Shown here: positions 1 through 64,000 of the stretch, in pieces
How positions within the stretch are numbered: position 1 is the first letter of the stretch
Layout of the letters: each line of letters begins with the position of its first letter
DNA from: Heliopora coerulea
Taxonomy: Eukaryota; Cnidaria; Anthozoa; Scleralcyonacea; Helioporidae
DNA length: 64,000 nt
NCBI GenBank assembly: GCA_030142905.1
Contig: JASJOG010000567.1
Location: forward strand, 46,742 to 110,741
Reading direction: 5' to 3'
Notes under the pieces: generated by a model
What the model was told of the DNA's origin: nothing
Database searches by the model: none
Seen by the model: the letters and a program-made list of their open reading frames with translations, nothing else
Made by a program: the position numbers and the translations under genes

Positions 1-645
1 TTTTGAGCTATCGAATCAACAGGCAGCAGTCCTTATTTTATGCATCTTACGAACACGAGAGATTCACGTTACAATTTAATACTTTATAATCGTGAGAATG
101 TGCAGTGTTTGGATACAATTTTAAATTCATCCTCAACGTAACATGAAGAGAACATTTCAGCTCAAGTCAGCGGACTTTTACGAGCTGACTTTGCTGTGAA
201 GTTTACTTATAGAATTTACTTTTCAATGTTACCCCGAGGATGATTCCGTAACCTATTTAAACGAGCCATGTAATTATTGGACTACATGTGCCATATGTAT
301 TTTCAGACTTTTCGATAATCTGGGTCAATAGATTGGGTAGTTTTTACTATCAAATTGGATTCTAATCGTGGTTAAAAGTACTTTACACGTTTTTGACAAT
401 CAGTGCATCAGTGTGTTTACTTAAGTAACAATTTCAAGAGGTACATAAATAAAACAATTCCAAAAACAACAACTTCTAATCAAAAGATGAGTTGTAGAAG
501 AAGACGAGAAAGTGTTAGATAGTTAAACTGCCAAGTTCTTTGACGTCAGCAGTATTTAGTTTTTTGTGTGAAAATGATGAACTATTGCCGATAAATGTAA
601 TTTGAGAACACCATAAGTGTGATGTATGTGACGGCGAATGAGATA
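1..645. other. AT-rich sequence, no gene recognised
   Basis: No reading frame, repeat or splice pattern here could be assigned. The LINE fragment that follows is 5' truncated, and its upstream junction cannot be placed exactly inside this stretch. Confidence 0.4.
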
Positions 646-1300
646 GGATTTGATTATGAATTTCTTTCGCATAAGACCGCTTATGACAACTGACACAGCC
701 GTCCAAATCTATCGAGCATTAATTCAACCTCATTTCGACTATTGTTGCTCGGTCTGGGATGGTCTTGGAGAAACACTTAGTTGTAAATTACAGAAACTCC
801 AGAATCGAGCTGCAAGGGTCATCCTGAGAACTAATTATAATACCAGTGCAGCCATACTTTTAGGTACCCTGTGTTTAGATAATCTTTCCTTAAGAAGGAA
901 AAAACACAGGGCTAAATTAATTTTTAAGACAATAAATGGAAATATGCCCACTTATCTACAAGATTATTTTTCTGTCCGTGGTTTGGGCTATAATATACGA
1001 AATTCTGAAATGAGGTTAAACTTGCCCAAGCCGCGAACAAATTACTTAAAACGAAGCTTTTGTTATAGTGGAGCACTATTGTGGAATAGTCTCCCTCAAA
1101 ACATACGAAAGCTTCAATCGATTTCGCAATTCATGAAAGCAATAGACGAGTATTTAGAAACTTAAACCGACTCCCACACGGCAATCTTGTAAACCAGTAT
1201 TAGACATTTTAGGTTATTTTGTTAATTTTATATTATTTGCTTGTAAATACTGAAGATTTTTACCGTGTTTAAATAAATTGAATTGATTGATTGATTGATA
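646..1300 (+). mobile_element. 5'-truncated CR1/L2-like LINE, reverse transcriptase C-terminus and 3' tail
   Basis: An open frame of 171 codons (650-1165) matches the region after the catalytic core of non-LTR reverse transcriptases, including the pattern IYRALIQPHFDYCCSVW followed by a run of the type LQKLQNRAARVI. The usual closing block, with RSFCYSGALLWNSLP, is also present. The catalytic YADD part and everything upstream are missing, so this is a dead 5' truncation. About 110 bp after the stop the element ends in short ATTG repeats (about 1277-1299), typical of the microsatellite 3' tail of CR1/L2-type LINEs. The frame is intact, so the copy is moderately young or lightly decayed. The family assignment (CR1/L2 rather than another LINE clade) is less certain than the class. 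Confidence 0.85.
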
Positions 1301-2473
1301 GTTGCCACTAGTGTGAGTAAAAGAGCGAAGTCAGAGACGAGAAAGGTTTGACACAAACTGTAGAATACGATAATAAAAGTTTGGGGCAAACTCTTGCATA
1401 TTGTTTTGGTATTCTTACACTGGTAACAAAGAACCTGTAAAGCACGAGGTAACAAAAGCTGTTCTGGTTGCAACTTATATCATGGGTTTACAACATTGAT
1501 GCTACTATTCGCAGTAGTTTTTTTCTTGCACCTCTCGAAATGTTTAATTGACAAGGGGAAAATTCGCCCTATTCACAAGTAAATATTGTTTGTCAGTTCT
1601 GGTTATGACGCTTAAAAAACGGCACAATACAAAGCGATTGTTTGACCAAATAACATTGATTTTAAGGATGAAGGCACACCTCCTTTCGCTATTGTATGTT
1701 TTGTAACCTAAATGTTCGTCTAGATAAAATCACAACCTCGGGAAACTGTTCCCTGGCAAATTTCGGAAGCTGTCAAGCTAAGTCGGACCAGGTTATTTAC
1801 ATAGATTCCGAGCCATTTTCTCACGTGAGTAGAAATACCGACAATATCTGGGATTATTGGTGCTTGAGATCTGAATTCCACAACGAGATCTTTACAGCCG
1901 TAAAAATACGGGTACTAAATAACTGGTAGCCATCGTCATTCCTCATCGTTTGCTTTACATCCTTATGGACTGCAACGACATATGAATTTTTGATAATATG
2001 GTCTTTTTCGATAGAGAAATAAGCCACTCAGAGGATAAATGAAGGGTATTCCTTCCTAAAAATCTTTTTAGGTGAAAAGATATCCGATTAAAGCCACTGA
2101 GAAAAAATGTTCCTGGCCTAAAATAAACTCACCAACCTCTCATGTCGATTGCGAAATATTTCTAAGACCTTGTAATTAGCAGGACGACGGTCAGGAGATT
2201 CTTTGTCAGCAGGAAGTGACTTAAGTATAGAAGTCTGTGCATGTGTATGGTATGAAAATACAGTTTCGTTGTCGGAGTAGAACTCGTTTCATTACGAGAA
2301 CTTGAAATCGCGGTCAAACCTGCCGCTCAGAAATACCAATTATTGACCCAGCTTTGGTGAAAGTGACAAAGGAAATTACGTAATCAAATTGAACTCGTCA
2401 CCAAATCAGTAGTTAAAAAATATCAAATACCGACCCAGCTCTATGAGAGGATTTACCGAATTGTTCAATTGTT
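1301..2473. other. No gene recognised
   Basis: AT-rich sequence between the LINE tail and the death-domain exon. It probably includes the 3' untranslated part of the minus-strand gene ending at 2474, but I could not find an unambiguous AATAAA signal in the few hundred bases downstream of that stop. Confidence 0.4.
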
Positions 2474-2787
2474 CTAACTCTCGTCGTCAGTCGATATATC
2501 ACTTTCATTCTGTTCCTTCTCCAACATGGCGGCAAGATCATCTCTCTCTATTTTTCTGAGAAGTTTAATCAGTTTGCTGAGACCACGTCCATCTTTGGTT
2601 CTCCAGTTTATTAAGATCTCGTCAGTGGGATTGCTAGGATTGCATCTTTCAAACTTCCTCAGTTCGTGTGCGGTGTATTTCATTCTGGCAGCCAATGCTA
2701 TGTAATCTCTACCGTTGACTTTTTCATTTAGTTCGTCACAAAGGTTTTTATAAATCACCGGGCTGAGCTCACCAATTTTTTCCCGCT
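2474..2787 (-). CDS. Terminal death-domain exon of a minus-strand gene
   Basis: Reading on the minus strand, a pyrimidine-rich tract and CAG acceptor precede this exon, which starts in phase 1 and runs open to a TAG stop. The roughly 103 residues form a death domain: LNEKVNGRDYIALAARM is helix 1-2, KFERCNPSNPTDEILINW is helix 3-4 with the conserved Trp, and LIKLLRKIERDDLAAML is helix 5-6. It ends in an acidic tail. Death domains are homotypic interaction modules in apoptosis and innate immune signalling. The last exon of the Roc-COR gene at 34.4 kb has the same position and entry phase. The two 57-nt mini-exons upstream (4176-4232 and 5465-5521) are phase-compatible, so this looks like the 3' end of a related gene whose 5' part is displaced or lost. 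The short open frame beginning at 2758 starts with GTG and is not the true start. Confidence 0.8.
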
Positions 2788-3499
2788 CTGAACGAAAAGA
2801 GAGAGGAATTTAACAGAACTAGCATTTAGATTCGCACTTAACGTCTGTCGTAGCTATAATGCCTGATTTCGGAAGCAGATTGGCAGAATAAAGTGTACAG
2901 GAGGCGGTTCGCTTGATTTTAGTCACAGGACGTATTGCATCATCGCTGTCATTTTTATGAGGAAACATATTTCTTCATCATGCTTTGGTCAATATCATAT
3001 CGAAAACGAAAAAATACAATGTAATTCTTTAAATTCAATGGATACCAGTTTTGATATGATATATCTCACACAAAAGATTTAAACAATCGTATATAGCTTG
3101 TCTTTAGCCTGTTGATTGGCCGTGAGAGATTAAGGAGAAAAGAAGATATTCAGTGAGGATTTTAAAGTAAAACTACATGCTGACTGATAGCGGGAAAATA
3201 AAATAAAATACAAGTTTAACCAAATAAATAAACTATCATGATTGGTAGGATAACAGTTTATTGACCAAATAAACTTGCCTTAACTATTGATCAATGGAAT
3301 TCTGATATTTATTTCTTTACTGATCTTTCCAAAACCTCTTCTAATATTACTAGTCCAGTGACTAGTAGTTCTCAAATTTTAGTAGGTTCAAACCCAAAAT
3401 CTTCTAGTCCTGGACTAATGGACTACCGCTAAGGTTGAGCACTGGAATTGTGTGCGGAACTATGGGAACCCCATCCTCTCACTGAGCGACTAGGAAGAT

Positions 3500-4370
3500 G
3501 TTTCGACTTTATTTTCCTCGAGAGTCTGATTTGACAATCACTTTGAAGTAAGGTGGAAATATCATTGTAATTATTCCTGCGTCTTGTTTTATGCTTAAGT
3601 CTTGGGTTCTCAAGATGTTGGTATTTTTTGGTATTTGTTTTATCCCTTACTAAATAAATAGATTGCATTTCAAGAAGTCAAAGGCGAGTTTATGAATGGA
3701 TGCATAGTTAAAAAAAGCTATTTCAAAAACTTGTTCACAATTAATGGGTATATTCTCCCGTTGGTTGTACTAGTGTGAACAAGTTAAAGTGTCTTGGTTT
3801 TTTTATGATGAATCTCACAAGGACGAACGTTTTCCGCAAAGAATAATAGCAAACATGAAATTTTATAAAAACATGTTGTCCTAATCAACATCAAGCTTTG
3901 TTATTTTGATAGCTTTTCTCTGCAATTTTCAACCAACAGAGGTTCATAAATACAAAGAAAGATTAACAACAGTAGAAAAGTAACCCCCAGGCGACTTCCA
4001 TTTACTTCAGTTTCATAATTGGTAGGACAATCATTTTTAATGCTCGTGACTTTTCAAGTCTAGAAATTCTCACCCTTTGCTTGAATTTTTACCCTTGATA
4101 AAAAAACTGCTGTTCGAGTGCGAAACACTCCTCGAAAAAAAGCAACAGACGTAAACAAAAAACAAAGTTGTTTACTTTTCTTACTGCGTTTCGGTTCATC
4201 TTGGGCATGCAAGCGCTTTTTGCTGCCACTACCTGTTGGACAAAGAGAACAAAACCAACCAATCTTCGTTTTGTAATGAATTTTAGAGTAAGTATGTGCC
4301 CATCATAAAATACGATATTGGGCTATAATGTACCAAAATGAAACTTTGTCAAGAGGGTTTACATTTCGTC
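3500..4370. repeat. Proximal copy of a ~1.3-kb-spaced tandem segmental duplication
   Basis: This stretch aligns collinearly with about 4838-5645. Matching landmarks include ATTGTAATTATTCCTGCG (near 3564) against ATTGTAATTATTCTTGCG (near 4899), CTATTTCAAAAACTTGTT in both, and the mini-exon with its splice sites. The spacing is about 1,290-1,335 bp. The first ~150 bp of both copies, with the motif GACTTTATT and a GAAAT core, resemble the 3' end of the Penelope-like element at 30.2-30.36 kb, so the duplicated segment probably begins in an old Penelope terminal repeat. Divergence is high, so the duplication is old. Confidence 0.75.
4176..4232 (-). CDS. 57-nt phase 1-1 mini-exon (copy 2), basic linker
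   Basis: On the minus strand it is bounded by CCAACAG acceptor and AAAA|GTAAAC donor. It encodes 19 codons starting Gly-Ser-Gly-Ser and rich in Lys/Arg (contains KKRLHAQDEPKRSKK). Length and phases are identical to the mini-exons at 5465-5521 and 35347-35403. The third of these directly precedes the death-domain exon of the Roc-COR gene, so here it is inferred to be a linker between an upstream domain and the death domain at 2474-2787. The donor (GTAAAC) is weaker than in the sister copy (GTAAGT), so it may be skipped. The basic content could act as a nuclear localisation signal, but that is speculation. Confidence 0.6.
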
Positions 4371-4429
4371 GCGTTGCGCAGCATCATCAGAGTGAAGATA
4401 AAATGAAAGTCTATGATGAATAGACAAAG

Positions 4430-4712
4430 GTAAAGGTAAATTTTCTTTATTTATACTGGATAATCCTATCAGCTATCTAAGCTGTTCTTCCTTGAGGTCC
4501 ACTAAGGTCCACCCCTCATGGATCCAGTGTTACTGCAGGAGGAAATCGGAGTATCCGGAGAAAACCTGTGATGTTTGTTAGAATCAAACTGGACAACACT
4601 CTTCTCACATGTGACTAAGGTAACTTTAATCAGGTAACTGCACCGAGCCAGAATCAAACGCTAGTCGCTGTGGTGAGAGAGACGTGCACTATCACTGTGC
4701 CACCAGTTCAGA
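4430..4712 (-). mobile_element. tRNA-derived SINE
   Basis: On the minus strand the segment begins with a tRNA-like head: GGTGGCACAGTGATAGTGCA fits an A box, and about 35 bases later GTTTGATTCTGG fits a degenerate B box (consensus GGTTCRANNCY). A tRNA-unrelated body follows. The 3' end is a short tandem tail of TTTACC-type units near 4430-4445. It interrupts the space between the two segmental-duplication copies. A related head is seen at about 22,625-22,825, so this is a dispersed family and not a tRNA gene. Confidence 0.65.
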
Positions 4713-4837
4713 ATTATCACGTTACGGGTAGTTGGCTGGGACCAGGGTCCCAAAGGAAAACGTGTGAAAAGGAACTATAGAACAACTGAGAACTCAAGAT
4801 TTGAGTATACAACAGGACTTGGGAATAATTATAATGA

Positions 4838-5645
4838 TGTCTTGACTTTATTCCAAAGGTTCGATTTGACAATTACTTGGGAACGAAATCGAAATACCAT
4901 TGTAATTATTCTTGCGCCTAATTGTATATGCTCAAATCTTGGATTCTTAGGATGTCAGTTACTTTCGGTATTTGCTTTACCCGTTACTAAATAAATTACA
5001 TTTCTGTTAGTTCTAAGGTGAGTTTATTAATGAATGCATGATTAGGAAAACTATTTCAAAAACTTGTTGATATTCAGTAGGTATATATATTCCGCAATTA
5101 ATTGTCCGTACTTGATCACGTACAAGGGTCTTCACATCGTAAGTAACTGAGACAAACGTTTTGTATGAAGAATTATTATACTAACAAATAGGAAATTTTA
5201 TGTAAAATTGTCATCATAATTAGCATCAAAACTTTGTTGTTTGGTAAGCTTTTCAGTTCGCTTTTCAACCAAATGCCTCTATAAAAACAAATAGATTGAC
5301 TAATAACCGTAGTAAAGGAATCTACAAGCGGCACCATTTATTTCAATTTCATTTAGATCGCTATGAGGATAGTTTTTGAAGCATAAAGTTTGATAAAGTG
5401 CTGCAGTTTCTATTTTAAGCACTTCTAAAAAAATTAACAAAAGTTAATAAAAAGAATTACTTACTTTTGTCATTACGGCTTGATTCATCATCGGAATGCG
5501 AACGCTTTCTGGTACCATTGCCTGGTAAATAAAGAAAAGAAAAACAATTCTTTGTTTGATAATCTCGAAATTGGTACGTGTCCAGCATAAAACACAAAAC
5601 AAAGCTATAATAGAGCAAAATAAAACTTTTTATCATCATCAAAGT
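4838..5645. repeat. Distal copy of the tandem segmental duplication
   Basis: Collinear with 3500-4370 through the Penelope-like first 150 bp, the AT-rich middle, the 57-nt mini-exon with its splice sites, and about 120 bp beyond it. Local identity is uneven, with small indels throughout. The better-preserved splice donor (GTAAGT) is in this copy. Confidence 0.75.
5465..5521 (-). CDS. 57-nt phase 1-1 mini-exon (copy 1), basic linker
   Basis: Minus-strand exon flanked by TTTACCAG acceptor and AAAA|GTAAGT donor, a near-consensus pair. It encodes 19 codons starting Gly-Asn-Gly-Thr and containing RKRSHSDDESSRNDK. It is exactly the same length and phase as the copies at 4176-4232 and 35347-35403, and all start with Gly followed by small polar residues and then basic ones. 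Being symmetric (phase 1 at both ends), it can be included, skipped or doubled without breaking the frame of a gene with phase-1 introns. It is assigned to the decayed or split death-domain gene that ends at 2474. Confidence 0.65.
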
Positions 5646-6558
5646 AGAGGTGTAACGACAGTACTGTGTAATGAATATGCAGACAGTTTAAAACGACCTC
5701 GTCACTTAAAGGTAGCAGGGGTCACGGTCGCGGAGAAGGACATATGGAAGGGAAAAATGGGCCATGCAAGGGATTTGTGATGCCCTTCTTTCCCTTTGCG
5801 CCTGCCCTGCCTCTCAGTGGTCCTACTCGAAATATACAAGCAGGTCTCAGAGTTTCCACAAGGATTTTCCGTACAGGGGAAGATTAATCAGTGGGCACGT
5901 CATGACTGGGAATTGTGGTTCAGTTTTTCATACATATTCGATCTATGCTTCAGCTTGCCGTTGCCAAAATAGCAAGTAATCTGTTCTTGATGTAAACGAC
6001 AACACCACCGCTCGTAGAATTGAAGGGCTAGGTGCTAAGGTGAGGATCAAATGCGTTGTAATGGAAAAATGTTAATGCCATATAAAATATTGGCTGGCTT
6101 GATGGTTAGTGTCTTAGATAACTTGGGTAAAGGATATTTTAAAGATAAACCCTACATACTGCCCTTACGAAAACTTCTGTGTTTATTGCTAAGTTAGGAA
6201 TGCAGTCGATCCTTCTATAACGTCTGAGATCGTAACTTTGGTTTCTTAGACCTGACTTACTCGGAAGGAGTGTCACATGCAATTAATTGTTCTGATGTAT
6301 GTGATTTAGGCACTAGAATCTTACAGACCGTTCTGCAACATTCGTGAGCAAATAGTTTGCAGGAATTACACTTTGAAGAGTTAAACGTTTTCATCAAGGT
6401 GAACAATGTTTTGTTGCAATTGTGTCACGTTAATTGGAGTTTATAGCAGTTGAGTCTCAAATAACGATCCCGGACGGCTAGTCATCATCATATTCACCTT
6501 AGCCTTAAACTCGATTTCAACGTGGCCAATTATTAAACTGACCCACAAATTAAAGAAT
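5646..6558. other. No gene recognised
   Basis: Only short frames without recognisable motifs occur here, and no convincing exon with paired splice sites was found. Confidence 0.35.
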
Positions 6559-6893
6559 GATGGAACATATAGACGTCGCGAGGGAGGGGCCCAGGGGGCA
6601 AATGGCCCCTCAAAACATAAATTTGGGAACCTGGCATCCCCATTTCACACCAGTATATGAACCTGTTCAGTATATGAACCTGGATGTCGGCAACATTCGT
6701 TTCTACCACCAAGATTTTCTTGGTGCGATATGGAACAAACCCTTATCTCCATTTACCCAGTAATCCCAAACGATGTTACTTGGAGGTGAGCACCGATTTC
6801 ATCTTTAAAAAGCTGTAAAACCTCGGGATATGCTCCAAATTTGTCCCCCCCTCCTCCTCAATAAATTAATCCTTGGAATGCCATTGATAGAAC
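6559..6893. mobile_element. hAT-like MITE (inverted relative copy of the 12.7-kb element)
   Basis: The interior matches the reverse complement of 12,720-13,110. Shared landmarks are the block containing CCAAACGATGTTACT, the wording around GGGAACCTGGCATCCCC, and the G-rich end. Putative 8-bp target duplications are GATGGAAC (6559-6566) and GATAGAAC (6886-6893), one mismatch apart. The 8-bp duplication and the CAnTGGCrT/CATAGGCATCGC-type ends point to the hAT superfamily. There is no coding capacity. Confidence 0.6.
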
Positions 6894-7064
6894 CCATACA
6901 TGTCAAATACAACTGTGCGTGAACATTTCCCCTTTTAATTCAGGTAATTTGAGTCAGGTAGGTCGACGATATTCAAATTTAATTTCAAATTCAAAACTGT
7001 CAGTTCATTTCAGAAAAAATCCGAAAAAAGTTAATGAAATGCATACATTTTAGGCCAATTCTAT

Positions 7065-7436
7065 TCACACAGCCAACCTGTTTAGCACGACTAGATGTCC
7101 TGTTGGTGAACGAACTAAATGGAGTTCCACTGTATCTGCTGTTGGATCTTCATTTAATATATCCACACAGTCAGGACGGTCCATTTCCTGGAATATATTT
7201 CCCAACTTGGGTATTGTCGCTTCCGGTTTCCGACCCCACCATCTGAGCAATTTTTCAGTTGGCCTTGTTTATTGACTGATCAAGGCCAAGTCATCCTCAC
7301 TCATACCCAGATGAGCCCCCAGTGTCTGAAAATCTCCACCTATTTCGTTCTCCCTTAAGTCCAACTTTCTGCCAAGTTTCTGTTTTGTTAAAGCTTTCAG
7401 ATATTTAATATGAGGTCCTTCTGGAGTCCTGCTCAT
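7065..7436 (-). pseudogene. Death-domain coding segment with an in-frame stop
   Basis: From an ATG at 7436 in good Kozak context, 55 codons are open. An in-frame TAA follows (7271-7269), and the same frame then continues 68 codons to a TGA at 7065. Read through, the product is a death domain: DLRENEIGGDFQTLGAHLGM (helices 1-2), SEDDLALISQ (helix 3), then after the stop RPTEKLLRWWGRK (helix 4 with the conserved Trp) and LGNIFQEMDRPDCVDIL (helices 5-6). The stop falls between helices 3 and 4, so any protein would be a half domain. It is unclear whether the ATG is a true start or the segment was once an internal exon. It lies upstream, in gene orientation, of the mini-exons and the intact death-domain exon at 2474-2787, so both may be remnants of one locus. 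Confidence 0.7.
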
Positions 7437-10422
7437 GATTTATTTATCGAAGTGGCTTCCCTTCATATAAAAGATAAAAAAGAATTTAAATGAAATAGTA
7501 ATCACAATTCAATTAATTTGATTAATTAATAATATATAAGGAAACATTTCTCGATTCTAATTGGCTAAGCGTAGTGCAATTTCAAGGTAACACAATGCCG
7601 AAAAAAAGGTAATTCAGTAGTTTGCACTGAACTACAGTTTTTTTGACACTGAATTACTTTTTATCATGTATGTTATTGATTGATAATAGCGTTATTTCTC
7701 GTACAATTTGGAAAAACACACACGAGTGAGTTTTTCAAAGACCTCAAATAAAACTCGTCCTTCGGACTCATGCTATTTTGATTGTCTACAAAAATCTCAC
7801 TTGTTCGTCTCGGGGATTATTCAACAATATTCACTTCGCTTTCCAAGAATAACTTTTCATTAAATTAGATTTTCTAGCCTCGTTCTTTTGTTGAGATTCC
7901 TTTGAATTATAAGTTTCGGTCATGGCATGGTTTTGAGTTTAATTTGGGAAAAAACACGCACTATGTCGAGGGGATCATGCGATAATATTCGCTGAGCTTG
8001 AGGCGAATAATTGTTGTAGTATACTTACACAGATGATTGTTTGGAAAAAAAGTAGTGAGCTAACACTTTTAAAATCTCTTCGGTAACTTTTAAAAAGATA
8101 GCCGCCATCTTGCTTCTGCGCCTTCACTGTTGTATCCACCTGTAGGTGATTACTGAGATTTATAACGTAATTTTTCGGCCAATCACCACGCAAGATTTTC
8201 GATAATCACCTTTTTAATTATACTAAATACCTTTAGTATAATTATTCAGGTGATTATGAAAAACTTCACGGGGTGATTGGTAGAGTTTAGAAATATGGTA
8301 AACTAATTAATCAAAAAATTAATTTAAAATTTAATTCATTAAAATTAACGAATAAATTGATTGAAGTTAATTAATTAATCAATTAATTAAGTAATGAAGT
8401 ATTCGAGTAAATAAAATCATTTAATTAATCAATTAATTGATTAGATTTTTAAGGACTGCTCTAGTTTTTCTGCAGGGTTAATCGGCAAGATTAACACACT
8501 TGAGTTCGCAACTGTAGTCAGACTTAACGATTTCTGGTTGGATTTGAAAATATATTGGGGATTCAAAGTACAAAAATAAGAAGCAATGTAAGGCAAAAGT
8601 CAATTATATATGCTGGTCATTTACTCTGGAGACTAAGGACAAACAATTGCCACATCTCCCTAGTAATTTATCTGCTTAAATAAAAACATTTTAAACGTTT
8701 GTCACATCTTATTTTTGTCTTTCCACTGCTTTTGGTTCACCTGCTAATGAATTATTCACGTGTCAATTGTGAGACCGCGGAGTGGAATTTCTAGTGGGGT
8801 GTTGTGATAAAAATACAGCATTTTTCATCCTGCCCCGGGAAATTTCACCACAAGTATTATAAAACATGTTTGTTTCAACGTTATATTGGTGAAAGAGTAG
8901 GAAGGCTATAGCCCCAAACCCGCCCGGTCCCACTGTCTATGAAATGGAATATAGCTGTTGCCACTTAATGTAATTTTATCCACTCAAAAGATGTGTATAG
9001 AAACCGAAAGGTCAGTGAACAATTTTAAACTTACAGTTGCCCTCATTTATCATGGACACAGAGCCTTGGCCAATCTCCACATCTACTTAGCTGGTCCCTT
9101 ATACTCTTAACGAGACTAAGTTTCCCGCCCGGGAAATTCATTGCTAAAGTACTGGGTTGTTTTGTGCGAGAAATGCTAGGATTCATTAGCACAATGGCCG
9201 ACAACAAAAATCATGTCTGAATCTGCGATGTCAACTAATCGACTGTCTTAAAGTGATTTACATTTACTACTCCAAGATATTAAATAGAGGAATAACCAAT
9301 AAGTTCCCGGATTTGTGACATAAAACGGTAAATTTGTAGTAATGACTATCATTGTTTTACTTGATAAAGAAAAGAAGTTGCGAGATGGAACAAAGGAACT
9401 GAAAAACCATTTGCATCGATTACATTTTCACAACGGTCAACACTCCACATGGTGCGAACAGACTATCGACTCACTTAACTTCTGACTCTGTCTATGCACG
9501 TAAGATATAACGAAGGAACGAGTTCCAATCTCAAACATGCGTTAGTCACGTCTACACTGTTTGCCTGCTTGATTGCTTCCGGCCGGTTCTCAATATGTCA
9601 TACTCTTTTAAGGGTCTGTTTAAGTGGAGGCCACTTATCCGCTTGATATGTGGGGTTTGTTGGAATGAAGCCGAGTTATTTGGTAAGTCAAGGCATTGGA
9701 TGTGGAAAGGCGTGACTGTGAAAGGCTGTTAACAACAACGTTATGACAGTTCTCACAACAACTCCTTAACTCAGCCATGGTCTCGGTCACTAGAATCCCA
9801 CACTAGTAAACCGCAGTTAGGAGTTAAGGAGGCCAACCACGGTTAAGTGGAATCTTTATTAAATTGTTTGGTATCGGTTTCTCAACCCAAAGTGGCGTGC
9901 AGCATCTTACTATTAGTGTTAATTAGATTTACAAGTGTTTGGAAAATAAGAATACAAAGTGGTCTGATTTCCCGTAACTGCAGGGTTTCCCGGTGACAGT
10001 TTACGTACTTCGAAGTCGTTTGTACTGCTATCCGGATATTTCTAACAGTGAGTCCAAGATAAAATTTGAAAGAAGACAGTCACAACAAGAATATCAACGG
10101 GTTGGATTCAGTCGAACCTAAACGAGGACACGAATCTTTCGCTTGGCTACGCGATACTTCGGTAAAGACAACTGGAGACAACTTTACAATTGAAACGTGA
10201 CCGGGTAATTGAAAACATTCTCTAAACCAGAAGCATACCTCAGTTCGACGCTTCCAGTTGAATGCGAATATCTCTGATTGTTTGTTTATAAACACAATTT
10301 TACCCTTAAATGGGTGGTTGTGTCTTCTTGGAAACAATCAAGTACGTAAAACCAGGAAACAGTCTCTACCTGTTCTGGCTCACTGCACTTAATAAATTAT
10401 TTCGCATACCTAATATTACGTT
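7437..10422. other. AT-rich region with dispersed repeats, no gene recognised
   Basis: No gene was recognised. The stretch holds a palindromic GGTAATTCAGTAG...CACTGAATTAC segment near 7,610-7,670, the repeat at 8136-8226 described separately, and a TTAA-rich low-complexity tract at about 8,295-8,450. Confidence 0.4.
8136..8226. repeat. Dispersed repeat shared, inverted, with 48.3 kb
   Basis: This segment matches the reverse complement of about 48,300-48,395. Both read TAATCACC/GGTGATTA at the edges and contain GAGATTT, GTAACGT or ATAACGT, TTGGCCAATCAC and ATTTTCGATAATCACC. It looks like a small non-autonomous element with AGGTGATTA-like ends. The superfamily is unassigned. Confidence 0.55.
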
Positions 10423-10754
10423 CATAGGCGTAGGTGGTGGAGGGCGGGGTGGCAATTGCTCCCCCCAAAAGAAATTTGGAGAGGACCAGATTCGGGCAAA
10501 TAGCTCGAGTAGAATTGGGAAAAATAAATTTCTAAGCTTGATTAAAACAGAAAAATTTTCAAAAATCAGTAACGATAATCAAGAGTTTGCATATTAGCGT
10601 GCATTCAGTTTGCCATATATATATATACCGTGTGCAGTATATAATTCTTATTCCTAGGTTTCTTCTAACTAAACATTTGAGCAGAGCGATTCGGGCAGAT
10701 CGTCTCTGCCACCCGCCCCGAAAAAAAAAAAATTATTAGGGCCGTACGCCTATG
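10423..10754. mobile_element. MITE with CATAGGCGTA terminal inverted repeats
   Basis: The left end CATAGGCGTAGGTGG and the reverse-complemented right end CATAGGCGTACGGCC form short terminal inverted repeats. A subterminal GGGCGGGGTGGC/GCCACCCGCCCC pair reinforces this. The flanks ATTACGTT and ATTAACTT resemble an 8-bp target duplication with two mismatches, which suggests hAT. There is no coding capacity. Confidence 0.55.
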
Positions 10755-11247
10755 ATTAACTTCAAAAGGAAAGGATATATTTCATTAAGTAACAGATACA
10801 ATATGAATGGCCGATCTATATGGGATTTACAAGGCGAGCCGTAGTTAATCTCATACACATCGGACGCAAATATTTTATCTTTTTTAAAATACGAATGCAT
10901 TTAAATGGCCATATTTACCAGTTAATTTGAAAATTTAGTAAAATTTAACGTAGAAAATCGAAGGGAGAAATTCGTAATTCTTGTTAGTATTTTATATCTC
11001 ATTTATACTAATTAGGAGCCAAAATCTTTTGTGTTTTCCTCGTGAATTATTGAGTTTTTTAATTACAAATGAAAAGCATTAAGTACAATTAAATACTGTA
11101 GTATCCATACAATTGTTAAAAATACCTAAATTAACTGACTACAGGAAGAAATTTTTGCGTTTAACATTAATCATACAAAAATTAATCGCACAGTAATTGT
11201 TGGAATGAACTAATTGAAGTGTTATAGCAATACATATAATACATGAA

Positions 11248-11776
11248 CAGGGCCGTCGCGAAGGAAGTTGAACTGGGAGGTGTGAACGTTAATTTTGCCG
11301 ACAAATGGGCGTGGTCGTTGGGCGTGCCAATCAAAAAGTGAAAATCTTAATACGTTTATTGTATTTAGGATTATCAAAGAGTTATGGAAGTTTATTATCC
11401 ATTTTGGTTGCCACTATCAGTAATATATAACTACATAAGTACAGCATGCTACCAATTTTTAAATATATGTCCTTACGAGTTACGAATTATTACAGAATGG
11501 CATTCCGCATATTAAAATGTAAATGTTCTGTTCTGCAGTGCCAGCAAAGCATGCGATGACGTGATATTTTTACCTATACTAGTGTTGCTCAGTGTGCTGA
11601 GTATGTATTAACTATGATGTATTCTATTGCGGTGCCGGTGAATTGTTTATTTATAGAGATCTCTCCAAAGGACGAAGCAGTCAAACAGTTTTGCCGACAA
11701 ACTATTCATTTGCCGACAACGGCAGTTTTATAGGGGGGTGTCACACCCCCGACACCCCCCCTTCGCGACGCCCCTG
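11248..11776. mobile_element. hAT MITE with 8-bp target duplication
   Basis: The left end CAGGGCCGTCGCGAAGG and the reverse-complemented right end CAGGGGCGTCGCGAAGG are near-identical inverted repeats of the hAT type (CAGGGGCGT). TACATGAA (11240-11247) and GACATGAA (11777-11784) are the target duplication with one mismatch. The interior is non-coding and AT-rich, with a GGGGGTGTCACACCCCC palindrome close to the right end. Confidence 0.75.
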
Positions 11777-11784
11777 GACATGAA

Positions 11785-12711
11785 CCATTATTCTATTAAT
11801 GAAACAAGTATAAAATCATTTAGCCAAACTTAAAACATACATGCCGAATCAGCGTTTGAATGAAAGTCTTTCGATATGTCGGTTTCGTCTTGCTTCCTAA
11901 AAGATGTTTCTGAACCTTTTACTCAAGACAACAGAGTAGAGGATCCCAAAACACAACCGCGTGCGCAGCCAAGAGATAGTAACTGAAGGCCGAACAGGAT
12001 ATGATCCACTCCTAGTTTTTTTGCTAATAAAATCTGCCAAAGACCTCAAACAAACTTATCACATTCTACTCCTATTTCACTATTCGTTCCAAAAACTTTT
12101 TTAGTAAAACTGCCATACTCGACATCTAAGACTCTCTGTAAATGATGCCTCTTCTCATCTTCAAGCTCTTATATGCGGCGCTGTGGCGTTTACATGCATA
12201 ACACAACTCGGATACCTAAAAATGCTGTAATTCCCCTAACCTCGCCTCAGAACTCGTGTTTGTGGTGCTAATCGTGTGTTTCTCGTTATTCAGTGGTTGA
12301 AGACGCGGCTCTGATTCTACATTCTTGCAAAGGAAAGATGTTAAGAGATCACGGATATCATAGATAATCCTTACTTATTTGCATCAAAATGCTGAACCAT
12401 ATCGCAGATATATTTATATCAAAATAACCGATGACAATTCATGGGAAGTCCGTTCGGATACAGCTTTTTGTGCAGAAATCGTTTTCATTTCCTAATCATT
12501 CTAACTTTTCTCTTCGTTATCTAGGGGATATGGCGATATTTCATGCGACTGTTTGTATTCATAATATAAATTGTTTTGTTCACTTTTGAAGCAAGGCTGC
12601 TATTATCTTACAACTTGATAAACTGAAGTGGATAAACAAACGGCTCCAATGTCACATACGGAGAACTTTCCACAGCTCGCAGAAATCTAACTGCGTTTGA
12701 TACTTCATTTG
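11785..12711. other. No gene recognised
   Basis: AT-rich spacer between two hAT-like MITEs. No reading frame or repeat could be assigned. Confidence 0.35.
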
Positions 12712-12719
12712 ATAGAGAC

Positions 12720-13110
12720 CAGTGGCGTGGCTTGGGTTAATTTACTGGGGAGGCCAAAAAACTGAAAATTGACTGTGAAAAACAGACTGTGTGTTCGATA
12801 TTTCGATTCCCTGCTGGCATATCTAGTTTCTACAAAAGATTTTCCAGATTGTCAGTGCATTTGGTGCTCACCACTAAGTAACATCGTTTGGGATTACTGG
12901 GTAAATGGCGAACAGTGTTTGTTTGAAATCGCACCACGGAAACTTTGGTTGTAGAAAGGAATGTTGCCGAGATCCACTACGCGAGACAGTAATTTAATTG
13001 TCGAGCAGGTTCAATAAAGCTCAATATACTGATAGGAAATGGGGGACCAGGTCCCACAAATATATGTTTTGAGAGGCCATGGCTCCTTCCCTCCCCTAGC
13101 GATGCCTATG
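12720..13110. mobile_element. hAT-like MITE with 8-bp target duplication
   Basis: The ends are CAGTGGCGTGGCTTGGG and, reverse complemented, CATAGGCATCGCTAGGGG. The flanks ATAGAGAC (12712-12719) and ATAGAGGC (13111-13118) are an 8-bp duplication with one mismatch. The interior is homologous to the inverted copy at 6559-6893. Non-coding. Confidence 0.7.
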
Positions 13111-13429
13111 ATAGAGGCAACACAACGTCGGTGATGATCCACCATAGATGAATATTGAGGGTGAAGAGAACTACCGTTCCCCACCACTGAGATAAAGGTG
13201 TGCCCCTCGCTGCACAAATCCGCTCCTCACAGGGTTTAGTGAATTCTTGCAAATGCTTAAAATGGCGTTTCTGAGTTCTAAAATTAAAGAATTACATGGA
13301 GGAGCATATCACCCTGCCTCATAACTTGGTTAATATGAAACACAGACCGGTATGTGCTGCTGTCTCGTGGACTGCCCCTTCCCCTATTCACACGAATCCT
13401 ATATCCACTACTAATAGTGAGGACAGTAT

Positions 13430-14298
13430 TAATGGTAATTGATGATAATAATGGAGATGATTATGATGGTATTGACGATGGTCGTGATGGCCGTGATGAT
13501 GATGACGAGAACAATCATGGTGAGGGTGACGGTAGTGAGGATGTTTGATGAAATGAAGAGGGTATTGATTATGATTCTGACGGTGACGATCGCAATATAA
13601 ATTATGACTTGGCAATGGTGAAGACAACGACAATGATCATAATTGTGAAAGGAAATACAGTATTGATGGTGATTATTCGTAGGGTAATTGTCCTTATGAT
13701 GTTGGTACTGATGATGACGATATTTATGACGTTGTTGTTAATGATAATGAAGATAGCTGTTGTTGTTGATGATGATGATGGTGGTGATGATGATGATGAT
13801 GACAATATTTGATGCTGTTGATTATTATGATGTTGAGGATGATGGTGGTGATGATGATTATGATATTTATGATGTTGTTGATGATGATGATATTTGTTGT
13901 TGATGATGATGAGATCGATGGTGGTAGTGGTGATGATCATGATGATGACGATATATGATGTTATTGATAATGATCACAAGATTAATGATGTTGGTGATGA
14001 TGATCATGATTATGATATTTATGATGTTGATGATGATCATGATGAGGATGATGATAGTGGTGATGATGATGATGACGGTGATATTTTTTTAATGATTATG
14101 ATGATGAAGTTGATGATTATGATGATGATGGTGATGGTGATGGTGATGATGATGATGATGATGGTGATGATGGTGATGATGGTGATGATGATCATGATTA
14201 TGATGGTGATAATGATGATGGTGATGATGATGATGATGGTGATGATGGTGATGGTGATGATGGTGATGATGATGGTGATGATGGTGATGGTAATGATG

Positions 14299-14329
<31 letters not shown>

Positions 14330-14332
14330 CGG
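13430..14332. repeat. ~0.9-kb GAT/ATG-type trinucleotide microsatellite
   Basis: Almost the whole segment is built from GAT, GGT and GTT units on the plus strand, purest at 14,110-14,330. It is open in several frames on both strands, giving meaningless Asp-, Met- or Ile/His-rich translations, so no gene is called. Interruptions increase toward the left edge, consistent with an expanding right part and a decaying left part. Confidence 0.95.
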
Positions 14333-17300
14333 CCATAATAAACCCAATAGCCTATAAAAGTATCTCATTACCATGCCAATGTCTCAAGGGCAATCTCTAA
14401 CAAACCACGAATGCATAGTTTACATCGGCCATGATATGGCATTACTTCATATTGTGATGAACAGAATTGGATAGCTTCCGCGGCTTTCGTTACTACAACA
14501 CATATTCTAGGGAAGGCACACTCGTACATTCATAAACACCATGAGGTATCCGACTTTCATTTTACTCTGGCTGACTCCTGACCATTTTACTCGTCAATGG
14601 TAGACGTCTCGGGTCGGGAAGGGTTAACCAGTCTCGAATAATACAAGGCTTTTGATGCTTTCATTTAAACCCACGCCAAAAAAAATTTATTCCGCAATGG
14701 GATACTCATAGTCCCAAAAGGTTCAAGTACAGAAGAGCCGCATAAAGGCTAGGGCTGTTTACAAGTACAATTTTGTGCCTAGCAATTGACATCTTGGAGT
14801 ATGTGTTTAACTGACGAGAGTGTCGAGGACAAACTGCAGTGAATTATAAGCAGATATCTTGCTACATAGACTGGTGAGTTTATTACATACACCAGGATGA
14901 CAATCGCAACGTGCTTCATTGCACGTGTAAACGGCTCATAAAGAATTGAGGAATGAATGCCTGATCGATGAGTTAGTAGATGTCGGCCAGTGTGAGGTAA
15001 GTGAAAATCATCATACCTATCAACTTATCTCTACATTATATATATAATGGCCTTCAAATAACTGAGGAAGTTCTGGATTTTCATCAACACAAGCAACTGG
15101 AAAACTTTAGGACACCACTCAAGATATAAAGTCAACCCTTTCCAGCGCGTACCCGACTTTTTAAAGACTGATTACATGAAAAAATTTTTTTATTCTGGCA
15201 GACCGGTATGAAAAAAGCTCCCATTACATGACATATTATAATTTCAGCCAGACCTGAAACTGAATCGGAAGTGAATCCAGACAGGAATTTCGTGGTAGTA
15301 CTTGTCGTTTAGTCAATTTACATCTTCTCACGTGTATCAATAGTCTTTTCAGCCCGGACTGATGGGCACAAACAAAACGATATCAGTTGACAATATTTTG
15401 AGTCTAAAAGTGCTAAGCTTTTGCTCTCATGATCAAATCTTAGATTAGGAGAAGATAATGATTTCTAATGCAACTGCCATCCACTTATAAATCTTTGCGG
15501 TTTTCACTGTTCAAACATATATGACTGGATGCAGTACTGAGACGAAATGTCTTTGTCTACGGGAAGGTGTCAAGTCTATCACGGTGTGAATAAATTAAAA
15601 CTTTTGCTCTTTTCACACGTAACTTGAGTTCACAGCCGTTTGTTGTGATTTAGTATGAAGTTTTTTAATATGTTTTTCACGTTTTTGATATGGCTTCTAG
15701 TTACAGCTTGATCAATATTGTTGTACTTGTACAGTAATCAAATCATTCATGCGAATCAATGTGAAATGTAATTATGTTGTTTAAAGCTGCTTTGTGAGTT
15801 GGGGTTGAGGAAGAACTTTTGGGTCTAAGTCAAACGAAAATTAGTTAGGTTTTTTTCTTTAAAGTGTTCACAGAGCTCAGTTTGCTGTATGGTCCAGTTG
15901 ATTAAAGTCACATTTTTGCCCTTATCAAGTGCATAGCAAAGTGCTACAGCAAAATTCGTTATTGTTATCTTGAGAAGGAAACAAAAGCCAACCTTTATCG
16001 TACAAAATCAGAAAAAGTTAAATTTGTCCTCTTCTAGCAACAGTAAGAATCAAAATCTAATCTACAGTAATATTGGATAACCTCCCTTGTCACTGCATGC
16101 ATTTGTGTAAGTGTTCACCTATCCATAGAAGACCAGTAGAGTCAATTGTGGTGAAAAACTAAATATATACCCAGAAAGACAGACATGCAAACATATTATG
16201 TGCAAAAACTGGAAAGCTTAAGTAACAGGAAAGCTAATGACTTCTTGAGCCAAATGAACCCTATCATCATGGTTATTGGTGGGAATCCCTAACCAGTAAG
16301 CAACGGCAACTAAGGTGGTCAAGCAAAGGTTACATGTGTCAACCCATCTATCACCTGAGAAATAGTGAGATGTTCAAACTTTTGAGGTGCAAAGGCGAAG
16401 ATTGTTAAGGAAAGGTGTTTATCAATGTGTCGCTGACCTGGAACTAGCAGTAAAGTCTGGGATCCATATCAACACATTAACTTTAAGACAATGAAGGCAA
16501 ATCATACACGAGAATATCTCACTGAAAGACGACCACGAAAACCTTACTATGAGGTTTTATGTTAGAACTCTTCAAACAAACGGCCAAGTTCGACTTCCAC
16601 ATATTTCGATTCAAGTGTTCAAACACATGTACAGCATGAGCGGGAAATTTGCAGTTTAATACATCCTGGGGTTTTATCAGCAACAAATGAATCAGGACTT
16701 AGGCAAAACACATCACAGAAAATTGGCAAATAATAAGGGTTACTTAAAAAACAAAGAGAGAAACAAATGCACAAGAGTCTCTCACAGACTCGATAAACAT
16801 TTATCAAATTTTGAAGCAAGTATACAGACGGGTGCATTTCGCAAAATAAAGCATTTGCGAAACAAAAACAAATTCAGAATACTTATTTATTGCTTAAAAT
16901 AAGATTAAGAACCTTAATTTCGTTGTCAAGTCATCTCAACCTTCCTAAAATTCACAAAAAATGCCGTTTAACCGCTACAACTCCTATTTACGCCATATTG
17001 TTTGGGGCCTGGTTGGGTCCTTCCAGTATGACCGCCGCTCCTTGACTTCCAGCTTCACTTCTTGAGCCCAGTTGCTCTATCCAGTCTTATTTAGAGATGA
17101 TTGGCGTATTCCCTTTCAATGTTTATCAGTGCTATGCTACCGAACCTCTCCTGTCCCCATCGCATTTCGTATGTACGTTTTTATTCGTCTGAGCCTTCTA
17201 AATAACCTTCCAGCGGAAAACGATGTTGTGGGAATGATTGCTAAAATGGTAGTGACTTTCGTGAATTCAGGTACCATTTCATATGGTTTCGACCAGGGCT

Positions 17301-17518
17301 GTCAAATGACATCCAGCAAAATCGGGCACGGTCTCCAGGCTAAATGGTCAACCGGCTCTGATCCTTCGAAAAACTTCTTGGATCCCTCAGAATTTCTAGA
17401 ATAAGATTATATCAATATACGGAAAACAGTGCTTATGTGAACCGACGATTTGATTGTGGAATCAGTGCCATGCCGAGTAGCAGTATGTGTGGGGTGTAAC
17501 ATGTCCCAATGAAATCAA
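14333..17518. other. No gene recognised
   Basis: More than 3 kb without a recognisable coding exon. It contains the dispersed repeat at 14,815-14,960 described separately. Frames near 16.6-16.9 and 17.07-17.4 kb have no family signature and no paired splice sites. Confidence 0.35.
14815..14960. repeat. Old dispersed repeat shared with 49.96-50.11 kb
   Basis: Same orientation as the second copy. Both contain a GGACAAACTGC block, then GAGTTTATTACATA and CCAGGATnACAATC in the same order and spacing. Divergence is roughly a quarter of positions, so the family is old. No superfamily is assigned. Confidence 0.5.
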
Positions 17519-17890
17519 GGGGTCCTATTTCAGACTTCCAGGGTCCGAAGTCCCAATATCGTTCATGAAAAGCTCTGGCTTAAGTGACTAAACTTCCCAT
17601 ATCACTCATGTACGGGCCCTATTCCACTGACCAAAGTCTCCTTGGACTCCCTGATAACATCAGATGTGAATGGCCCCAATTTCACAGCCTACATGCTGTG
17701 AGCAGTCCCAGTATGAAGGGTAATTTTTTCAGTGACCAAAGTCCCCAATATCAGTTACGAAAAGCCCCTATTTCAGTGATCAAAGTTCCTTATACTAATT
17801 ATAAAATGCCCCTATTTCAGGGTCCAAAATCCCCATATCCCTTATGAAGGGACCCTACTTCAGTGATCAAAGTTCCCGTATTTCAGTTCT
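17519..17890 (+). repeat. Degenerate ~50-bp minisatellite
   Basis: Repeated, diverged copies carry the words CCCCATATCA, ATGAAGGG, CCCTATTTCAGTG and ATCAAAGTTCCC at intervals of roughly 45-55 bp. An 87-codon frame inside it (17,584-17,847) only reflects the repeat (SDQSP, IKVP, FQGPKSP) and is not called a gene. Confidence 0.7.
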
Positions 17891-19915
17891 AAAGACAAGG
17901 CCGTACCAATTGGATGGGGGGAGGGGATGCGACATTGTACAATTACAATTTCTATATTGAAATTCTGAAATTTGAAATTAAAAATTATAAGGACTGGTTT
18001 AGTAGATTATGGGGGAGCAACTGCGCCAGTCCACATACATTCAGCTTTCTGATAAAATACATTTTTATAGGGGCCCAAAACCTTAATACACCCCTCAATG
18101 TTCAACCCTTCAATACGGCACTGTCTGGAATGCGGGAATAGGAAATATCACTGAATTCAATGATGAAGAACATAATATTGATAAAAAATATTCGTCGAAC
18201 TTACAGATTCCTGAACTTGCTTCCTTTCGGAAACGGAAGTAATTAGAATGGAAATTTCGGATACCATAACCGAGAGTCCACCCAACGCGGAGACCGCTAG
18301 CTAAGACGCATCAAAACAAGCGGAGAACAAATGAGACCCAAACCCCCCTGCAGGTTGTGAAAAAACTTACAGGGTGCTGGTCACTTTATTTTCGCCGTCA
18401 GGACGAATGATAAAATTGTTTTCGAGAAAGAAAAGTAATCAATTTTTTTCTAAAATATAACCTCCGCATGAAAAACGGAAATATCGCCCGAAAAACAATG
18501 AGTATGCTCAAACCTGAGCACGACCGCAGCCTTCCGAGCTCCCCTGCTTGTACACTTATAACGAGGAAACTGTCAGTGTTTCAGCGGCATAGTTCTTTTA
18601 TGTATTAATTATATCATTTATATGCATAGCTATTTATTGTCAATATTCGAGATATCTCCCGTCATATTATTTTGATTTACAGTCCATATTTCATTTTGTT
18701 ATCAAAACCCGCAAGAATCATTAGGAAGTCTGCAGGTAAACCTGCGTTAAAAGACGCCACTAACAACGTCGTGTTCTCACTGGTGCCACAGTGCTCAAGT
18801 TCAAGGTTTGAAGCAGTGCCCGTGCTAAGACACCGCTGTCCAGATTATCGTGCATGCACCACAAAAATGCTGCGTTGACATGGGTTCCCATGCTGGGCCA
18901 TTAGTTTTAGAAATCTTTGACTTAACACGAAAACACAGAAGAGTAAGAATAATATGAAAATTTCGCCATGCTTCGACCTGAATTTCTGCTCTTTTTTGCC
19001 GAATAACTCACACTTTTAACTCATGTTGGTCGCTTAAAGCAGCTGAGACAAACACTGTGTATAAGGAATGCCACCGAACTGTTCATAATTTCCCAGGAGA
19101 ATATTTAACCTTAGAATGGTGAAAATTTTCTAGCCTTCCATTTTGTCGTGGCAAGAATGGGCTTAGCGTGCATGGCGGCCTCCATATCCGCCATATTTGG
19201 CTTCAAAATTTCATTACGAGTTATCTTTCTAGCGACTAGAAAGCTAATCCCAGTCACTGGCCGGGGAAAAAAATTGAAGCCGAAGCGGTCACTCGTGGAT
19301 GTCATTGATCTCTTTGTCAAGGAGATAAGTGAGCACTAGAAAGGACATTGGTACCAAAAGATTATGACCAATTGAACACCTTTCTACTTTGAGCAAAGCT
19401 CCACCGAGGGCTCTCTAAGATAATACTGAATAACAAAACAATCTTTTTATTTGAGTTCTAACAATAACAGTAGATACTCAACTTCTAAAGGCCGAGTCCC
19501 AGTGGGTGCAAAAAGTCACGCGGATGATTTTGTTCTTTGAGTTGATTGGCCAATATTGGCCAACGCAAAATGTAACGCAGAAAAACTGACTTCCGGTCAA
19601 CTTTTTCACAATAGAATTGTCACCCAGGCAAATTTTTACGTACACTGGGAATCGGGCTGAAGACAATCAAGTATGGGAATCAAGTGTCTACTTGAGGGGT
19701 GCCCAGATTGGGTAGGAGAGTCCCCTGTATAGGCAAAGCCAATTAGAAGTCTCATTCAGCGCAAAAGTAAGCACCTGTTATGTTCACCAAATGAAATTTG
19801 CTTTTTCATTCTGTTCCTAATTTGAATTTCTGAACAATATACTGAGGTGGCTATTTAGCGCACTACAAGTAATCCCATGTCACGATCTCACTGCACTGTA
19901 AATGAAAAAGGGCTA
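17891..19915. other. No gene recognised
   Basis: Short frames near 18.7 and 19.1-19.3 kb have no recognisable motifs, and the two overlapping frames on opposite strands at 19.1-19.3 kb cannot both be real. A G-rich segment at about 17,910-17,930 may be a MITE end, but no partner was found. Confidence 0.35.
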
Positions 19916-20665
19916 AAACGACCCAAAAAAATCGGACCAAAACGGTTAGCCCAAAATGGAATTTTTTTTGGATGTCAAAATGGCACCTGACATGGTCGCC
20001 CCTGAGGGGTGATTTGGCCTTTCCGCCGTATGGGCTGTTTTAGCTTTAAGTAGGGGCTGTTATGGAAGAAGGGGCTGTTTCAACTTTTAACCAGGGCAAT
20101 TTCAGAAAATTTTCGGGGCTGTTTTGGAAAATTAAGGAGTTAATTTGGCTCCTATTCGGTGCAATAATGGCCCCCATAAAGCGTTGGTTTAGCTTACAAT
20201 GTGGGAATATTTTAGCTGAGTAGTACGAGGGTAGTTTCAGCTTCAATGTAGTGGCACTTTGGAATCAATAGGGCTGATTTAGCTTGATCGCCATGCCAAA
20301 TTATTGCACCGAAAGAGTCGATTTGGATACCCATTTGAGCCTTAACAGGCCAAAAATGGACTAATTTAATGCAGAATTCACTATCCTTAGCCCATTTGGA
20401 CTGTTTACATATGGGCAAATTCAGCTCTAATGAAGAGGCGGTTCAGAATCTTTAGGACTGATTTTACTTTCTTTGATGGAATAAATTTATAGCATCCTAG
20501 AGGTTAATTTCACTTCACTTCTGAGTGACATATGAGTGAGCCAAATAATTGAAATTTTTGCTGACTTTGCCCTCCCAAGCTATTTTAGCCTCTCTGAGTC
20601 AGAGGTTCAGCTCATGCAAATAAGTGTTCTTGAATCCACTGGGCTGATTTAGTTTTCTGATTCTA
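19916..20665. repeat. Degenerate short-period minisatellite (GGGCTGTTTTAGCTT-like units)
   Basis: Words such as GGGCTGTTTTAG, GGGCTGTTTCAAC, GGGCTGATTTAGCTT and GGGCTGATTTAGTTTTC recur with roughly 30-45-bp spacing across the segment, with heavy divergence. There is no coding potential. Confidence 0.6.
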
Positions 20666-22620
20666 ATGTTTTAAGGAAACAAAGCTAACAGTTGATTAAG
20701 CTATATTTTGAGCCATGAAAGATCGAAAAAGCTCAATTTTTGGCTTGTGACACTAAGCCAATTCAAAACAAAGATAAAATAAAAAAAACAAGAACACACA
20801 TGTTTGGAGCAAATAGCCATTGAATGTAAGTTGAACAAAAAATAAAGATTTTATTTTGAAAGTCAACAAATGGAGTAATATAATAATCATATTTTTGCAT
20901 GTAACAGTTAAACTGTTTGAACTCATAAAGCTCCCAATGATAACATTAACCTGCACCCAGTAAGCTAATACAACTCTAAAACAAATTAACCATGGTACAC
21001 AAAATTTCTATGACAATACACTGAAATATTAAATTCTTACTGGCAATTGTCTACCATGTTTATTCCTTCAAAAGTACTATTAATAGTGTCTTGAAAGGAC
21101 AAAACACTTTTGGTATCAGTGTTCTAACTAGGTTGAAAAAATGAGAGGGCAAGAAATTTTGCAACCTGTTTTATCCGTTAATTTGGTGTTTTGAACACAA
21201 GGAGCACAGCATGGTGCTGTTCAAGTCATCATACTTGAGCCAAGATTGACCAGATGTCCAAGTGTTGTTGAAGCCAACCTTATGACTTGAAATGGAGTCT
21301 GTACTCTGAGGCAATGCCGATTATCATAACAAATTCTTAACTGGAGGAGCTTTTACTGAGCCATGCCATTGATCCAGTGTACAGAGCTTTCTTTCTGGAG
21401 GCATCATCCCAATTGAAAAGAATTAAAAATTAATAAACTTCAATGCATAGCCTTCGATCACAGATTTTTTCATTTGAGTACCAGATGTAAACATAAAACA
21501 CATTTGAGCAATCTAAACAAGAAATTTGATTTGCTCTTCAAGATGCATCACCATAGCAGCTGAAAAGCAGCTTGTTTAAAAGTAATCATAATCATATCAG
21601 TAATCATATTTGTAATCTGTACAGTTCTGCTCGTACATAACATCTTCACACCTACACATCATGTTTAGGACAGAGTTCCAGAACATGAAATGTTCTCCAC
21701 TATAGCCCTGCAGGTTCCTAAAGAGTGTGTAGCCCATGTATATCACAGTACAGGCCATAGAAATGAGATTAAATAATATATTTTCCATATCAAACTTTAC
21801 ACATGTAAAAATTCAATATAAAAACGAAGATAAATGCTGCACAGTACTACATAATTTAAAATTGTCCCTGCATTCAAAAGTGACTATAAAGAACAATGGC
21901 CAATGGAGGCCAAGCAAATAGGATAATACAATTTTACTGTTATGACCAATGTTAAATTGACTTTCTAACAAGTAGAACGTCATGTAAACATTTGGTCACG
22001 TCGTTATGGCTATATAATTGGCTGAAGCCTATAGAAATGATATAGACCTTTGCGGGTAGAATTGTCGGTTCGTTTCATTTATATGCAACCGATCAATAAC
22101 GATTCCAAAGGTCATAACTATTTTTGCCACAAATGAAATCAGAATATATTGATATGTGGAAGAATATTTTGTCTAGTTACTCCTACATAGCGAATGTAAA
22201 CGATGGATGTGAACAGAATACTGAAAGATCTTTAAAATATTGCAATTTCAAGACTTACACTAGCAAAGGAAGCTGCGTTTAAGACAACCAATACACCCGA
22301 AGGAGATGCTTGCTTCCGAGTACCAGGAGATGATCGATGGCTACGATGAACTGGAGATGATTGGGATGTTGTTACCTGTCTCGTACACTTCGTGCTTCCT
22401 TCTCACTGTCACTCACAGCAATCAAAATCTAAAAATATAAGCAACAAAGCTGAAATTAATACGTGGTTCGTATCAGTTTTACAAACCTGCATTCACAAAG
22501 AAACAATAGAAGCCTGATGCAATTCCTCCATCGTCGACAAGGAGAGGATATGCCACAATGAAAATTCTCCAGTATCAGAGTAGCCCAAAAAATAACATTT
22601 TGTGACACTAATTGAGAACA
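20666..22620. other. No gene recognised; one weak exon candidate
   Basis: AT-rich. On the minus strand, 22,428-22,376 is bounded by TTTTTAG and CAG|GTAACA and is open in one frame (17 codons plus 2 bases). It has no family signature, so it is not called. Confidence 0.3.
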
Positions 22621-22830
22621 CAGATTGCTGCATACAACAAAATTTAGCCTCAGACAACCTAGTCACCACACATGTAAATGGACTCCATGCACGTCGAGAT
22701 TAGTGCCATTGCACCGGGGGAACACACAGTGGGCGAGGGCCGAGGGTACAATCAGAGGTTGGCCAGGGGGGCTTAGAAATGCTTTCTCAGTGTCAACGTG
22801 CGCTACTACTGTGCCACCAGCACCTCCGGG
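22621..22830 (-). mobile_element. tRNA-derived SINE head, diverged
   Basis: On the minus strand near 22,825 the sequence GGTGGCACAGTAGTAGCGCA matches the A-box head of the SINE at 4.4-4.7 kb (GGTGGCACAGTGATAGTGCA). The remaining body is GC-rich and diverged, and the element limits are uncertain. Confidence 0.5.
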
Positions 22831-23465
22831 AGTCAAAAACGAAGACACGATTTTTTCTGAAATGTCGGCCAGCTATAATAAATAACATGACAGCTGGCAT
22901 GTACTTGTCACGTGCAATCTTAAAGCTGAAACAAGTTCAGGCTCACAAAAATCTATTTCTACTAAAATGTAGGCTTGAAGATGGACTTGTTCCAGGAACG
23001 TATTGTGAGATGTGCAAGTCCAGAACCATTATTGATATACTGAAAACAGAACTTGATAAGAAGTACTAAAACTGTCCCATATAAAATTTGGATATTAGAA
23101 TTGTTGAGATCAAGAATATAGTGCGATTCTAACCATTCCTAAGTCACTATCTTTTTTGTGCTTTTGTACGGGGAAAGGCGTAATAGAGAGGGAGCTTATT
23201 AACAACTTGAAGCTCTGCAGTGGGGCTCATTAGAGAGCGGAGCCTTAGTAGAGACGGGGGAGGCTTGATAGAGCGTTCACAGTTTGTTGCTTAAACTGCA
23301 CCGCTTCCATAAAGACTCCTTATGTTAAATTCGAACTGGTTAATTCGAAGTTATTGGTAACATATAGTTCAGTAAGTTCAGTACATGGATTTGTCTTAAG
23401 ATGATTCGGTTTGATTAATTCGTCATCAACTCTGTATAAATGAACGCATATTTAATTTTCATCAC
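22831..23465. other. No gene recognised
   Basis: A 96-codon frame at 22,779-23,069 overlaps the SINE and has no recognised motif. Nothing else was seen. Confidence 0.3.
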
Positions 23466-23520
23466 TAGAACTTGATAATGATGTTTAGATGACATCGAAA
23501 CGTCATTCAATAAACCTTAG
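23466..23520 (+). ncRNA. Hammerhead-like motif from a Penelope-like terminal repeat
   Basis: The core reads TTGATAA, then a perfect hairpin GATGT-TTAGATG-ACATC, then GAAACGTC. This is the layout of the minimal hammerhead ribozymes known in Penelope-like element terminal repeats (CUGANGA, stem II, GAAA, GUC), with two substitutions in the first box. AATAAA follows. It is a solitary remnant, probably catalytically dead. Confidence 0.5.
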
Positions 23521-23559
23521 TCTTTTATTGCTTACATTTGTGATAACAAGTAATTTATA

Positions 23560-23765
23560 ATAATAAAGAAATAGAAACTGTTTTGCCGTGTTTATATAGC
23601 CTGATACAAGTACGAGAAGAAGGTTGGGAGAAATCAAAAGCTGTTGTGTATGCCCGAGACCGAAGGTCGAGGATTTAAGCGGCCGCTTGAGAGTTCTCCC
23701 AACTTCTCTCAGTGTTTGCATCAAGCTACATAAACACAACAAAACAGTTTCTGTTTCTCTTATAA
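23560..23765. mobile_element. Foldback MITE with ~65-bp inverted repeats
   Basis: The left arm (AGAAACTGTTTTGCCGTGTT, on through GATACAAG and GAAGGTTGGGAGAA) is inverted and repeated in the right arm (AGAAACTGTTTTGTTGTGTT, GATGCAAA, GAAGTTGGGAGAA). The loop contains a GCGGCCGC site. There is no coding capacity and the superfamily is unassigned. Confidence 0.65.
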
Positions 23766-23860
23766 AATAAGCAAAGAACTAAGTGATAATAATTGTGAAT
23801 AACAAACTTTATTTTTACTATGAAATCGTACGTTCTTCTTGCAAGTTCGTAGACCAATTA

Positions 23861-23866
23861 GAGCTC
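23861..23866. repeat. 6-bp target-site duplication, left (GAGCTC)
   Basis: GAGCTC directly precedes the TATG end of the transposon and is repeated exactly at 27,717-27,722. The site is palindromic, so strictly it could also belong to the inverted repeats. Confidence 0.7.
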
Positions 23867-24131
23867 TATGGTGGCCTGTCGTTGTGATTCAAAAATTCTA
23901 CTTAACAGCAAACAAAATAGAAAAAATCAAAACTAAAATACATTTAAAATTAAAATGAAATCAAAAAAAAAATTAATCAGTAAAACAAAAATAAATAAAA
24001 TTTTAAACGAAATTGATTTTAAAATAAAACCAAATTAAATTTAAATCAATTTCAAATAAAAATTAAAGTAAAATGAAAATTTTAGGCACCCTATCGTTGT
24101 CACAGTATACCACAATGCCTTGCGAACAAAC
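23867..24131 (+). repeat. Left terminal inverted repeat
   Basis: Starts TATGGTGGCCTGTCGTTGT and runs to GCGAACAAAC, matching the right repeat throughout with about 15 differences. The interior is A-rich on this strand. The innermost part, with CACAGTATACCACAATGCC, is the most likely promoter of the plus-strand gene, whose ATG lies 39 bp inward. Confidence 0.9.
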
Positions 24132-24587
24132 ACATGTAATCGAAAACAGTCGTCATTTTGCTTTGCATTATGAGTAACGAAGCATGGAAAAAATTCAAAC
24201 AAAATATGAAAGAAAAGTGCATAAGCAAGGGTAAAAAAAGAGAAAGATGTATACTGAACTCGGGCGAACTTGTGCAGCGACTTAGCTCGTCTGTTTCCGG
24301 GAAAGTACAGAAGTACTCCAGAGTAGGTCCGAGAGAATTCGTACCTTTTCCGCACGAAGAAATAACCATCAAGAACATCAAGTCAGCTTGCGAGAAACAC
24401 TTTTCTTCGGTTACTCAGGATGGCTTAGTCCGTGATGTAGTGGCTGGGGACCAAGGGTCATCTTGCAGAACAATGGAACAACTTCCCGACACAAAAGTGA
24501 TCCATGTTCGTTTTATCGAAAACGTTGAGAATGAACTTGACATTATGCAAGATAGTTCTGAACCTTGACCCAAGCGTGTGAAAACCC

Positions 24588-25172
24588 TGTTACTGACGTG
24601 TAACAAGAAACGAAAAGATTTATTCACAAAAACGAAAAGAAACTAAAGAGTTAATTGACAAACGAGAAAAGAAACTAAAGAGTTAAGACAATAACTAAAA
24701 TGTTCAAGGCTTATCTGTCTTCTCGACACTTTTAAGCTTGCGACTCTGACGACCCAACGGTGAAAGATGACAAAAAGTTCCAGCAGCAAAGCGTTCCAAC
24801 CAACTGTTAACTTCTTGTATTCAGGTAACGATCTTGAGCACGTAACAACATGAAACAGCACACAATAACACACACCGAGGGTCGGAGCGAGTCGCACTTA
24901 TATAGCCTGTCCGTAAACTATGACGTCAACTTACGTCATTTCTTAAATGATCTAATGTACTATTTTTACAAACAATCATGACAATGCTCATGACTCAAGG
25001 AACCTAAAAAGCATGACAATGTTCATGACTCAAATAACTTAAAAATTACTTACACTAGCATGAGTCAGCAAAATTACTATCTCAGTATTGATAAGCAGTA
25101 TAACTAAGTAAAAACTATAGGAAGTTCGAATGTTCGAGAATGTTCTCGGCGCGTGACGACTGTCACGTAACA
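24588..25172 (-). mobile_element. Solo LTR (585 bp) with 4-bp target duplication
   Basis: The ends are TGTTAC and GTAACA, and ACCC flanks both sides (24,584-24,587 and 25,173-25,176). Excising the LTR and one ACCC restores a continuous frame across the kinase gene, which confirms the boundaries. Minus-strand orientation is supported by a TATA box at 24,904-24,897 and an AATAAA at 24,624-24,619, close to the LTR 3' end. The internal retrotransposon was lost, presumably by LTR-LTR recombination. The superfamily is not determined. Confidence 0.85.
24897..25145 (-). promoter_or_regulatory. LTR promoter with heat-shock element, AP-1 and CRE sites
   Basis: Directly visible motifs: TTCGAGAATGTTC at 25,133-25,145 is a perfect three-unit heat-shock element (TTCnnGAAnnTTC). 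AP-1-type TGACTCA/TGAGTCA sites lie at 24,991-24,997, 25,026-25,032 and 25,061-25,067. A palindromic CRE, TGACGTCA, is at 24,921-24,928, with a half-site TACGTCA at 24,932-24,938. A TATA box (TATATAAG on the minus strand) is at 24,904-24,897. Order and spacing are those of a U3 promoter firing on the minus strand. Stress-responsive activity is inferred from motif identity only. Confidence 0.65.
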
Positions 25173-25616
25173 ACCCGACCAAATTCGTTTACTGGTTCAC
25201 TGTCGAAAGCAGATAGCGAAGTTACGACGAAGAAGCAGTATCCCAAAAACCTGTCGATATCCGAAATGATCAAATTAGGGAAAAAGATTGAAGAATCAAC
25301 TACCATCGTCCATCTTTTCACCTTCGATCTTCAGTCAATGTCTTGGTCAAAATCACCTAGTGAAGTGGAGTTTTCTGTGTCAAAGAAACCATTTGCTTCA
25401 GGAGGTTTTCGCGAAGCGTATAAGGTTACATCACAAGCAAAAAATATTAGTGGCAAAACTTGGGTTATCAAAAAATACCTTCCTGATGCTACGAAAACAA
25501 TTTCAGAAATAGGAGAAACGGCTGAAAGCCATACAAGAAAGGTGGTACAAATGCACCATCTAGCTGCTAACATGGCTGCAAAATTTTCCTACGCTGTGCA
25601 GACAGTTGGCAATTGA

Positions 25617-25950
25617 GGGATTTATTGCCTCACATAATTGCAACAAGTACTGTGGATCATTGGAGCTACCAAAGTTATAAACTGTTATCTATGAAGTGAA
25701 CTTGTAGTGAACATGTCACATGAAATGCAATGATCATGATTTGAATAAGTGGCGTTGAGTTAATATATTTATTTGTTATGTTGTTTCAGTTTCTTTAATG
25801 AACTTTAAACCTACATGTAGCATTTCATGGTGTGTTATTATAAATACAGGCAACTGTTCATTCAGATAAACTGTATTGTTCTGAGATTTCTCTCTAGAAG
25901 TTTTCTTTGAGATAGATAAAGGCATCCGAACACTCAGATGGTTCCACCAA
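25617..25950. other. Intergenic part of the transposon
   Basis: Separates the convergent 3' ends of the kinase and integrase genes. The rest of the alpha-kinase domain is not found here, so it was probably deleted. A TGTTTCAG acceptor-like sequence near 25,785 is not followed by a kinase-like frame. Confidence 0.5.
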
Positions 25951-27449
25951 TTATGGATGTGGAATAATTTTCAAGCAACAGGCTCTAAATTCAGGTGACA
26001 AAAAGTCATCTTCCACCTCAAGTACTCCTGACTGCATTGCAACTTCCTCCAACTGCTGTTCTGTTACAGGAGAACCTTTATAGGAGAAAATTGGGTGACT
26101 GTTTACAATTTCAACTTATCACATGCAAGAGACACATAAAATAGTGGACAAAAACACACCACAATCATCCAACTGATAATGATTGGGAAACTCATAAATG
26201 TGATTAGGGACACCAGCTGGAAGATCTGTTTCTTTTTGTTCTCGGATTCTTTGACTGTTCCAAATCATGTCTTTAAATTTGTCCAGTTGTGCTTGAATCA
26301 TGGGAATAAATAGGAAAAAAAGCAACGATCTAAAATAGAAATTGCATTATATAGTTTTTGAAATAACTGTCATCCTTTCCATGTGGATTGATTGTACCTG
26401 TCATCTTCATCATGTGGATTATAATGATAATGATCTTTCAGTCTTTTTAAGTGCTCTTTAAAATATTTTTCTAGTCTTTCATGCAATTCTCGGCACAATC
26501 TTTCAATCTAGGAATGACAAGTACAGTTCCATTATGTAAGAACTGATTTTTATGTAATTTTGTCCAAAGCATTAAACAAACACAAACGTTCCTCCACCTG
26601 GTGTTCTACAGTTCCTTCTTTTACAACTAATCAAACAAAAATGTCGTACGCTTGAAAACAAAAAAATGAAGTGATAATTGACCTGATTTGATGTTGATGG
26701 GCCATACATGATCATATTGGATGGGCCATCAGTGCCAAGCATTTGGTGCAAGTAGGCATGCATTGTAGCCATTGTCCCTATTTCTGTTCCCTTATTAAGC
26801 CTTAAATACGTTGGGATTATCCTTGTTTCATATAGGTATTCCAAATACCATCGCCCAATGTATAATTTCATATAGGTATTCCAAATACCATCGCCCAAAT
26901 ACCATCGCCAAATACCATCGCCCAATTTATGGCTGTGTCGATGCAGCCATAAATTGCTAGAGGAAAGGTGATATTTTGATAGCCCATTAACTTGTCGTGG
27001 CCATCTAAGGAGTGGACAAAATTTGGGTCTTTGGTAGTGTACTTGCCCTTTTTCTTCTTCCGTCCAGTGCCAACACCACCCCTTGCGTCCAACCCGTCAG
27101 GATCGACATCTTGCATAACTGCATAAACTAAGTCGCGCGGAACATTGAGCTTGTGCTCTTGACGTAGTTTCTTTTGCATGGCCCTGTAACCAAGGAGTTT
27201 GCCTGGGCCATCAATCTCTTTGACCACAGCTTCTCTGACCTGTTCAACCGTAACATTCCTGTCGGTATAGCTGATATCAAAATACCGCATTCGACGGTCT
27301 AGTGAGCTTAAGCTCCATGCATATTGTGAATAATCACGGTTTAAAAAATCCAATATTTCGTTTCTTCTCAAATCTTCTTTTACTTATTTTTGTAAATCAT
27401 CCCTTAAAGACCTGTCCTCCTTCCAATCTGCATTCCGCCGATACGCCAT
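25951..27449 (-). pseudogene. Integrase-core (DDE) transposase of the IS3EU-like element, four exons
   Basis: Exons on the minus strand are 27,449-26,683, 26,507-26,398, 26,329-26,160 and 26,075-25,951. All have GT-AG borders, and their phases (0, 2, 1) join correctly. The protein starts MAYRRNADWKEDRSLRDDLQ, has a helix-turn-helix-like N-terminus (REAVVKEIDGPGKLLGYRAM), the first catalytic Asp in HSLDGHDKLMGYQ, and the region LRLNKGTEIG, where the second catalytic Asp appears replaced by Asn. The last motif, YGPSTSNQ-IERLCRELHERL, holds the Glu. The C-terminus is SPVTEQQLEEVAMQSGVL. Damage: an in-frame TAA at 27,386-27,384, and a segment between the first and second Asp replaced by short tandem copies that shift the frame (26,820-26,945). 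The gene starts 4 bp inside the right inverted repeat. It probably made the element's transposase, and this copy is dead. Confidence 0.8.
26820..26945 (-). repeat. Local palindrome and tandem re-duplication inside the integrase gene
   Basis: The minus strand has ATTTATGGCTG...CAGCCATAAAT as a perfect 11-bp inverted repeat, then repeated units GGGCGATGGTATTTGG and GAATACCTATATGAAA. The units duplicate codons for an RWYLEYLYE segment that occurs once in an intact gene. This is consistent with template switching during repair. Confidence 0.7.
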
Positions 27450-27453
27450 AATT

Positions 27454-27716
27454 GTTTGTTCGCAAGGTATTGTGGTATACTGTGACAACGATAAGCTGCC
27501 TAAAATTTTCATTTTACTTTAATTCTTATTTGAGATTGATTTAAATTTAATTTGCTTTTATTTTAAAATCAATTTTGTTTGAAATTTTATTTATTTTTGT
27601 TTTACTGATTAATTTTTTTTTATTTCATTTTAATTTTAAATGTATTTTAGTTTTGATTTTTTCTATTTTGTTTGCTGTTAAGTAGAATTTTCGAATGACA
27701 ACGACAGGCCTTCATA
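27454..27716 (-). repeat. Right terminal inverted repeat
   Basis: The reverse complement begins TATGAAGGCCTGTCGTTGT and follows the left repeat to GCGAACAAAC. The integrase ATG lies at 27,449, only four bases inside its inner edge. Confidence 0.9.
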
Positions 27717-27722
27717 GAGCTC
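27717..27722. repeat. 6-bp target-site duplication, right (GAGCTC)
   Basis: Exact repeat of 23,861-23,866, directly after the ATA end of the element. Confidence 0.7.
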
Positions 27723-27898
27723 CCCTTTGGCACCAAGAACAAATTCTGGCGTTAAGCGGCGTCTGATGTTATAACCGTGTTCGAATAGCCGAATATAAAC
27801 ACGGTAACTGAATAATCACTGTGTGCGTAATAGAAATTTTATAATATAAGTATATTACACTGACGCTTGTTAATATACCGACTTTCAATTAACTGAAC

Positions 27899-30300
27899 GT
27901 GTTTCTCCATAGAACCGACACTGATCTACATAAATTTGCCACCAGATACCAAAGATCTCTACGAAGATTGGAGAAAGCACAACTTGACCTACACTTTTTA
28001 CTTAATTGTAAAAAGAATCATGTTTACCCGAAATCCGTGAGGTGGAAAAACATCACTCGCATAAAGAAGAAGAAAACCCAAACCCGTTACCTTGATCTAC
28101 TGCTGAATGGTGTAATAAAAGACAAGAAATTTGATGTGAACAATCTGACAACTAAAACTTCCGAACTCAAACAAGAACTAGCCACTCGTACCACCTGGAT
28201 GAAGTTCCGACTTATTTGCTTCTCCATCAATCGCCTTCTTCGCCGTGAAAAGAACAAAATCACAAATGGTTAAAAAAGAAAACTTTCAACTTTAATTGAA
28301 CTTAAATGAACCGCTGATGGGGTTGAAGATAATCCAAATGAAACGATTTTAAATCTTACTGGACAGCCTCTCTCTCCTGACCAAATAAATGTGTTAAAGT
28401 TGGGCCTCAGATATGGTCTCGCTACCTAGCCAAACCACTTCGAGATTATGGCTGTTGCCGAAGACGTTTGGGATCAGATCTCCCTACAAGACATAATCAA
28501 AGAAGGACGACGTACACAAGATAAGATCAAAAACTCTCTTCGTAGTCTTACTTACAGTTACATTGATTTAGATATTAAGCAAATTAGTTTAGATCGTAAG
28601 AAAATTAAAATACTCAACAGCCTCACTGCTACCTATGCCATACTTAAACCTGACAAGGGAAATGGTATTGTGTTAATGAAACGCAGTGATTATGTGTCTT
28701 CTTTTAAGTCTCTTTTTGCTGACCCTAATAAGTTTAAGAAAATAGTATCAGACCCTACACCCACTAGACTTTCTTCTTTACAAAAATACCTATTAACTTT
28801 ACACAAACGAGGCTAAATTACTGACAGTGATTACAGTTTTCTACGTCCTAAGGGAGCACATTTCGGTCGAGCACATGGTTTACCTAAAACACACAAAACA
28901 TTTTCTTCCTTTCCCAAATTTCGGCCAATTATTGACACGATTAACACTCCACATTACAATGTCGGTAAATTTCTTTCTTCACTATTAAACCCGCTAACCA
29001 TCAATGAGTTTACACTTTCAGACTCTTTCGACGCTGTTACACACATCCAAACCATTCCCAAACAACTATTACTAGAGGGATACTAGTTCGTTTCCTTTGA
29101 TGTTGAATCACTATTTACTTATGTTCCCCTATGTCGCACAGTTAATATTATCTTGGACCGAATTTATAATGAAAGTTTATTAAGTACCACTTTGACAAAA
29201 CGCACTTTGAAAAAGCTGATTTTGGATTGCTGTAGTTAAACTACCTTTTCTTTTAACAACCAGTTATATGAACAAATTGACGGTGTATCTATGGGATCGT
29301 CACTAGGACCTGTCTTGGCTAACATACTAACTGAGTTTGAACGGATTATAGTTTCAGATCTCATTAATAGGGGTATCATAAAATTTTACAAACTATATGT
29401 TGACGATACTCTCCTTTTGATTAAACCTTCCAACATCCCATCTGTGTTAACGAAATTTAACAAATTTGATAAAAACTTAAAATTTACAGTTGATACTTTT
29501 CCTGATAGTAATATCCATTTTTTAGACATTAAAATTTCGGGTGATGGTACTGACGTTTATCGTAAAGATACTCACGCTGGTCAGTATACGCACTTTACAA
29601 GCTTTGAACCTTTTTCACGCAAAACTGCATGGATAAAGTGTCTTTTTAACCGCGCTCTTAAAATTTGTAGCTCAAGAAAGCTTTTTATCAACCAAATCAG
29701 TTTTCTAAAATCTTGTATGTCGTGGAATGGTTGTCACAACAGCGTAAAATAATTTCTAATTAATAAACTAAAACGCAAATACAACGCTTCTACAATTAAA
29801 ACGAATAGGTGTTGCGATGATGACAATTTACCCAAAACTTCCCTCATCTTCTAACATATCTACCTCCATTAAAAATTTAATCTTTAATATCTATAAAATT
29901 CTTTATACGAGTAAGTCTACTAACACCAATAAACTTCTTATAATTGAAGCTCTCCACATTAAGTTTAATAAACCTGAACTTAATTCTGGGCTCAAAGCTA
30001 TCAAAGAACTTAACCTTTTTACTTAGATATTATGCACACTTGTTGTCTGTTAGCCCGATACTTCTATTGTTCACGCTCAACCGCTTTATTCATGGTGGTG
30101 AGAATTTCTAATTAGCACCTTGCATCTCAACATCTCAGCATGTAAATAGGGATTACCGGTAGTGTTTCCTAATTCTGTCTCGATGATGTCATCACACCTC
30201 CTGTATATAGACTCTGGCATGTTATTGTAATATCATTCCGTCTGAAGATGACTTTGAAATAAAGTCGAAATATCACAGTTTCAACAATAGTTTTATCTTG
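27899..30300 (+). pseudogene. Penelope-like element 1: reverse transcriptase with stops, GIY-YIG mostly deleted
   Basis: One plus-strand frame can be followed from 27,899 to 29,752 with stops at 28,271, 28,307, 28,427, 28,814, about 29,084 and 29,237. Recognisable blocks, in order, are NVLKLGLRYGLAT, ILKPDKGNGIVLM, GLPKTHK with FRPIID, FVSFDVESLFTYVP, and the catalytic KLYVDDTLLLI. These are Penelope-like reverse transcriptase motifs. After MSWNGCHN the frame breaks. The GIY-YIG endonuclease that should follow is absent except for its last ~30 residues (LLIIEALHIKFNKPELN, before a stop at 30,024). A 3' region with a hammerhead-like motif follows. The many stops show the copy is old and immobile. 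Confidence 0.85.
30232..30268 (+). ncRNA. Hammerhead-like ribozyme motif in Penelope-like 3' region
   Basis: CTGAAGA fits the CUGANGA box. It is followed by T, a perfect stem GACTTT-GAAAT-AAAGTC, then GAAA and TATC. Only the last box deviates from the GAAACGTC seen in sister copies. Penelope-like terminal repeats are known to carry minimal hammerheads, so identity is likely, but activity is doubtful. Confidence 0.6.
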
Positions 30301-30771
30301 TATTGACTCATATCTTGAGTTCTCAAGATGACTTTATTCTTCGGAATATGTTTTATTTTATAAGGCTGTCGCTTAGTGCTCATATTTCCATATTAAAATA
30401 TATTTGCTTGTCAATAAATAAGACTACCTCCATCGGAGGAGGTGACTTATTTTCTTTTCTGCCCTTCTGAACTGGGAGGGTATTAGGAGGGTGGGGGCTA
30501 AGTGGAGGAAATATGGTAGTTGACATAACATTTTGCAATATTTTTTTATTCTTCAATTTGTTTAATGCATTTCTTTTTTTCATTACAAGGCCGAGGTATT
30601 CTATCTTTACAAATAATTGATCAGAAGTTTGGGAGAGATGTTCGAGAGCGGGTGTTGGTCTCGTACTACAGATACTGGTAAAGTACGAGTATATTAACAA
30701 AATTTGATATTTAAGTATTACTTAACAGTCTTAAAAATTTAGGCGCATTTGTCCTTATCCCTCGCCATATC

Positions 30772-31117
30772 CGACCTCCTAACCCTGAACCTTATCCTAA
30801 CCATAGTTATAACTCGTACTCTAATCCTAAAAGGTTAGCAGCTTGTCTGCGTCCGCTAAACTGTATTCTTATAAGTTTAAATAATGGTAATGACGATGAT
30901 AATGGTAATGGTGATGGTAATGATTATGATAATGGTAATAATAATGATAATGGTAATGATAATAATGATAATACTAATGATAATGATAATGGTAATGATG
31001 ATGATAATGGCAATGGTAATGGTAATATTAGTGATAATGGTAATGTGTTGATAATGATAATGGTAGTTCTAATGGTAGTGGTAGCCATAATGATCATGAT
31101 AATGATCATGGTAATTA
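30772..31117. repeat. Degenerate CCTAAC tract followed by GATAAT/GGTAAT microsatellite
   Basis: 30,772-30,835 has scattered CCTAACCCTGAACC, TATCCTAACC and TAATCCTAA units resembling decayed telomeric CCCTAA repeats. From 30,886 to about 31,115 the sequence is an impure array of AATGGT and GATAAT hexamers. No coding interpretation. Confidence 0.8.
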
Positions 31118-31214
31118 GTGAACAATAAATAATAAATAATAAAAGATAATAATAAACCTTAAATGTTAAAAAATGAATGACATTTCAATCTCAAGCAGCT
31201 CCATTACAAATTAA

Positions 31215-32060
31215 AGAAATAGCTTACATACTTTGGCAACGACGGTCTTGAATTTTTATCCTGACATTTTTCTTGATCGTTACATCCGTCTTTTTCTTGA
31301 TCGTCTGTTTTGTCGCCCCACAAAAGATTCTGATTCTCCTCCGAAAAATATCATTTATTTTAAGCTTCCTTTCACAGGATCACATGCTCTACATATCCGA
31401 ACACAGGTCTCTAAACTATGTTCTTCTGCTTTCCCACAAGTTACTTTGCTTTTATTTTTCAATCTGGAAGACGGTTGTCTGATTTCTTCCCTTTCAAGGA
31501 CCGGACCCCCATGTTAATGAGATCGCGTGTTGTCTACAAATATACGTGTCAATGCTGCGGAGCATTGTATTTGGGCCAAACAAGGCGCCACTTACACACG
31601 CGTATCTCAGAACACATGGGGGTTTCGCCTTTGACGGGTAAGAAACGAGCAACCACTTCGTTTCCTACTTCCAGTATCCAGGCTCATACTCGCCAGACTA
31701 ATCACGCCATTTCTCCCAACGACTTTTCCATTATTTGTTCCTGCAGGTCTTCCTCTAACTTTGAACTCCTCATTCTTGAGAGTTTACTTATTTCTAAATA
31801 CAAGCCGTCTCTCAACGAAAATATCTTTTCCACACCTCTTTCTCTATTCTAATGCTTTCCTCTTCCGTATGCGTGTCACTTCCTGTTACGTCTCCCAGTT
31901 TTCTGTTGGTTAGCCGTCTAATTATTCCAATATGTAATTATAGATTCATATATATAGTTTTTTCTCGTCTCTGTAAACTTACACTCTGAAGATGTTGCAC
32001 GAGGCAACGAAACGTCAGTAAATATGTTTTAAAACTTTTTGACTTGCCTATTTTACTATG
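31215..32060 (+). pseudogene. Penelope-like element 2: 5'-truncated, GIY-YIG endonuclease and terminal repeat
   Basis: The copy starts within the spacer between reverse transcriptase and endonuclease. A frameshift near 31,440-31,480 separates two overlapping frames. The downstream one (to 31,852) has the Cys pair and GIY-YIG nuclease core: VVYKYTCQCCGALYLGQTRR (Tyr and LG of the GIY-YIG motif), the catalytic Arg-rich helix HLHTRISEHMG, and the Glu/Asn-containing C-terminus LLILESLLISKYKPSLNEN. A 3' region with a hammerhead-like motif (31,984-32,016) follows. The nuclease core looks intact but no longer has a partner reverse transcriptase in this copy. Confidence 0.85.
31984..32017 (+). ncRNA. 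Hammerhead ribozyme motif, well preserved
   Basis: CTGAAGA matches the CUGANGA box exactly. Stem II is GTTGC-ACGAG-GCAAC (perfect five pairs), and GAAACGTC follows. All catalytic boxes of the minimal Penelope-type hammerhead are present, making this the best candidate in the window for activity. Confidence 0.65.
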
Positions 32061-33359
32061 GCGATACACCTAAGAATTCTGAGCTGGGCTCTGATATTTT
32101 TGTTACGATTACGCTTTCCGCCCGGAAAATCAATAGCCAAGATTATTACCACAAATATTGTTTCTGTAAGAACTAACTTACGACGGCTTGTTATAACGGC
32201 AAAACGAAACCACATGGGAAAGAATGTTTGCTTCAAAACGTGTACAAGCTCAAAATTACTCTAAGTGATAGCAACCTCAACCTGGTACAAGTCGATGCTA
32301 GTTAATGGTGAAAGAAGACCCGAAGTGAACCTTGTACCGAAGCGCTGAATACCTTACTTTATTTTATAGTGCGACCCGGGCCGATGTCGACTCAAACATC
32401 GACAATGTGTGCAAGCTTCTTCGAAGTACAGGAATATCCCGTCGGAAAAAGACCTCCGAAATATCCAGAGGATTATTTTGTACTAGTGTGTCTCGAATGA
32501 TGTCAAAGATACTTGCTAACCTTGTGGGATTACAAACATTTGGATAACTGTAAACGTAACCTGTTTTCGGCTTTGCATACTCAGTCAAGTGAAGTAAGCT
32601 TCAATTTCGGAATTCACGTCTCCTGATATTACATCTGAACATTATGTTGAGGTGTCCTGGTTTATGACTTGAGATAATTATTTCCTAATGATCGACTTAA
32701 CGTGTCACCTAACGTCATACTGTTGCTAGTCAAAATAGCTCAATTCGCATTCGCATTCTTCGCACGGCTAATGATGAGAACAATAAAGGCCTTGCTTCGT
32801 GGCAAAATGGTTGGCGACATTGTCACCGTTCGTTTGGCTATTCCCCACCTTTTAGGTTTTGTGGGGGTGAATACCCCACAGCTGCCCCGCCCTCTTCTGC
32901 CGCTCTACATGGTTGTCATACAGTACAAAGTTATTTCGAAAACAAGATTGTCGAGGGACTCGTTATTAAACAAAAGAGCTCCAGTCGTAATAACAGTGAA
33001 ATGATAAGGCCTGTATACACGTCCGATATCGTACGTTACGATTGTCATCCTGGTGTATGCAATAAATCCATGACAGCCATGTAGCAATACAGCCACTTGA
33101 TTCGCTTCAATTCGTCCTCGATGCTCTTGTCAGTTTAGCACATCCGGCAAGATTTCAATCGTCAGGCAAAGATATCACATGTGTAAACGACTTTTAGATT
33201 TCACAGTTTTTCCCATTGGACTAACCTATATCCTCTAAACGTCCGCTCATCGCAGCTGGCCGTTTTTAAAACTCGAATATTCTCTCCTTCCTCTACTTGT
33301 CTCGTCTCATTTTTCACCTTCCTTATTCTCATTGGCTTTAATCCTAATGTGATACCTTT
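32061..33359. other. No gene recognised
   Basis: Several short overlapping frames on both strands near 32.0-32.6 and 32.7-33.1 kb, none with a family signature. The segment lies between two copies of a Penelope terminal repeat and may be partly derived from that element. Confidence 0.3.
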
Positions 33360-33600
33360 TGTAATTATAAATACCTTGATATTTCAATCTGTTATTACTT
33401 TGAAAATGTTGCACGTCGGTAACGAAACGTCAGTGAACTTCTGTTAAACTTTATTCGTGTGTTTCTGTCTATTCCTGAATGATGACATTACATCTCGGAA
33501 TTTTGAGCTGGGCTCTCATCTTCATTTTACGTCTAAGATTTCCGCCCGGTAAATCTTTAGTGAACATTTTAACAAATTAGTATTTAACTGAAAAAACTGC
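33360..33600 (+). repeat. Second copy of the Penelope-like terminal repeat
   Basis: Collinear with 31,930-32,170. Both have the block TGTTGCACG...AACGAAACGTCAGT followed by GAATTnTGAGCTGGGCTCT and TTCCGCCCGG. The first hammerhead box is degraded here (TTGAAAA), so it is a decayed solo copy. Confidence 0.75.
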
Positions 33601-33818
33601 CAAATGTGATAGTTTGTCGGTTTTTTTAACTGATTTTAAAAATTAAAACATAAGACATAAACCGAAAAGCATCATCTCGAAAACTCATGGTATGAGTAAA
33701 TAAAAAAAAGACGATTGGAATTGAAATTCGATTCTATCCGAAAGTCGCATATTTTGTCGCTGTTTCAGAGACAGAATTTTGCTGTTCATTCAGTAATAAT
33801 AGCCGAATCAAAACTTAC

Positions 33819-33882
33819 CTTCTTTTACTCTTAGCCAGCTAATAGGGTCGTACGCGACCATACGTTTGTTCCTCGCACTTTC
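33819..33882 (-). CDS. Candidate orphan exon (64 nt)
   Basis: On the minus strand it is flanked by TTTTTTATGTAG acceptor and GAAG|GTAAGT donor. One frame is open through the whole exon (ESARNKRMVAYDPISWLRVKE) and leaves in phase 1, like the death-domain gene exons. It lies just downstream of the Roc-COR gene end, so it would belong to another minus-strand gene, possibly as a first coding exon from its internal ATG. The product is not recognised. Confidence 0.35.
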
Positions 33883-34187
33883 CTACATAAAAAAGTGAAG
33901 AATCAAGAGACCAAGCACAATTTTAGATTTTTTAATTATAACATTGTCAAAAAATGACCTACCAAGTACGCAAAAGAAGCCCCCCGTCTTTGGTGCGTTT
34001 CGTTTTGTTGTGTGTTCGCAGAGTAGTCCAGTTGCCCTTCAAGTGGGACATTCTCGGTCTTCAATGAAGATACTCTGCAGAATCGCACGCTTAAGTGATT
34101 GACGTCAATGTCCTCAATAATAACCGGTCGGTAGGCCTGGTAAAGAGTTGTATCATGAAATTTTCTCTTTGCCTAATCATGGGGCAT

Positions 34188-34193
34188 TTTATT
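34188..34193 (-). terminator. Candidate polyadenylation signal of the Roc-COR-death gene
   Basis: AATAAA on the minus strand about 205 bp downstream of the stop at 34,398, a plausible distance for a 3' UTR. No other closer AATAAA was noticed. Confidence 0.4.
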
Positions 34194-34397
34194 ATAAGTA
34201 AATAAATAAAAGCGTAAATTTCCACTATCGCGAGAAAAAAAAAAAATTCTTTTGTTTTGCTAGACATGATTTTACTTGTTAAACACGGAAACTTTGCAGA
34301 ATGTCAAAATTCAGCCGAGGCTGTTAAAGATTCCAATGACACGTATTTGTATGACTTTCCATTTTGAAAAAGAAATCCAGTTCTTCAAATGCATACA

Positions 34398-34672
34398 TTA
34401 TTCATTGTCCACAAAATATCCAGACTCCACTTTTTCTGCTACATCATAAAGCTTCAGGTGATTGAGAGCACGCACCAAGTTCTCTCTTGTTCCACACATC
34501 ATTTGGTAGTGGATCAGCATGTCTAGAGCTTTAGAAGTTTCATCTTGATTCACTCTTGAATAAAATATGTTGTTAATCTGGTATGATGGGAATTGTTTGG
34601 TCCCCAAGGCAACTTGCTTCCATTTGTACCCAATTCTTTCTGCTATTCCACCAATTTCTTCATCAAGCAGTT
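34398..34672 (-). CDS. Terminal death-domain exon of the Roc-COR gene
   Basis: Encodes about 90 residues forming a death domain: LLDEEIGGIAERIGYKWKQV (helices 1-2 with Trp), FPSYQINNIFYSR (helix 3), SKALDMLIHYQMMCG (helix 4), ENLVRALNHLKLYDVAEKVE (helices 5-6), then a short acidic tail and stop. The acceptor at 34,673-34,674 (TTGATAG) is chosen because it gives phase 1, matching the mini-exon. An alternative acceptor, TTATTATAG, would start the exon at 34,755 but is out of phase with the mini-exon. Death domains bind one another and recruit downstream adaptors or proteases. As the C-terminal module after COR it is the expected output domain of this protein. Confidence 0.8.
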
Positions 34673-34755
34673 CTATCAACATGTTTAAACCAAAGCGGTT
34701 AAAAATAGGGCAAGTAATCAGCTCACAAGAACCGAAGATGTTTGTCATGGAAATA

Positions 34756-35346
34756 CTATAATAACAAATGTTTTCAGCGAATAATTATTTCTGGAAAATT
34801 TCAAACAGGACTCGTATTAGCTTGACCTCCCCTAAAAAATCTCTTTGAAAATTTAGTTACCATTAGGAGACGAAAATTTCAATCCGGACTCAGCCTTTAA
34901 GTTTTATCCCGGTTAGCCGAGCTGACGTTTGAGCCAGGGCTGAATTCCTTCCGCGTAGCTAGTCCTTTAATATTCACGATAATGTATTATTTTCCGTGTT
35001 ACGAACCATAATCAGCTTCTTGAATCCATTTAAATTTAGTTCACAACTTTAGACTTTTGTATACTTTCCACATTTTCAAACATTTGCATACTTCCCACAG
35101 AATAATTGTTTTAAACATTAGTCAATTGCTAGTTGATTTCATTTACATGAAGCGTTTACTTCATACAGAAAAGTGACTACTTATGCAATTTTCCAACATT
35201 CGTTTAATAAGTTAATGCTTTGGAGCATACTTTTAGCTCGCAAATGGAGGAAGCCGAACAAATAATCGGCATTTCGACAAGTATCGGACTTGTTTATGGT
35301 TAGATGGATCGGGAGAGAACACATGGAGTAAAAGAAACATGCTTAC
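34756..35346. other. Intron of the Roc-COR gene
   Basis: AT-rich intron sequence between the mini-exon and the death-domain exon; no embedded element recognised. Confidence 0.5.
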
Positions 35347-35403
35347 TCGTCTCTTTGAAGCTCGTGTCTTCTTTAGTAGGTAAACTTTTCCTACCTTCAG
35401 TAC
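35347..35403 (-). CDS. 57-nt phase 1-1 mini-exon linking COR and death domain
   Basis: The minus-strand exon is bounded by TTCAACAG acceptor and GACGA|GTAAGC donor. The 19 codons give Gly-Thr-Glu-Gly then RKSLPTKEDTSFKET, a polar linker. Length, phases and the Gly-polar-Gly-basic start match the two mini-exons at 4.2 and 5.5 kb, which identifies all three as one exon family. In the joined frame it sits between the Cys-rich COR exon and the death domain. Its symmetric phases allow skipping without frame damage, so alternative linker length is possible. Confidence 0.65.
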
Positions 35404-36007
35404 CTGTTGAATAAAGAAGTTTCTTAGAATGAAGTCCCCGTTCCAAGATTGACACAGAAGTTGCCTACGAGCATTTTCAACTAGAAGTAAATAGAGTATG
35501 CACAAAAAACACTGATTGTTGAATTCAACCACCTGTCTTTGCGTTGCATTAATGTATAGATAATCAACATAATTTTGATGTTTATGTGTGACAATATTGT
35601 TGCTGATGCGGTCAAAAACTTTTTAAGGTTGATAAAGACTACTCCATTGACAAGGCCACTATCGGTGTTCACCGACCATACTATCATTTATATGCAGTAT
35701 TATGTAGTATTAGGTAGTGGTCGGAATCCTCACTGGCTTTGACTAAGCAAGAGAACAATAGAGAAGATGATGAAATTACAGCTTAAACTTTGGTCTTTTT
35801 TTGTACATCAACCGACAATATTCACACCTTCACAACTGAAACAAATGAAATCAAACACGTTTTGCTTTAGAGGGGTACCCAAGAGATCCGAAGCAAATTC
35901 GACATAGATTTTTCAGGGTGCACTTCCACAAATTCCTATTTAATTTATCTAATCTCTTTACTTCACCACAAAGTTTCTTAACTCTGCGAAAAAGCACATT
36001 TCCTTAC
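35404..36007. other. Intron of the Roc-COR gene
   Basis: Intron sequence with no recognised element. Short frames on either strand here have no family signature. Confidence 0.5.
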
Positions 36008-36316
36008 CTGTGACATTTACCCAAAATGTTTCATGAAGCTTCGAAGAAATCTTGCCAGTAAGGTTTCTTGGACATACAGCAAATCCTTTCTTCAAACATT
36101 CAAGATTTAGAATGCATACGCAGTTGTCGTCAGTACAAGCTTCCTTTTCATGCCTCAAACATGGTGTCTTTTCCTCCAGGCAAAGATCACATTTCAAACC
36201 AAACTCGTATCTCACACCTTGGTAGCTTGGGCAAGACTGAACATTCGTCATTGCGGCATGAAGGATGGACAAGACACTCCTTGCAATGTCCTTACTTTCA
36301 ATCATCTGCTCATCAA
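36008..36316 (-). CDS. Cys-rich C-terminal COR exon
   Basis: 309 nt (103 codons), phase 1 at both ends, with acceptor TTTATTTTTTAG and donor ACAG|GTAAGG. The product begins DEQMIESKDIARSVLSILHA, a helix typical of the end of COR. It continues as a Cys-rich stretch: CPSYQGVRYEFGLKCDLCLE, then CLRHEKEACTDDNCVCILNLEC and CPRNLTG. Eight or more Cys in about 60 residues suggest a zinc-binding or disulfide knot, which several metazoan Roco proteins have between COR and the C-terminal effector module. It joins the Roc exon through a Val codon split G|TT. Confidence 0.75.
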
Positions 36317-36467
36317 CTAAAAAATAAATAAATAAACAAACAAACAAATAAATAAATAAAACAAGCTAAAGTAAATTTTTAAATTTTTTGAAACAGCTTT
36401 AAATTACTCCATGTGACATAACTTTAAATTGTTTCGACATGAAGTTAAAAATCTCATACATTCATAC
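36317..36467. other. Short intron with AAATAAAC repeats
   Basis: 151-bp intron between the two COR exons. It holds an AAAT/AAAC short tandem repeat at about 36,327-36,360, read on the minus strand as part of the acceptor pyrimidine tract. Confidence 0.7.
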
Positions 36468-38438
36468 CCGATATTGCAACCTGGATTCTAGTTACATGGC
36501 GGATCATAATCACGGAATATTTAATGCTGTTTTCACACTTGAAAATGCGACAGCAATTGCAGTGAAATTCAGGCATTTCCACATCGTCGTGTTCGACATC
36601 ACCACGGGCCCATTTCAATATTTCCACAAGGACTCGCGTGTAAAGTCCAAGTGGAATGGTATCCTCTTTAAAATTAAGGTACAGTGACGGCTGCAAACTC
36701 GACGACAACACTTTCTTAATATCGCTCTCCTTCCATCTTTTAGTCACCATGGATGGAACCAGATAGATGTTTTTCCCCCAATGACAGATTAAGCCCACTC
36801 GAACCATGATATCTTTCAAGGCTTTCTCTTGGCTATGATTCTCCAACGGATTGGGAAGGTTTCCGAAGTCGAGCACTCCTTCCGTTGTCAGCTTTTTCCA
36901 AGCACGAGAAGCAGCCATATCCCAGTAAAGCTTCGGGGCAACGGTTAATACTTGGGTAAACAGCTTTACTAGCCATGCTGCATCAAGTACAACCAGGTCG
37001 CTCATGGGTGGATTTCCATCGAAATGGACGACTATGTTCTCCTCGTGAAAGAACTTCATTGCTTTGTCGAACGTTTCGTTCACTTGACATTGTTCTCCCA
37101 GTTTCCGTGCTTCATCGAGTGAGATATAAGGGCAATCTTTCAGCTTTTCCAACCTCCTATGGGTATCGAGAGCACGTTCTAGTAATAGCCAACTTACAGG
37201 GGTTTCGTCTTGAGCTTTCAAAACATCTTGCGCTATTTCGAAGATTTTTGCTCGTAGAGCTTTGAGCTCACTGTTCTCATCAGCATTCCTTGGCTCTTTG
37301 TTCTTGATGACGTACCTTGCGACAATAAGCGAACCGCAACCAATGCGCTCAAACCTCTGCTCAAGAGCTTCAGTAACTTTCTTCACCTTCTGCTCTAGTT
37401 TCTCACGACGTCTCAGCATATCAGGTTTGGTAAAAACAAGAATAGTTTTGGGAAGATTAAGATTTTGTACGGAATTATTTTTGGCCTCTTTACTGTAAGA
37501 GTTAAGGTTACGAAGAGCTGCCATCCACCTTGCAACATAATCGAAATTCGTTTCATGCAGGGCGTTTTCTTGGTCTCTCACTTTTTTTATTAATCCCTTT
37601 TCCACGAACTTTGGCTGTGCCACGTCGTCAAGGGACATTGACAGATCAACAACAAGTATAAATAGCGTTCTCAACCTCAGCATTATCGAATGCACGTCGT
37701 GGAAGACAGACTGGCCACCAACGTCTCCAAACATGAATCTAATTGTGTCCATGGTATCATCACGGTAACTTTCGACGTTTCTCATTTCTTCGTCGATCTT
37801 GCGTTTTAGGTCGTCTGATACGTGATAGTCAAGTTGCTCTTTCATACTTTTCGGAGTGTCACTTTTTCCTTTGTCATCCTTTCCACGTCTATGTTCGTTG
37901 CTACGGCAGTGATCTCCAGATGTAGGTCTGTCTCTAGCTCCACCTTCATCTCCAGCTACATCTTCATCTCCAGCTCTAGTTCGATTTTTATCTCCCTGTC
38001 CAACTTTATCATCAGCTCCTTCTTCGCTTCCATTTTTAGCTTCACTTGGATCTCCAGATTCACCTTCAAGTTCAATGCCGTCATCTTCATCGCCAGCAAC
38101 ATTGCCACTTCTTCCTTCTTCAGGCTTGTCTTTACTTTCAGCTATTGTTCTGGCGATTTCCATTCCGAGGACATTGTCAGTATATATTTCGGATGCCATG
38201 AACTGGTCATCTTTTGCACGCTTCCATGGATTGGATTTGTCATTCTCTTGTACCTCAATAACATCGAATTCAGTGCCGATTGTGCTCGATTCTTTCTTTT
38301 TTGACCATTCACCCAGAAGACTTTTTTTCAGAGACGTTTTTCCCACACCACCTTGACCAATAAAAAGTAATGACATACGATTGTTTTTCTTTTTACCATG
38401 CTTTAGCGTTTCCGATACTGCTTCCTTCACTTTCAGTT
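36468..38438 (-). CDS. Roc GTPase and COR exon of an ankyrin-Roco-death protein
   Basis: A single 1,971-nt exon (657 codons), phase 1 at both ends. The acceptor CCATTGTAG follows a long T run; the donor is TCGG|GTATGA. Roc motifs: P-loop GQGGVGKTSLKKSLLG (about residues 232-247 of the joined protein), switch II FGDVGGQ (about 442-447) and the guanine-specificity motif FTKPD (about 540-544). Between switch I and switch II lies an acidic, low-complexity insertion of some 120 residues. COR follows with PVSWLLLERAL, the helix KFFHEENIVVHFDG, and DLVVLDAAWLVKLFTQVL. COR mediates dimerisation of Roco proteins and couples it to GTP hydrolysis. An apparent upstream Met at 38,559 lies in the intron and is not the start. 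Downstream exons add the rest of COR and a death domain; upstream, the phase and context fit the ankyrin exon at 47.5 kb. Confidence 0.88.
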
Positions 38439-39919
38439 CTACAATGGCAAGAAGACAAAAAAAAAAAAAAAAAAAATCAAAAACACAAACTAGGATCAAG
38501 CGTCTAAAGGTAACTCTAAAGTTTAAAAAATATCTGAAAATTAAGGTCGTCAACAACACTTTTCAGCAAGGTCCACTTTTTTCAAAACACATTCTTAAGA
38601 AAAATTTGTCAAAAATGATTTCACCATGTTAATTGGAGTGTAAGTTTAAGAAATTTGAAATGGAAGAGCAGTCATCATTTCCACAACTTTTTATCAGGAC
38701 TGCAATTGTAAAGTCGTCGGGTTGGTCGGGCTATAATTTATAAATGCAGAGGTTAGTACTCTCGTGCCACGCTTAGCGTGTGGGCCTGGGGATTATCCAC
38801 ATGACGGCATGTTGTTCTGAACGATGTCGTTCTGTTATAAATTATGTTTTTGTTGATGGTCTGAGTGATGAACGTAATAAGTTTCGGAATTCCTATGGCT
38901 GTAACTATGAGGTAATTCTTTGAGTTTCTATCCAAAGTTTTGGTAATATCAGACGAACAGTTGTTTCCTTAAAAAACTCTCCACTGGTCACAGTGAAGTA
39001 TTTGGTGTCTGGTAAGAGTTCTATCTCGTAATATCCTCCAATCGTATCTTAGACGAGCTGTCCTGATCATGAACTGTTCTCTTCTGGATACGTCACTGGA
39101 GGACAAATCGAATGAATTCCTTCTCGAGAAAAATTATCTAAAGAGTGTATACAAGATATTTGCCAACTCACTTCACGGACGATTTTTCTTTATCCTTGAT
39201 GTATCTGAAACGCATGACGTCAGGAACCCAATTAAATGGAGTGAGGGCAATGGATGAAATTGAGGGGACATCTTCACGTGTTACTAAGAAAATATAGGGT
39301 TTTCATCAAGAAAACTAGGCTTTTTTTGATATGCAAGTAATATAAAGCTGATTTTTGGAGACCACCAAACTTGACCAAGTTATACCAGTATTGGCAGGAG
39401 GGTTGAGAAATGAATCCAGCGGAAGATTTTCAGAAGCTTGTTGAAGGCTACCCCAGGAGTTTAATTTACGTTAAACAAATTAGAGGCAATGCAATCAAAT
39501 ACTCACAAAGTGCATGTAATTCTTTGCCCCAAGGGAATTCTGAAGTAGTTAATAAAACCTAAAAATACATCTATCTCTTATCCATTTCTGATTTAAATCT
39601 ACCAGATCCCTAACTGGCTTTCTTTGTGAAGTGTACGGTGCAATGAAATGGACGGTGTTTCGAAAATTTAAGTTGAATATTCTCAGCTTAGTTGTATGTA
39701 AGTTTTTGACTCGAAATGCATATAGATATATGATTTTAACTTAGGTGACATCGGTTACTGCAAAGCAACCCTTTGTCCGGTGCTTCCAACTGCAAGCTTG
39801 TCCTTGAAAAGGTAGGTTTTGTACCATATGACAGCCTACATGAAGTATAGAAACCCCGCCTTGTAGAACATAGTTGTAATAATTTAGTTGTTTGCTATCA
39901 AACATTACATGGTGTCATT

Positions 39920-40729
39920 ATGCAAAATCTTAAACCCCTTGGACCGCTGAAGTTCCACGGTAACATTTCAGATAATTGGCGCATATGGAAACAAAAATGA
40001 ACACTGTACGCTAAAGCAAGTGGTGCTGAAAAGAAAGACGAAGACACACAGTGTGCTCTCTTCTTACATGTTATTGGTGAAGACGCCCTGGAGGTATATA
40101 ACTCATTCACGCTCGAAGAAAGTGAGCAGAACAAAATCGCTCCGCTGATAGCAAAATTCGAAGCCTACTGCTCACCAAAGAAGAATTTGACGTACGAGCG
40201 TTACCTCTTTAACACTTGTACTCAGAACGACCGACCATTCGACACATTCGTTGTGGATTTACGAAACAAAGCGAAGACCTGCGAATTTGGCGCGCTGCAC
40301 GACACCTTAATCCGTGATCGCATTGTTTGTACAATTGACTCGTACACTGTTCCCGAACGCCTTCTCCGTAACACCGATCTTAGCCTGGAAGATGCTATCG
40401 CCACTGTACGTGCTGCTGAATCAAGTAAAACTCAACTTGAAAAGATGAATAGCCCCGAATGCCAAGCCGACGCGCTTGAAAAACAACAACAACGCGAAAC
40501 TGACACACACAAGAAGAACCCGACGAAAGGAGAACCTTGCCGTCGCTGTGGAACAGTACACGCAAAAAAGAAATGTATTGCTTATGGAAAAACGTGCAAC
40601 AAGTGTCATGTCAAAAATCATTTCGCCAAATTGTGCCTTACTAAATCGCCAACAACTTCAAAAGGAAAGAACAAGAATAAAGTCGACGCCATCGAACCTG
40701 AAGCGCAACCCGACACGGAAGAAAGCTAA
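39920..40729 (+). pseudogene. Gypsy gag with two zinc knuckles
   Basis: The ATG at 39,920 starts MQNLKPLGPLKFHGNISDNW, the usual opening of cnidarian Ty3/Gypsy gag. A TGA interrupts the frame at 39,998-40,000, after which it stays open to 40,729. The middle is a helical capsid-like region with LFLHVIGEDALEVYNSF. The C-terminus has two CCHC zinc knuckles, CRRCGTVHAKKKC (CX2CX3HX4C) and CNKCHVKNHFAKLC (CX2CX4HX4C), which bind RNA. A possible primer-binding site, starting TGGTGTC just before the ATG, follows a TTACA that could end the 5' LTR. The stop and downstream breaks make the element defective. Confidence 0.8.
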
Positions 40730-40789
40730 GATGAATTATTCATCAGTGAAACCTGCACAGTCAAAACAAACACTGACAATGACGAAATT

Positions 40790-42380
40790 TTGAGAAACCT
40801 CAACGTGAACGGCAAATCCACTCGTTTCAAGATAGACACTGGTGCACAGTGCAATGTAATACCACACATTTTGTTTTCCAAGTTACCGAACAAAGGAAAG
40901 CTTCAACAAACCAAAACCAAGATTACCGCTTATGATGGAGGAAACGTACCTATCAAGAGACTATGTCAACTGAAAATTGCCACGAACGAAAAAGCAATTC
41001 ACGCCGATTTCTACGTTGCACTCCAGACTGCTTCTTGGATTAAAATCTTGCCAAGAATTGAATTTAATTACCGTCAACGAAATCCAGACAAACAACCACA
41101 ATGATCCTAACATCCACGAAAAATTCACCGATGTCTTCACTGCCCTTGGACAAGTCGCAGGTGAACACCACATCGAGCTGAAAGAAGATACTCAGCCAAA
41201 AATCCACCCACCTAGAAAGGTCCCACTAAGTCTAATGCCAAAACTAAAGGTAACACTTGCCAAACTTGAGAAAACTGGAGTAATAAGCAAATCTGAGAAA
41301 CCAAGTGATTGGGTCAACAGTCTTGTAATTGTTGAGAAGAAACACGGATATCTACGCCTCTGCCTCGACCCGAAGGATCTGAATAAGGCAATCAAGCGAG
41401 AATACTACAAGTCTCTATCGATTGAGACAATCTCTAGTAAGCTAAGTGGAAAGAAAGTTTTTACTGTCATTGACATGACCAATTGTTACTGGCAGAAGAA
41501 GCTTGATGAACAATCTTCTGAACTATGTACTTTCAAAACGCCTTTTGGAAGTTACAAGTTTAACAGAATGTCCTTTGGAATTTGCTCCGCATCTGACATC
41601 ACCCAGAAAATGGTTGACGACCATTTTGGTGATATTGATGGTTTTCTGGCTGTACATGATGATATCACCATCGCTGGCAAAGACATCGAAGAGCATGACA
41701 TCATTCTACGACGAGTACTCAACTGCGCAAGGGAAAGTAACGTAAAGTTCAACCGGAACAAGATCCAGCTGAGAGTGAACGAGGTCAAATACCTAGGAGG
41801 TATTGTCAGTGCTGATGGATTCAAGCCAGATGAAACAAAAGTTAAAGCCATTGTGGACATGCCACGTCCTGACAACAAGCAAGACCTCCAACGCCTTTTG
41901 GGAATGGTCAACTATCTCTCATCATTTATTCCTAATGTCTCTGCAATCACTGCACCATTGAGAGCCCTGTTGAAGAAAGATGCCCAGTGGATATGGTACC
42001 ATGAGCATTACCAGAGTTTAGAGAATATCAAGAAAGTCTCGACAAGTAACCCAGTCCTGAAATTTTATGATGTGGATAAACCAGCAACGCTCCAAGTAGA
42101 TGCCTCTCTACATGGCTTAGGAGCATGCCTCTTACAAGAAGGACATCCAGTAGCGTATGCATCAAGATCCTTAACGAAAGCTGAAGAGCAGTATGCCCAA
42201 ATTAAAAAAGAACTCTTGACAATCTTATTCGGCTGTGAAAGGTTCCACTGCTACACATATGGAGTCAAAGTAGATGTTCAAAGCGACCACAAGCCCCTCG
42301 AGCCCAACATGAAGAAACCGCTTTCACAAACACCGCCTAGAATACAACGCTTGCTGATTCGACTCCAAAATATCAATTAG
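40790..42380 (+). pseudogene. Gypsy protease, reverse transcriptase and RNase H
   Basis: The protease active site FKIDTGAQCNVIP is visible in a frame to about 41,030. A frameshift then moves to a second frame open to 42,380. The latter has reverse transcriptase blocks (RLCLDPKDLNKAI, FTVIDMTNCYWQ, FGSYKFNRMSFGICSA) and the catalytic FLAVHDDITIAG, with the two Asp retained but His-Asp-Asp instead of the usual Tyr/Leu-Asp-Asp. RNase H follows with LQVDASLHGLGACLL and VDVQSDHKPLE. A one-base deletion near 42,367 ends the frame just before the LINE insertion point. Confidence 0.85.
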
Positions 42381-43328
42381 AAGTCAGATTATTATTATTA
42401 TTATTATTAAAAACTTATTTACAAACAATAACCCTTCAGCTTGATTGCTGCTTTTCAAGGGGTTGTTTAATAAAAGAAGAAAGAATATTTAAAAAAATCA
42501 GTATCATTACAACAATATTAGCAGTCTCTTGATCGATATAGGTGTTTAGTAAGGACTGCTATGAAAGAATATGCAGACAGTTGCTCATGAATATCTAAAA
42601 TTTCGTTAGGTAATGTCTTCCAGGCATAAGCTCCTCGGTACGAAAATGATTTTTTCATAAAAGATCTGTTAGGTATGTCAAGAAGTAGCTTACGCCTATT
42701 GCTACGCGTTTGATGATAAATATTGTCGCAGTATGTAAACATGTCGCAGATGTACTCTGGTGCCATGCTACGGACAGCCTTAAACGTGGTTAGAAGCTCT
42801 CTTCTTTTAAGAATATTTTCTATTGGGCTCCACCCTAAGGTCCGGAAAATTGTTTTTGATCTTATCTCATAATTTGAGCCAGTTATTGAACAAGCAGCTC
42901 GTTTTTGCATTTTATTGAGCTTTTCTAAATATGTCTTGCTTCCGTCGTTCCAGACTGTTGAGTAATATGTAAAGTAGAGGACTAACAGAGAGTTATACAT
43001 ACAAATTAGGTCATTATGAGGTACATATGGCTTTGCCTTTCTAAGTAGGGCTATAGCACTCGAAAGTTTTTTGCATTGTTCTTCAATATGTTCCGTCCAC
43101 TTCAATTCGTTATCAATTATAATACCTAAAGTTTTCTTATGTTTAACTCGTTTAATAGTGGAACCATTTATTAATATTCGGAGATCAGCAGAAGATTGAT
43201 TAAGTCTTCTATTTGAGGCTATTAACATAAATTCGGTTTTCTTGGTGTTCAATGTTAACTTATTTGCTTCCAACCATTTGCTAACATGAAACAAGTGAGC
43301 GTTCAATTTGTTTTCGATTTCAGTTAAG
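42381..43328 (-). mobile_element. 5'-truncated CR1-like LINE inserted in the Gypsy pol gene
   Basis: A minus-strand frame of 262 codons (43,306-42,518) encodes the reverse transcriptase thumb and C-terminal region: SKWLEANKLTLNTKKTEFM, then KTLGIIIDNELKWTEHIE, LNKMQKRAACSITG and SFSYRGAYAWKTLPNEIL. The catalytic core is missing. The 3' tail is a run of TAA units (plus-strand ATT repeats at 42,391-42,411). The insertion separates RNase H from integrase of the host Gypsy element, so it is younger than that element. A related copy with the same type of tail lies at 54.2-54.7 kb. Confidence 0.85.
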
Positions 43329-44115
43329 GTCTTTCTACATTGCCGACGCGTTATCCAGAGCGTTTCTTACTGAACCAGATGATCTACCTACATCAGACCT
43401 GCACGAAGATAGCGAAGTCATGATACATAGCCTTGTCACAAATCTACCAGTCACTGACCAAAAGATGATTCAGTTAAAGGAAGCAATTAGAACTGATGAA
43501 ATACTGCAGATCCTAGGCAAAACAATCAAGCAAGGCTGGGCAAACAACAAGAGAAATGTTCCTAAAGAAATTATCCACTACTGGCAATACAAAGATGAAT
43601 TGAGTGAAGCTGAAGGACTGCTTTCCAAAAGCCAGAAGCTCATAATTCCCAGTTCCATGAGATCAGAGATGTTGAACCTCATCCATGAAAGTCACTTTGG
43701 AATGACAAAATGCAAGGCGCGTGCACGAACTGTGATCTACTGGCCTGGTATGTCAGCCGACATAGAACGCCTCATTAGTAAGTGTGACATATGCCTCACC
43801 TACATGTCAGTCAATCCCAAGGAACCAATGCAATCTCATCCAACTCTTGCAAGACCATGGCAGAAACTTGGTTCTGATATCCTTGAATACAAAGGAAAGA
43901 ACTTCCTTGTTGTAGTAGATTACTACTCGAAGTACATCGAAACCTGCAAGATGGGAGAGAAGACAGCATCCAGTGTAATCAAGCACATGAAACCTATCCT
44001 TGCTCGTCATGGAATCCCAGAAGAGATTGTCGCAGACAACATGCCATACAACAGCAGCGAATTCAATGATACATATAAAGTCCTGTACTGTGATTCGAAT
44101 TCTAATGTATTCTAA
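43329..44115 (+). pseudogene. Gypsy integrase, C-terminally truncated
   Basis: The frame resumes after the LINE with YIADALSRAFL, the junction sequence that normally follows RNase H. The H2C2 zinc-binding region (HESHFGMTKCKARAR, CDICLTY) is present. Catalytic-core blocks WQKLGSDILEYKGKNFLVVV and YSKYIE (first Asp) and EEIVADN (second Asp) are also present. Sequence stops matching after YNSSEF, before the catalytic Glu and the chromatin-targeting tail. The protein would therefore be inactive. Confidence 0.8.
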
Positions 44116-44879
44116 TTATCGAGAGAAAGTTTACGAAAGCTGCGGTGCCGACGCCAGTAAACAAAGTAGTTCCAATCATACAACCGTGAAGCAAACCTCA
44201 TATTCTAAACCTAGAATTTTTTTTCCTTCCTTTTAAAATGCTTCCAAGCTATTCCAGTCGGTCGATTAACGTTTTTCGTTTAACACACTTCAAAGTTACC
44301 GGTGTTTTAAGAGCTGCCGTTACCGGAAAACGATGAAAATGTTCTTCCTCATGTCTTTACTGGAGCCAGGGCGGTGTCAAGAATACTCTAGGGATTATTC
44401 ATTTCCTTTGTTGCACAAGAGAAATCAAATTGCAAGGTCACGTCATGCTTTCATAAATTCCCATCTCTACAAGCTGCGATGTAATTACCGGAAGTGGTAT
44501 TTTTTTTTAAATGAAGGTTAGCATTAGGGTTAGGTTTAGGATTCGGATTAGGGTCAGGTAACCCTAACCCCAGTTGGGTAACAAGGTAAATTGCCGCCTG
44601 GGGCGCGAGTGAAACCCCCCCCCCCCCCCCATAACAAAGAAAAGAAAGAAAAGAAGACTCCAAAAACAGGTATCCACAGGGGCGGATTGAGCAGTCGGGC
44701 AATTGGATGTGGACCAAGGACACGGTTACTCTGGTGGCCCAAAAACACCGAGAGGTAAAAAATTAATTTTTTTAAGCAAGGAGTCTCTTGAATGATAGGA
44801 AAGTGGTTGACAATCACAGGCAGCCGCCGACTCACGGATGTAGAAATTGTAAAATCATAAAAATTGCCAGATTGGTGTT
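44116..44879. other. Intron segment with TTAGGG-like tract and C homopolymer
   Basis: No gene was seen. It contains TTAGGGTTAGGTTTAGGATT-type repeats at about 44,525-44,575, which turn into the inverted CCCTAACCCC after 44,562, and a run of 16 C at 44,615-44,630. Confidence 0.5.
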
Positions 44880-45772
44880 TTGCAAGCATGGAGAATGATT
44901 AAAACAGTAAGACTCAGCCCGATCACCAGAGATTTTACCGACGTCGACCAACATGCAGCTACATTTATCAATAAAGTTGTTGATAAGTTAACGAGAGAAA
45001 GTATCTATCTTTCACGATACGTCCCAGAAATTCGTTCAAATCGACGACCCAAGTCGCCCAACGCAGTAGATAGTTCAACGACACATTTTGTGATTTCCTG
45101 CGTCATAGCATTATTCTAGACACAGTGGTACAAAGCATCAAAGGACGATTCAGTGATGACAAAGATCTGCACAAGGAAATTAGCTTAGCAAATCTGGCGT
45201 AACAAAGCTTAGCGCAATATCTGAAGTCTTGCCGGAGGTTGACACGGTACCGTTACGAGAGGATCTCGTATCCTTTGCATCATATTACGGTGCACTCAAA
45301 TCAGGCTCAGTACCACCGGATCTCGACGACGATTCAGATGACGCTGTAGATGAAAACTTAGATGGTGAAGTGAATAAGCATCCACCCTCAAAGTTAAAGG
45401 AATTGGTTAACAAGATCGCTTGCCAAAACTGGCTTTTGTGTGCCTTCAGATTGCTGTTCCAGTGAAGGCTATTCTCAACAGTGTATGAAAACTTGTACTT
45501 ACACAGTAGTTTACAAGTATTTGATTACACTAAGCATTAAACAATACTCGCGCGAATGATCCTTTTAAAGAGCCAAAATACTGAAAACGAGACTAAGATC
45601 CGCCTTAACGCAGGACAATCTTGAGGCACTTATGTTGATTGCTGTGGAAAAGGATATTGCATTGCAGCCTAAGAACAACAAGGAACGCATCATCGACAAG
45701 TATGCTCTCACGTCGAAGGAACGTAGCTCTTTACTTTTACTGCAGACCACTAAAGACTACAATAAGTCATAA
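44880..45772 (+). pseudogene. Decayed hAT-type transposase C-terminal half
   Basis: Pieces in shifting frames read in order as one protein. First is AWRMIKTVRLSPITRDFTDV. The next is RHSIILDTVVQSIKGRFSDD (a hallmark region before the dimerisation domain of hAT/ZMYM-type transposases), followed by LREDLVSFASYYGALKSGSV. Then comes CQNWLLCAFRLLF, and finally LRSALTQDNLEALMLIAVEK, which is the hAT C-terminal dimerisation motif. Several frameshifts and stops (for example TAA near 45,200) separate the pieces. It is antisense to the host gene within its intron. Confidence 0.65.
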
Positions 45773-45922
45773 AGACCGGAAGAAAGTTGTTGAAATAAAT
45801 ACGTTTGATTATTGGTTAATTTAGTTTGTCATGCACTCATGTTTATTTTAACATCTAAAGGAATTGGTTATAATCGAGCTATACGCGACATTCAGGCACT
45901 TAGTATTAATTCTTTCTTAGGG

Positions 45923-46237
45923 GCCCAAGTTTTCCTCCTGCCCGAACGCCAAAATGTTGTCAGTCCGCTCCTGGGCAAGCACAAAGAATATTCTATGGCA
46001 AATGGAATATTCCTTCTCCAACATATATATTAATTCAAATTACTAACCAGTACTCATGCGTAAACTTATCCAAACTTTGCTCTTCAACGGCTATCAAGCT
46101 TCAAATAAATAGTCATCAGTTGGTTTTACATTTGTCTATCAACAACACGAGAATGAATTAATATCTAGGTCAACGTTTTCAGAACACTGATGGCCGAAAA
46201 TGCCGCCCCTCGAAAAAGAGACTCTTGGGGCTTCTGC
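45923..46237. repeat. 315-bp direct repeat, copy A
   Basis: Matches 46,847-47,162 over its full length at roughly 88% identity, from GCCCAAGTTTTCCTCCTGCC to CTTGGGGCTTCTGC. The 0.6 kb between the copies includes the telomere-like tract. Inserted-element ends were not identified, so this may be a segmental duplication. Confidence 0.9.
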
Positions 46238-46294
46238 ACAGATAGCCCCTCCATCCTCATTACACCACTGCCTAACCCTAAACTTAAATTTAAA

Positions 46295-46425
46295 CTTAAT
46301 TTGATTAGGATTAGGGTTAGGGTTAGGATAGGGATTAGGGTTAAGTTTAGCATTGGAGTTAGGGTTAGGGTTAGAATTAGAGTCAGGGTTGGGGTTAGGA
46401 TCAAGGTTAATCCTAAACTTAATTT
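46295..46425 (+). repeat. Interstitial telomere-like repeats (degenerate TTAGGG)
   Basis: Contains GATTAGGATTAGGGTTAGGG, GGATTAGGGTTAAG, GAGTTAGGGTTAGGG and GGGTTGGGGTTAGG. TTAGGG is the telomere unit of most metazoans, including cnidarians. The apparent open frame across it is a by-product of the 6-bp period. Confidence 0.8.
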
Positions 46426-46846
46426 GACGATTATCATTATTTTAGTTAGATGTGCAGTCCAAGCAAAAATAAACATCTCCAGAATAAACTTTAAATTGAC
46501 GTTAACCATCAAAATTATAAGCACGTACAATTGATGATTATTGCCAAAATAAAGGTGAGAACAATCTGTACGAGTCCAACAAAATTTCTGGGTTTTTTTC
46601 GTTTTTCCCATGAATCTTGAATCGGGGGACTGTCTAAAATATTTGGCGTCTTGCGTGGCCAACATTCAGTTTTAGGCCTTACAGTCAGAGAAAATACCAA
46701 CGACTGTGCATGCTGGCAATGAACCATTTTCAGCACCATTATCAAGTTTTCCGTTAGAAAGGTTTTATTCTCACAGAGGTCTTATCGAGAAACGCTCTCT
46801 TCACTCGTGTTTTTGACGTGAAATCAATAATTTTTCTGTGAGTTTT

Positions 46847-47162
46847 GCCCAAGTTTTCCTCCTGCCCGAAGGCCAAAATGTTTTCAGTCCGCCCCTAGGC
46901 ACGCACAAAGAATAGTTCTATCGCAAATCGATTATTCTTTCTCCATCATGTATATTAATTCAAATTACTAATCAGTACTCATGTGTAAACTTTTGCAAAC
47001 TTTGCTCTTCAACGGCTATCACTCTTCGAATAAATAGTCATCAGTTGGTTTTACGTTTGTCTATCAACATCACGACAATGGCTTAATATCTAGGTCAACA
47101 TTTTCAGGAAATTGATAAACAGAAATGCTGCCCCTCGAAAAAGAGCCGCTTGGGACTTCTGC
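46847..47162. repeat. 315-bp direct repeat, copy B
   Basis: Second copy of 45,923-46,237, same orientation, 924 bp downstream. It differs mainly by scattered substitutions, so the event is not recent. Confidence 0.9.
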
Positions 47163-47463
47163 CCTTAAAGCCTTAATCCCGAATGAAACTGTTTTTTGGC
47201 GCATAGGCCATAATGTGTAAGTTGTGGGATGCAAGCCTCTGGATGACCACTTTGCCTCCTGTTGCCTGTATGAGGGCGTGATGAAAAGTACAGACTGCTT
47301 ATGCTGCATCAGCACTTTAATTTATTTATTACATATTACTGAGAATAGTGACCCCATATTAGAATGCAAAATAATTGATAAACAATTAAAGGTCAAAATT
47401 GAAAAATGTAAAATATAAAAAATCTTTGACCCATCAGAATAAATTACAATTCACAGTAATTAC

Positions 47464-48044
47464 CTGCTTCTGCAGCATGCTGAATAAGATAATCAGCCAC
47501 CCCGGTATGTCCATAACCTGATGCAATATCGAGTGGACTATCACCATCGTCATTTGTTGATGTGAAGTCACTTCCTTTGTTGATCAGTAATTTTATTGTA
47601 TCTAGATGACCACCAATGCAGGCATCGTGAATAGGCAAGTAACCTTTCTCGTCTCTTGAGTTAACTTCTGCACGATGATGGATTAGATATTCAACAACAG
47701 ATGAATGTCCAAACAATGATGCAGCATGAAGGGGAGTACGCCCATAGTTATTTGTTGATGTGAAGTCACTGTCTTTAGTGATCAATAATTTTACAGTATC
47801 TAGATGACCTTCAAGGCAGGCATCGTGAATAGGCAAGGAACCAGTAGAGTTTCTACTGTTAACTTTTGCACCACATTGGATTAGATATTCAGCAACTGAG
47901 GTATGTCCACGTAAAGAAGCACGATGTAAACCAGTTCCCGTTCGAAACCATTCTCCCTGCTCTTCAATGTCTGCGCCATTGTCCAATGCAGCTTTAACGC
48001 CATCCAAATCTCCTTCCTCTGCTGCAGCCAGAACAGACATTTTC
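47464..48044 (-). CDS. Ankyrin-repeat exon of the Roc-COR-death gene
   Basis: The exon enters in phase 2 after TTTTGAATAG and leaves in phase 1 at GAAGCAG|GTAATT. Its internal ATG at 48,040, with A at -3, could also serve as a start. After a capping helix (MSVLAAAEEGDLDGVKAALD) come five ankyrin repeats with the canonical TPLHxAxxxGH core: TGLHRASLRGHTSVAEYLI, LPIHDACLEGHLDTVKLLI, TPLHAASLFGHSSVVEYLI, LPIHDACIGGHLDTIKLLI and SPLDIASGYGHTGVADYLI. Repeats alternate between two types, and a 198-bp (66-residue) unit is visibly duplicated in the DNA. Ankyrin repeats bind partner proteins. The joining codon to the Roc exon is GAA, and the combined frame stays open. Confidence 0.82.
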
Positions 48045-48264
48045 CTATTCAAAACATACGCATTCACATTTTAAAAAAATGGATGCCAAGTCTCTGCTCC
48101 CCCGCTCCCCCCCTCCCCCTCCTTTTAGCACCCGGTTGGGAACTTCAGCCCCTAAAGCATCGAATCTCTATCGCCAACTCAAAAGCATCCAAGTTTAGAA
48201 CAAGAGCCCCACAATTGTTATAACTATACACTTTTTCATGATATGACAATAAAAGGTAGTTAAT

Positions 48265-48400
48265 TATTCACCAATGTGAACGTGTATATAGTATGTTAGT
48301 ATAATTACACTGGTGATTATCGAAAATCCCTCTCAGTGATTGGCCAAAAAACTACGTTACAAATCTCAATAATAACGTATAGGTGATTAGAACCATAAAG
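48265..48400. repeat. Dispersed repeat shared, inverted, with 8.1 kb
   Basis: Reverse-complement match to 8136-8226, including GGTGATTATCGAAAAT and GTGATTGGCCAAAAAACTAC. It lies in the 5' flank of the ankyrin exon (first intron of the proposed gene). Confidence 0.55.
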
Positions 48401-50380
48401 ATCATAAGTAAAACTAGAGTTGGCATTGTCCTGAGAATTTGAATGAAACTTGAACACTGCCATTTTTGAGCAAACTTGTGGTAGAAAGGGGGCCAAATTT
48501 CAATGCCCCAAAGCTTAATTTTTCAAATCGAGGTCCTTGACTGTACATGACGAAGGCAGAATCAAATGGGAAATACTTTGTGTTTTTTGTGAAAACTGTC
48601 GTTTTTGATATTTTTAATAGTGAAACCTCGCATTGAGCGAACTACAAGTGGATTTTACCTGGAAGAACTATCCCAGTCTTATGAAGAACATTAGTGCTTT
48701 ATTTTACGAATCACCAAATACGAAGACGATTTTAAACTGGAGATTAAACTTTCAGGAGATTAAACCTTCATGAAATACAGACAAATTTAATAGAAACTAA
48801 AAAAAATTGAAATGGATCTTGCTTAGACATGATGAATTCATAAACTCGCTCCCATATTTAGAGTTGTTTAACACTAAAGAAACAAACTCGAATGCAGATA
48901 AATTATTCAACTAACTGGCTTCTCTGTCCATGGAATTTTTTCTCATGAGTAGCTTATTGCAAGCTAAATTCTAGCTGTTGGTTTTTCTGGTCGTTAGGAG
49001 AACTCAAAACTACAAAATAAATTTGGTGAATCTGTTTAACTAACTAACAAATTATAACAGTCTTCACGAAGGACAGGTGCAATAACTTAATGCAAGAACA
49101 ACAGAGTGATTCTTCCATGCGATTGCAGACACCTCTTTGGAAACAGTTTATATTATGATAAGGTTCGTATGACATTTCTAAAAGCACAAGAAGTGGGTGA
49201 CTTGAAAAATAAAAGAATTCCAAATCGGGAGTTTCAACATGAGGAAATTTACTAACATTTTGGATGGTGTTGTCGCGAAACGGTTATAAAGAATTATGGT
49301 ACTGTCTTTGTTGTTCCCAAAGAAGTTTAAGATGGCGAAAATTAATACCGAACAACAGGTCTGTAACATTACTGATAACGTTAACTGACTCTGACTTCTT
49401 CGTGCAACGAAGTAGACAAGAGATCTAATTAAAAAAAACAGTTCTCGGGTTAGCCTCTGGATTGTCGACGATTGAAGTGTTGCAGACTTGCAGTCCTTGT
49501 CGACTTGGTCACTTACGTGAAACTCAAATCGATGAAATGCAACAGTTTGCAATATGTGTATCGAAACAAATGATTGTTTTCCGACGGACAGAGTGGTTTT
49601 TGTACGGCCTTCTTGTACTTTGTTTTTATCCCGTACTCTCTTTGTTTCATAATCTAAGGTGATTTTAAACGGAACGATTTTTTGCAGAATATGTTGCCGC
49701 TGCAAAATTTTGTTAAATATTGTTGATAAGTGGTACGTCTTCAGTGTAATTTAATCCTTTTTTCTAATTTTTGTTTTCATTTTAGGTTCATTTACGTTCT
49801 TTTGTTGGTACCACTGTTTACTTAGTATTCTTCACTAAAATGAACAGAGCGGAGCTTGCTGTAGGTTGTTGCTTGAAAATTTCTCTTCGTTGTGGCATTT
49901 CTATCCATTCATTTGTTTAGAAGTTAGAACTATATGCTTAGAAATAGCTCTCTGTCAAACGACAAACTGTCGCGGACAAACTGCTGCGAATCATAAGCGT
50001 ATATTTTGCTGCATAGATTTTTATGAGTTTATTACATATTCCAGGATAACAATCTCATCGTGCATAACAATACTTGTCCAAGTTAAACATAAAATCATAA
50101 ACGGGGAGCATTTGGAGAATCCTTCACGCGAACTTTAACTAGAAGGCAAATAGCATTAAGTACTTTACCTAAGTCCTGATAAAGTTTGATGCAATAAACG
50201 ATGTTCCCGTAAGTCCATATCTACCACCACCAACCCCTTCCGCCATATGTAAATTATTGATTGAACTTCTCTTACTGAGTTCCATAATTTTTTCCCCCCA
50301 GAAACAAGTTTAGCTCTATACTCTTATTCTAGAGCAATGAATCATTAAAACAATTTTAAAGTAAATATTGGTGCACTTAC
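48401..50380. other. Proposed first intron of the Roc-COR gene, no gene recognised
   Basis: A 175-codon minus-strand frame (49,705-49,178) has no recognised motif and no clear splice borders, so it is not called. The segment 49,961-50,110 is the second copy of the repeat at 14,815-14,960. Confidence 0.4.
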
Positions 50381-50435
50381 TTTTTCCCTTGCTGGCTCCC
50401 TCCTCCCTGCATGTTTGTTTCAGTTGTTGGTTTTA
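50381..50435 (-). CDS. Proposed first coding exon of the Roc-COR-death gene
   Basis: 55-nt minus-strand exon between TTACTCTTATAG acceptor and AAAAA|GTAAGT donor. It contains an ATG in good context (AAACATGC) followed by QGGGSQQGK. It ends in phase 2, which matches the phase-2 entry of the ankyrin exon (AA|G gives Lys). The frame is also open upstream of the ATG, so it could instead be an internal exon. No promoter was identified. Confidence 0.45.
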
Positions 50436-50631
50436 CTATAAGAGTAAATATAAAAATACATGAAAAGTACTTTTAGTTGAAATTGAAGATATATAGTATA
50501 CTATAATATTGAAAATATTCAGAATATTTGTTTTCCCAGTTGTCTAAGTTTGCATCTTTATGTTTAGGCATCGTAGTAGTTGGCGCCAGGTGTTGCAGGT
50601 GGCCAGCCAATGAATTATGGTAAAAAATTAA

Positions 50632-50880
50632 TTTAAACAAAATTAAACTAAATAAAATACAGTAAAGTACAGAAAGGAATAGAAAAGTAAAGTACAGAAA
50701 AAGTAATTAGTAAAATAAAGCCAAAAAATAAATAAATAAAATAAAATTGAAAGAAAATTGAAATGACATTGAAATGAAATTGAAATGAAATTGTGATAAA
50801 TATGGAACAAAACTAAATAAATTGAAGAGAGGTGAGATGAATAGAAATGAAATGAAACAAAATAAAACATTTTAATTGAA
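50632..50880. repeat. A-rich low-complexity tract
   Basis: Built from AAATAAA, ACAGAAA and GAAATGAAATTG-like short units. The minus-strand open frame here is Phe/Tyr-rich by composition only. Confidence 0.7.
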
Positions 50881-52460
50881 TGCTTCTCAAACTTCAGTTG
50901 ATCTTTAACACATTACAGTCCCGACAACCAACAAAAGCCCTCTTGTTCACAAATAAATTTGTCTGATGATAGTCAGAATAAATTAAACATGGTAGTCTAT
51001 GCATGTAATGGGTTAATACTCAAAGGAGATATCTAAGTGCCTGAGAATGGAACATGTGACATGTTGATCACGAGTGACTTTCTGAGTATTAATTTTTCAG
51101 CAATACAATCACTCAAATGGCAGACCGAATTGCAATGTATTCTAGTTCAGATGTCTACTGCTTTACAACAGGTGTAATATAGATACTGCCAAGGTCTTCG
51201 AGTATCAGCATGTAATCTATTGTTTATGGATATAATCAGTAATAAATTACTGACATAGTGAGACTCACATAACTGAGCAGAACAGTTTATATGGTACACC
51301 AGCGCTGTATCAATTATTTATGTATAATAACTGGCAACAGTCACAATTACAGGAGGTGAAGACGGCCAGTGAATGACTTTAAACTCCAAATATTTTTCCC
51401 TTCAAGCAAGGACGTAAATCCTGGAGGGATCGGGGAACATATCCCCCCAGTCCTTGGAGAGGGGAGGTACATATATAATTATCCCCTCCTCTTTTTGCCT
51501 AGTTCGTGAGAACTGAAGCCTAATTTCTGTTCCCTCGGTGCTTATGGTTCCATCATTACTTTTACGATTTTCCGATATACACATTTTCAGTTCCAATTTT
51601 TACCTAGGTATTGTTGGTTCGAATACATGACAAATTATGAAAATTTGTCCAGTTATTTTACAGTTCGGTCGTTCTATTTTGGACCTTATGTTGTAAATAA
51701 TCAGAAATACTTCGTTTAGTCATATTATAACGTCTTTACTGCTGTTTGGTGGAAAGGCATGGCTTAGTTTCGATTGAAAAACAAGGTATAAATGTTGTTC
51801 CAAAGAAATAATCTCAAAATGCCCGAAAAGGCAATTCATAAACATTAGGTTTAAAAAAAAAAAACTTTTGGAGGGAATGCCTCCACATCACTTGGCCAAC
51901 TCCGTCGCCCTACTTTTAGGAAGCGACTGTCGCCCTTGCCTTCAGGAGAGTGTCCTCCACAGCTATGCTTATCCTCGTCAATCAGAAGTGCACTTTGATG
52001 ACTTGCCTACATTAAGACCCCGCTAACAGTTGTCGGTGTTGGTGAAAGAAAAGACCAGTAAAGGTAGCACTCGTATAGGAGAATTTCAATAAGAACAAAA
52101 AATTTTTGTGAAATTTGTGAAAATTTTTGGATGACCCAATCAGAAATTAAAAAAAATAACCTATCGCAAGTCCACACTGCATGCCTAGTGATCCGCTCAA
52201 AAATTATTGACTCAATAAATTAAAGCGGTGACGGTAGATTTCCTGTTGCTATGATGTCAATTTCTTTGGAAATGCATTCGGCTCCATTAAATTCAAACTG
52301 CCATTCGAGAAAAACAATTCATATCTAAATTACGACTAAATAAGTACAGAATAATTTCCAGGCGTTGCTACTGTTCTATGACATGAACAAGGAACCTGAC
52401 AGTTTGAGCGAAAAACTTTCATCACTTGGCAGAGATAAGCGCAGTCATAACTAAGATTAC
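50881..52460. other. No gene recognised
   Basis: AT-rich. A short G/C-rich patch at 51,410-51,480 resembles decayed MITE ends but has no mate. No exon is supported. Confidence 0.35.
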
Positions 52461-52667
52461 TTAGACCCCGTTCACACCATACCGGTACGAAACTTCACCG
52501 GTATATAAATATGACGGTACCAACCTGTTCACGTGATACCGATATAATTTCCTGCCGTTTTGCTGTTCCGTTCACACGACGCCGTTGCGATTACAAGATT
52601 TTAAATTATTGCTGACTGTGTCGTTCGCAGTCATATGCGTGTTAATCAGTATGCCAACACGCCTCCG

Positions 52668-52760
52668 ATGAAAAAACAGGAAACATCAGACGAATCGGTC
52701 CGAAAGTTTGCTTGGACCGATGAGGAAGTGTCTTGGTCGTGTCCAAAATCGCCGTCGTTG
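52668..52760 (+). pseudogene. Myb/SANT-like N-terminal remnant in Harbinger element A
   Basis: The ATG opens MKKQETSDESVRKFAWTDEE, where FAWTDEEV is the start of a Myb/SANT domain as found in the DNA-binding second protein of Harbinger transposons. The similarity ends after about 25 codons; the continuing frame to 52,871 is not Myb-like. Probably the leftover end of an internally deleted autonomous parent. Confidence 0.5.
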
Positions 52761-52937
52761 TGTCTTTCTTTTTTCCTTTGTTTTTGTTTGTACCAAGTCG
52801 CAATAAAAATATTAAAAATTGCAGTTTCTTTGTGTAGTCCGTCAGATATTTTTGTAAGTAAGATAAGTTAAAATGTATCGCACTGCACAAACACAAAAGA
52901 ATCACCAGTAGAACCACGTACAGTAGAACTCCTCTAA

Positions 52938-53523
52938 AGGCTAGTTTCCATATAATCGCTGACAATCGCTGTTGATCGCCAGCGATCATGAGCGATCGAC
53001 AGCGATTATATGGAAACACTTTTCAGCGATCCAGCGATCGTGAGCGATCCACAGCGATCGTCAGCGATTATATGGAAACAAAATTCAGCGATCCAGCGAT
53101 CGAAACGATTCCAAAGTGCATCATTTTCTGCTGACATTGTGACGTTCAGGCATTTGTCTTTAATTGACTACGTGCTTCGAAGATAGAACATGGCGAGTTT
53201 TTCCACAGAAGAGTTCATGGAAGAAATTCACAAATATGAATGTTTATACAACCGATACTGTAAAGAGTATAAAGACAAGTTCAAAAAACTCAACGCTTTA
53301 AAGGTCGTAAGCGACAAATTTGGTTTGGAACCGTCGACAGCCTGCGGTGTCTGCTGAACAATAAATAATCAGGCACAAGAAGGTGCTGGGATACAATGAA
53401 TTGAGGGATCATATGGAAACAAACTCAAGCGATCGTTGGCGATCGTCAGCGATCCTTCGCTTCAATGATTTCAGCGATCCGGCGATCGTCAGCGATCGTC
53501 AGCGATTATATGGAAACTAGCCT
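52938..53523. mobile_element. Harbinger-like MITE B
   Basis: Inverted ends AGGCTAGTTTCCATATAATC (both sides, followed by GCTGACnATCGC) with TAA duplications at 52,935-52,937 and 53,524-53,526. Subterminal arrays of GATCGCTGACGATCGC-type words are dense. It carries the MADF-like short gene described separately. Confidence 0.85.
53190..53357 (+). pseudogene. MADF/Myb-like fragment inside Harbinger MITE B (55 codons)
   Basis: The ATG (AACATGG context) starts MASFSTEEFMEEIHKYECLY and continues with YCKEYKDKFKKLNALKVVSD, ending at TGA. This matches the first half of MADF/Myb-SANT-like DNA-binding proteins that Harbinger elements encode beside their transposase (pattern F-E-V-x-x-Y-P-x-L-Y, then Y-K-D-K-x-x-K-x-N-A). 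The usual Trp after Asn-Ala is Leu here, and the C-terminal helices are lost, so the peptide is likely non-functional. It identifies MITE B as an internal-deletion derivative of an autonomous Harbinger. Confidence 0.6.
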
Positions 53524-54170
53524 TAATTCGCGACCCCTTTATTCGCGAAAGGCCTTAATTCGCGATTGGGACTTAGACTCCTTTCTACTCTTTCTTTTGT
53601 AAAAATTCGCATGTAAATGATCATTATTTATTGATTTGTTGTAAATAAAGTTCATATTTTGCAAAAAAAGAGTTGTTCTTTGAAAAAAATAGTTGGAAAC
53701 ATGTGATCGGTCGGCACTATATTTTGACCATAACATCGAATATGGCGTTGTACACGACGTGAAGTAGGAGGGTTGTGAAAAAAAAATTCATGTATGTTTG
53801 GCCATTATGTGACCATTATATGTCTTGATATGTTGAAATTTGGTTTTCAGACTAATTCACGACTAGGATAATTCGCGGACCGGGTCCTTGGACCCCAATG
53901 TCCGCGAATTAAATGGGTTCTACTGTATTAGCTTTGCTAACTTCATTTAACCTGTACTTTATGGCGGCGAAAAACGTTTCTTGTTACCGTGATGAAATTA
54001 TTACGGTAAGGCGTTCACACGATTCCGGTAGAGGTACAGTTTCATTACGGTTTCAAATCATTACGGTTAGCATTACGGTTTCAAATCGTTACGGTTAGCA
54101 TTACGGTTTCATGTTATTTCATACCGGTATCGTGTGAACGCAAGGCCTAACCGTAATGATTTTGTTGAGG

Positions 54171-54173
<3 letters not shown>

Positions 54174-54203
<30 letters not shown>

Positions 54204-54668
54204 TAATGTTATTTAAACACGGTAGCCTTTCAGATAGTCTGCTTTTCAAAGGGCCGTGTAAATTTCTACTTACAAACATTAAGCTAATATATTACATACC
54301 TGTATTTCAGACTATATATAGCTATTTACAAAATAAAATAAGTGAACTATTCACTGGTTGGCTAACAGATTTTTGAATGTTTTCAAAATCTTTGTATTAA
54401 TATTGTTTACTATATGTTCATCTAACCTGTTCCAACACACAGCTCCTCTATAGGAAAAACTTCTCTTTAGGAAATCAGTTTTTGGCTTATTTAATATAAG
54501 ATTGGTGTTATTACTCCGTAAGTTGTAATAGTGGTTATCACATGTGTTGAACAATTGTGACAAATAGTTTAGTGGTAAACCCTTAAGTATTTTGTACATC
54601 ATTATCAATTCATGTTGGTTCAAAGAGTTGATGACGGGAGACCATTTTAAGTTATTCAAGATTTCAAC
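54174..54668 (-). mobile_element. 5'-truncated CR1-like LINE with TAA-repeat tail
   Basis: The minus-strand frame gives the last ~105 residues of a reverse transcriptase ORF: ILNNLKWSPVINSLNQHELI, then HYYNLRSNNTNLILNKPKTD and SFSYRGAVCWNRLDEHIVNN. The 3' tail is nine TTA units on the plus strand (54,175-54,202), followed by a 3' UTR like that of the LINE at 42.4 kb (CTGCTTTTCAA). It sits inside Harbinger element A. The first codons of the apparent frame derive from Harbinger sequence. Confidence 0.8.
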
Positions 54669-54713
54669 TGACCGAGTTTCATTTCCTACCGGCATCGTGT
54701 GAACGGGGTCTTA

Positions 54714-55219
54714 AGACCATGCACTCCTACGCATTTTATTCCAGCCTCTGGTATTCATTGGCGATTTGCAAAATTTTCTATCTATTTTCTGTCTTACTTC
54801 GCAATTCTCCAGCAATAATAAGACTCAAGCACTTCCAATTTCACGTTCTGTTAAATCGATACCTGACGGTTGCTTCAAAGCGTCGTTCGGGAATCATATC
54901 TAATCTCTTTGCTTCAAGTTAGATGTTTCCTTTAATGCAACATTTTAAGTGATCAAAATAAATCATACTTTAATGTCAATAACATAATCCTATTCATAAA
55001 CGAGGCAGGCCTTGTCATCGTAACATTTATTTTAATGTCTGACGTCTTTATTTAAATTAACAGTCGAACGTTATAAAACATGGATTTTCTTGATTACATC
55101 TGTATATGTCCTAGCAATGACAACAGTTACTAAATGATGACAACTAGATATGGTAAAAATGAGTGGGATGAAATGAGGTACCAAAATAGAACATTCAATA
55201 GTAAACTCAGGCAAATATT
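54714..55219. other. No gene recognised
   Basis: AT-rich spacer between the Harbinger nest and a Penelope-like element; one 67-codon frame has no recognised motif. Confidence 0.35.
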
Positions 55220-55286
55220 TTTATTTACTAGCAGATAAACGTAATTTGACTATATCATCAACAAGGCTGGTGCAGCGTAGGCAGCG

Positions 55287-55462
55287 GCGCAACAACACAA
55301 CACAAAGAGAGGGATTCTCGCTTTCCACAATCTGAAACAGATAAAAATATTCTATCCTCGACGTTTTGAGCAAAGGCCCTTCGTCTGGAGAGTTAGTAGA
55401 AAGAGAAATAGAATAAACAAACTTGTTGATTATATAGCAAGCTATACAAGCAGTCACGTGAA
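55287..55462 (-). repeat. Penelope-like terminal repeat, minus orientation
   Basis: Reads on the minus strand GCTTGTATAGCTTGCTATAT, then CTCTCCAGACGAAGGGCC, AAAACGTCGAGGATAGAATA and TTTATCTGTTTCAG. It is the inverted partner of 56,916-57,090. The CAGACGAAGGGCC...AAAACGTC part is a degraded hammerhead core. Confidence 0.8.
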
Positions 55463-55686
55463 ACAAAATTAACCAATGACAGAAACGTAACCACAACAAA
55501 ATGAAAACTTATTCAATATTGAGCCCTCACATAGCAACAAGCCCGATAGTAAGGGGATATGCCTGCATGCAGGCTGAACATAAAACAAGTGAGAGCACAG
55601 TAGAAAATTAAAGACAACAAATAGCATAGAAAAGTAATACAAAATACTGCGAATGTCTGCAGAGGCAGGCATTCACATATGAGGAC

Positions 55687-56914
55687 CTAAATGAAAGAAA
55701 AACGTCCATTAAGGCCGTGGGGATGGAGAGTACCAAGTTTGTAAATGAGATGCTGTCCTTGTTTCTTGCGGGTATCATTCGCACCAGTGATGGAGAGGAT
55801 GGCACAAACTTTTATGTCAGAAATGGAGTGGTTGGCACTGTTGAAATGCCAGGCGACAGGTTTGTTGCACTCATTGTTTTTTATATCACGCAGATGTTCA
55901 GCAAATCTGTCACCTAAACGTCTTCCCGTTTCTCCAATATAGAGTTTACCACATTTACAGCAGGAAATGCAGTAAATTAGGTTGGAGGAAACGCATGAAA
56001 AGCTGTACTTGATTTCAAACTTTCATTTTGGGGTCAAAATAGAGGTAGTGGGATTAAAGTGCTTGCAAGTCTTGCACACACGACTAAGACAATAAGAAGT
56101 GCCAGTGGGTGACACCTGGTCTTGTCGAAGTGGACGGTGTACTAGGGTTTCTCGAATGTTTTTGCTATGTCGAAAAGATACTAAGGGGTAATTGGAGAAA
56201 ATGAAAGATGTTTCAGAGTCATTTTTAAGTATTTCAAAATTCCGGAAAATGACATCTCTTACCTTAAAATTAAATGGATGGAAAGTTAAAACCAGTAGTA
56301 CTTTTTTGTTGTTGGAAATGTTAGTGGGGGGTTCTCCTATGGTGTTGGAACGGGAAGTGTTGGTGGCCTTTTGAAAGGCAGTGTCTAAAAGATGAGAAGG
56401 ATACCCACGCTTAACAAAAAAGCTTCTCATTTCCATAGCTTTGGCAATGAAGTCATCATCTTCACTGCAAAGGCGGCGTAGACGAAGAAACTAAGAGTAA
56501 GGAATGGAAGTTTTAGTGTGTCTTGGGTGACAGGAAGAGAAGAGGAGGTAGCTGTGTGAGTCTGTAGGCTTGTAATAGACATATGTGCTCAGCCCATTGC
56601 CATTTATGGATACAAGAATATCCAAGAATGACACACTAGTCTCACTGATCTCCCATGTGGATTGGAGCGCTGGATGGAAATTATTAGCAAAGTTAATGAA
56701 GCAATCCAGTTCAATACGCGAACATGATGCAGTGCCAAGGCAGTCATCAATGAACCGACCATAGTAATTAGGTAATGGACCAGTGTAGCATTTAAAGATT
56801 TGTTTTTCCACATAATTAACAAACAAGTTGGCATAGTTAGGGCCCATTTTGGTTTCCATGGCAACACCACTTATTTGCTGGTAATGTTTACCATCAAAAG
56901 AAAAATTATTGAGG
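55687..56914 (-). pseudogene. Penelope-like element 3: reverse transcriptase C-terminal part and GIY-YIG endonuclease
   Basis: On the minus strand the copy begins inside reverse transcriptase (HYQQISGVAMETKMGPNYAN), with the catalytic GRFIDDCLGT and SFLDILVSINGNGLST. A frame break follows near 56,460-56,490, then a spacer frame (56,436-56,023). A one-base shift near 56,010 leads into an intact GIY-YIG module: CISCCKCGKLYIGETGRRLG, then DRFAEHLRDIKNN, WHFNSANHSISDIKV, and a stop at 55,687. The CX2C-type Cys pair before KLYIGET and the Arg/His/Glu positions are retained. 5' truncation and two frameshifts make it dead. The inverted terminal repeats on both sides are characteristic of Penelope insertions. 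Confidence 0.85.
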
Positions 56915-56915
56915 G

Positions 56916-57090
56916 TGACTGCTTGTATAGCTTGCTATATAAGCAACAAGTTTGTTTATTCTATTTCTCTTTCTACCAACTCTCCAGGCGAAGGGCCTTT
57001 GCTCGAAACGTCGAAGATAGAATATTTTTATCTGTTTCAGTTTGTGGCAAGCGAGAATCCCTCCCTTGGTGTAATACTCACGAAAATCAT
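56916..57090 (+). repeat. Penelope-like terminal repeat, plus orientation, with hammerhead-like core
   Basis: Begins GACTGCTTGTATAGCTTGCT and contains CTCCAGGCGAAGGGCCTTTG then CTCGAAACGTCGAAGATAGA. It is directly abutted to the truncated reverse transcriptase, facing the opposite way to the copy at 55.3-55.46 kb. Confidence 0.8.
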
Positions 57091-59466
57091 GCAGTGAAGG
57101 TGGACAGCTTGGGATCCATTTTAAGGTCGAAAATCCGATAAAAATTACGAATTAAATTTTCCATCAGATTACTTTTGCTTAAACCGAGCACTCCGTCATT
57201 TTAAACAACGCAATTTTATATACCAATGATTAACTATTATGATGCATTGAAAACAAACAAACGATAGCAAAAGCACCACTTATTGACCACTAGCACAAGT
57301 TCGTGACGTTATTGGCAACAACCAAATACAAGTTACAATTTGAAAGCAACAAGAAAATGTTCATTTGGACAGTTTTCCCAGAATTAAATCGAATTAAGTC
57401 CAAATCAGAATGATTGTACTGAATATAGGCATCATTTAACTTCTAATAAAATAAATATTTGACGCAATGGTAAAAATTATGTTTCCATAGAATATTAGAA
57501 TCAAGAATATAAACGTATTTAATATTAAGGGAGCCCATCGAGTTAGTGTCACTCGCTTTAAGCCAAGAAGTTAATAAGCGCCCCAAGGCTGTTAATTGAG
57601 GTGATATGGAACATTTTTTCTGTCTTAAATGCTTACTATTCACAATTTCGTCAAAATGGTGGCCATTTTCAAATCTCCTTTTCATGTATCTTATATCCGC
57701 TAGCGTATAATCCAATCAAAGTGCACAATTCATCATTCAGTCTCATGTCAATCTCCTTGGTGTTTTTGCAGTCATCTTCAGGCCGCCTATTTCAATTATT
57801 CACTATCTATCAACTGTCTGTTTGTAGGACAAGCCATGCCGTCCAAATTTCGTACATTCTTTATTCAGTAAGCATCCATATTTCGGATACCCGCATTACT
57901 GACTCTATTCACTTGGAAGCGAATATTCGGGTTACCTAATCGTAAACCTTAAATGAATATATGAAATGAAGCCGAATACCGAATACTCGGAATTCGGTGG
58001 AAACTTCATGTGGTGGGGCAATGAGATGGGCCCGAAGGTGTATTTGTACCACCAAAGAAATGTTTGGACCTCATATTTCTTCCTTCCAAAAACTAAAATC
58101 TTGGCTATAAATACTGGGACAACACCATAAAATATACACACTTTTGACACAAACCCACATTCCTTAATTCAATGTTGCAAGTGTTTCGTCAATTTTTCAC
58201 TTTGCTTATGATACAGCCAGCATCATCTTATACGGCGAAACGAAATAACATTAATGGAACAGGGAGAGGGGGAGGAGCGATTGATTTTCCCTCCTTCATC
58301 TTTTGCACGGTTAGTAGGAAGTCATTTGCAATGCTGTCCCAGTCATTATTTGTCAGGATTGTCTGAATTAAAGAGTTCACTGAAAACGGTCGTAAATCCT
58401 TTCTTCTTCAATGAATTTTGTTCTCCGTCATCGTGCCGGTCAATTATTCATCGGCCTAATGCAATTGCATGCGTATAACGCAAATATGCTGACGCTAATT
58501 GTTCCATTTCTCTTTTAATTTACCAATTACTGGTCATCCGTAATTAATAATTAATTTATTGTAAGACAGAAAGAGTAGTGGTGAGGAGACAGAGAAACTG
58601 GTACGTTGACCTCTACTCTTCTAGTTTTTCGGACATTTCTCACTCCCGCCGCTATGTAAACATTGTGTTTAGCAAGGACTTTCATTCAGGATAAGGGAGA
58701 AATGTTGAAAATCTGATATATCAGGCCTCGGATGCTACGACAATAAAAGCGAATACAAGATATAAACTCGATAAACTTAATGGACCTTTAAATTTTAAAC
58801 GTGAAGCGAAAAGGCCACGGAAATTTTCGTTAAACATAGTGAGAAATGTGACTGAGAAATGTGAGTGAGAAATGTGACTGAGTGCAGTGCTTAAGCGGCG
58901 TACGCGTATACGGTCCATCATTACAAATGCCGGAAACTCTTATTGTGGCGGATAAAAACAGTCGTCGTTAACGAAAACGATACAGGCTTTTAACATCTAC
59001 GTAGCCGTTTTTCTACGTTTTGACTGCATTATGACAAAAAATAGGTTTTGCGGTTACTGCTGGAGTGAAAATACAGCTAATGTTATTAAATGTATGTGCA
59101 AACTGTGGTATTGAACGTGTAAAATCTGTATTTATTAGATAACGGAACTAGTTTGCGAGCTCTGATTGCTTAGTACATGTGTTTAGATAAGAATATCCAA
59201 ATACGGAAAATTTCCTGCCTAACGTGTAGTGAAATTTGTTTCGCACGTCCGGTCTCATTATTTTATAAAAGATACATGTAACGGCTTTTAAAAAACACGC
59301 TGGTTTTTCTTCTTTGTCACTGGGCAGAAATGGCTTTGCCTTGTTGATGGGTTCGATGTTCACAAGCTATGCTCTGATTGGCTGTTGATGATTTTCGGGA
59401 GAGTTGCTTACTTCATCATTGTGTTTTTTAAGTTAACTGTTCTTCATCTGTTGTTATTTTATAAAA
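57091..59466. other. No gene recognised
   Basis: Several 60-110-codon frames on both strands without family motifs. A patch of GAGAAATGTGA repeats at 58,838-58,880 (three short units) is the only visible structure. Confidence 0.35.
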
Positions 59467-59468
59467 GA

Positions 59469-59646
59469 TATACCTGGTGGATTCCCTTGTTTGGATACTG
59501 TGATCCAAACACTTGGGATGTTGCTTGACTTTGGAAAAGCTTAAAACACTCGCCAAGCGGCTCATGTCTTTTTACGCTTTTCTCAAGTCTCGCAACATCC
59601 CGCATGTTTGGATCGTAGTATCCAAGCACGGGAATCCACTTGGTAT
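59469..59646. mobile_element. Foldback MITE with ~70-bp arms
   Basis: The left arm TACCTGGTGGATTCCCTTGT, TTGGATACTGTGATCCAAAC, GGGATGTTGC is repeated inverted on the right (TACCAAGTGGATTCCCGTGC, TTGGATACTACGATCCAAAC, GGGATGTTGC). The loop is short, so the whole element can fold into one hairpin. TA or a short AT-rich duplication flanks it. Non-coding. Confidence 0.7.
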
Positions 59647-62480
59647 TTCTTAAACCTCAGTCGCCATTTACGCATGGAAAACGCATTTTCAATGCAAAAC
59701 AAAGAATATTACCACACTGACGTGATATTTTATAGGAATCATGGAAGCTGAATATTCCATAATCCTAATACAGTCAAACCTGTATTAAGTGGACACCCTA
59801 GGGAAGTTGTTTAGTGTCTAATAGAGGTGTCCGCGCAATAGAGATTCTCGTAACCAGACCTCTTGGATACTAATTACAGTTAGACATGGTATACACGCCT
59901 ACGTGTCTACACGATCACTTCCACTGACTTTTACTCAAAACATCTTTACGTATTACGATTGCACAGTTCTTTGCTTTTAAAGTACATGCAAGCGCTTTCA
60001 GTATGAATAATGAGATCAGGGGCGGACTTAGGGTTAGTCAAATAAGGCAGCTCCCTAAGGTAATTTACGACCGATCAAAGCAATTTTGATTCGCGAAACG
60101 AATGTTCGACTCGTTGTCGTCAAAATATCCGTATCTGGTATTCCACTGTCCAGCCAAGGACCATTGGCCTGCATTGCACTAGCGAGTCACTCGCAGTGAG
60201 ATTAACAAACATCGAAATTTCAATCATATTTTATCGGCTCCTCCTGTCTCAGGCGATCAGGCCAGCATTGGTCATAGAATACTCACATGCGAATTATTTT
60301 GCCTAAGTTGGTGCTTGCAACTATCCTTGTGATTGACAGAATTTCTTCGGGTGCCTTTATCATTGGCGGTGATTAGTTTGCCGAAGTTTTGCCTAAGTTT
60401 TACCTAAGCTGTGATTTGCCTGACGGCCTCTGATTCGCTACACTTATTAGTTGGTTCTTTTAACAGAAGTTACCATTGGTGCAGCGGCATTTACTTTGTA
60501 GTTTTTTGCCTAACTTACCGAACTACATCAGTGATATGATTGAAACTTTGTAACATGATTGGACTTGAGCATCGATTTTGCCTAAAATGCTGATTTACAT
60601 ATCCTGCGCTACGTCGGTGTTAACAACACAAGGAATGTCAGGACAGAACATTGAGAATATCTCGAGGCTTCCGCTAACCAACTATAATAATGTTTGACAG
60701 TTTAAAAGGCCACAGCACGCCACTGTATATGACAGCACAAAATTACTTTGAGGCCAAATTTGTATGGAAAACCAATACGTTTTACAAATAAAGGCGCCAC
60801 AACATGTTACCTTCCTTGTGCGACACTTTGTCAAAGAACTATTAGTAATTTAGTACGTATCTCACAACATCTCTAAGGCGACATCGCACTGACGCATGAT
60901 ACTTCACGGTTCCTAACTTGCATGAAACGTAATTTAGATTATTCCCATTATATTTTGATTTCTTTGTAACTTCCTCAAAAAAAAGAAACCGGAGTAAAGG
61001 ACTAAGGAAAAATTAAGCACGGATTTTAAACCCGTGAAAAAAATTTACTCGCAAAATTTAGTCGTGAGCCGCGACAGCACATGTAGCGGTTGGACAAGAT
61101 AACCCAACTCCTACAGAGCGAAAGATGGTGAGTGTGCTCAATCATAATAATTTGAACACAGACAAAGACATACTGGACTACTCAGACAAGCTTCAAAAGT
61201 CTGCAGTTAAAAGTGATCGCACATAAAAGTCGAGGTAGAAATTTTTTTGTAAGTCATAAGTGCACAAGTAGCAGGAACTAATAGATTCTTTTGACTTAAA
61301 TAGGCACACATAATTCTCCACAACTCCTTAAGTACTAAGTGCACAAAATACGTGCAGAAAATAAGGGTACAGAACTCGCGCTACCGTCAACTTTGCCTGG
61401 TTCTTTGCCCTCATCACCGCCATCATCGACACTTGAAATCTGACCATCAGTTTCATCAACCCAACAGTTACAACTTTGATATAATAGTTGATGTTTTTTC
61501 ATTGTTTGAATATTCTGAAAATATAAAACCCCGACCACATCTCACTACGTTGTTTCCGAGGACGTTTAAATACTAATTTTCCTCATCCGCCAAAGAAGAA
61601 GTAAATTTCATTTCTGCTTACAAAATTTTCTTCATAAATGACATGAGATAAAATTTATGAGGCAAATAAGTCTTTTGCCTTTAACTAAATTTTACTCACA
61701 AATAATGCCATGGAAAGCTAGAAGACGAAGGCCCCATACTCTTCGAGGCACAGGATGTGGAAGGAAGCCACATTCACGAACCCTTGCCCTCCCATTTCAG
61801 CTGAGACTTCTCGAAATTTTCCTCGGCAATTATAGTACTACAAAGTTATTCAGTGATTTGTGGAAAACTAGTGAGTTGATTTCCTCTTCTCCTCGGGAAA
61901 AAAATTTAATGAATATTTCCACGGCAGCGGGGGCATCTAATCGCTCATTTGCTTCAAGACATGGCTTATTTCATAATAATACATTTATACCATTTGGTGT
62001 CAAACATTTGTTTATGATGCGTTTCCACAATATTGGCGGCCAGTATATTCATTTTTAGATCACATCGTTTAAAACTTTTGTTAGTGATATTTTCATACCA
62101 CCACCATGTGTCATTTATTCTGGCAAGTATAATGCACAAATTACTTACCGAGCAATCTTACAGTGAATAAGCCAAACGTGGCAGCAGAATAACAAAAGAT
62201 TGGCTTAACGTGGTAACCGATCAACTTTCACTCAGATAAAAATATGCCAAACTGATTTATACCAGTATTTAACTTTGACGAAGTAATTACCGAAAACCGC
62301 TAAAATCTGGAGGTATATCTTCGTAAGTGATTCTTGAAAATTTGACAAGAGCCATCGCCTGCTAGACCATCTCTAACTTAAATATTGTTCTGGGGGTCTG
62401 GTGACTGGTGCTGCGAAAAGGCTGCAGACTCTCACGAAAAATAAGTACGGTAAGTCAACTACTATGGGAACTAGTCTCAC
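59647..62480. other. No gene recognised; one mariner-type end
   Basis: At 59,770 TACAGTCAAACCTGTATTAA followed by GTGGACACCC looks like one end of a mariner-type MITE; its mate was not found. Frames at 61,335-61,538 (minus) and 61,657-62,058 (plus, 133 codons) have no recognised domain. Confidence 0.35.
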
Positions 62481-62525
62481 CTTTATCAGTTCCTTCCGGT
62501 ACGTTTGTATCCAACGGTCTTTCTC
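62481..62525 (-). CDS. Candidate 45-nt mini-exon
   Basis: Bounded on the minus strand by CGTTTTGTAG acceptor and ATAAAG|GTGAGA donor. Open in phase 1-1 as ERPLDTNVPEGTDK, the same phase class as the death-domain gene exons. Function unknown, and the exon is supported only by splice borders and phase. Confidence 0.35.
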
Positions 62526-63172
62526 CTACAAAACGATAAATTAATAACTTTTAAAAATAGGAAACTTTTCTATGTACACAACTTCCCACTAACCTGAAAC
62601 TGGTGACTGCATTGGTCCAATCATATTAGTGTCACAGTTGCTTCGTGGAAGCGGCCATGATTACCGCTGAATATAACCGACATGACCGTGAATAGCATTT
62701 GTTTTGGCAAACCCTTCAGCCAGCCGTAATCTGAATTCAATTAAGACACACCGCTTCTCAATGATCTCACCATACTATAAACAAACGTGGCATGAGACAT
62801 TCCGAGACGCAGGGACACAACTAGGAATTTCGAAAGGCAGGGGTCAGACGTTAGAATCAAGGCATTGTCGAGGCAATTTTGATCATTTCAAGTGAAGTAG
62901 ATCTCTGAGACTTTAGGAAATGAAGGGAAAAAGCTATCGCTTAATAGGCACATATATGATTTCTCACGAAGAGAGTAGGGGTCACAATCCTAAACCTTTC
63001 TCTAAATGCGCCCCTAGAGACGCTATTCTAGGATATCATGAAATGTTGCTTCGCCCCACCGTTTCACATTATCCTGTGTCACAAGCAAAGAAAAGAATCG
63101 ACCGAATACTTACAACATTCAAGGGAGTACGACAGTCGATTCACCAAACGGAAAACATGATCTTAATTTAAC
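62526..63172. other. No gene recognised
   Basis: Two plus-strand frames (62,704-62,895 and 62,920-63,171) have no recognised domains. The second ends just before the hairpin at 63,173. Confidence 0.3.
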
Positions 63173-63224
63173 ATCAATGCCCAGCATAGAATACCTTATC
63201 TCGTATGTTTTGCTGGGCATTGAT
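63173..63224. other. Perfect 14-bp inverted repeat (hairpin)
   Basis: ATCAATGCCCAGCA and TGCTGGGCATTGAT are exact reverse complements separated by 24 bp. The predicted stem is uninterrupted, and a poly-A-rich stretch follows at 63,233. It could be a foldback element core, a structured RNA or a precursor-like hairpin; the sequence alone does not decide. Confidence 0.6.
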
Positions 63225-63463
63225 ATTTATAGTAAAAAAAAAGGAAGGGGATAAATGGAAAGCGTATTCATTTTCAAGTGTTGCCCCAATATTTTTGGCC
63301 ACAATTGTGGAACGTTACGAATGAACCACTATCCTTAAATGAGTGTAAAAAATTCTAAAAATAAACAAAAAATTACAAAGGGATTGTCCACGTGTAAGTG
63401 CCTTAAGTTTTGTAATTGCCAAGGGACAGTTCAATTGACTATTTGGTTTCTTTATACATTTGG

Positions 63464-63828
63464 TCACGATGGTTCAGGTCCATTGGTGTATCTGATGGTC
63501 GGAAAATAACATGATGAACCCCACCAAATCCTTTTGAGAGTAATGTGAGCTGTCAACAAAATGAACCTTTGATGAGACCACATCACAAATCCAAGTTTTA
63601 ATGAAATTGTCAGAAAACATGGCGTTTTTATATCGTTGACACATAAGCAATGCAATTTAAGGGAAACTTCTCGAAAACAATCAGGAGAATGGTCGTCACG
63701 AGTTGTTGAACCAGAAGAGGAAGGAAACGATGATGATTGGAACTTTCCAGAATGCATGTAAATTTTTCGGTAAGGAATATAAATTCCAGAATTCGAATGC
63801 GGCTCATCGAAGGAGTATCCGTAGATTT
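63464..63828 (-). CDS. Candidate 3'-terminal exon, product unknown
   Basis: A TTCTTATTCAG acceptor on the minus strand opens a frame in phase 1 that runs about 121 codons to a TGA. The product starts EIYGYSFDEPHSNSGIYIPY and has a Ser-rich stretch (FQSSSFPSSSGSTTRDDHS). The later part is hydrophobic and composition-wise less convincing, so the true exon may end at an internal donor. No family is recognised. Confidence 0.3.
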
Positions 63829-64000
63829 CTGAATAAGAACATTTTAGTTTAAGGCAGGCAAAGAATCAAAGGCAACCTGTGGTCAATTTGCTGATCCTGA
63901 ATGTTATGACAAGGTTTTAAGTATTGTTTTCAATGACTTTGTTGGTTTAGATGTTCATTATACGGGTAAATATAGGCGATATTTGGACTTGTGTAGTAAG
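63829..64000. other. No feature recognised at the window edge
   Basis: Too short to assign; may be intron of a minus-strand gene extending beyond the window. Confidence 0.3.

Follow-up and report, generated by a model that had tools for sequence, protein, structure and literature searches.

The locus lies in a stretch of 64,000 nucleotides of Heliopora coerulea DNA (contig JASJOG010000567.1), hereafter called the window, of which positions 23867-27716 carry the remains of two genes on opposite strands between long terminal inverted repeats. The following features were identified, the uninterrupted sister copy L032 serving as reference:

23861-23866, left target site duplication GAGCTC
23867-24132, plus strand, left terminal inverted repeat (TATGGTGGCCTGTCGTTGT...), with the motif CCTRTCGTTGT at 23875 and 24090
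24170-25680, plus strand, remnant of an alpha-kinase gene that starts 38 bp inside the repeat and has a TGA at 24566-24568; a single exon in L032
24170-24565, plus strand, N-terminal region of the kinase, without a Pfam match in the window copy; modelling gives the order strand-strand-helix-strand-strand plus short additional helices
about 24588-25171, nested insertion TGTTAC...CGTAAC(A) of 584-585 bp inside the kinase gene, flanked by the duplication AACCC (or ACCC)
25173-25604, plus strand, kinase linker and N-lobe (FASGGFREAYKV, WVIKKYL)
25603-25604, junction of a 329-bp deletion with 2-bp AG homology; most of the kinase C-lobe is gone
25609-25680, plus strand, kinase C-terminus AIEGFIASHNCNKYCGSLELPKL, with the zinc-site motif and the natural stop surviving
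25886-26075, minus strand, integrase exon 4, its end approximate and preceded closely by two stops
26160-26329, minus strand, integrase exon 3
26398-26507, minus strand, integrase exon 2, with the catalytic Glu, IERLCRELHE
26683-27449, minus strand, integrase exon 1, with its ATG just inside the repeat, a stop in codon 22, a rearrangement at about 26860-26930 and a D-to-N change in RLNKGTE
27453-27716, minus strand, right terminal inverted repeat, with CCTGTCGTTGT at 27698 and CTTATCGTTGT (one mismatch) at 27485
27717-27722, right target site duplication GAGCTC

When the two repeats were aligned, 252 of 264 positions were identical, with 4 gap columns, and an inverted repeat of 265 bp at 95% identity excludes chance. 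The repeats of about 265 bp, the ends (TATGG...TCATA) and the GAGCTC on both sides are as originally described. The ends read TATGG..CCATA in the copies L032, L039 and L054, and these are the TA..TA ends of the IS3EU superfamily. Duplications of 6 bp flank the window copy (GAGCTC), L032 (CATGTC), L033 (TATGTG), L037 (CTTATA), L039 (CAGCAG) and L054 (ATCCAC); the survey covers these six elements and L031, whose right end is altered and at which no target site duplication was seen. On the basis of the termini, the 6-bp duplications and the features of the transposase, we read the locus as a decayed copy of a two-gene, IS3EU-type cut-and-paste DNA transposon, with a probability of about 0.85.

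The kinase gene begins at the ATG at 24170, upstream of the part recognized in the original prediction, and has an N-terminal region of its own. Its N-lobe matches the Pfam Alpha_kinase profile with 24.6 bits (cut-off 21.3) over positions 1-58 of 185, which bears out the proposal of an alpha-kinase-type gene opposite the integrase. Searching the PDB by sequence with the kinase fragment of the window copy gave no match. As a gene it is dead, owing to the stop, the nested 584-bp insertion and the 329-bp deletion. The minus-strand integrase exons have GT..AG borders, and L032 has the identical four-exon layout, in agreement with the four-exon gene first described. This gene is broken as well, by the stop in codon 22, the rearranged middle, the change of the second catalytic Asp to Asn and the two late stops. 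Both genes had been correctly recognized, whereas the kinase start, the nested insertion, the loss of the C-lobe and the broken state of the integrase had been missed. The integrase pieces in the window score below the Pfam cut-offs (rva_4, 15.2 against 26 bits; HTH_21, 18 against 28.1); their identity was taken from close relatives. The relative P0035 matches PF24764 with 80.7 bits (cut-off 26), and the L032 integrase has D, D and E all present, while inspection by eye showed its first 130 residues to be free of cysteine; together the profile match and these residues identify a DDE integrase-core transposase that lacks an HHCC zinc domain. A PDB search with the integrase profile gave no match, and no relative was found when viral_contigs was scanned with the kinase and integrase alignments and genome_contigs with the integrase alignment.

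The sister copy L032 (contig C557, 3592 bp) carries both genes uninterrupted between repeats of the same kind. Its repeats are 97.4% alike, its kinase frame of 417 codons is uninterrupted, and its integrase, in four exons, keeps all three acidic residues. In the completeness check with the Alpha_kinase profile, the match of the window copy was limited to 58 of the 185 positions and that of the L032 kinase spanned all of them (positions 1-185, 128.1 bits, cut-off 21.3). Both genes are also carried by L031 and L037, and L033 retains the kinase start only. Copies that lack the kinase, which had been named in advance as evidence against a two-gene element, do exist among the unpaired integrase loci read, namely L034-L036, L038 and L040. 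However, L034, L035, L036 and L038 all go back to a single truncated insertion that was multiplied as part of a larger repeat, and in L040 two halves of the integrase form a palindrome; in substance these copies do not speak against it.

At the scale of the genome, an integrase lies within 5 kb of 33 of the 60 merged kinase loci, against an expectation of 0.12, and all 33 pairs are convergent. When the kinase loci were defined by the Pfam Alpha_kinase profile only, 28 of 45 were paired, again all convergent (28/28). The layout is common to at least four families, whose kinases are only 44-50% identical; it occurs at none of 37 more divergent integrase loci, the line of 41% identity between closer and more divergent integrases having been drawn after the list was seen. 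Unpaired loci make up 27 of the 60 kinase loci, 24 of them covering <250 of 405 residues, and 17 of the 50 closer integrase loci. Three loci with near-full kinases (L053, L054 and L055), chosen before the results of the integrase search, all have a convergent integrase. Among 11 weak kinase loci (L042-L052), an integrase was found at one, L046; a reading of the kinase-start fragments in L042-L045, L048, L050 and L052 as host genes was rejected, as neither a kinase domain nor an integrase lies nearby. The 5-kb count supersedes a proxy based on shared contig size, in which kinase P0150 and integrase P0037 were each listed with a contig of 969,663 bp (any match in 27 of 20000 randomised draws); another shared size, 1668 bp, leaves no space for the two genes together and was put down to chance. 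A correlation of kinase and integrase distances gave 7 of 120 permutations and rests on one close pair. Since the convergent layout recurs across at least four families, the kinase is a conserved gene of the element and not a chance insertion. It is the regular second gene of these elements, and the proposed two-gene element stands, with repeat-bounded copies carrying both genes.

The profile of these kinases matches the TRPM7-type kinase 1ia9 (named transient receptor potential-related protein in the PDB) with an E-value of 5.9e-30. Residues K227, E300, H334, D348, Q350 and G351 are kept in all 61 kinases compared, and the other catalytic or zinc positions nearly so (D358 in 59, H391 in 58, C393 in 59 and C397 in 56); we take the kept residues to be the ATP lysine, the DxQG and DP motifs and the zinc residues. 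From its sequence, the L032 kinase is predicted to have a complete alpha-kinase active site. Intact relatives combine the catalytic residues with an extra N-terminal domain, which is conserved and may adopt a beta-grasp-like fold, a reading drawn from how strands and helices follow one another in two models (with mean pLDDT values of 78.4 and 85.9) and not from a fold search. For this domain in the window copy, PDB and Pfam gave no match at E-values up to 1; besides Alpha_kinase, no family was found in more than three of 50 aligned members (strays with E 0.0015 at best). NCBIfam gave no match for four proteins.

The two genes converge from the two ends of the element. Their starts lie a short way inside the long terminal repeats, one gene at each, so that either repeat plausibly provides the promoter for the gene next to it. 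The repeats plausibly also carry the sites for the transposase, an integrase-type DDE enzyme that would cut at the TA..TA ends and insert with the 6-bp duplication; ends and duplications are observed, and the chemistry is predicted. We lean slightly towards a trans-acting regulator, a kinase that would set the rate or outcome of transposition by phosphorylating either the transposase or a factor of the host. Clearly below even odds, but a serious contender, is a kinase directed at the host and not at transposition, which would help copies to persist by countering silencing, DNA-damage signalling or innate defence. The extra conserved domain could bind such a target, and excerpts of PMC12730594 offer a parallel, in that the TET/JBP genes of fungal IS3EU elements have been proposed to counteract silencing, yet sequence cannot separate a host-directed from a transposase-directed role. 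A neutral passenger, kept only because the repeats bracket it, is improbable. In its favour, many copies of the kinase are broken. Within families, the kinase has a dN/dS of 0.49-0.86 and the integrase one of 0.26-0.59, which gives no strong indication of selection on the kinase at that level and a constraint weaker than on the integrase. The IS3EU-derived fungal element Styx has four genes of which none is given as a kinase in excerpts of PMC10853768. However, the catalytic residues are conserved, the L032 frame is uninterrupted, the convergent layout recurs and, between families, pN (kinase 0.34-0.36, integrase 0.24-0.25) lies far below a saturated pS (0.83-0.86). Finally, a host gene captured once by the window copy, or an independent insertion unrelated to the element, can be set aside for this genome: alpha-kinases do exist as host genes, and the host-like loci L047, L049 and L051 (26-29% identical) have no integrase nearby, but the element kinase occupies one and the same position in copies whose duplications differ, recurs in at least four families, is convergent with the integrase in 33 of 33 pairs, and has no boundaries of its own, the nested insertion that was found lying within it.

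The presence of a protein kinase among the regular genes of a cut-and-paste transposon suggests control of transposition or of the host by phosphorylation, an idea that can be tested because an uninterrupted copy exists. Moreover, the kinases of L054 and L055, each with a convergent integrase beside it, are ∼64% and 77% identical to P0234 and P0211, proteins annotated as TRPM6-like or vwkA-like, indicating that cnidarian genes so named can be transposon genes. Tentatively, and at somewhat less than an even chance, the alpha-kinase may be an ancestral, dedicated second gene of a large IS3EU lineage common to fungi and animals and an essential regulator of transposition. If this is true, many cnidarian alpha-kinases now listed as host genes, such as 'TRPM6-like' and 'vwkA-like', would be transposon genes, as would the alpha-kinase expansion reported for rust fungi. 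Excerpts of PMC4469406 describe the family as highly expanded in rusts, a table row giving 79 and 39 for two genomes taken to be rusts, and IS3EU kinases may be the cause of this abundance.

Among known systems, these elements resemble the IS3EU superfamily (Repbase), as described in excerpts of PMC10045372 and PMC12730594, in their TA..TA ends (TAYGG..CCRTA in fungi), 6-bp duplications and integrase-core transposase without HHCC. Membership of Ginger1, Ginger2 or IS481EU was rejected, since all six duplications found are of 6 bp, whereas excerpts of PMC10045372 give 4-5 bp for Ginger, about 4, 15 or 25 bp for IS481EU, and HHCC for Ginger1. Styx and the IS3EU-derived fungal 'Intons' likewise join an IS3EU-type transposase to extra conserved genes (excerpts of PMC10853768 and PMC3520738), but those of Styx are GATA, CCHC and DUF3577 genes (PMC10853768). 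With the alpha-kinase family (TRPM7, myosin heavy chain kinase A, eEF2 kinase) the element kinase shares the full-length Pfam domain and the catalytic and zinc residues; it differs in being transposon-encoded and fused to an N-terminal domain for which Pfam has no name. Within the literature searched, an alpha-kinase with IS3EU was found in PMC12730594 only; a further match, PMC6505742, concerns an eIF2-alpha kinase in its excerpts and was rejected. The system had been put forward as a candidate for an undescribed one, but excerpts of PMC12730594 already state that in TET+ fungal IS3EU families the alpha-kinase gene runs opposite to the transposase gene, as in our 33 convergent pairs, a feature given there for those families and not as a criterion of the superfamily. 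In the fungal families described there a TET/JBP gene, thought to help the transposons escape silencing, lies between the two genes; in L032 neither room nor an open frame for a third gene was seen between kinase and integrase, and the elements described here are animal. As far as the literature searched shows, the animal families, the pairing count and the kinase architecture are new.

Inverted repeats of 266 and 264 bp enclose the element. They are identical at 252 of 264 aligned positions, and each has a CCTRTCGTTGT motif close to both its outer and its inner end (one mismatch in the inner right copy). Inside the repeats lie two convergent genes, and a further element is nested in the kinase gene.

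Features of the element (window positions)
23867-27716, 3850 bp: IS3EU-type element, flanked by GAGCTC on both sides
ATG at 24170, 38 bp inside the left repeat, plus strand: alpha-kinase gene
ATG at 27449, just inside the right repeat, minus strand: integrase-core gene, four exons
24588-25171, 584-585 bp: nested element, TGTTAC..GTAAC(A), duplication AACCC/ACCC

The nested element is either a solo LTR or a short DNA element. A hairpin lies a short way to the left of the IS3EU-type element at 23555-23770 (73-nt arms, 74% complementary, 70-nt loop). Elsewhere in the window, the minus strand holds an open frame of 702 residues that contains a GQGGVGKTSLKKSL nucleotide-binding motif (36454-38562), which we take to resemble ROCO/COR-type GTPases, and a 208-residue open frame (47444-48070), presumably similar to ankyrin-like repeats. 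Open frames at 40001-44115 presumably resemble the gag, reverse transcriptase and integrase of an LTR retrotransposon.

Excluding indels, the window copy is 95.86% identical (3106 matches, 134 mismatches) to L032, a sister copy on contig C557 of the host genome. Its kinase gene has a stop at 24566 and a net insertion of 589 bp (the 584-bp element plus the AACCC duplication), and it has lost most of the C-lobe through a 329-bp deletion at 25603; positions 25609-25680 retain the C-terminus, including the natural stop and the HxCNxYC zinc-site motif. The integrase gene has a stop in codon 22, two late stops, a rearranged stretch near 26860-26930 and a second catalytic Asp changed to Asn. Neither protein can be made whole from the window copy.

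A left-repeat search of the host assembly (429.8 Mb, containing the window) gave 31 matches; we examined the contigs of the strongest (8 loci) and three loci of a second group, leaving out weak AT-rich matches. The original prediction had looked to a full-length copy with intact kinase and integrase genes as support for a two-gene element, and L032 is such a copy: it is 3592 bp long with the target site duplication (TSD) CATGTC, its kinase runs uninterrupted for 417 codons, and its integrase retains D, D and E with zero stops over 406 residues to the assigned exon end, after which the frame continues three residues to a stop. In L031 (C434) both genes are present, disturbed by a single frameshift and a single stop; owing to its altered right end, no duplication is visible there. 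Both genes also occur in L037 (C347, TSD CTTATA), an older copy in which stops and shifts interrupt the kinase. L033 (C667, TSD TATGTG, 1659 bp) is derived by deletion and keeps only the N-terminal part of the kinase. L034, L035, L036 and L038 hold the integrase half and one repeat without kinase; their flanks and interiors are ∼93-99% alike across several kb, and they are therefore counted as one truncated insertion multiplied within a larger repeat. This carrier is a repeated segment of several kb at least, present in four places.

Genome-wide, the kinase query P0152 gave 104 matches in 60 merged loci (103 of 117 candidates scored) and the integrase query P0030 gave 114 matches in 87 merged loci (102 of 329 scored); since some candidates were unscored, locus counts are lower bounds. 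An integrase lies within 5 kb in 33 of the 60 kinase loci, against a chance expectation of 0.12 pairs, and all 33 pairs are convergent. Of the 33 kinase loci with a coverage of 250 or more of the 405 residues, 30 are paired, and 24 of the 27 unpaired loci cover fewer. Integrase loci of at least 41% identity are paired in 33 of 50 cases and those below in none of 37, a line set after the list had been seen. The 17 unpaired loci above it are the four truncated copies L034, L035, L036 and L038 (on C99, C302, C319 and C474), three loci on C101, six forming opposite-strand pairs on C754, C231 and C628 (of which C754 alone was examined), and those on C15, C115, C177 and C334, counted from search coordinates. 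On C754, locus L040 is a fold-back or recently palindromised element: a 2160-bp inverted repeat (1281-3440 and 4282-6441) with arms 99.86% identical, each carrying the first part of a second-family integrase without kinase.

The Pfam Alpha_kinase profile alone gave 55 matches in 45 loci, 28 of them paired and all 28 convergent; as with P0152, none of the 37 divergent integrases was paired. These 37 merged loci (e.g. on C62, C311, C223 and C759) are 30-40% identical to P0030, and open frames of ∼400 aa occur in some of them; no alpha-kinase match was found within 5 kb of them in the assembly, and they are perhaps a related lineage without kinase. Fourteen loci (L042-L055) were examined on the basis of the kinase match alone. 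The near-full kinases (L053, L054, L055) have a convergent integrase in 3/3 cases. Among the weakest 11 (L042-L052) an integrase occurs at one, L046, which the coordinate lists had left unpaired yet which proved to hold one when examined. At L042, L043, L044, L045, L048, L050 and L052 only the kinase start (N-terminal domain) was found, with neither kinase domain nor integrase nearby. The near-identity of L044 and L045 would fit a multiplication of short derivatives.

Besides the family of the window copy and L032, L041/L039 with L053 form one family (L041 and L053 kinases 94% identical), and L054 and L055 represent two more. For comparisons between families the L041 kinase and L039 integrase, from loci sharing stretches ∼98% alike, were treated as one element. 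L039 and L054 have the same termini, TATGGTGGCC..CCATA, with the TSDs CAGCAG and ATCCAC, respectively. The L053 repeats extend beyond the stretch examined, and for L055 and L041 the stretches examined showed no repeat pair. Between families, identity is 44-50% for the kinase and 55-63% for the integrase; the two are correlated (r 0.95), a value equalled in 7 of 120 permutations because it depends on a single close pair. Between families saturation is reached at synonymous sites (pS of 0.83-0.86 in the kinase and 0.83-0.87 in the integrase), against pN of 0.34-0.36 and 0.24-0.25, respectively, which indicates that both genes were under constraint during family divergence. Within families, the kinase has dN/dS of 0.49-0.86 and the integrase of 0.26-0.59 (four comparisons each), as expected of decaying copies; taken alone, these values would be no evidence of selection on the kinase.

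Many of the best 120 of 306 kinase relatives in a profile search are full length (about 400-440 residues), and the Pfam Alpha_kinase match spans 1-185 of 185 in four proteins and 2-185 in a fifth (10 scanned, one being an integrase). The solved structure that matches best is 1ia9, that of a TRP-related kinase. All 61 kinases compared keep K227, E300, H334, D348, Q350 and G351, and the zinc residues H391, C393 and C397 are retained in 56-59 of them. The N-terminal 130 residues, conserved among aligned members, correspond to no named Pfam domain; their model, strand-strand-helix-strand-strand with short extra helices, may be beta-grasp-like. Named relatives among the matches listed belong for the most part to the Cnidaria (Paramuricea, Dendronephthya, Desmophyllum, Actinia, Exaiptasia); a hemichordate (Saccoglossus) and a sea spider (Nymphon) also occur, once each. 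Judged by these closest relatives, the host is probably an octocoral.

The ends, duplications, gene layout, uninterrupted copy, conserved active sites and recurrence are directly observed. The transposase would cut and join through DDE chemistry, each repeat may be the promoter of one gene, and the kinase could act in trans on the transposase or on a host factor, two targets between which sequence cannot decide.

Literature searches, which did not reach Repbase and were followed up in a minority of the papers mentioning IS3EU, found none that links alpha-kinases with animal IS3EU elements. IS3EU elements are described as always having TA..TA ends and usually 6-bp duplications (PMC10045372); Styx is derived from an IS3EU ancestor 'encoding two proteins' (PMC10853768), and the IS3EU-derived fungal Intons have five to six conserved proteins, according to a meeting report (PMC3520738). 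Rust TET+ IS3EU families end in TAYGG..CCRTA, and in all TET+ fungal families a TET/JBP gene separates the transposase gene from an alpha-kinase gene of opposite orientation (PMC12730594). An alpha-kinase opposite the transposase has thus already been reported in fungal IS3EU, so that the element, initially put forward as a candidate undescribed system, belongs to a known kind.
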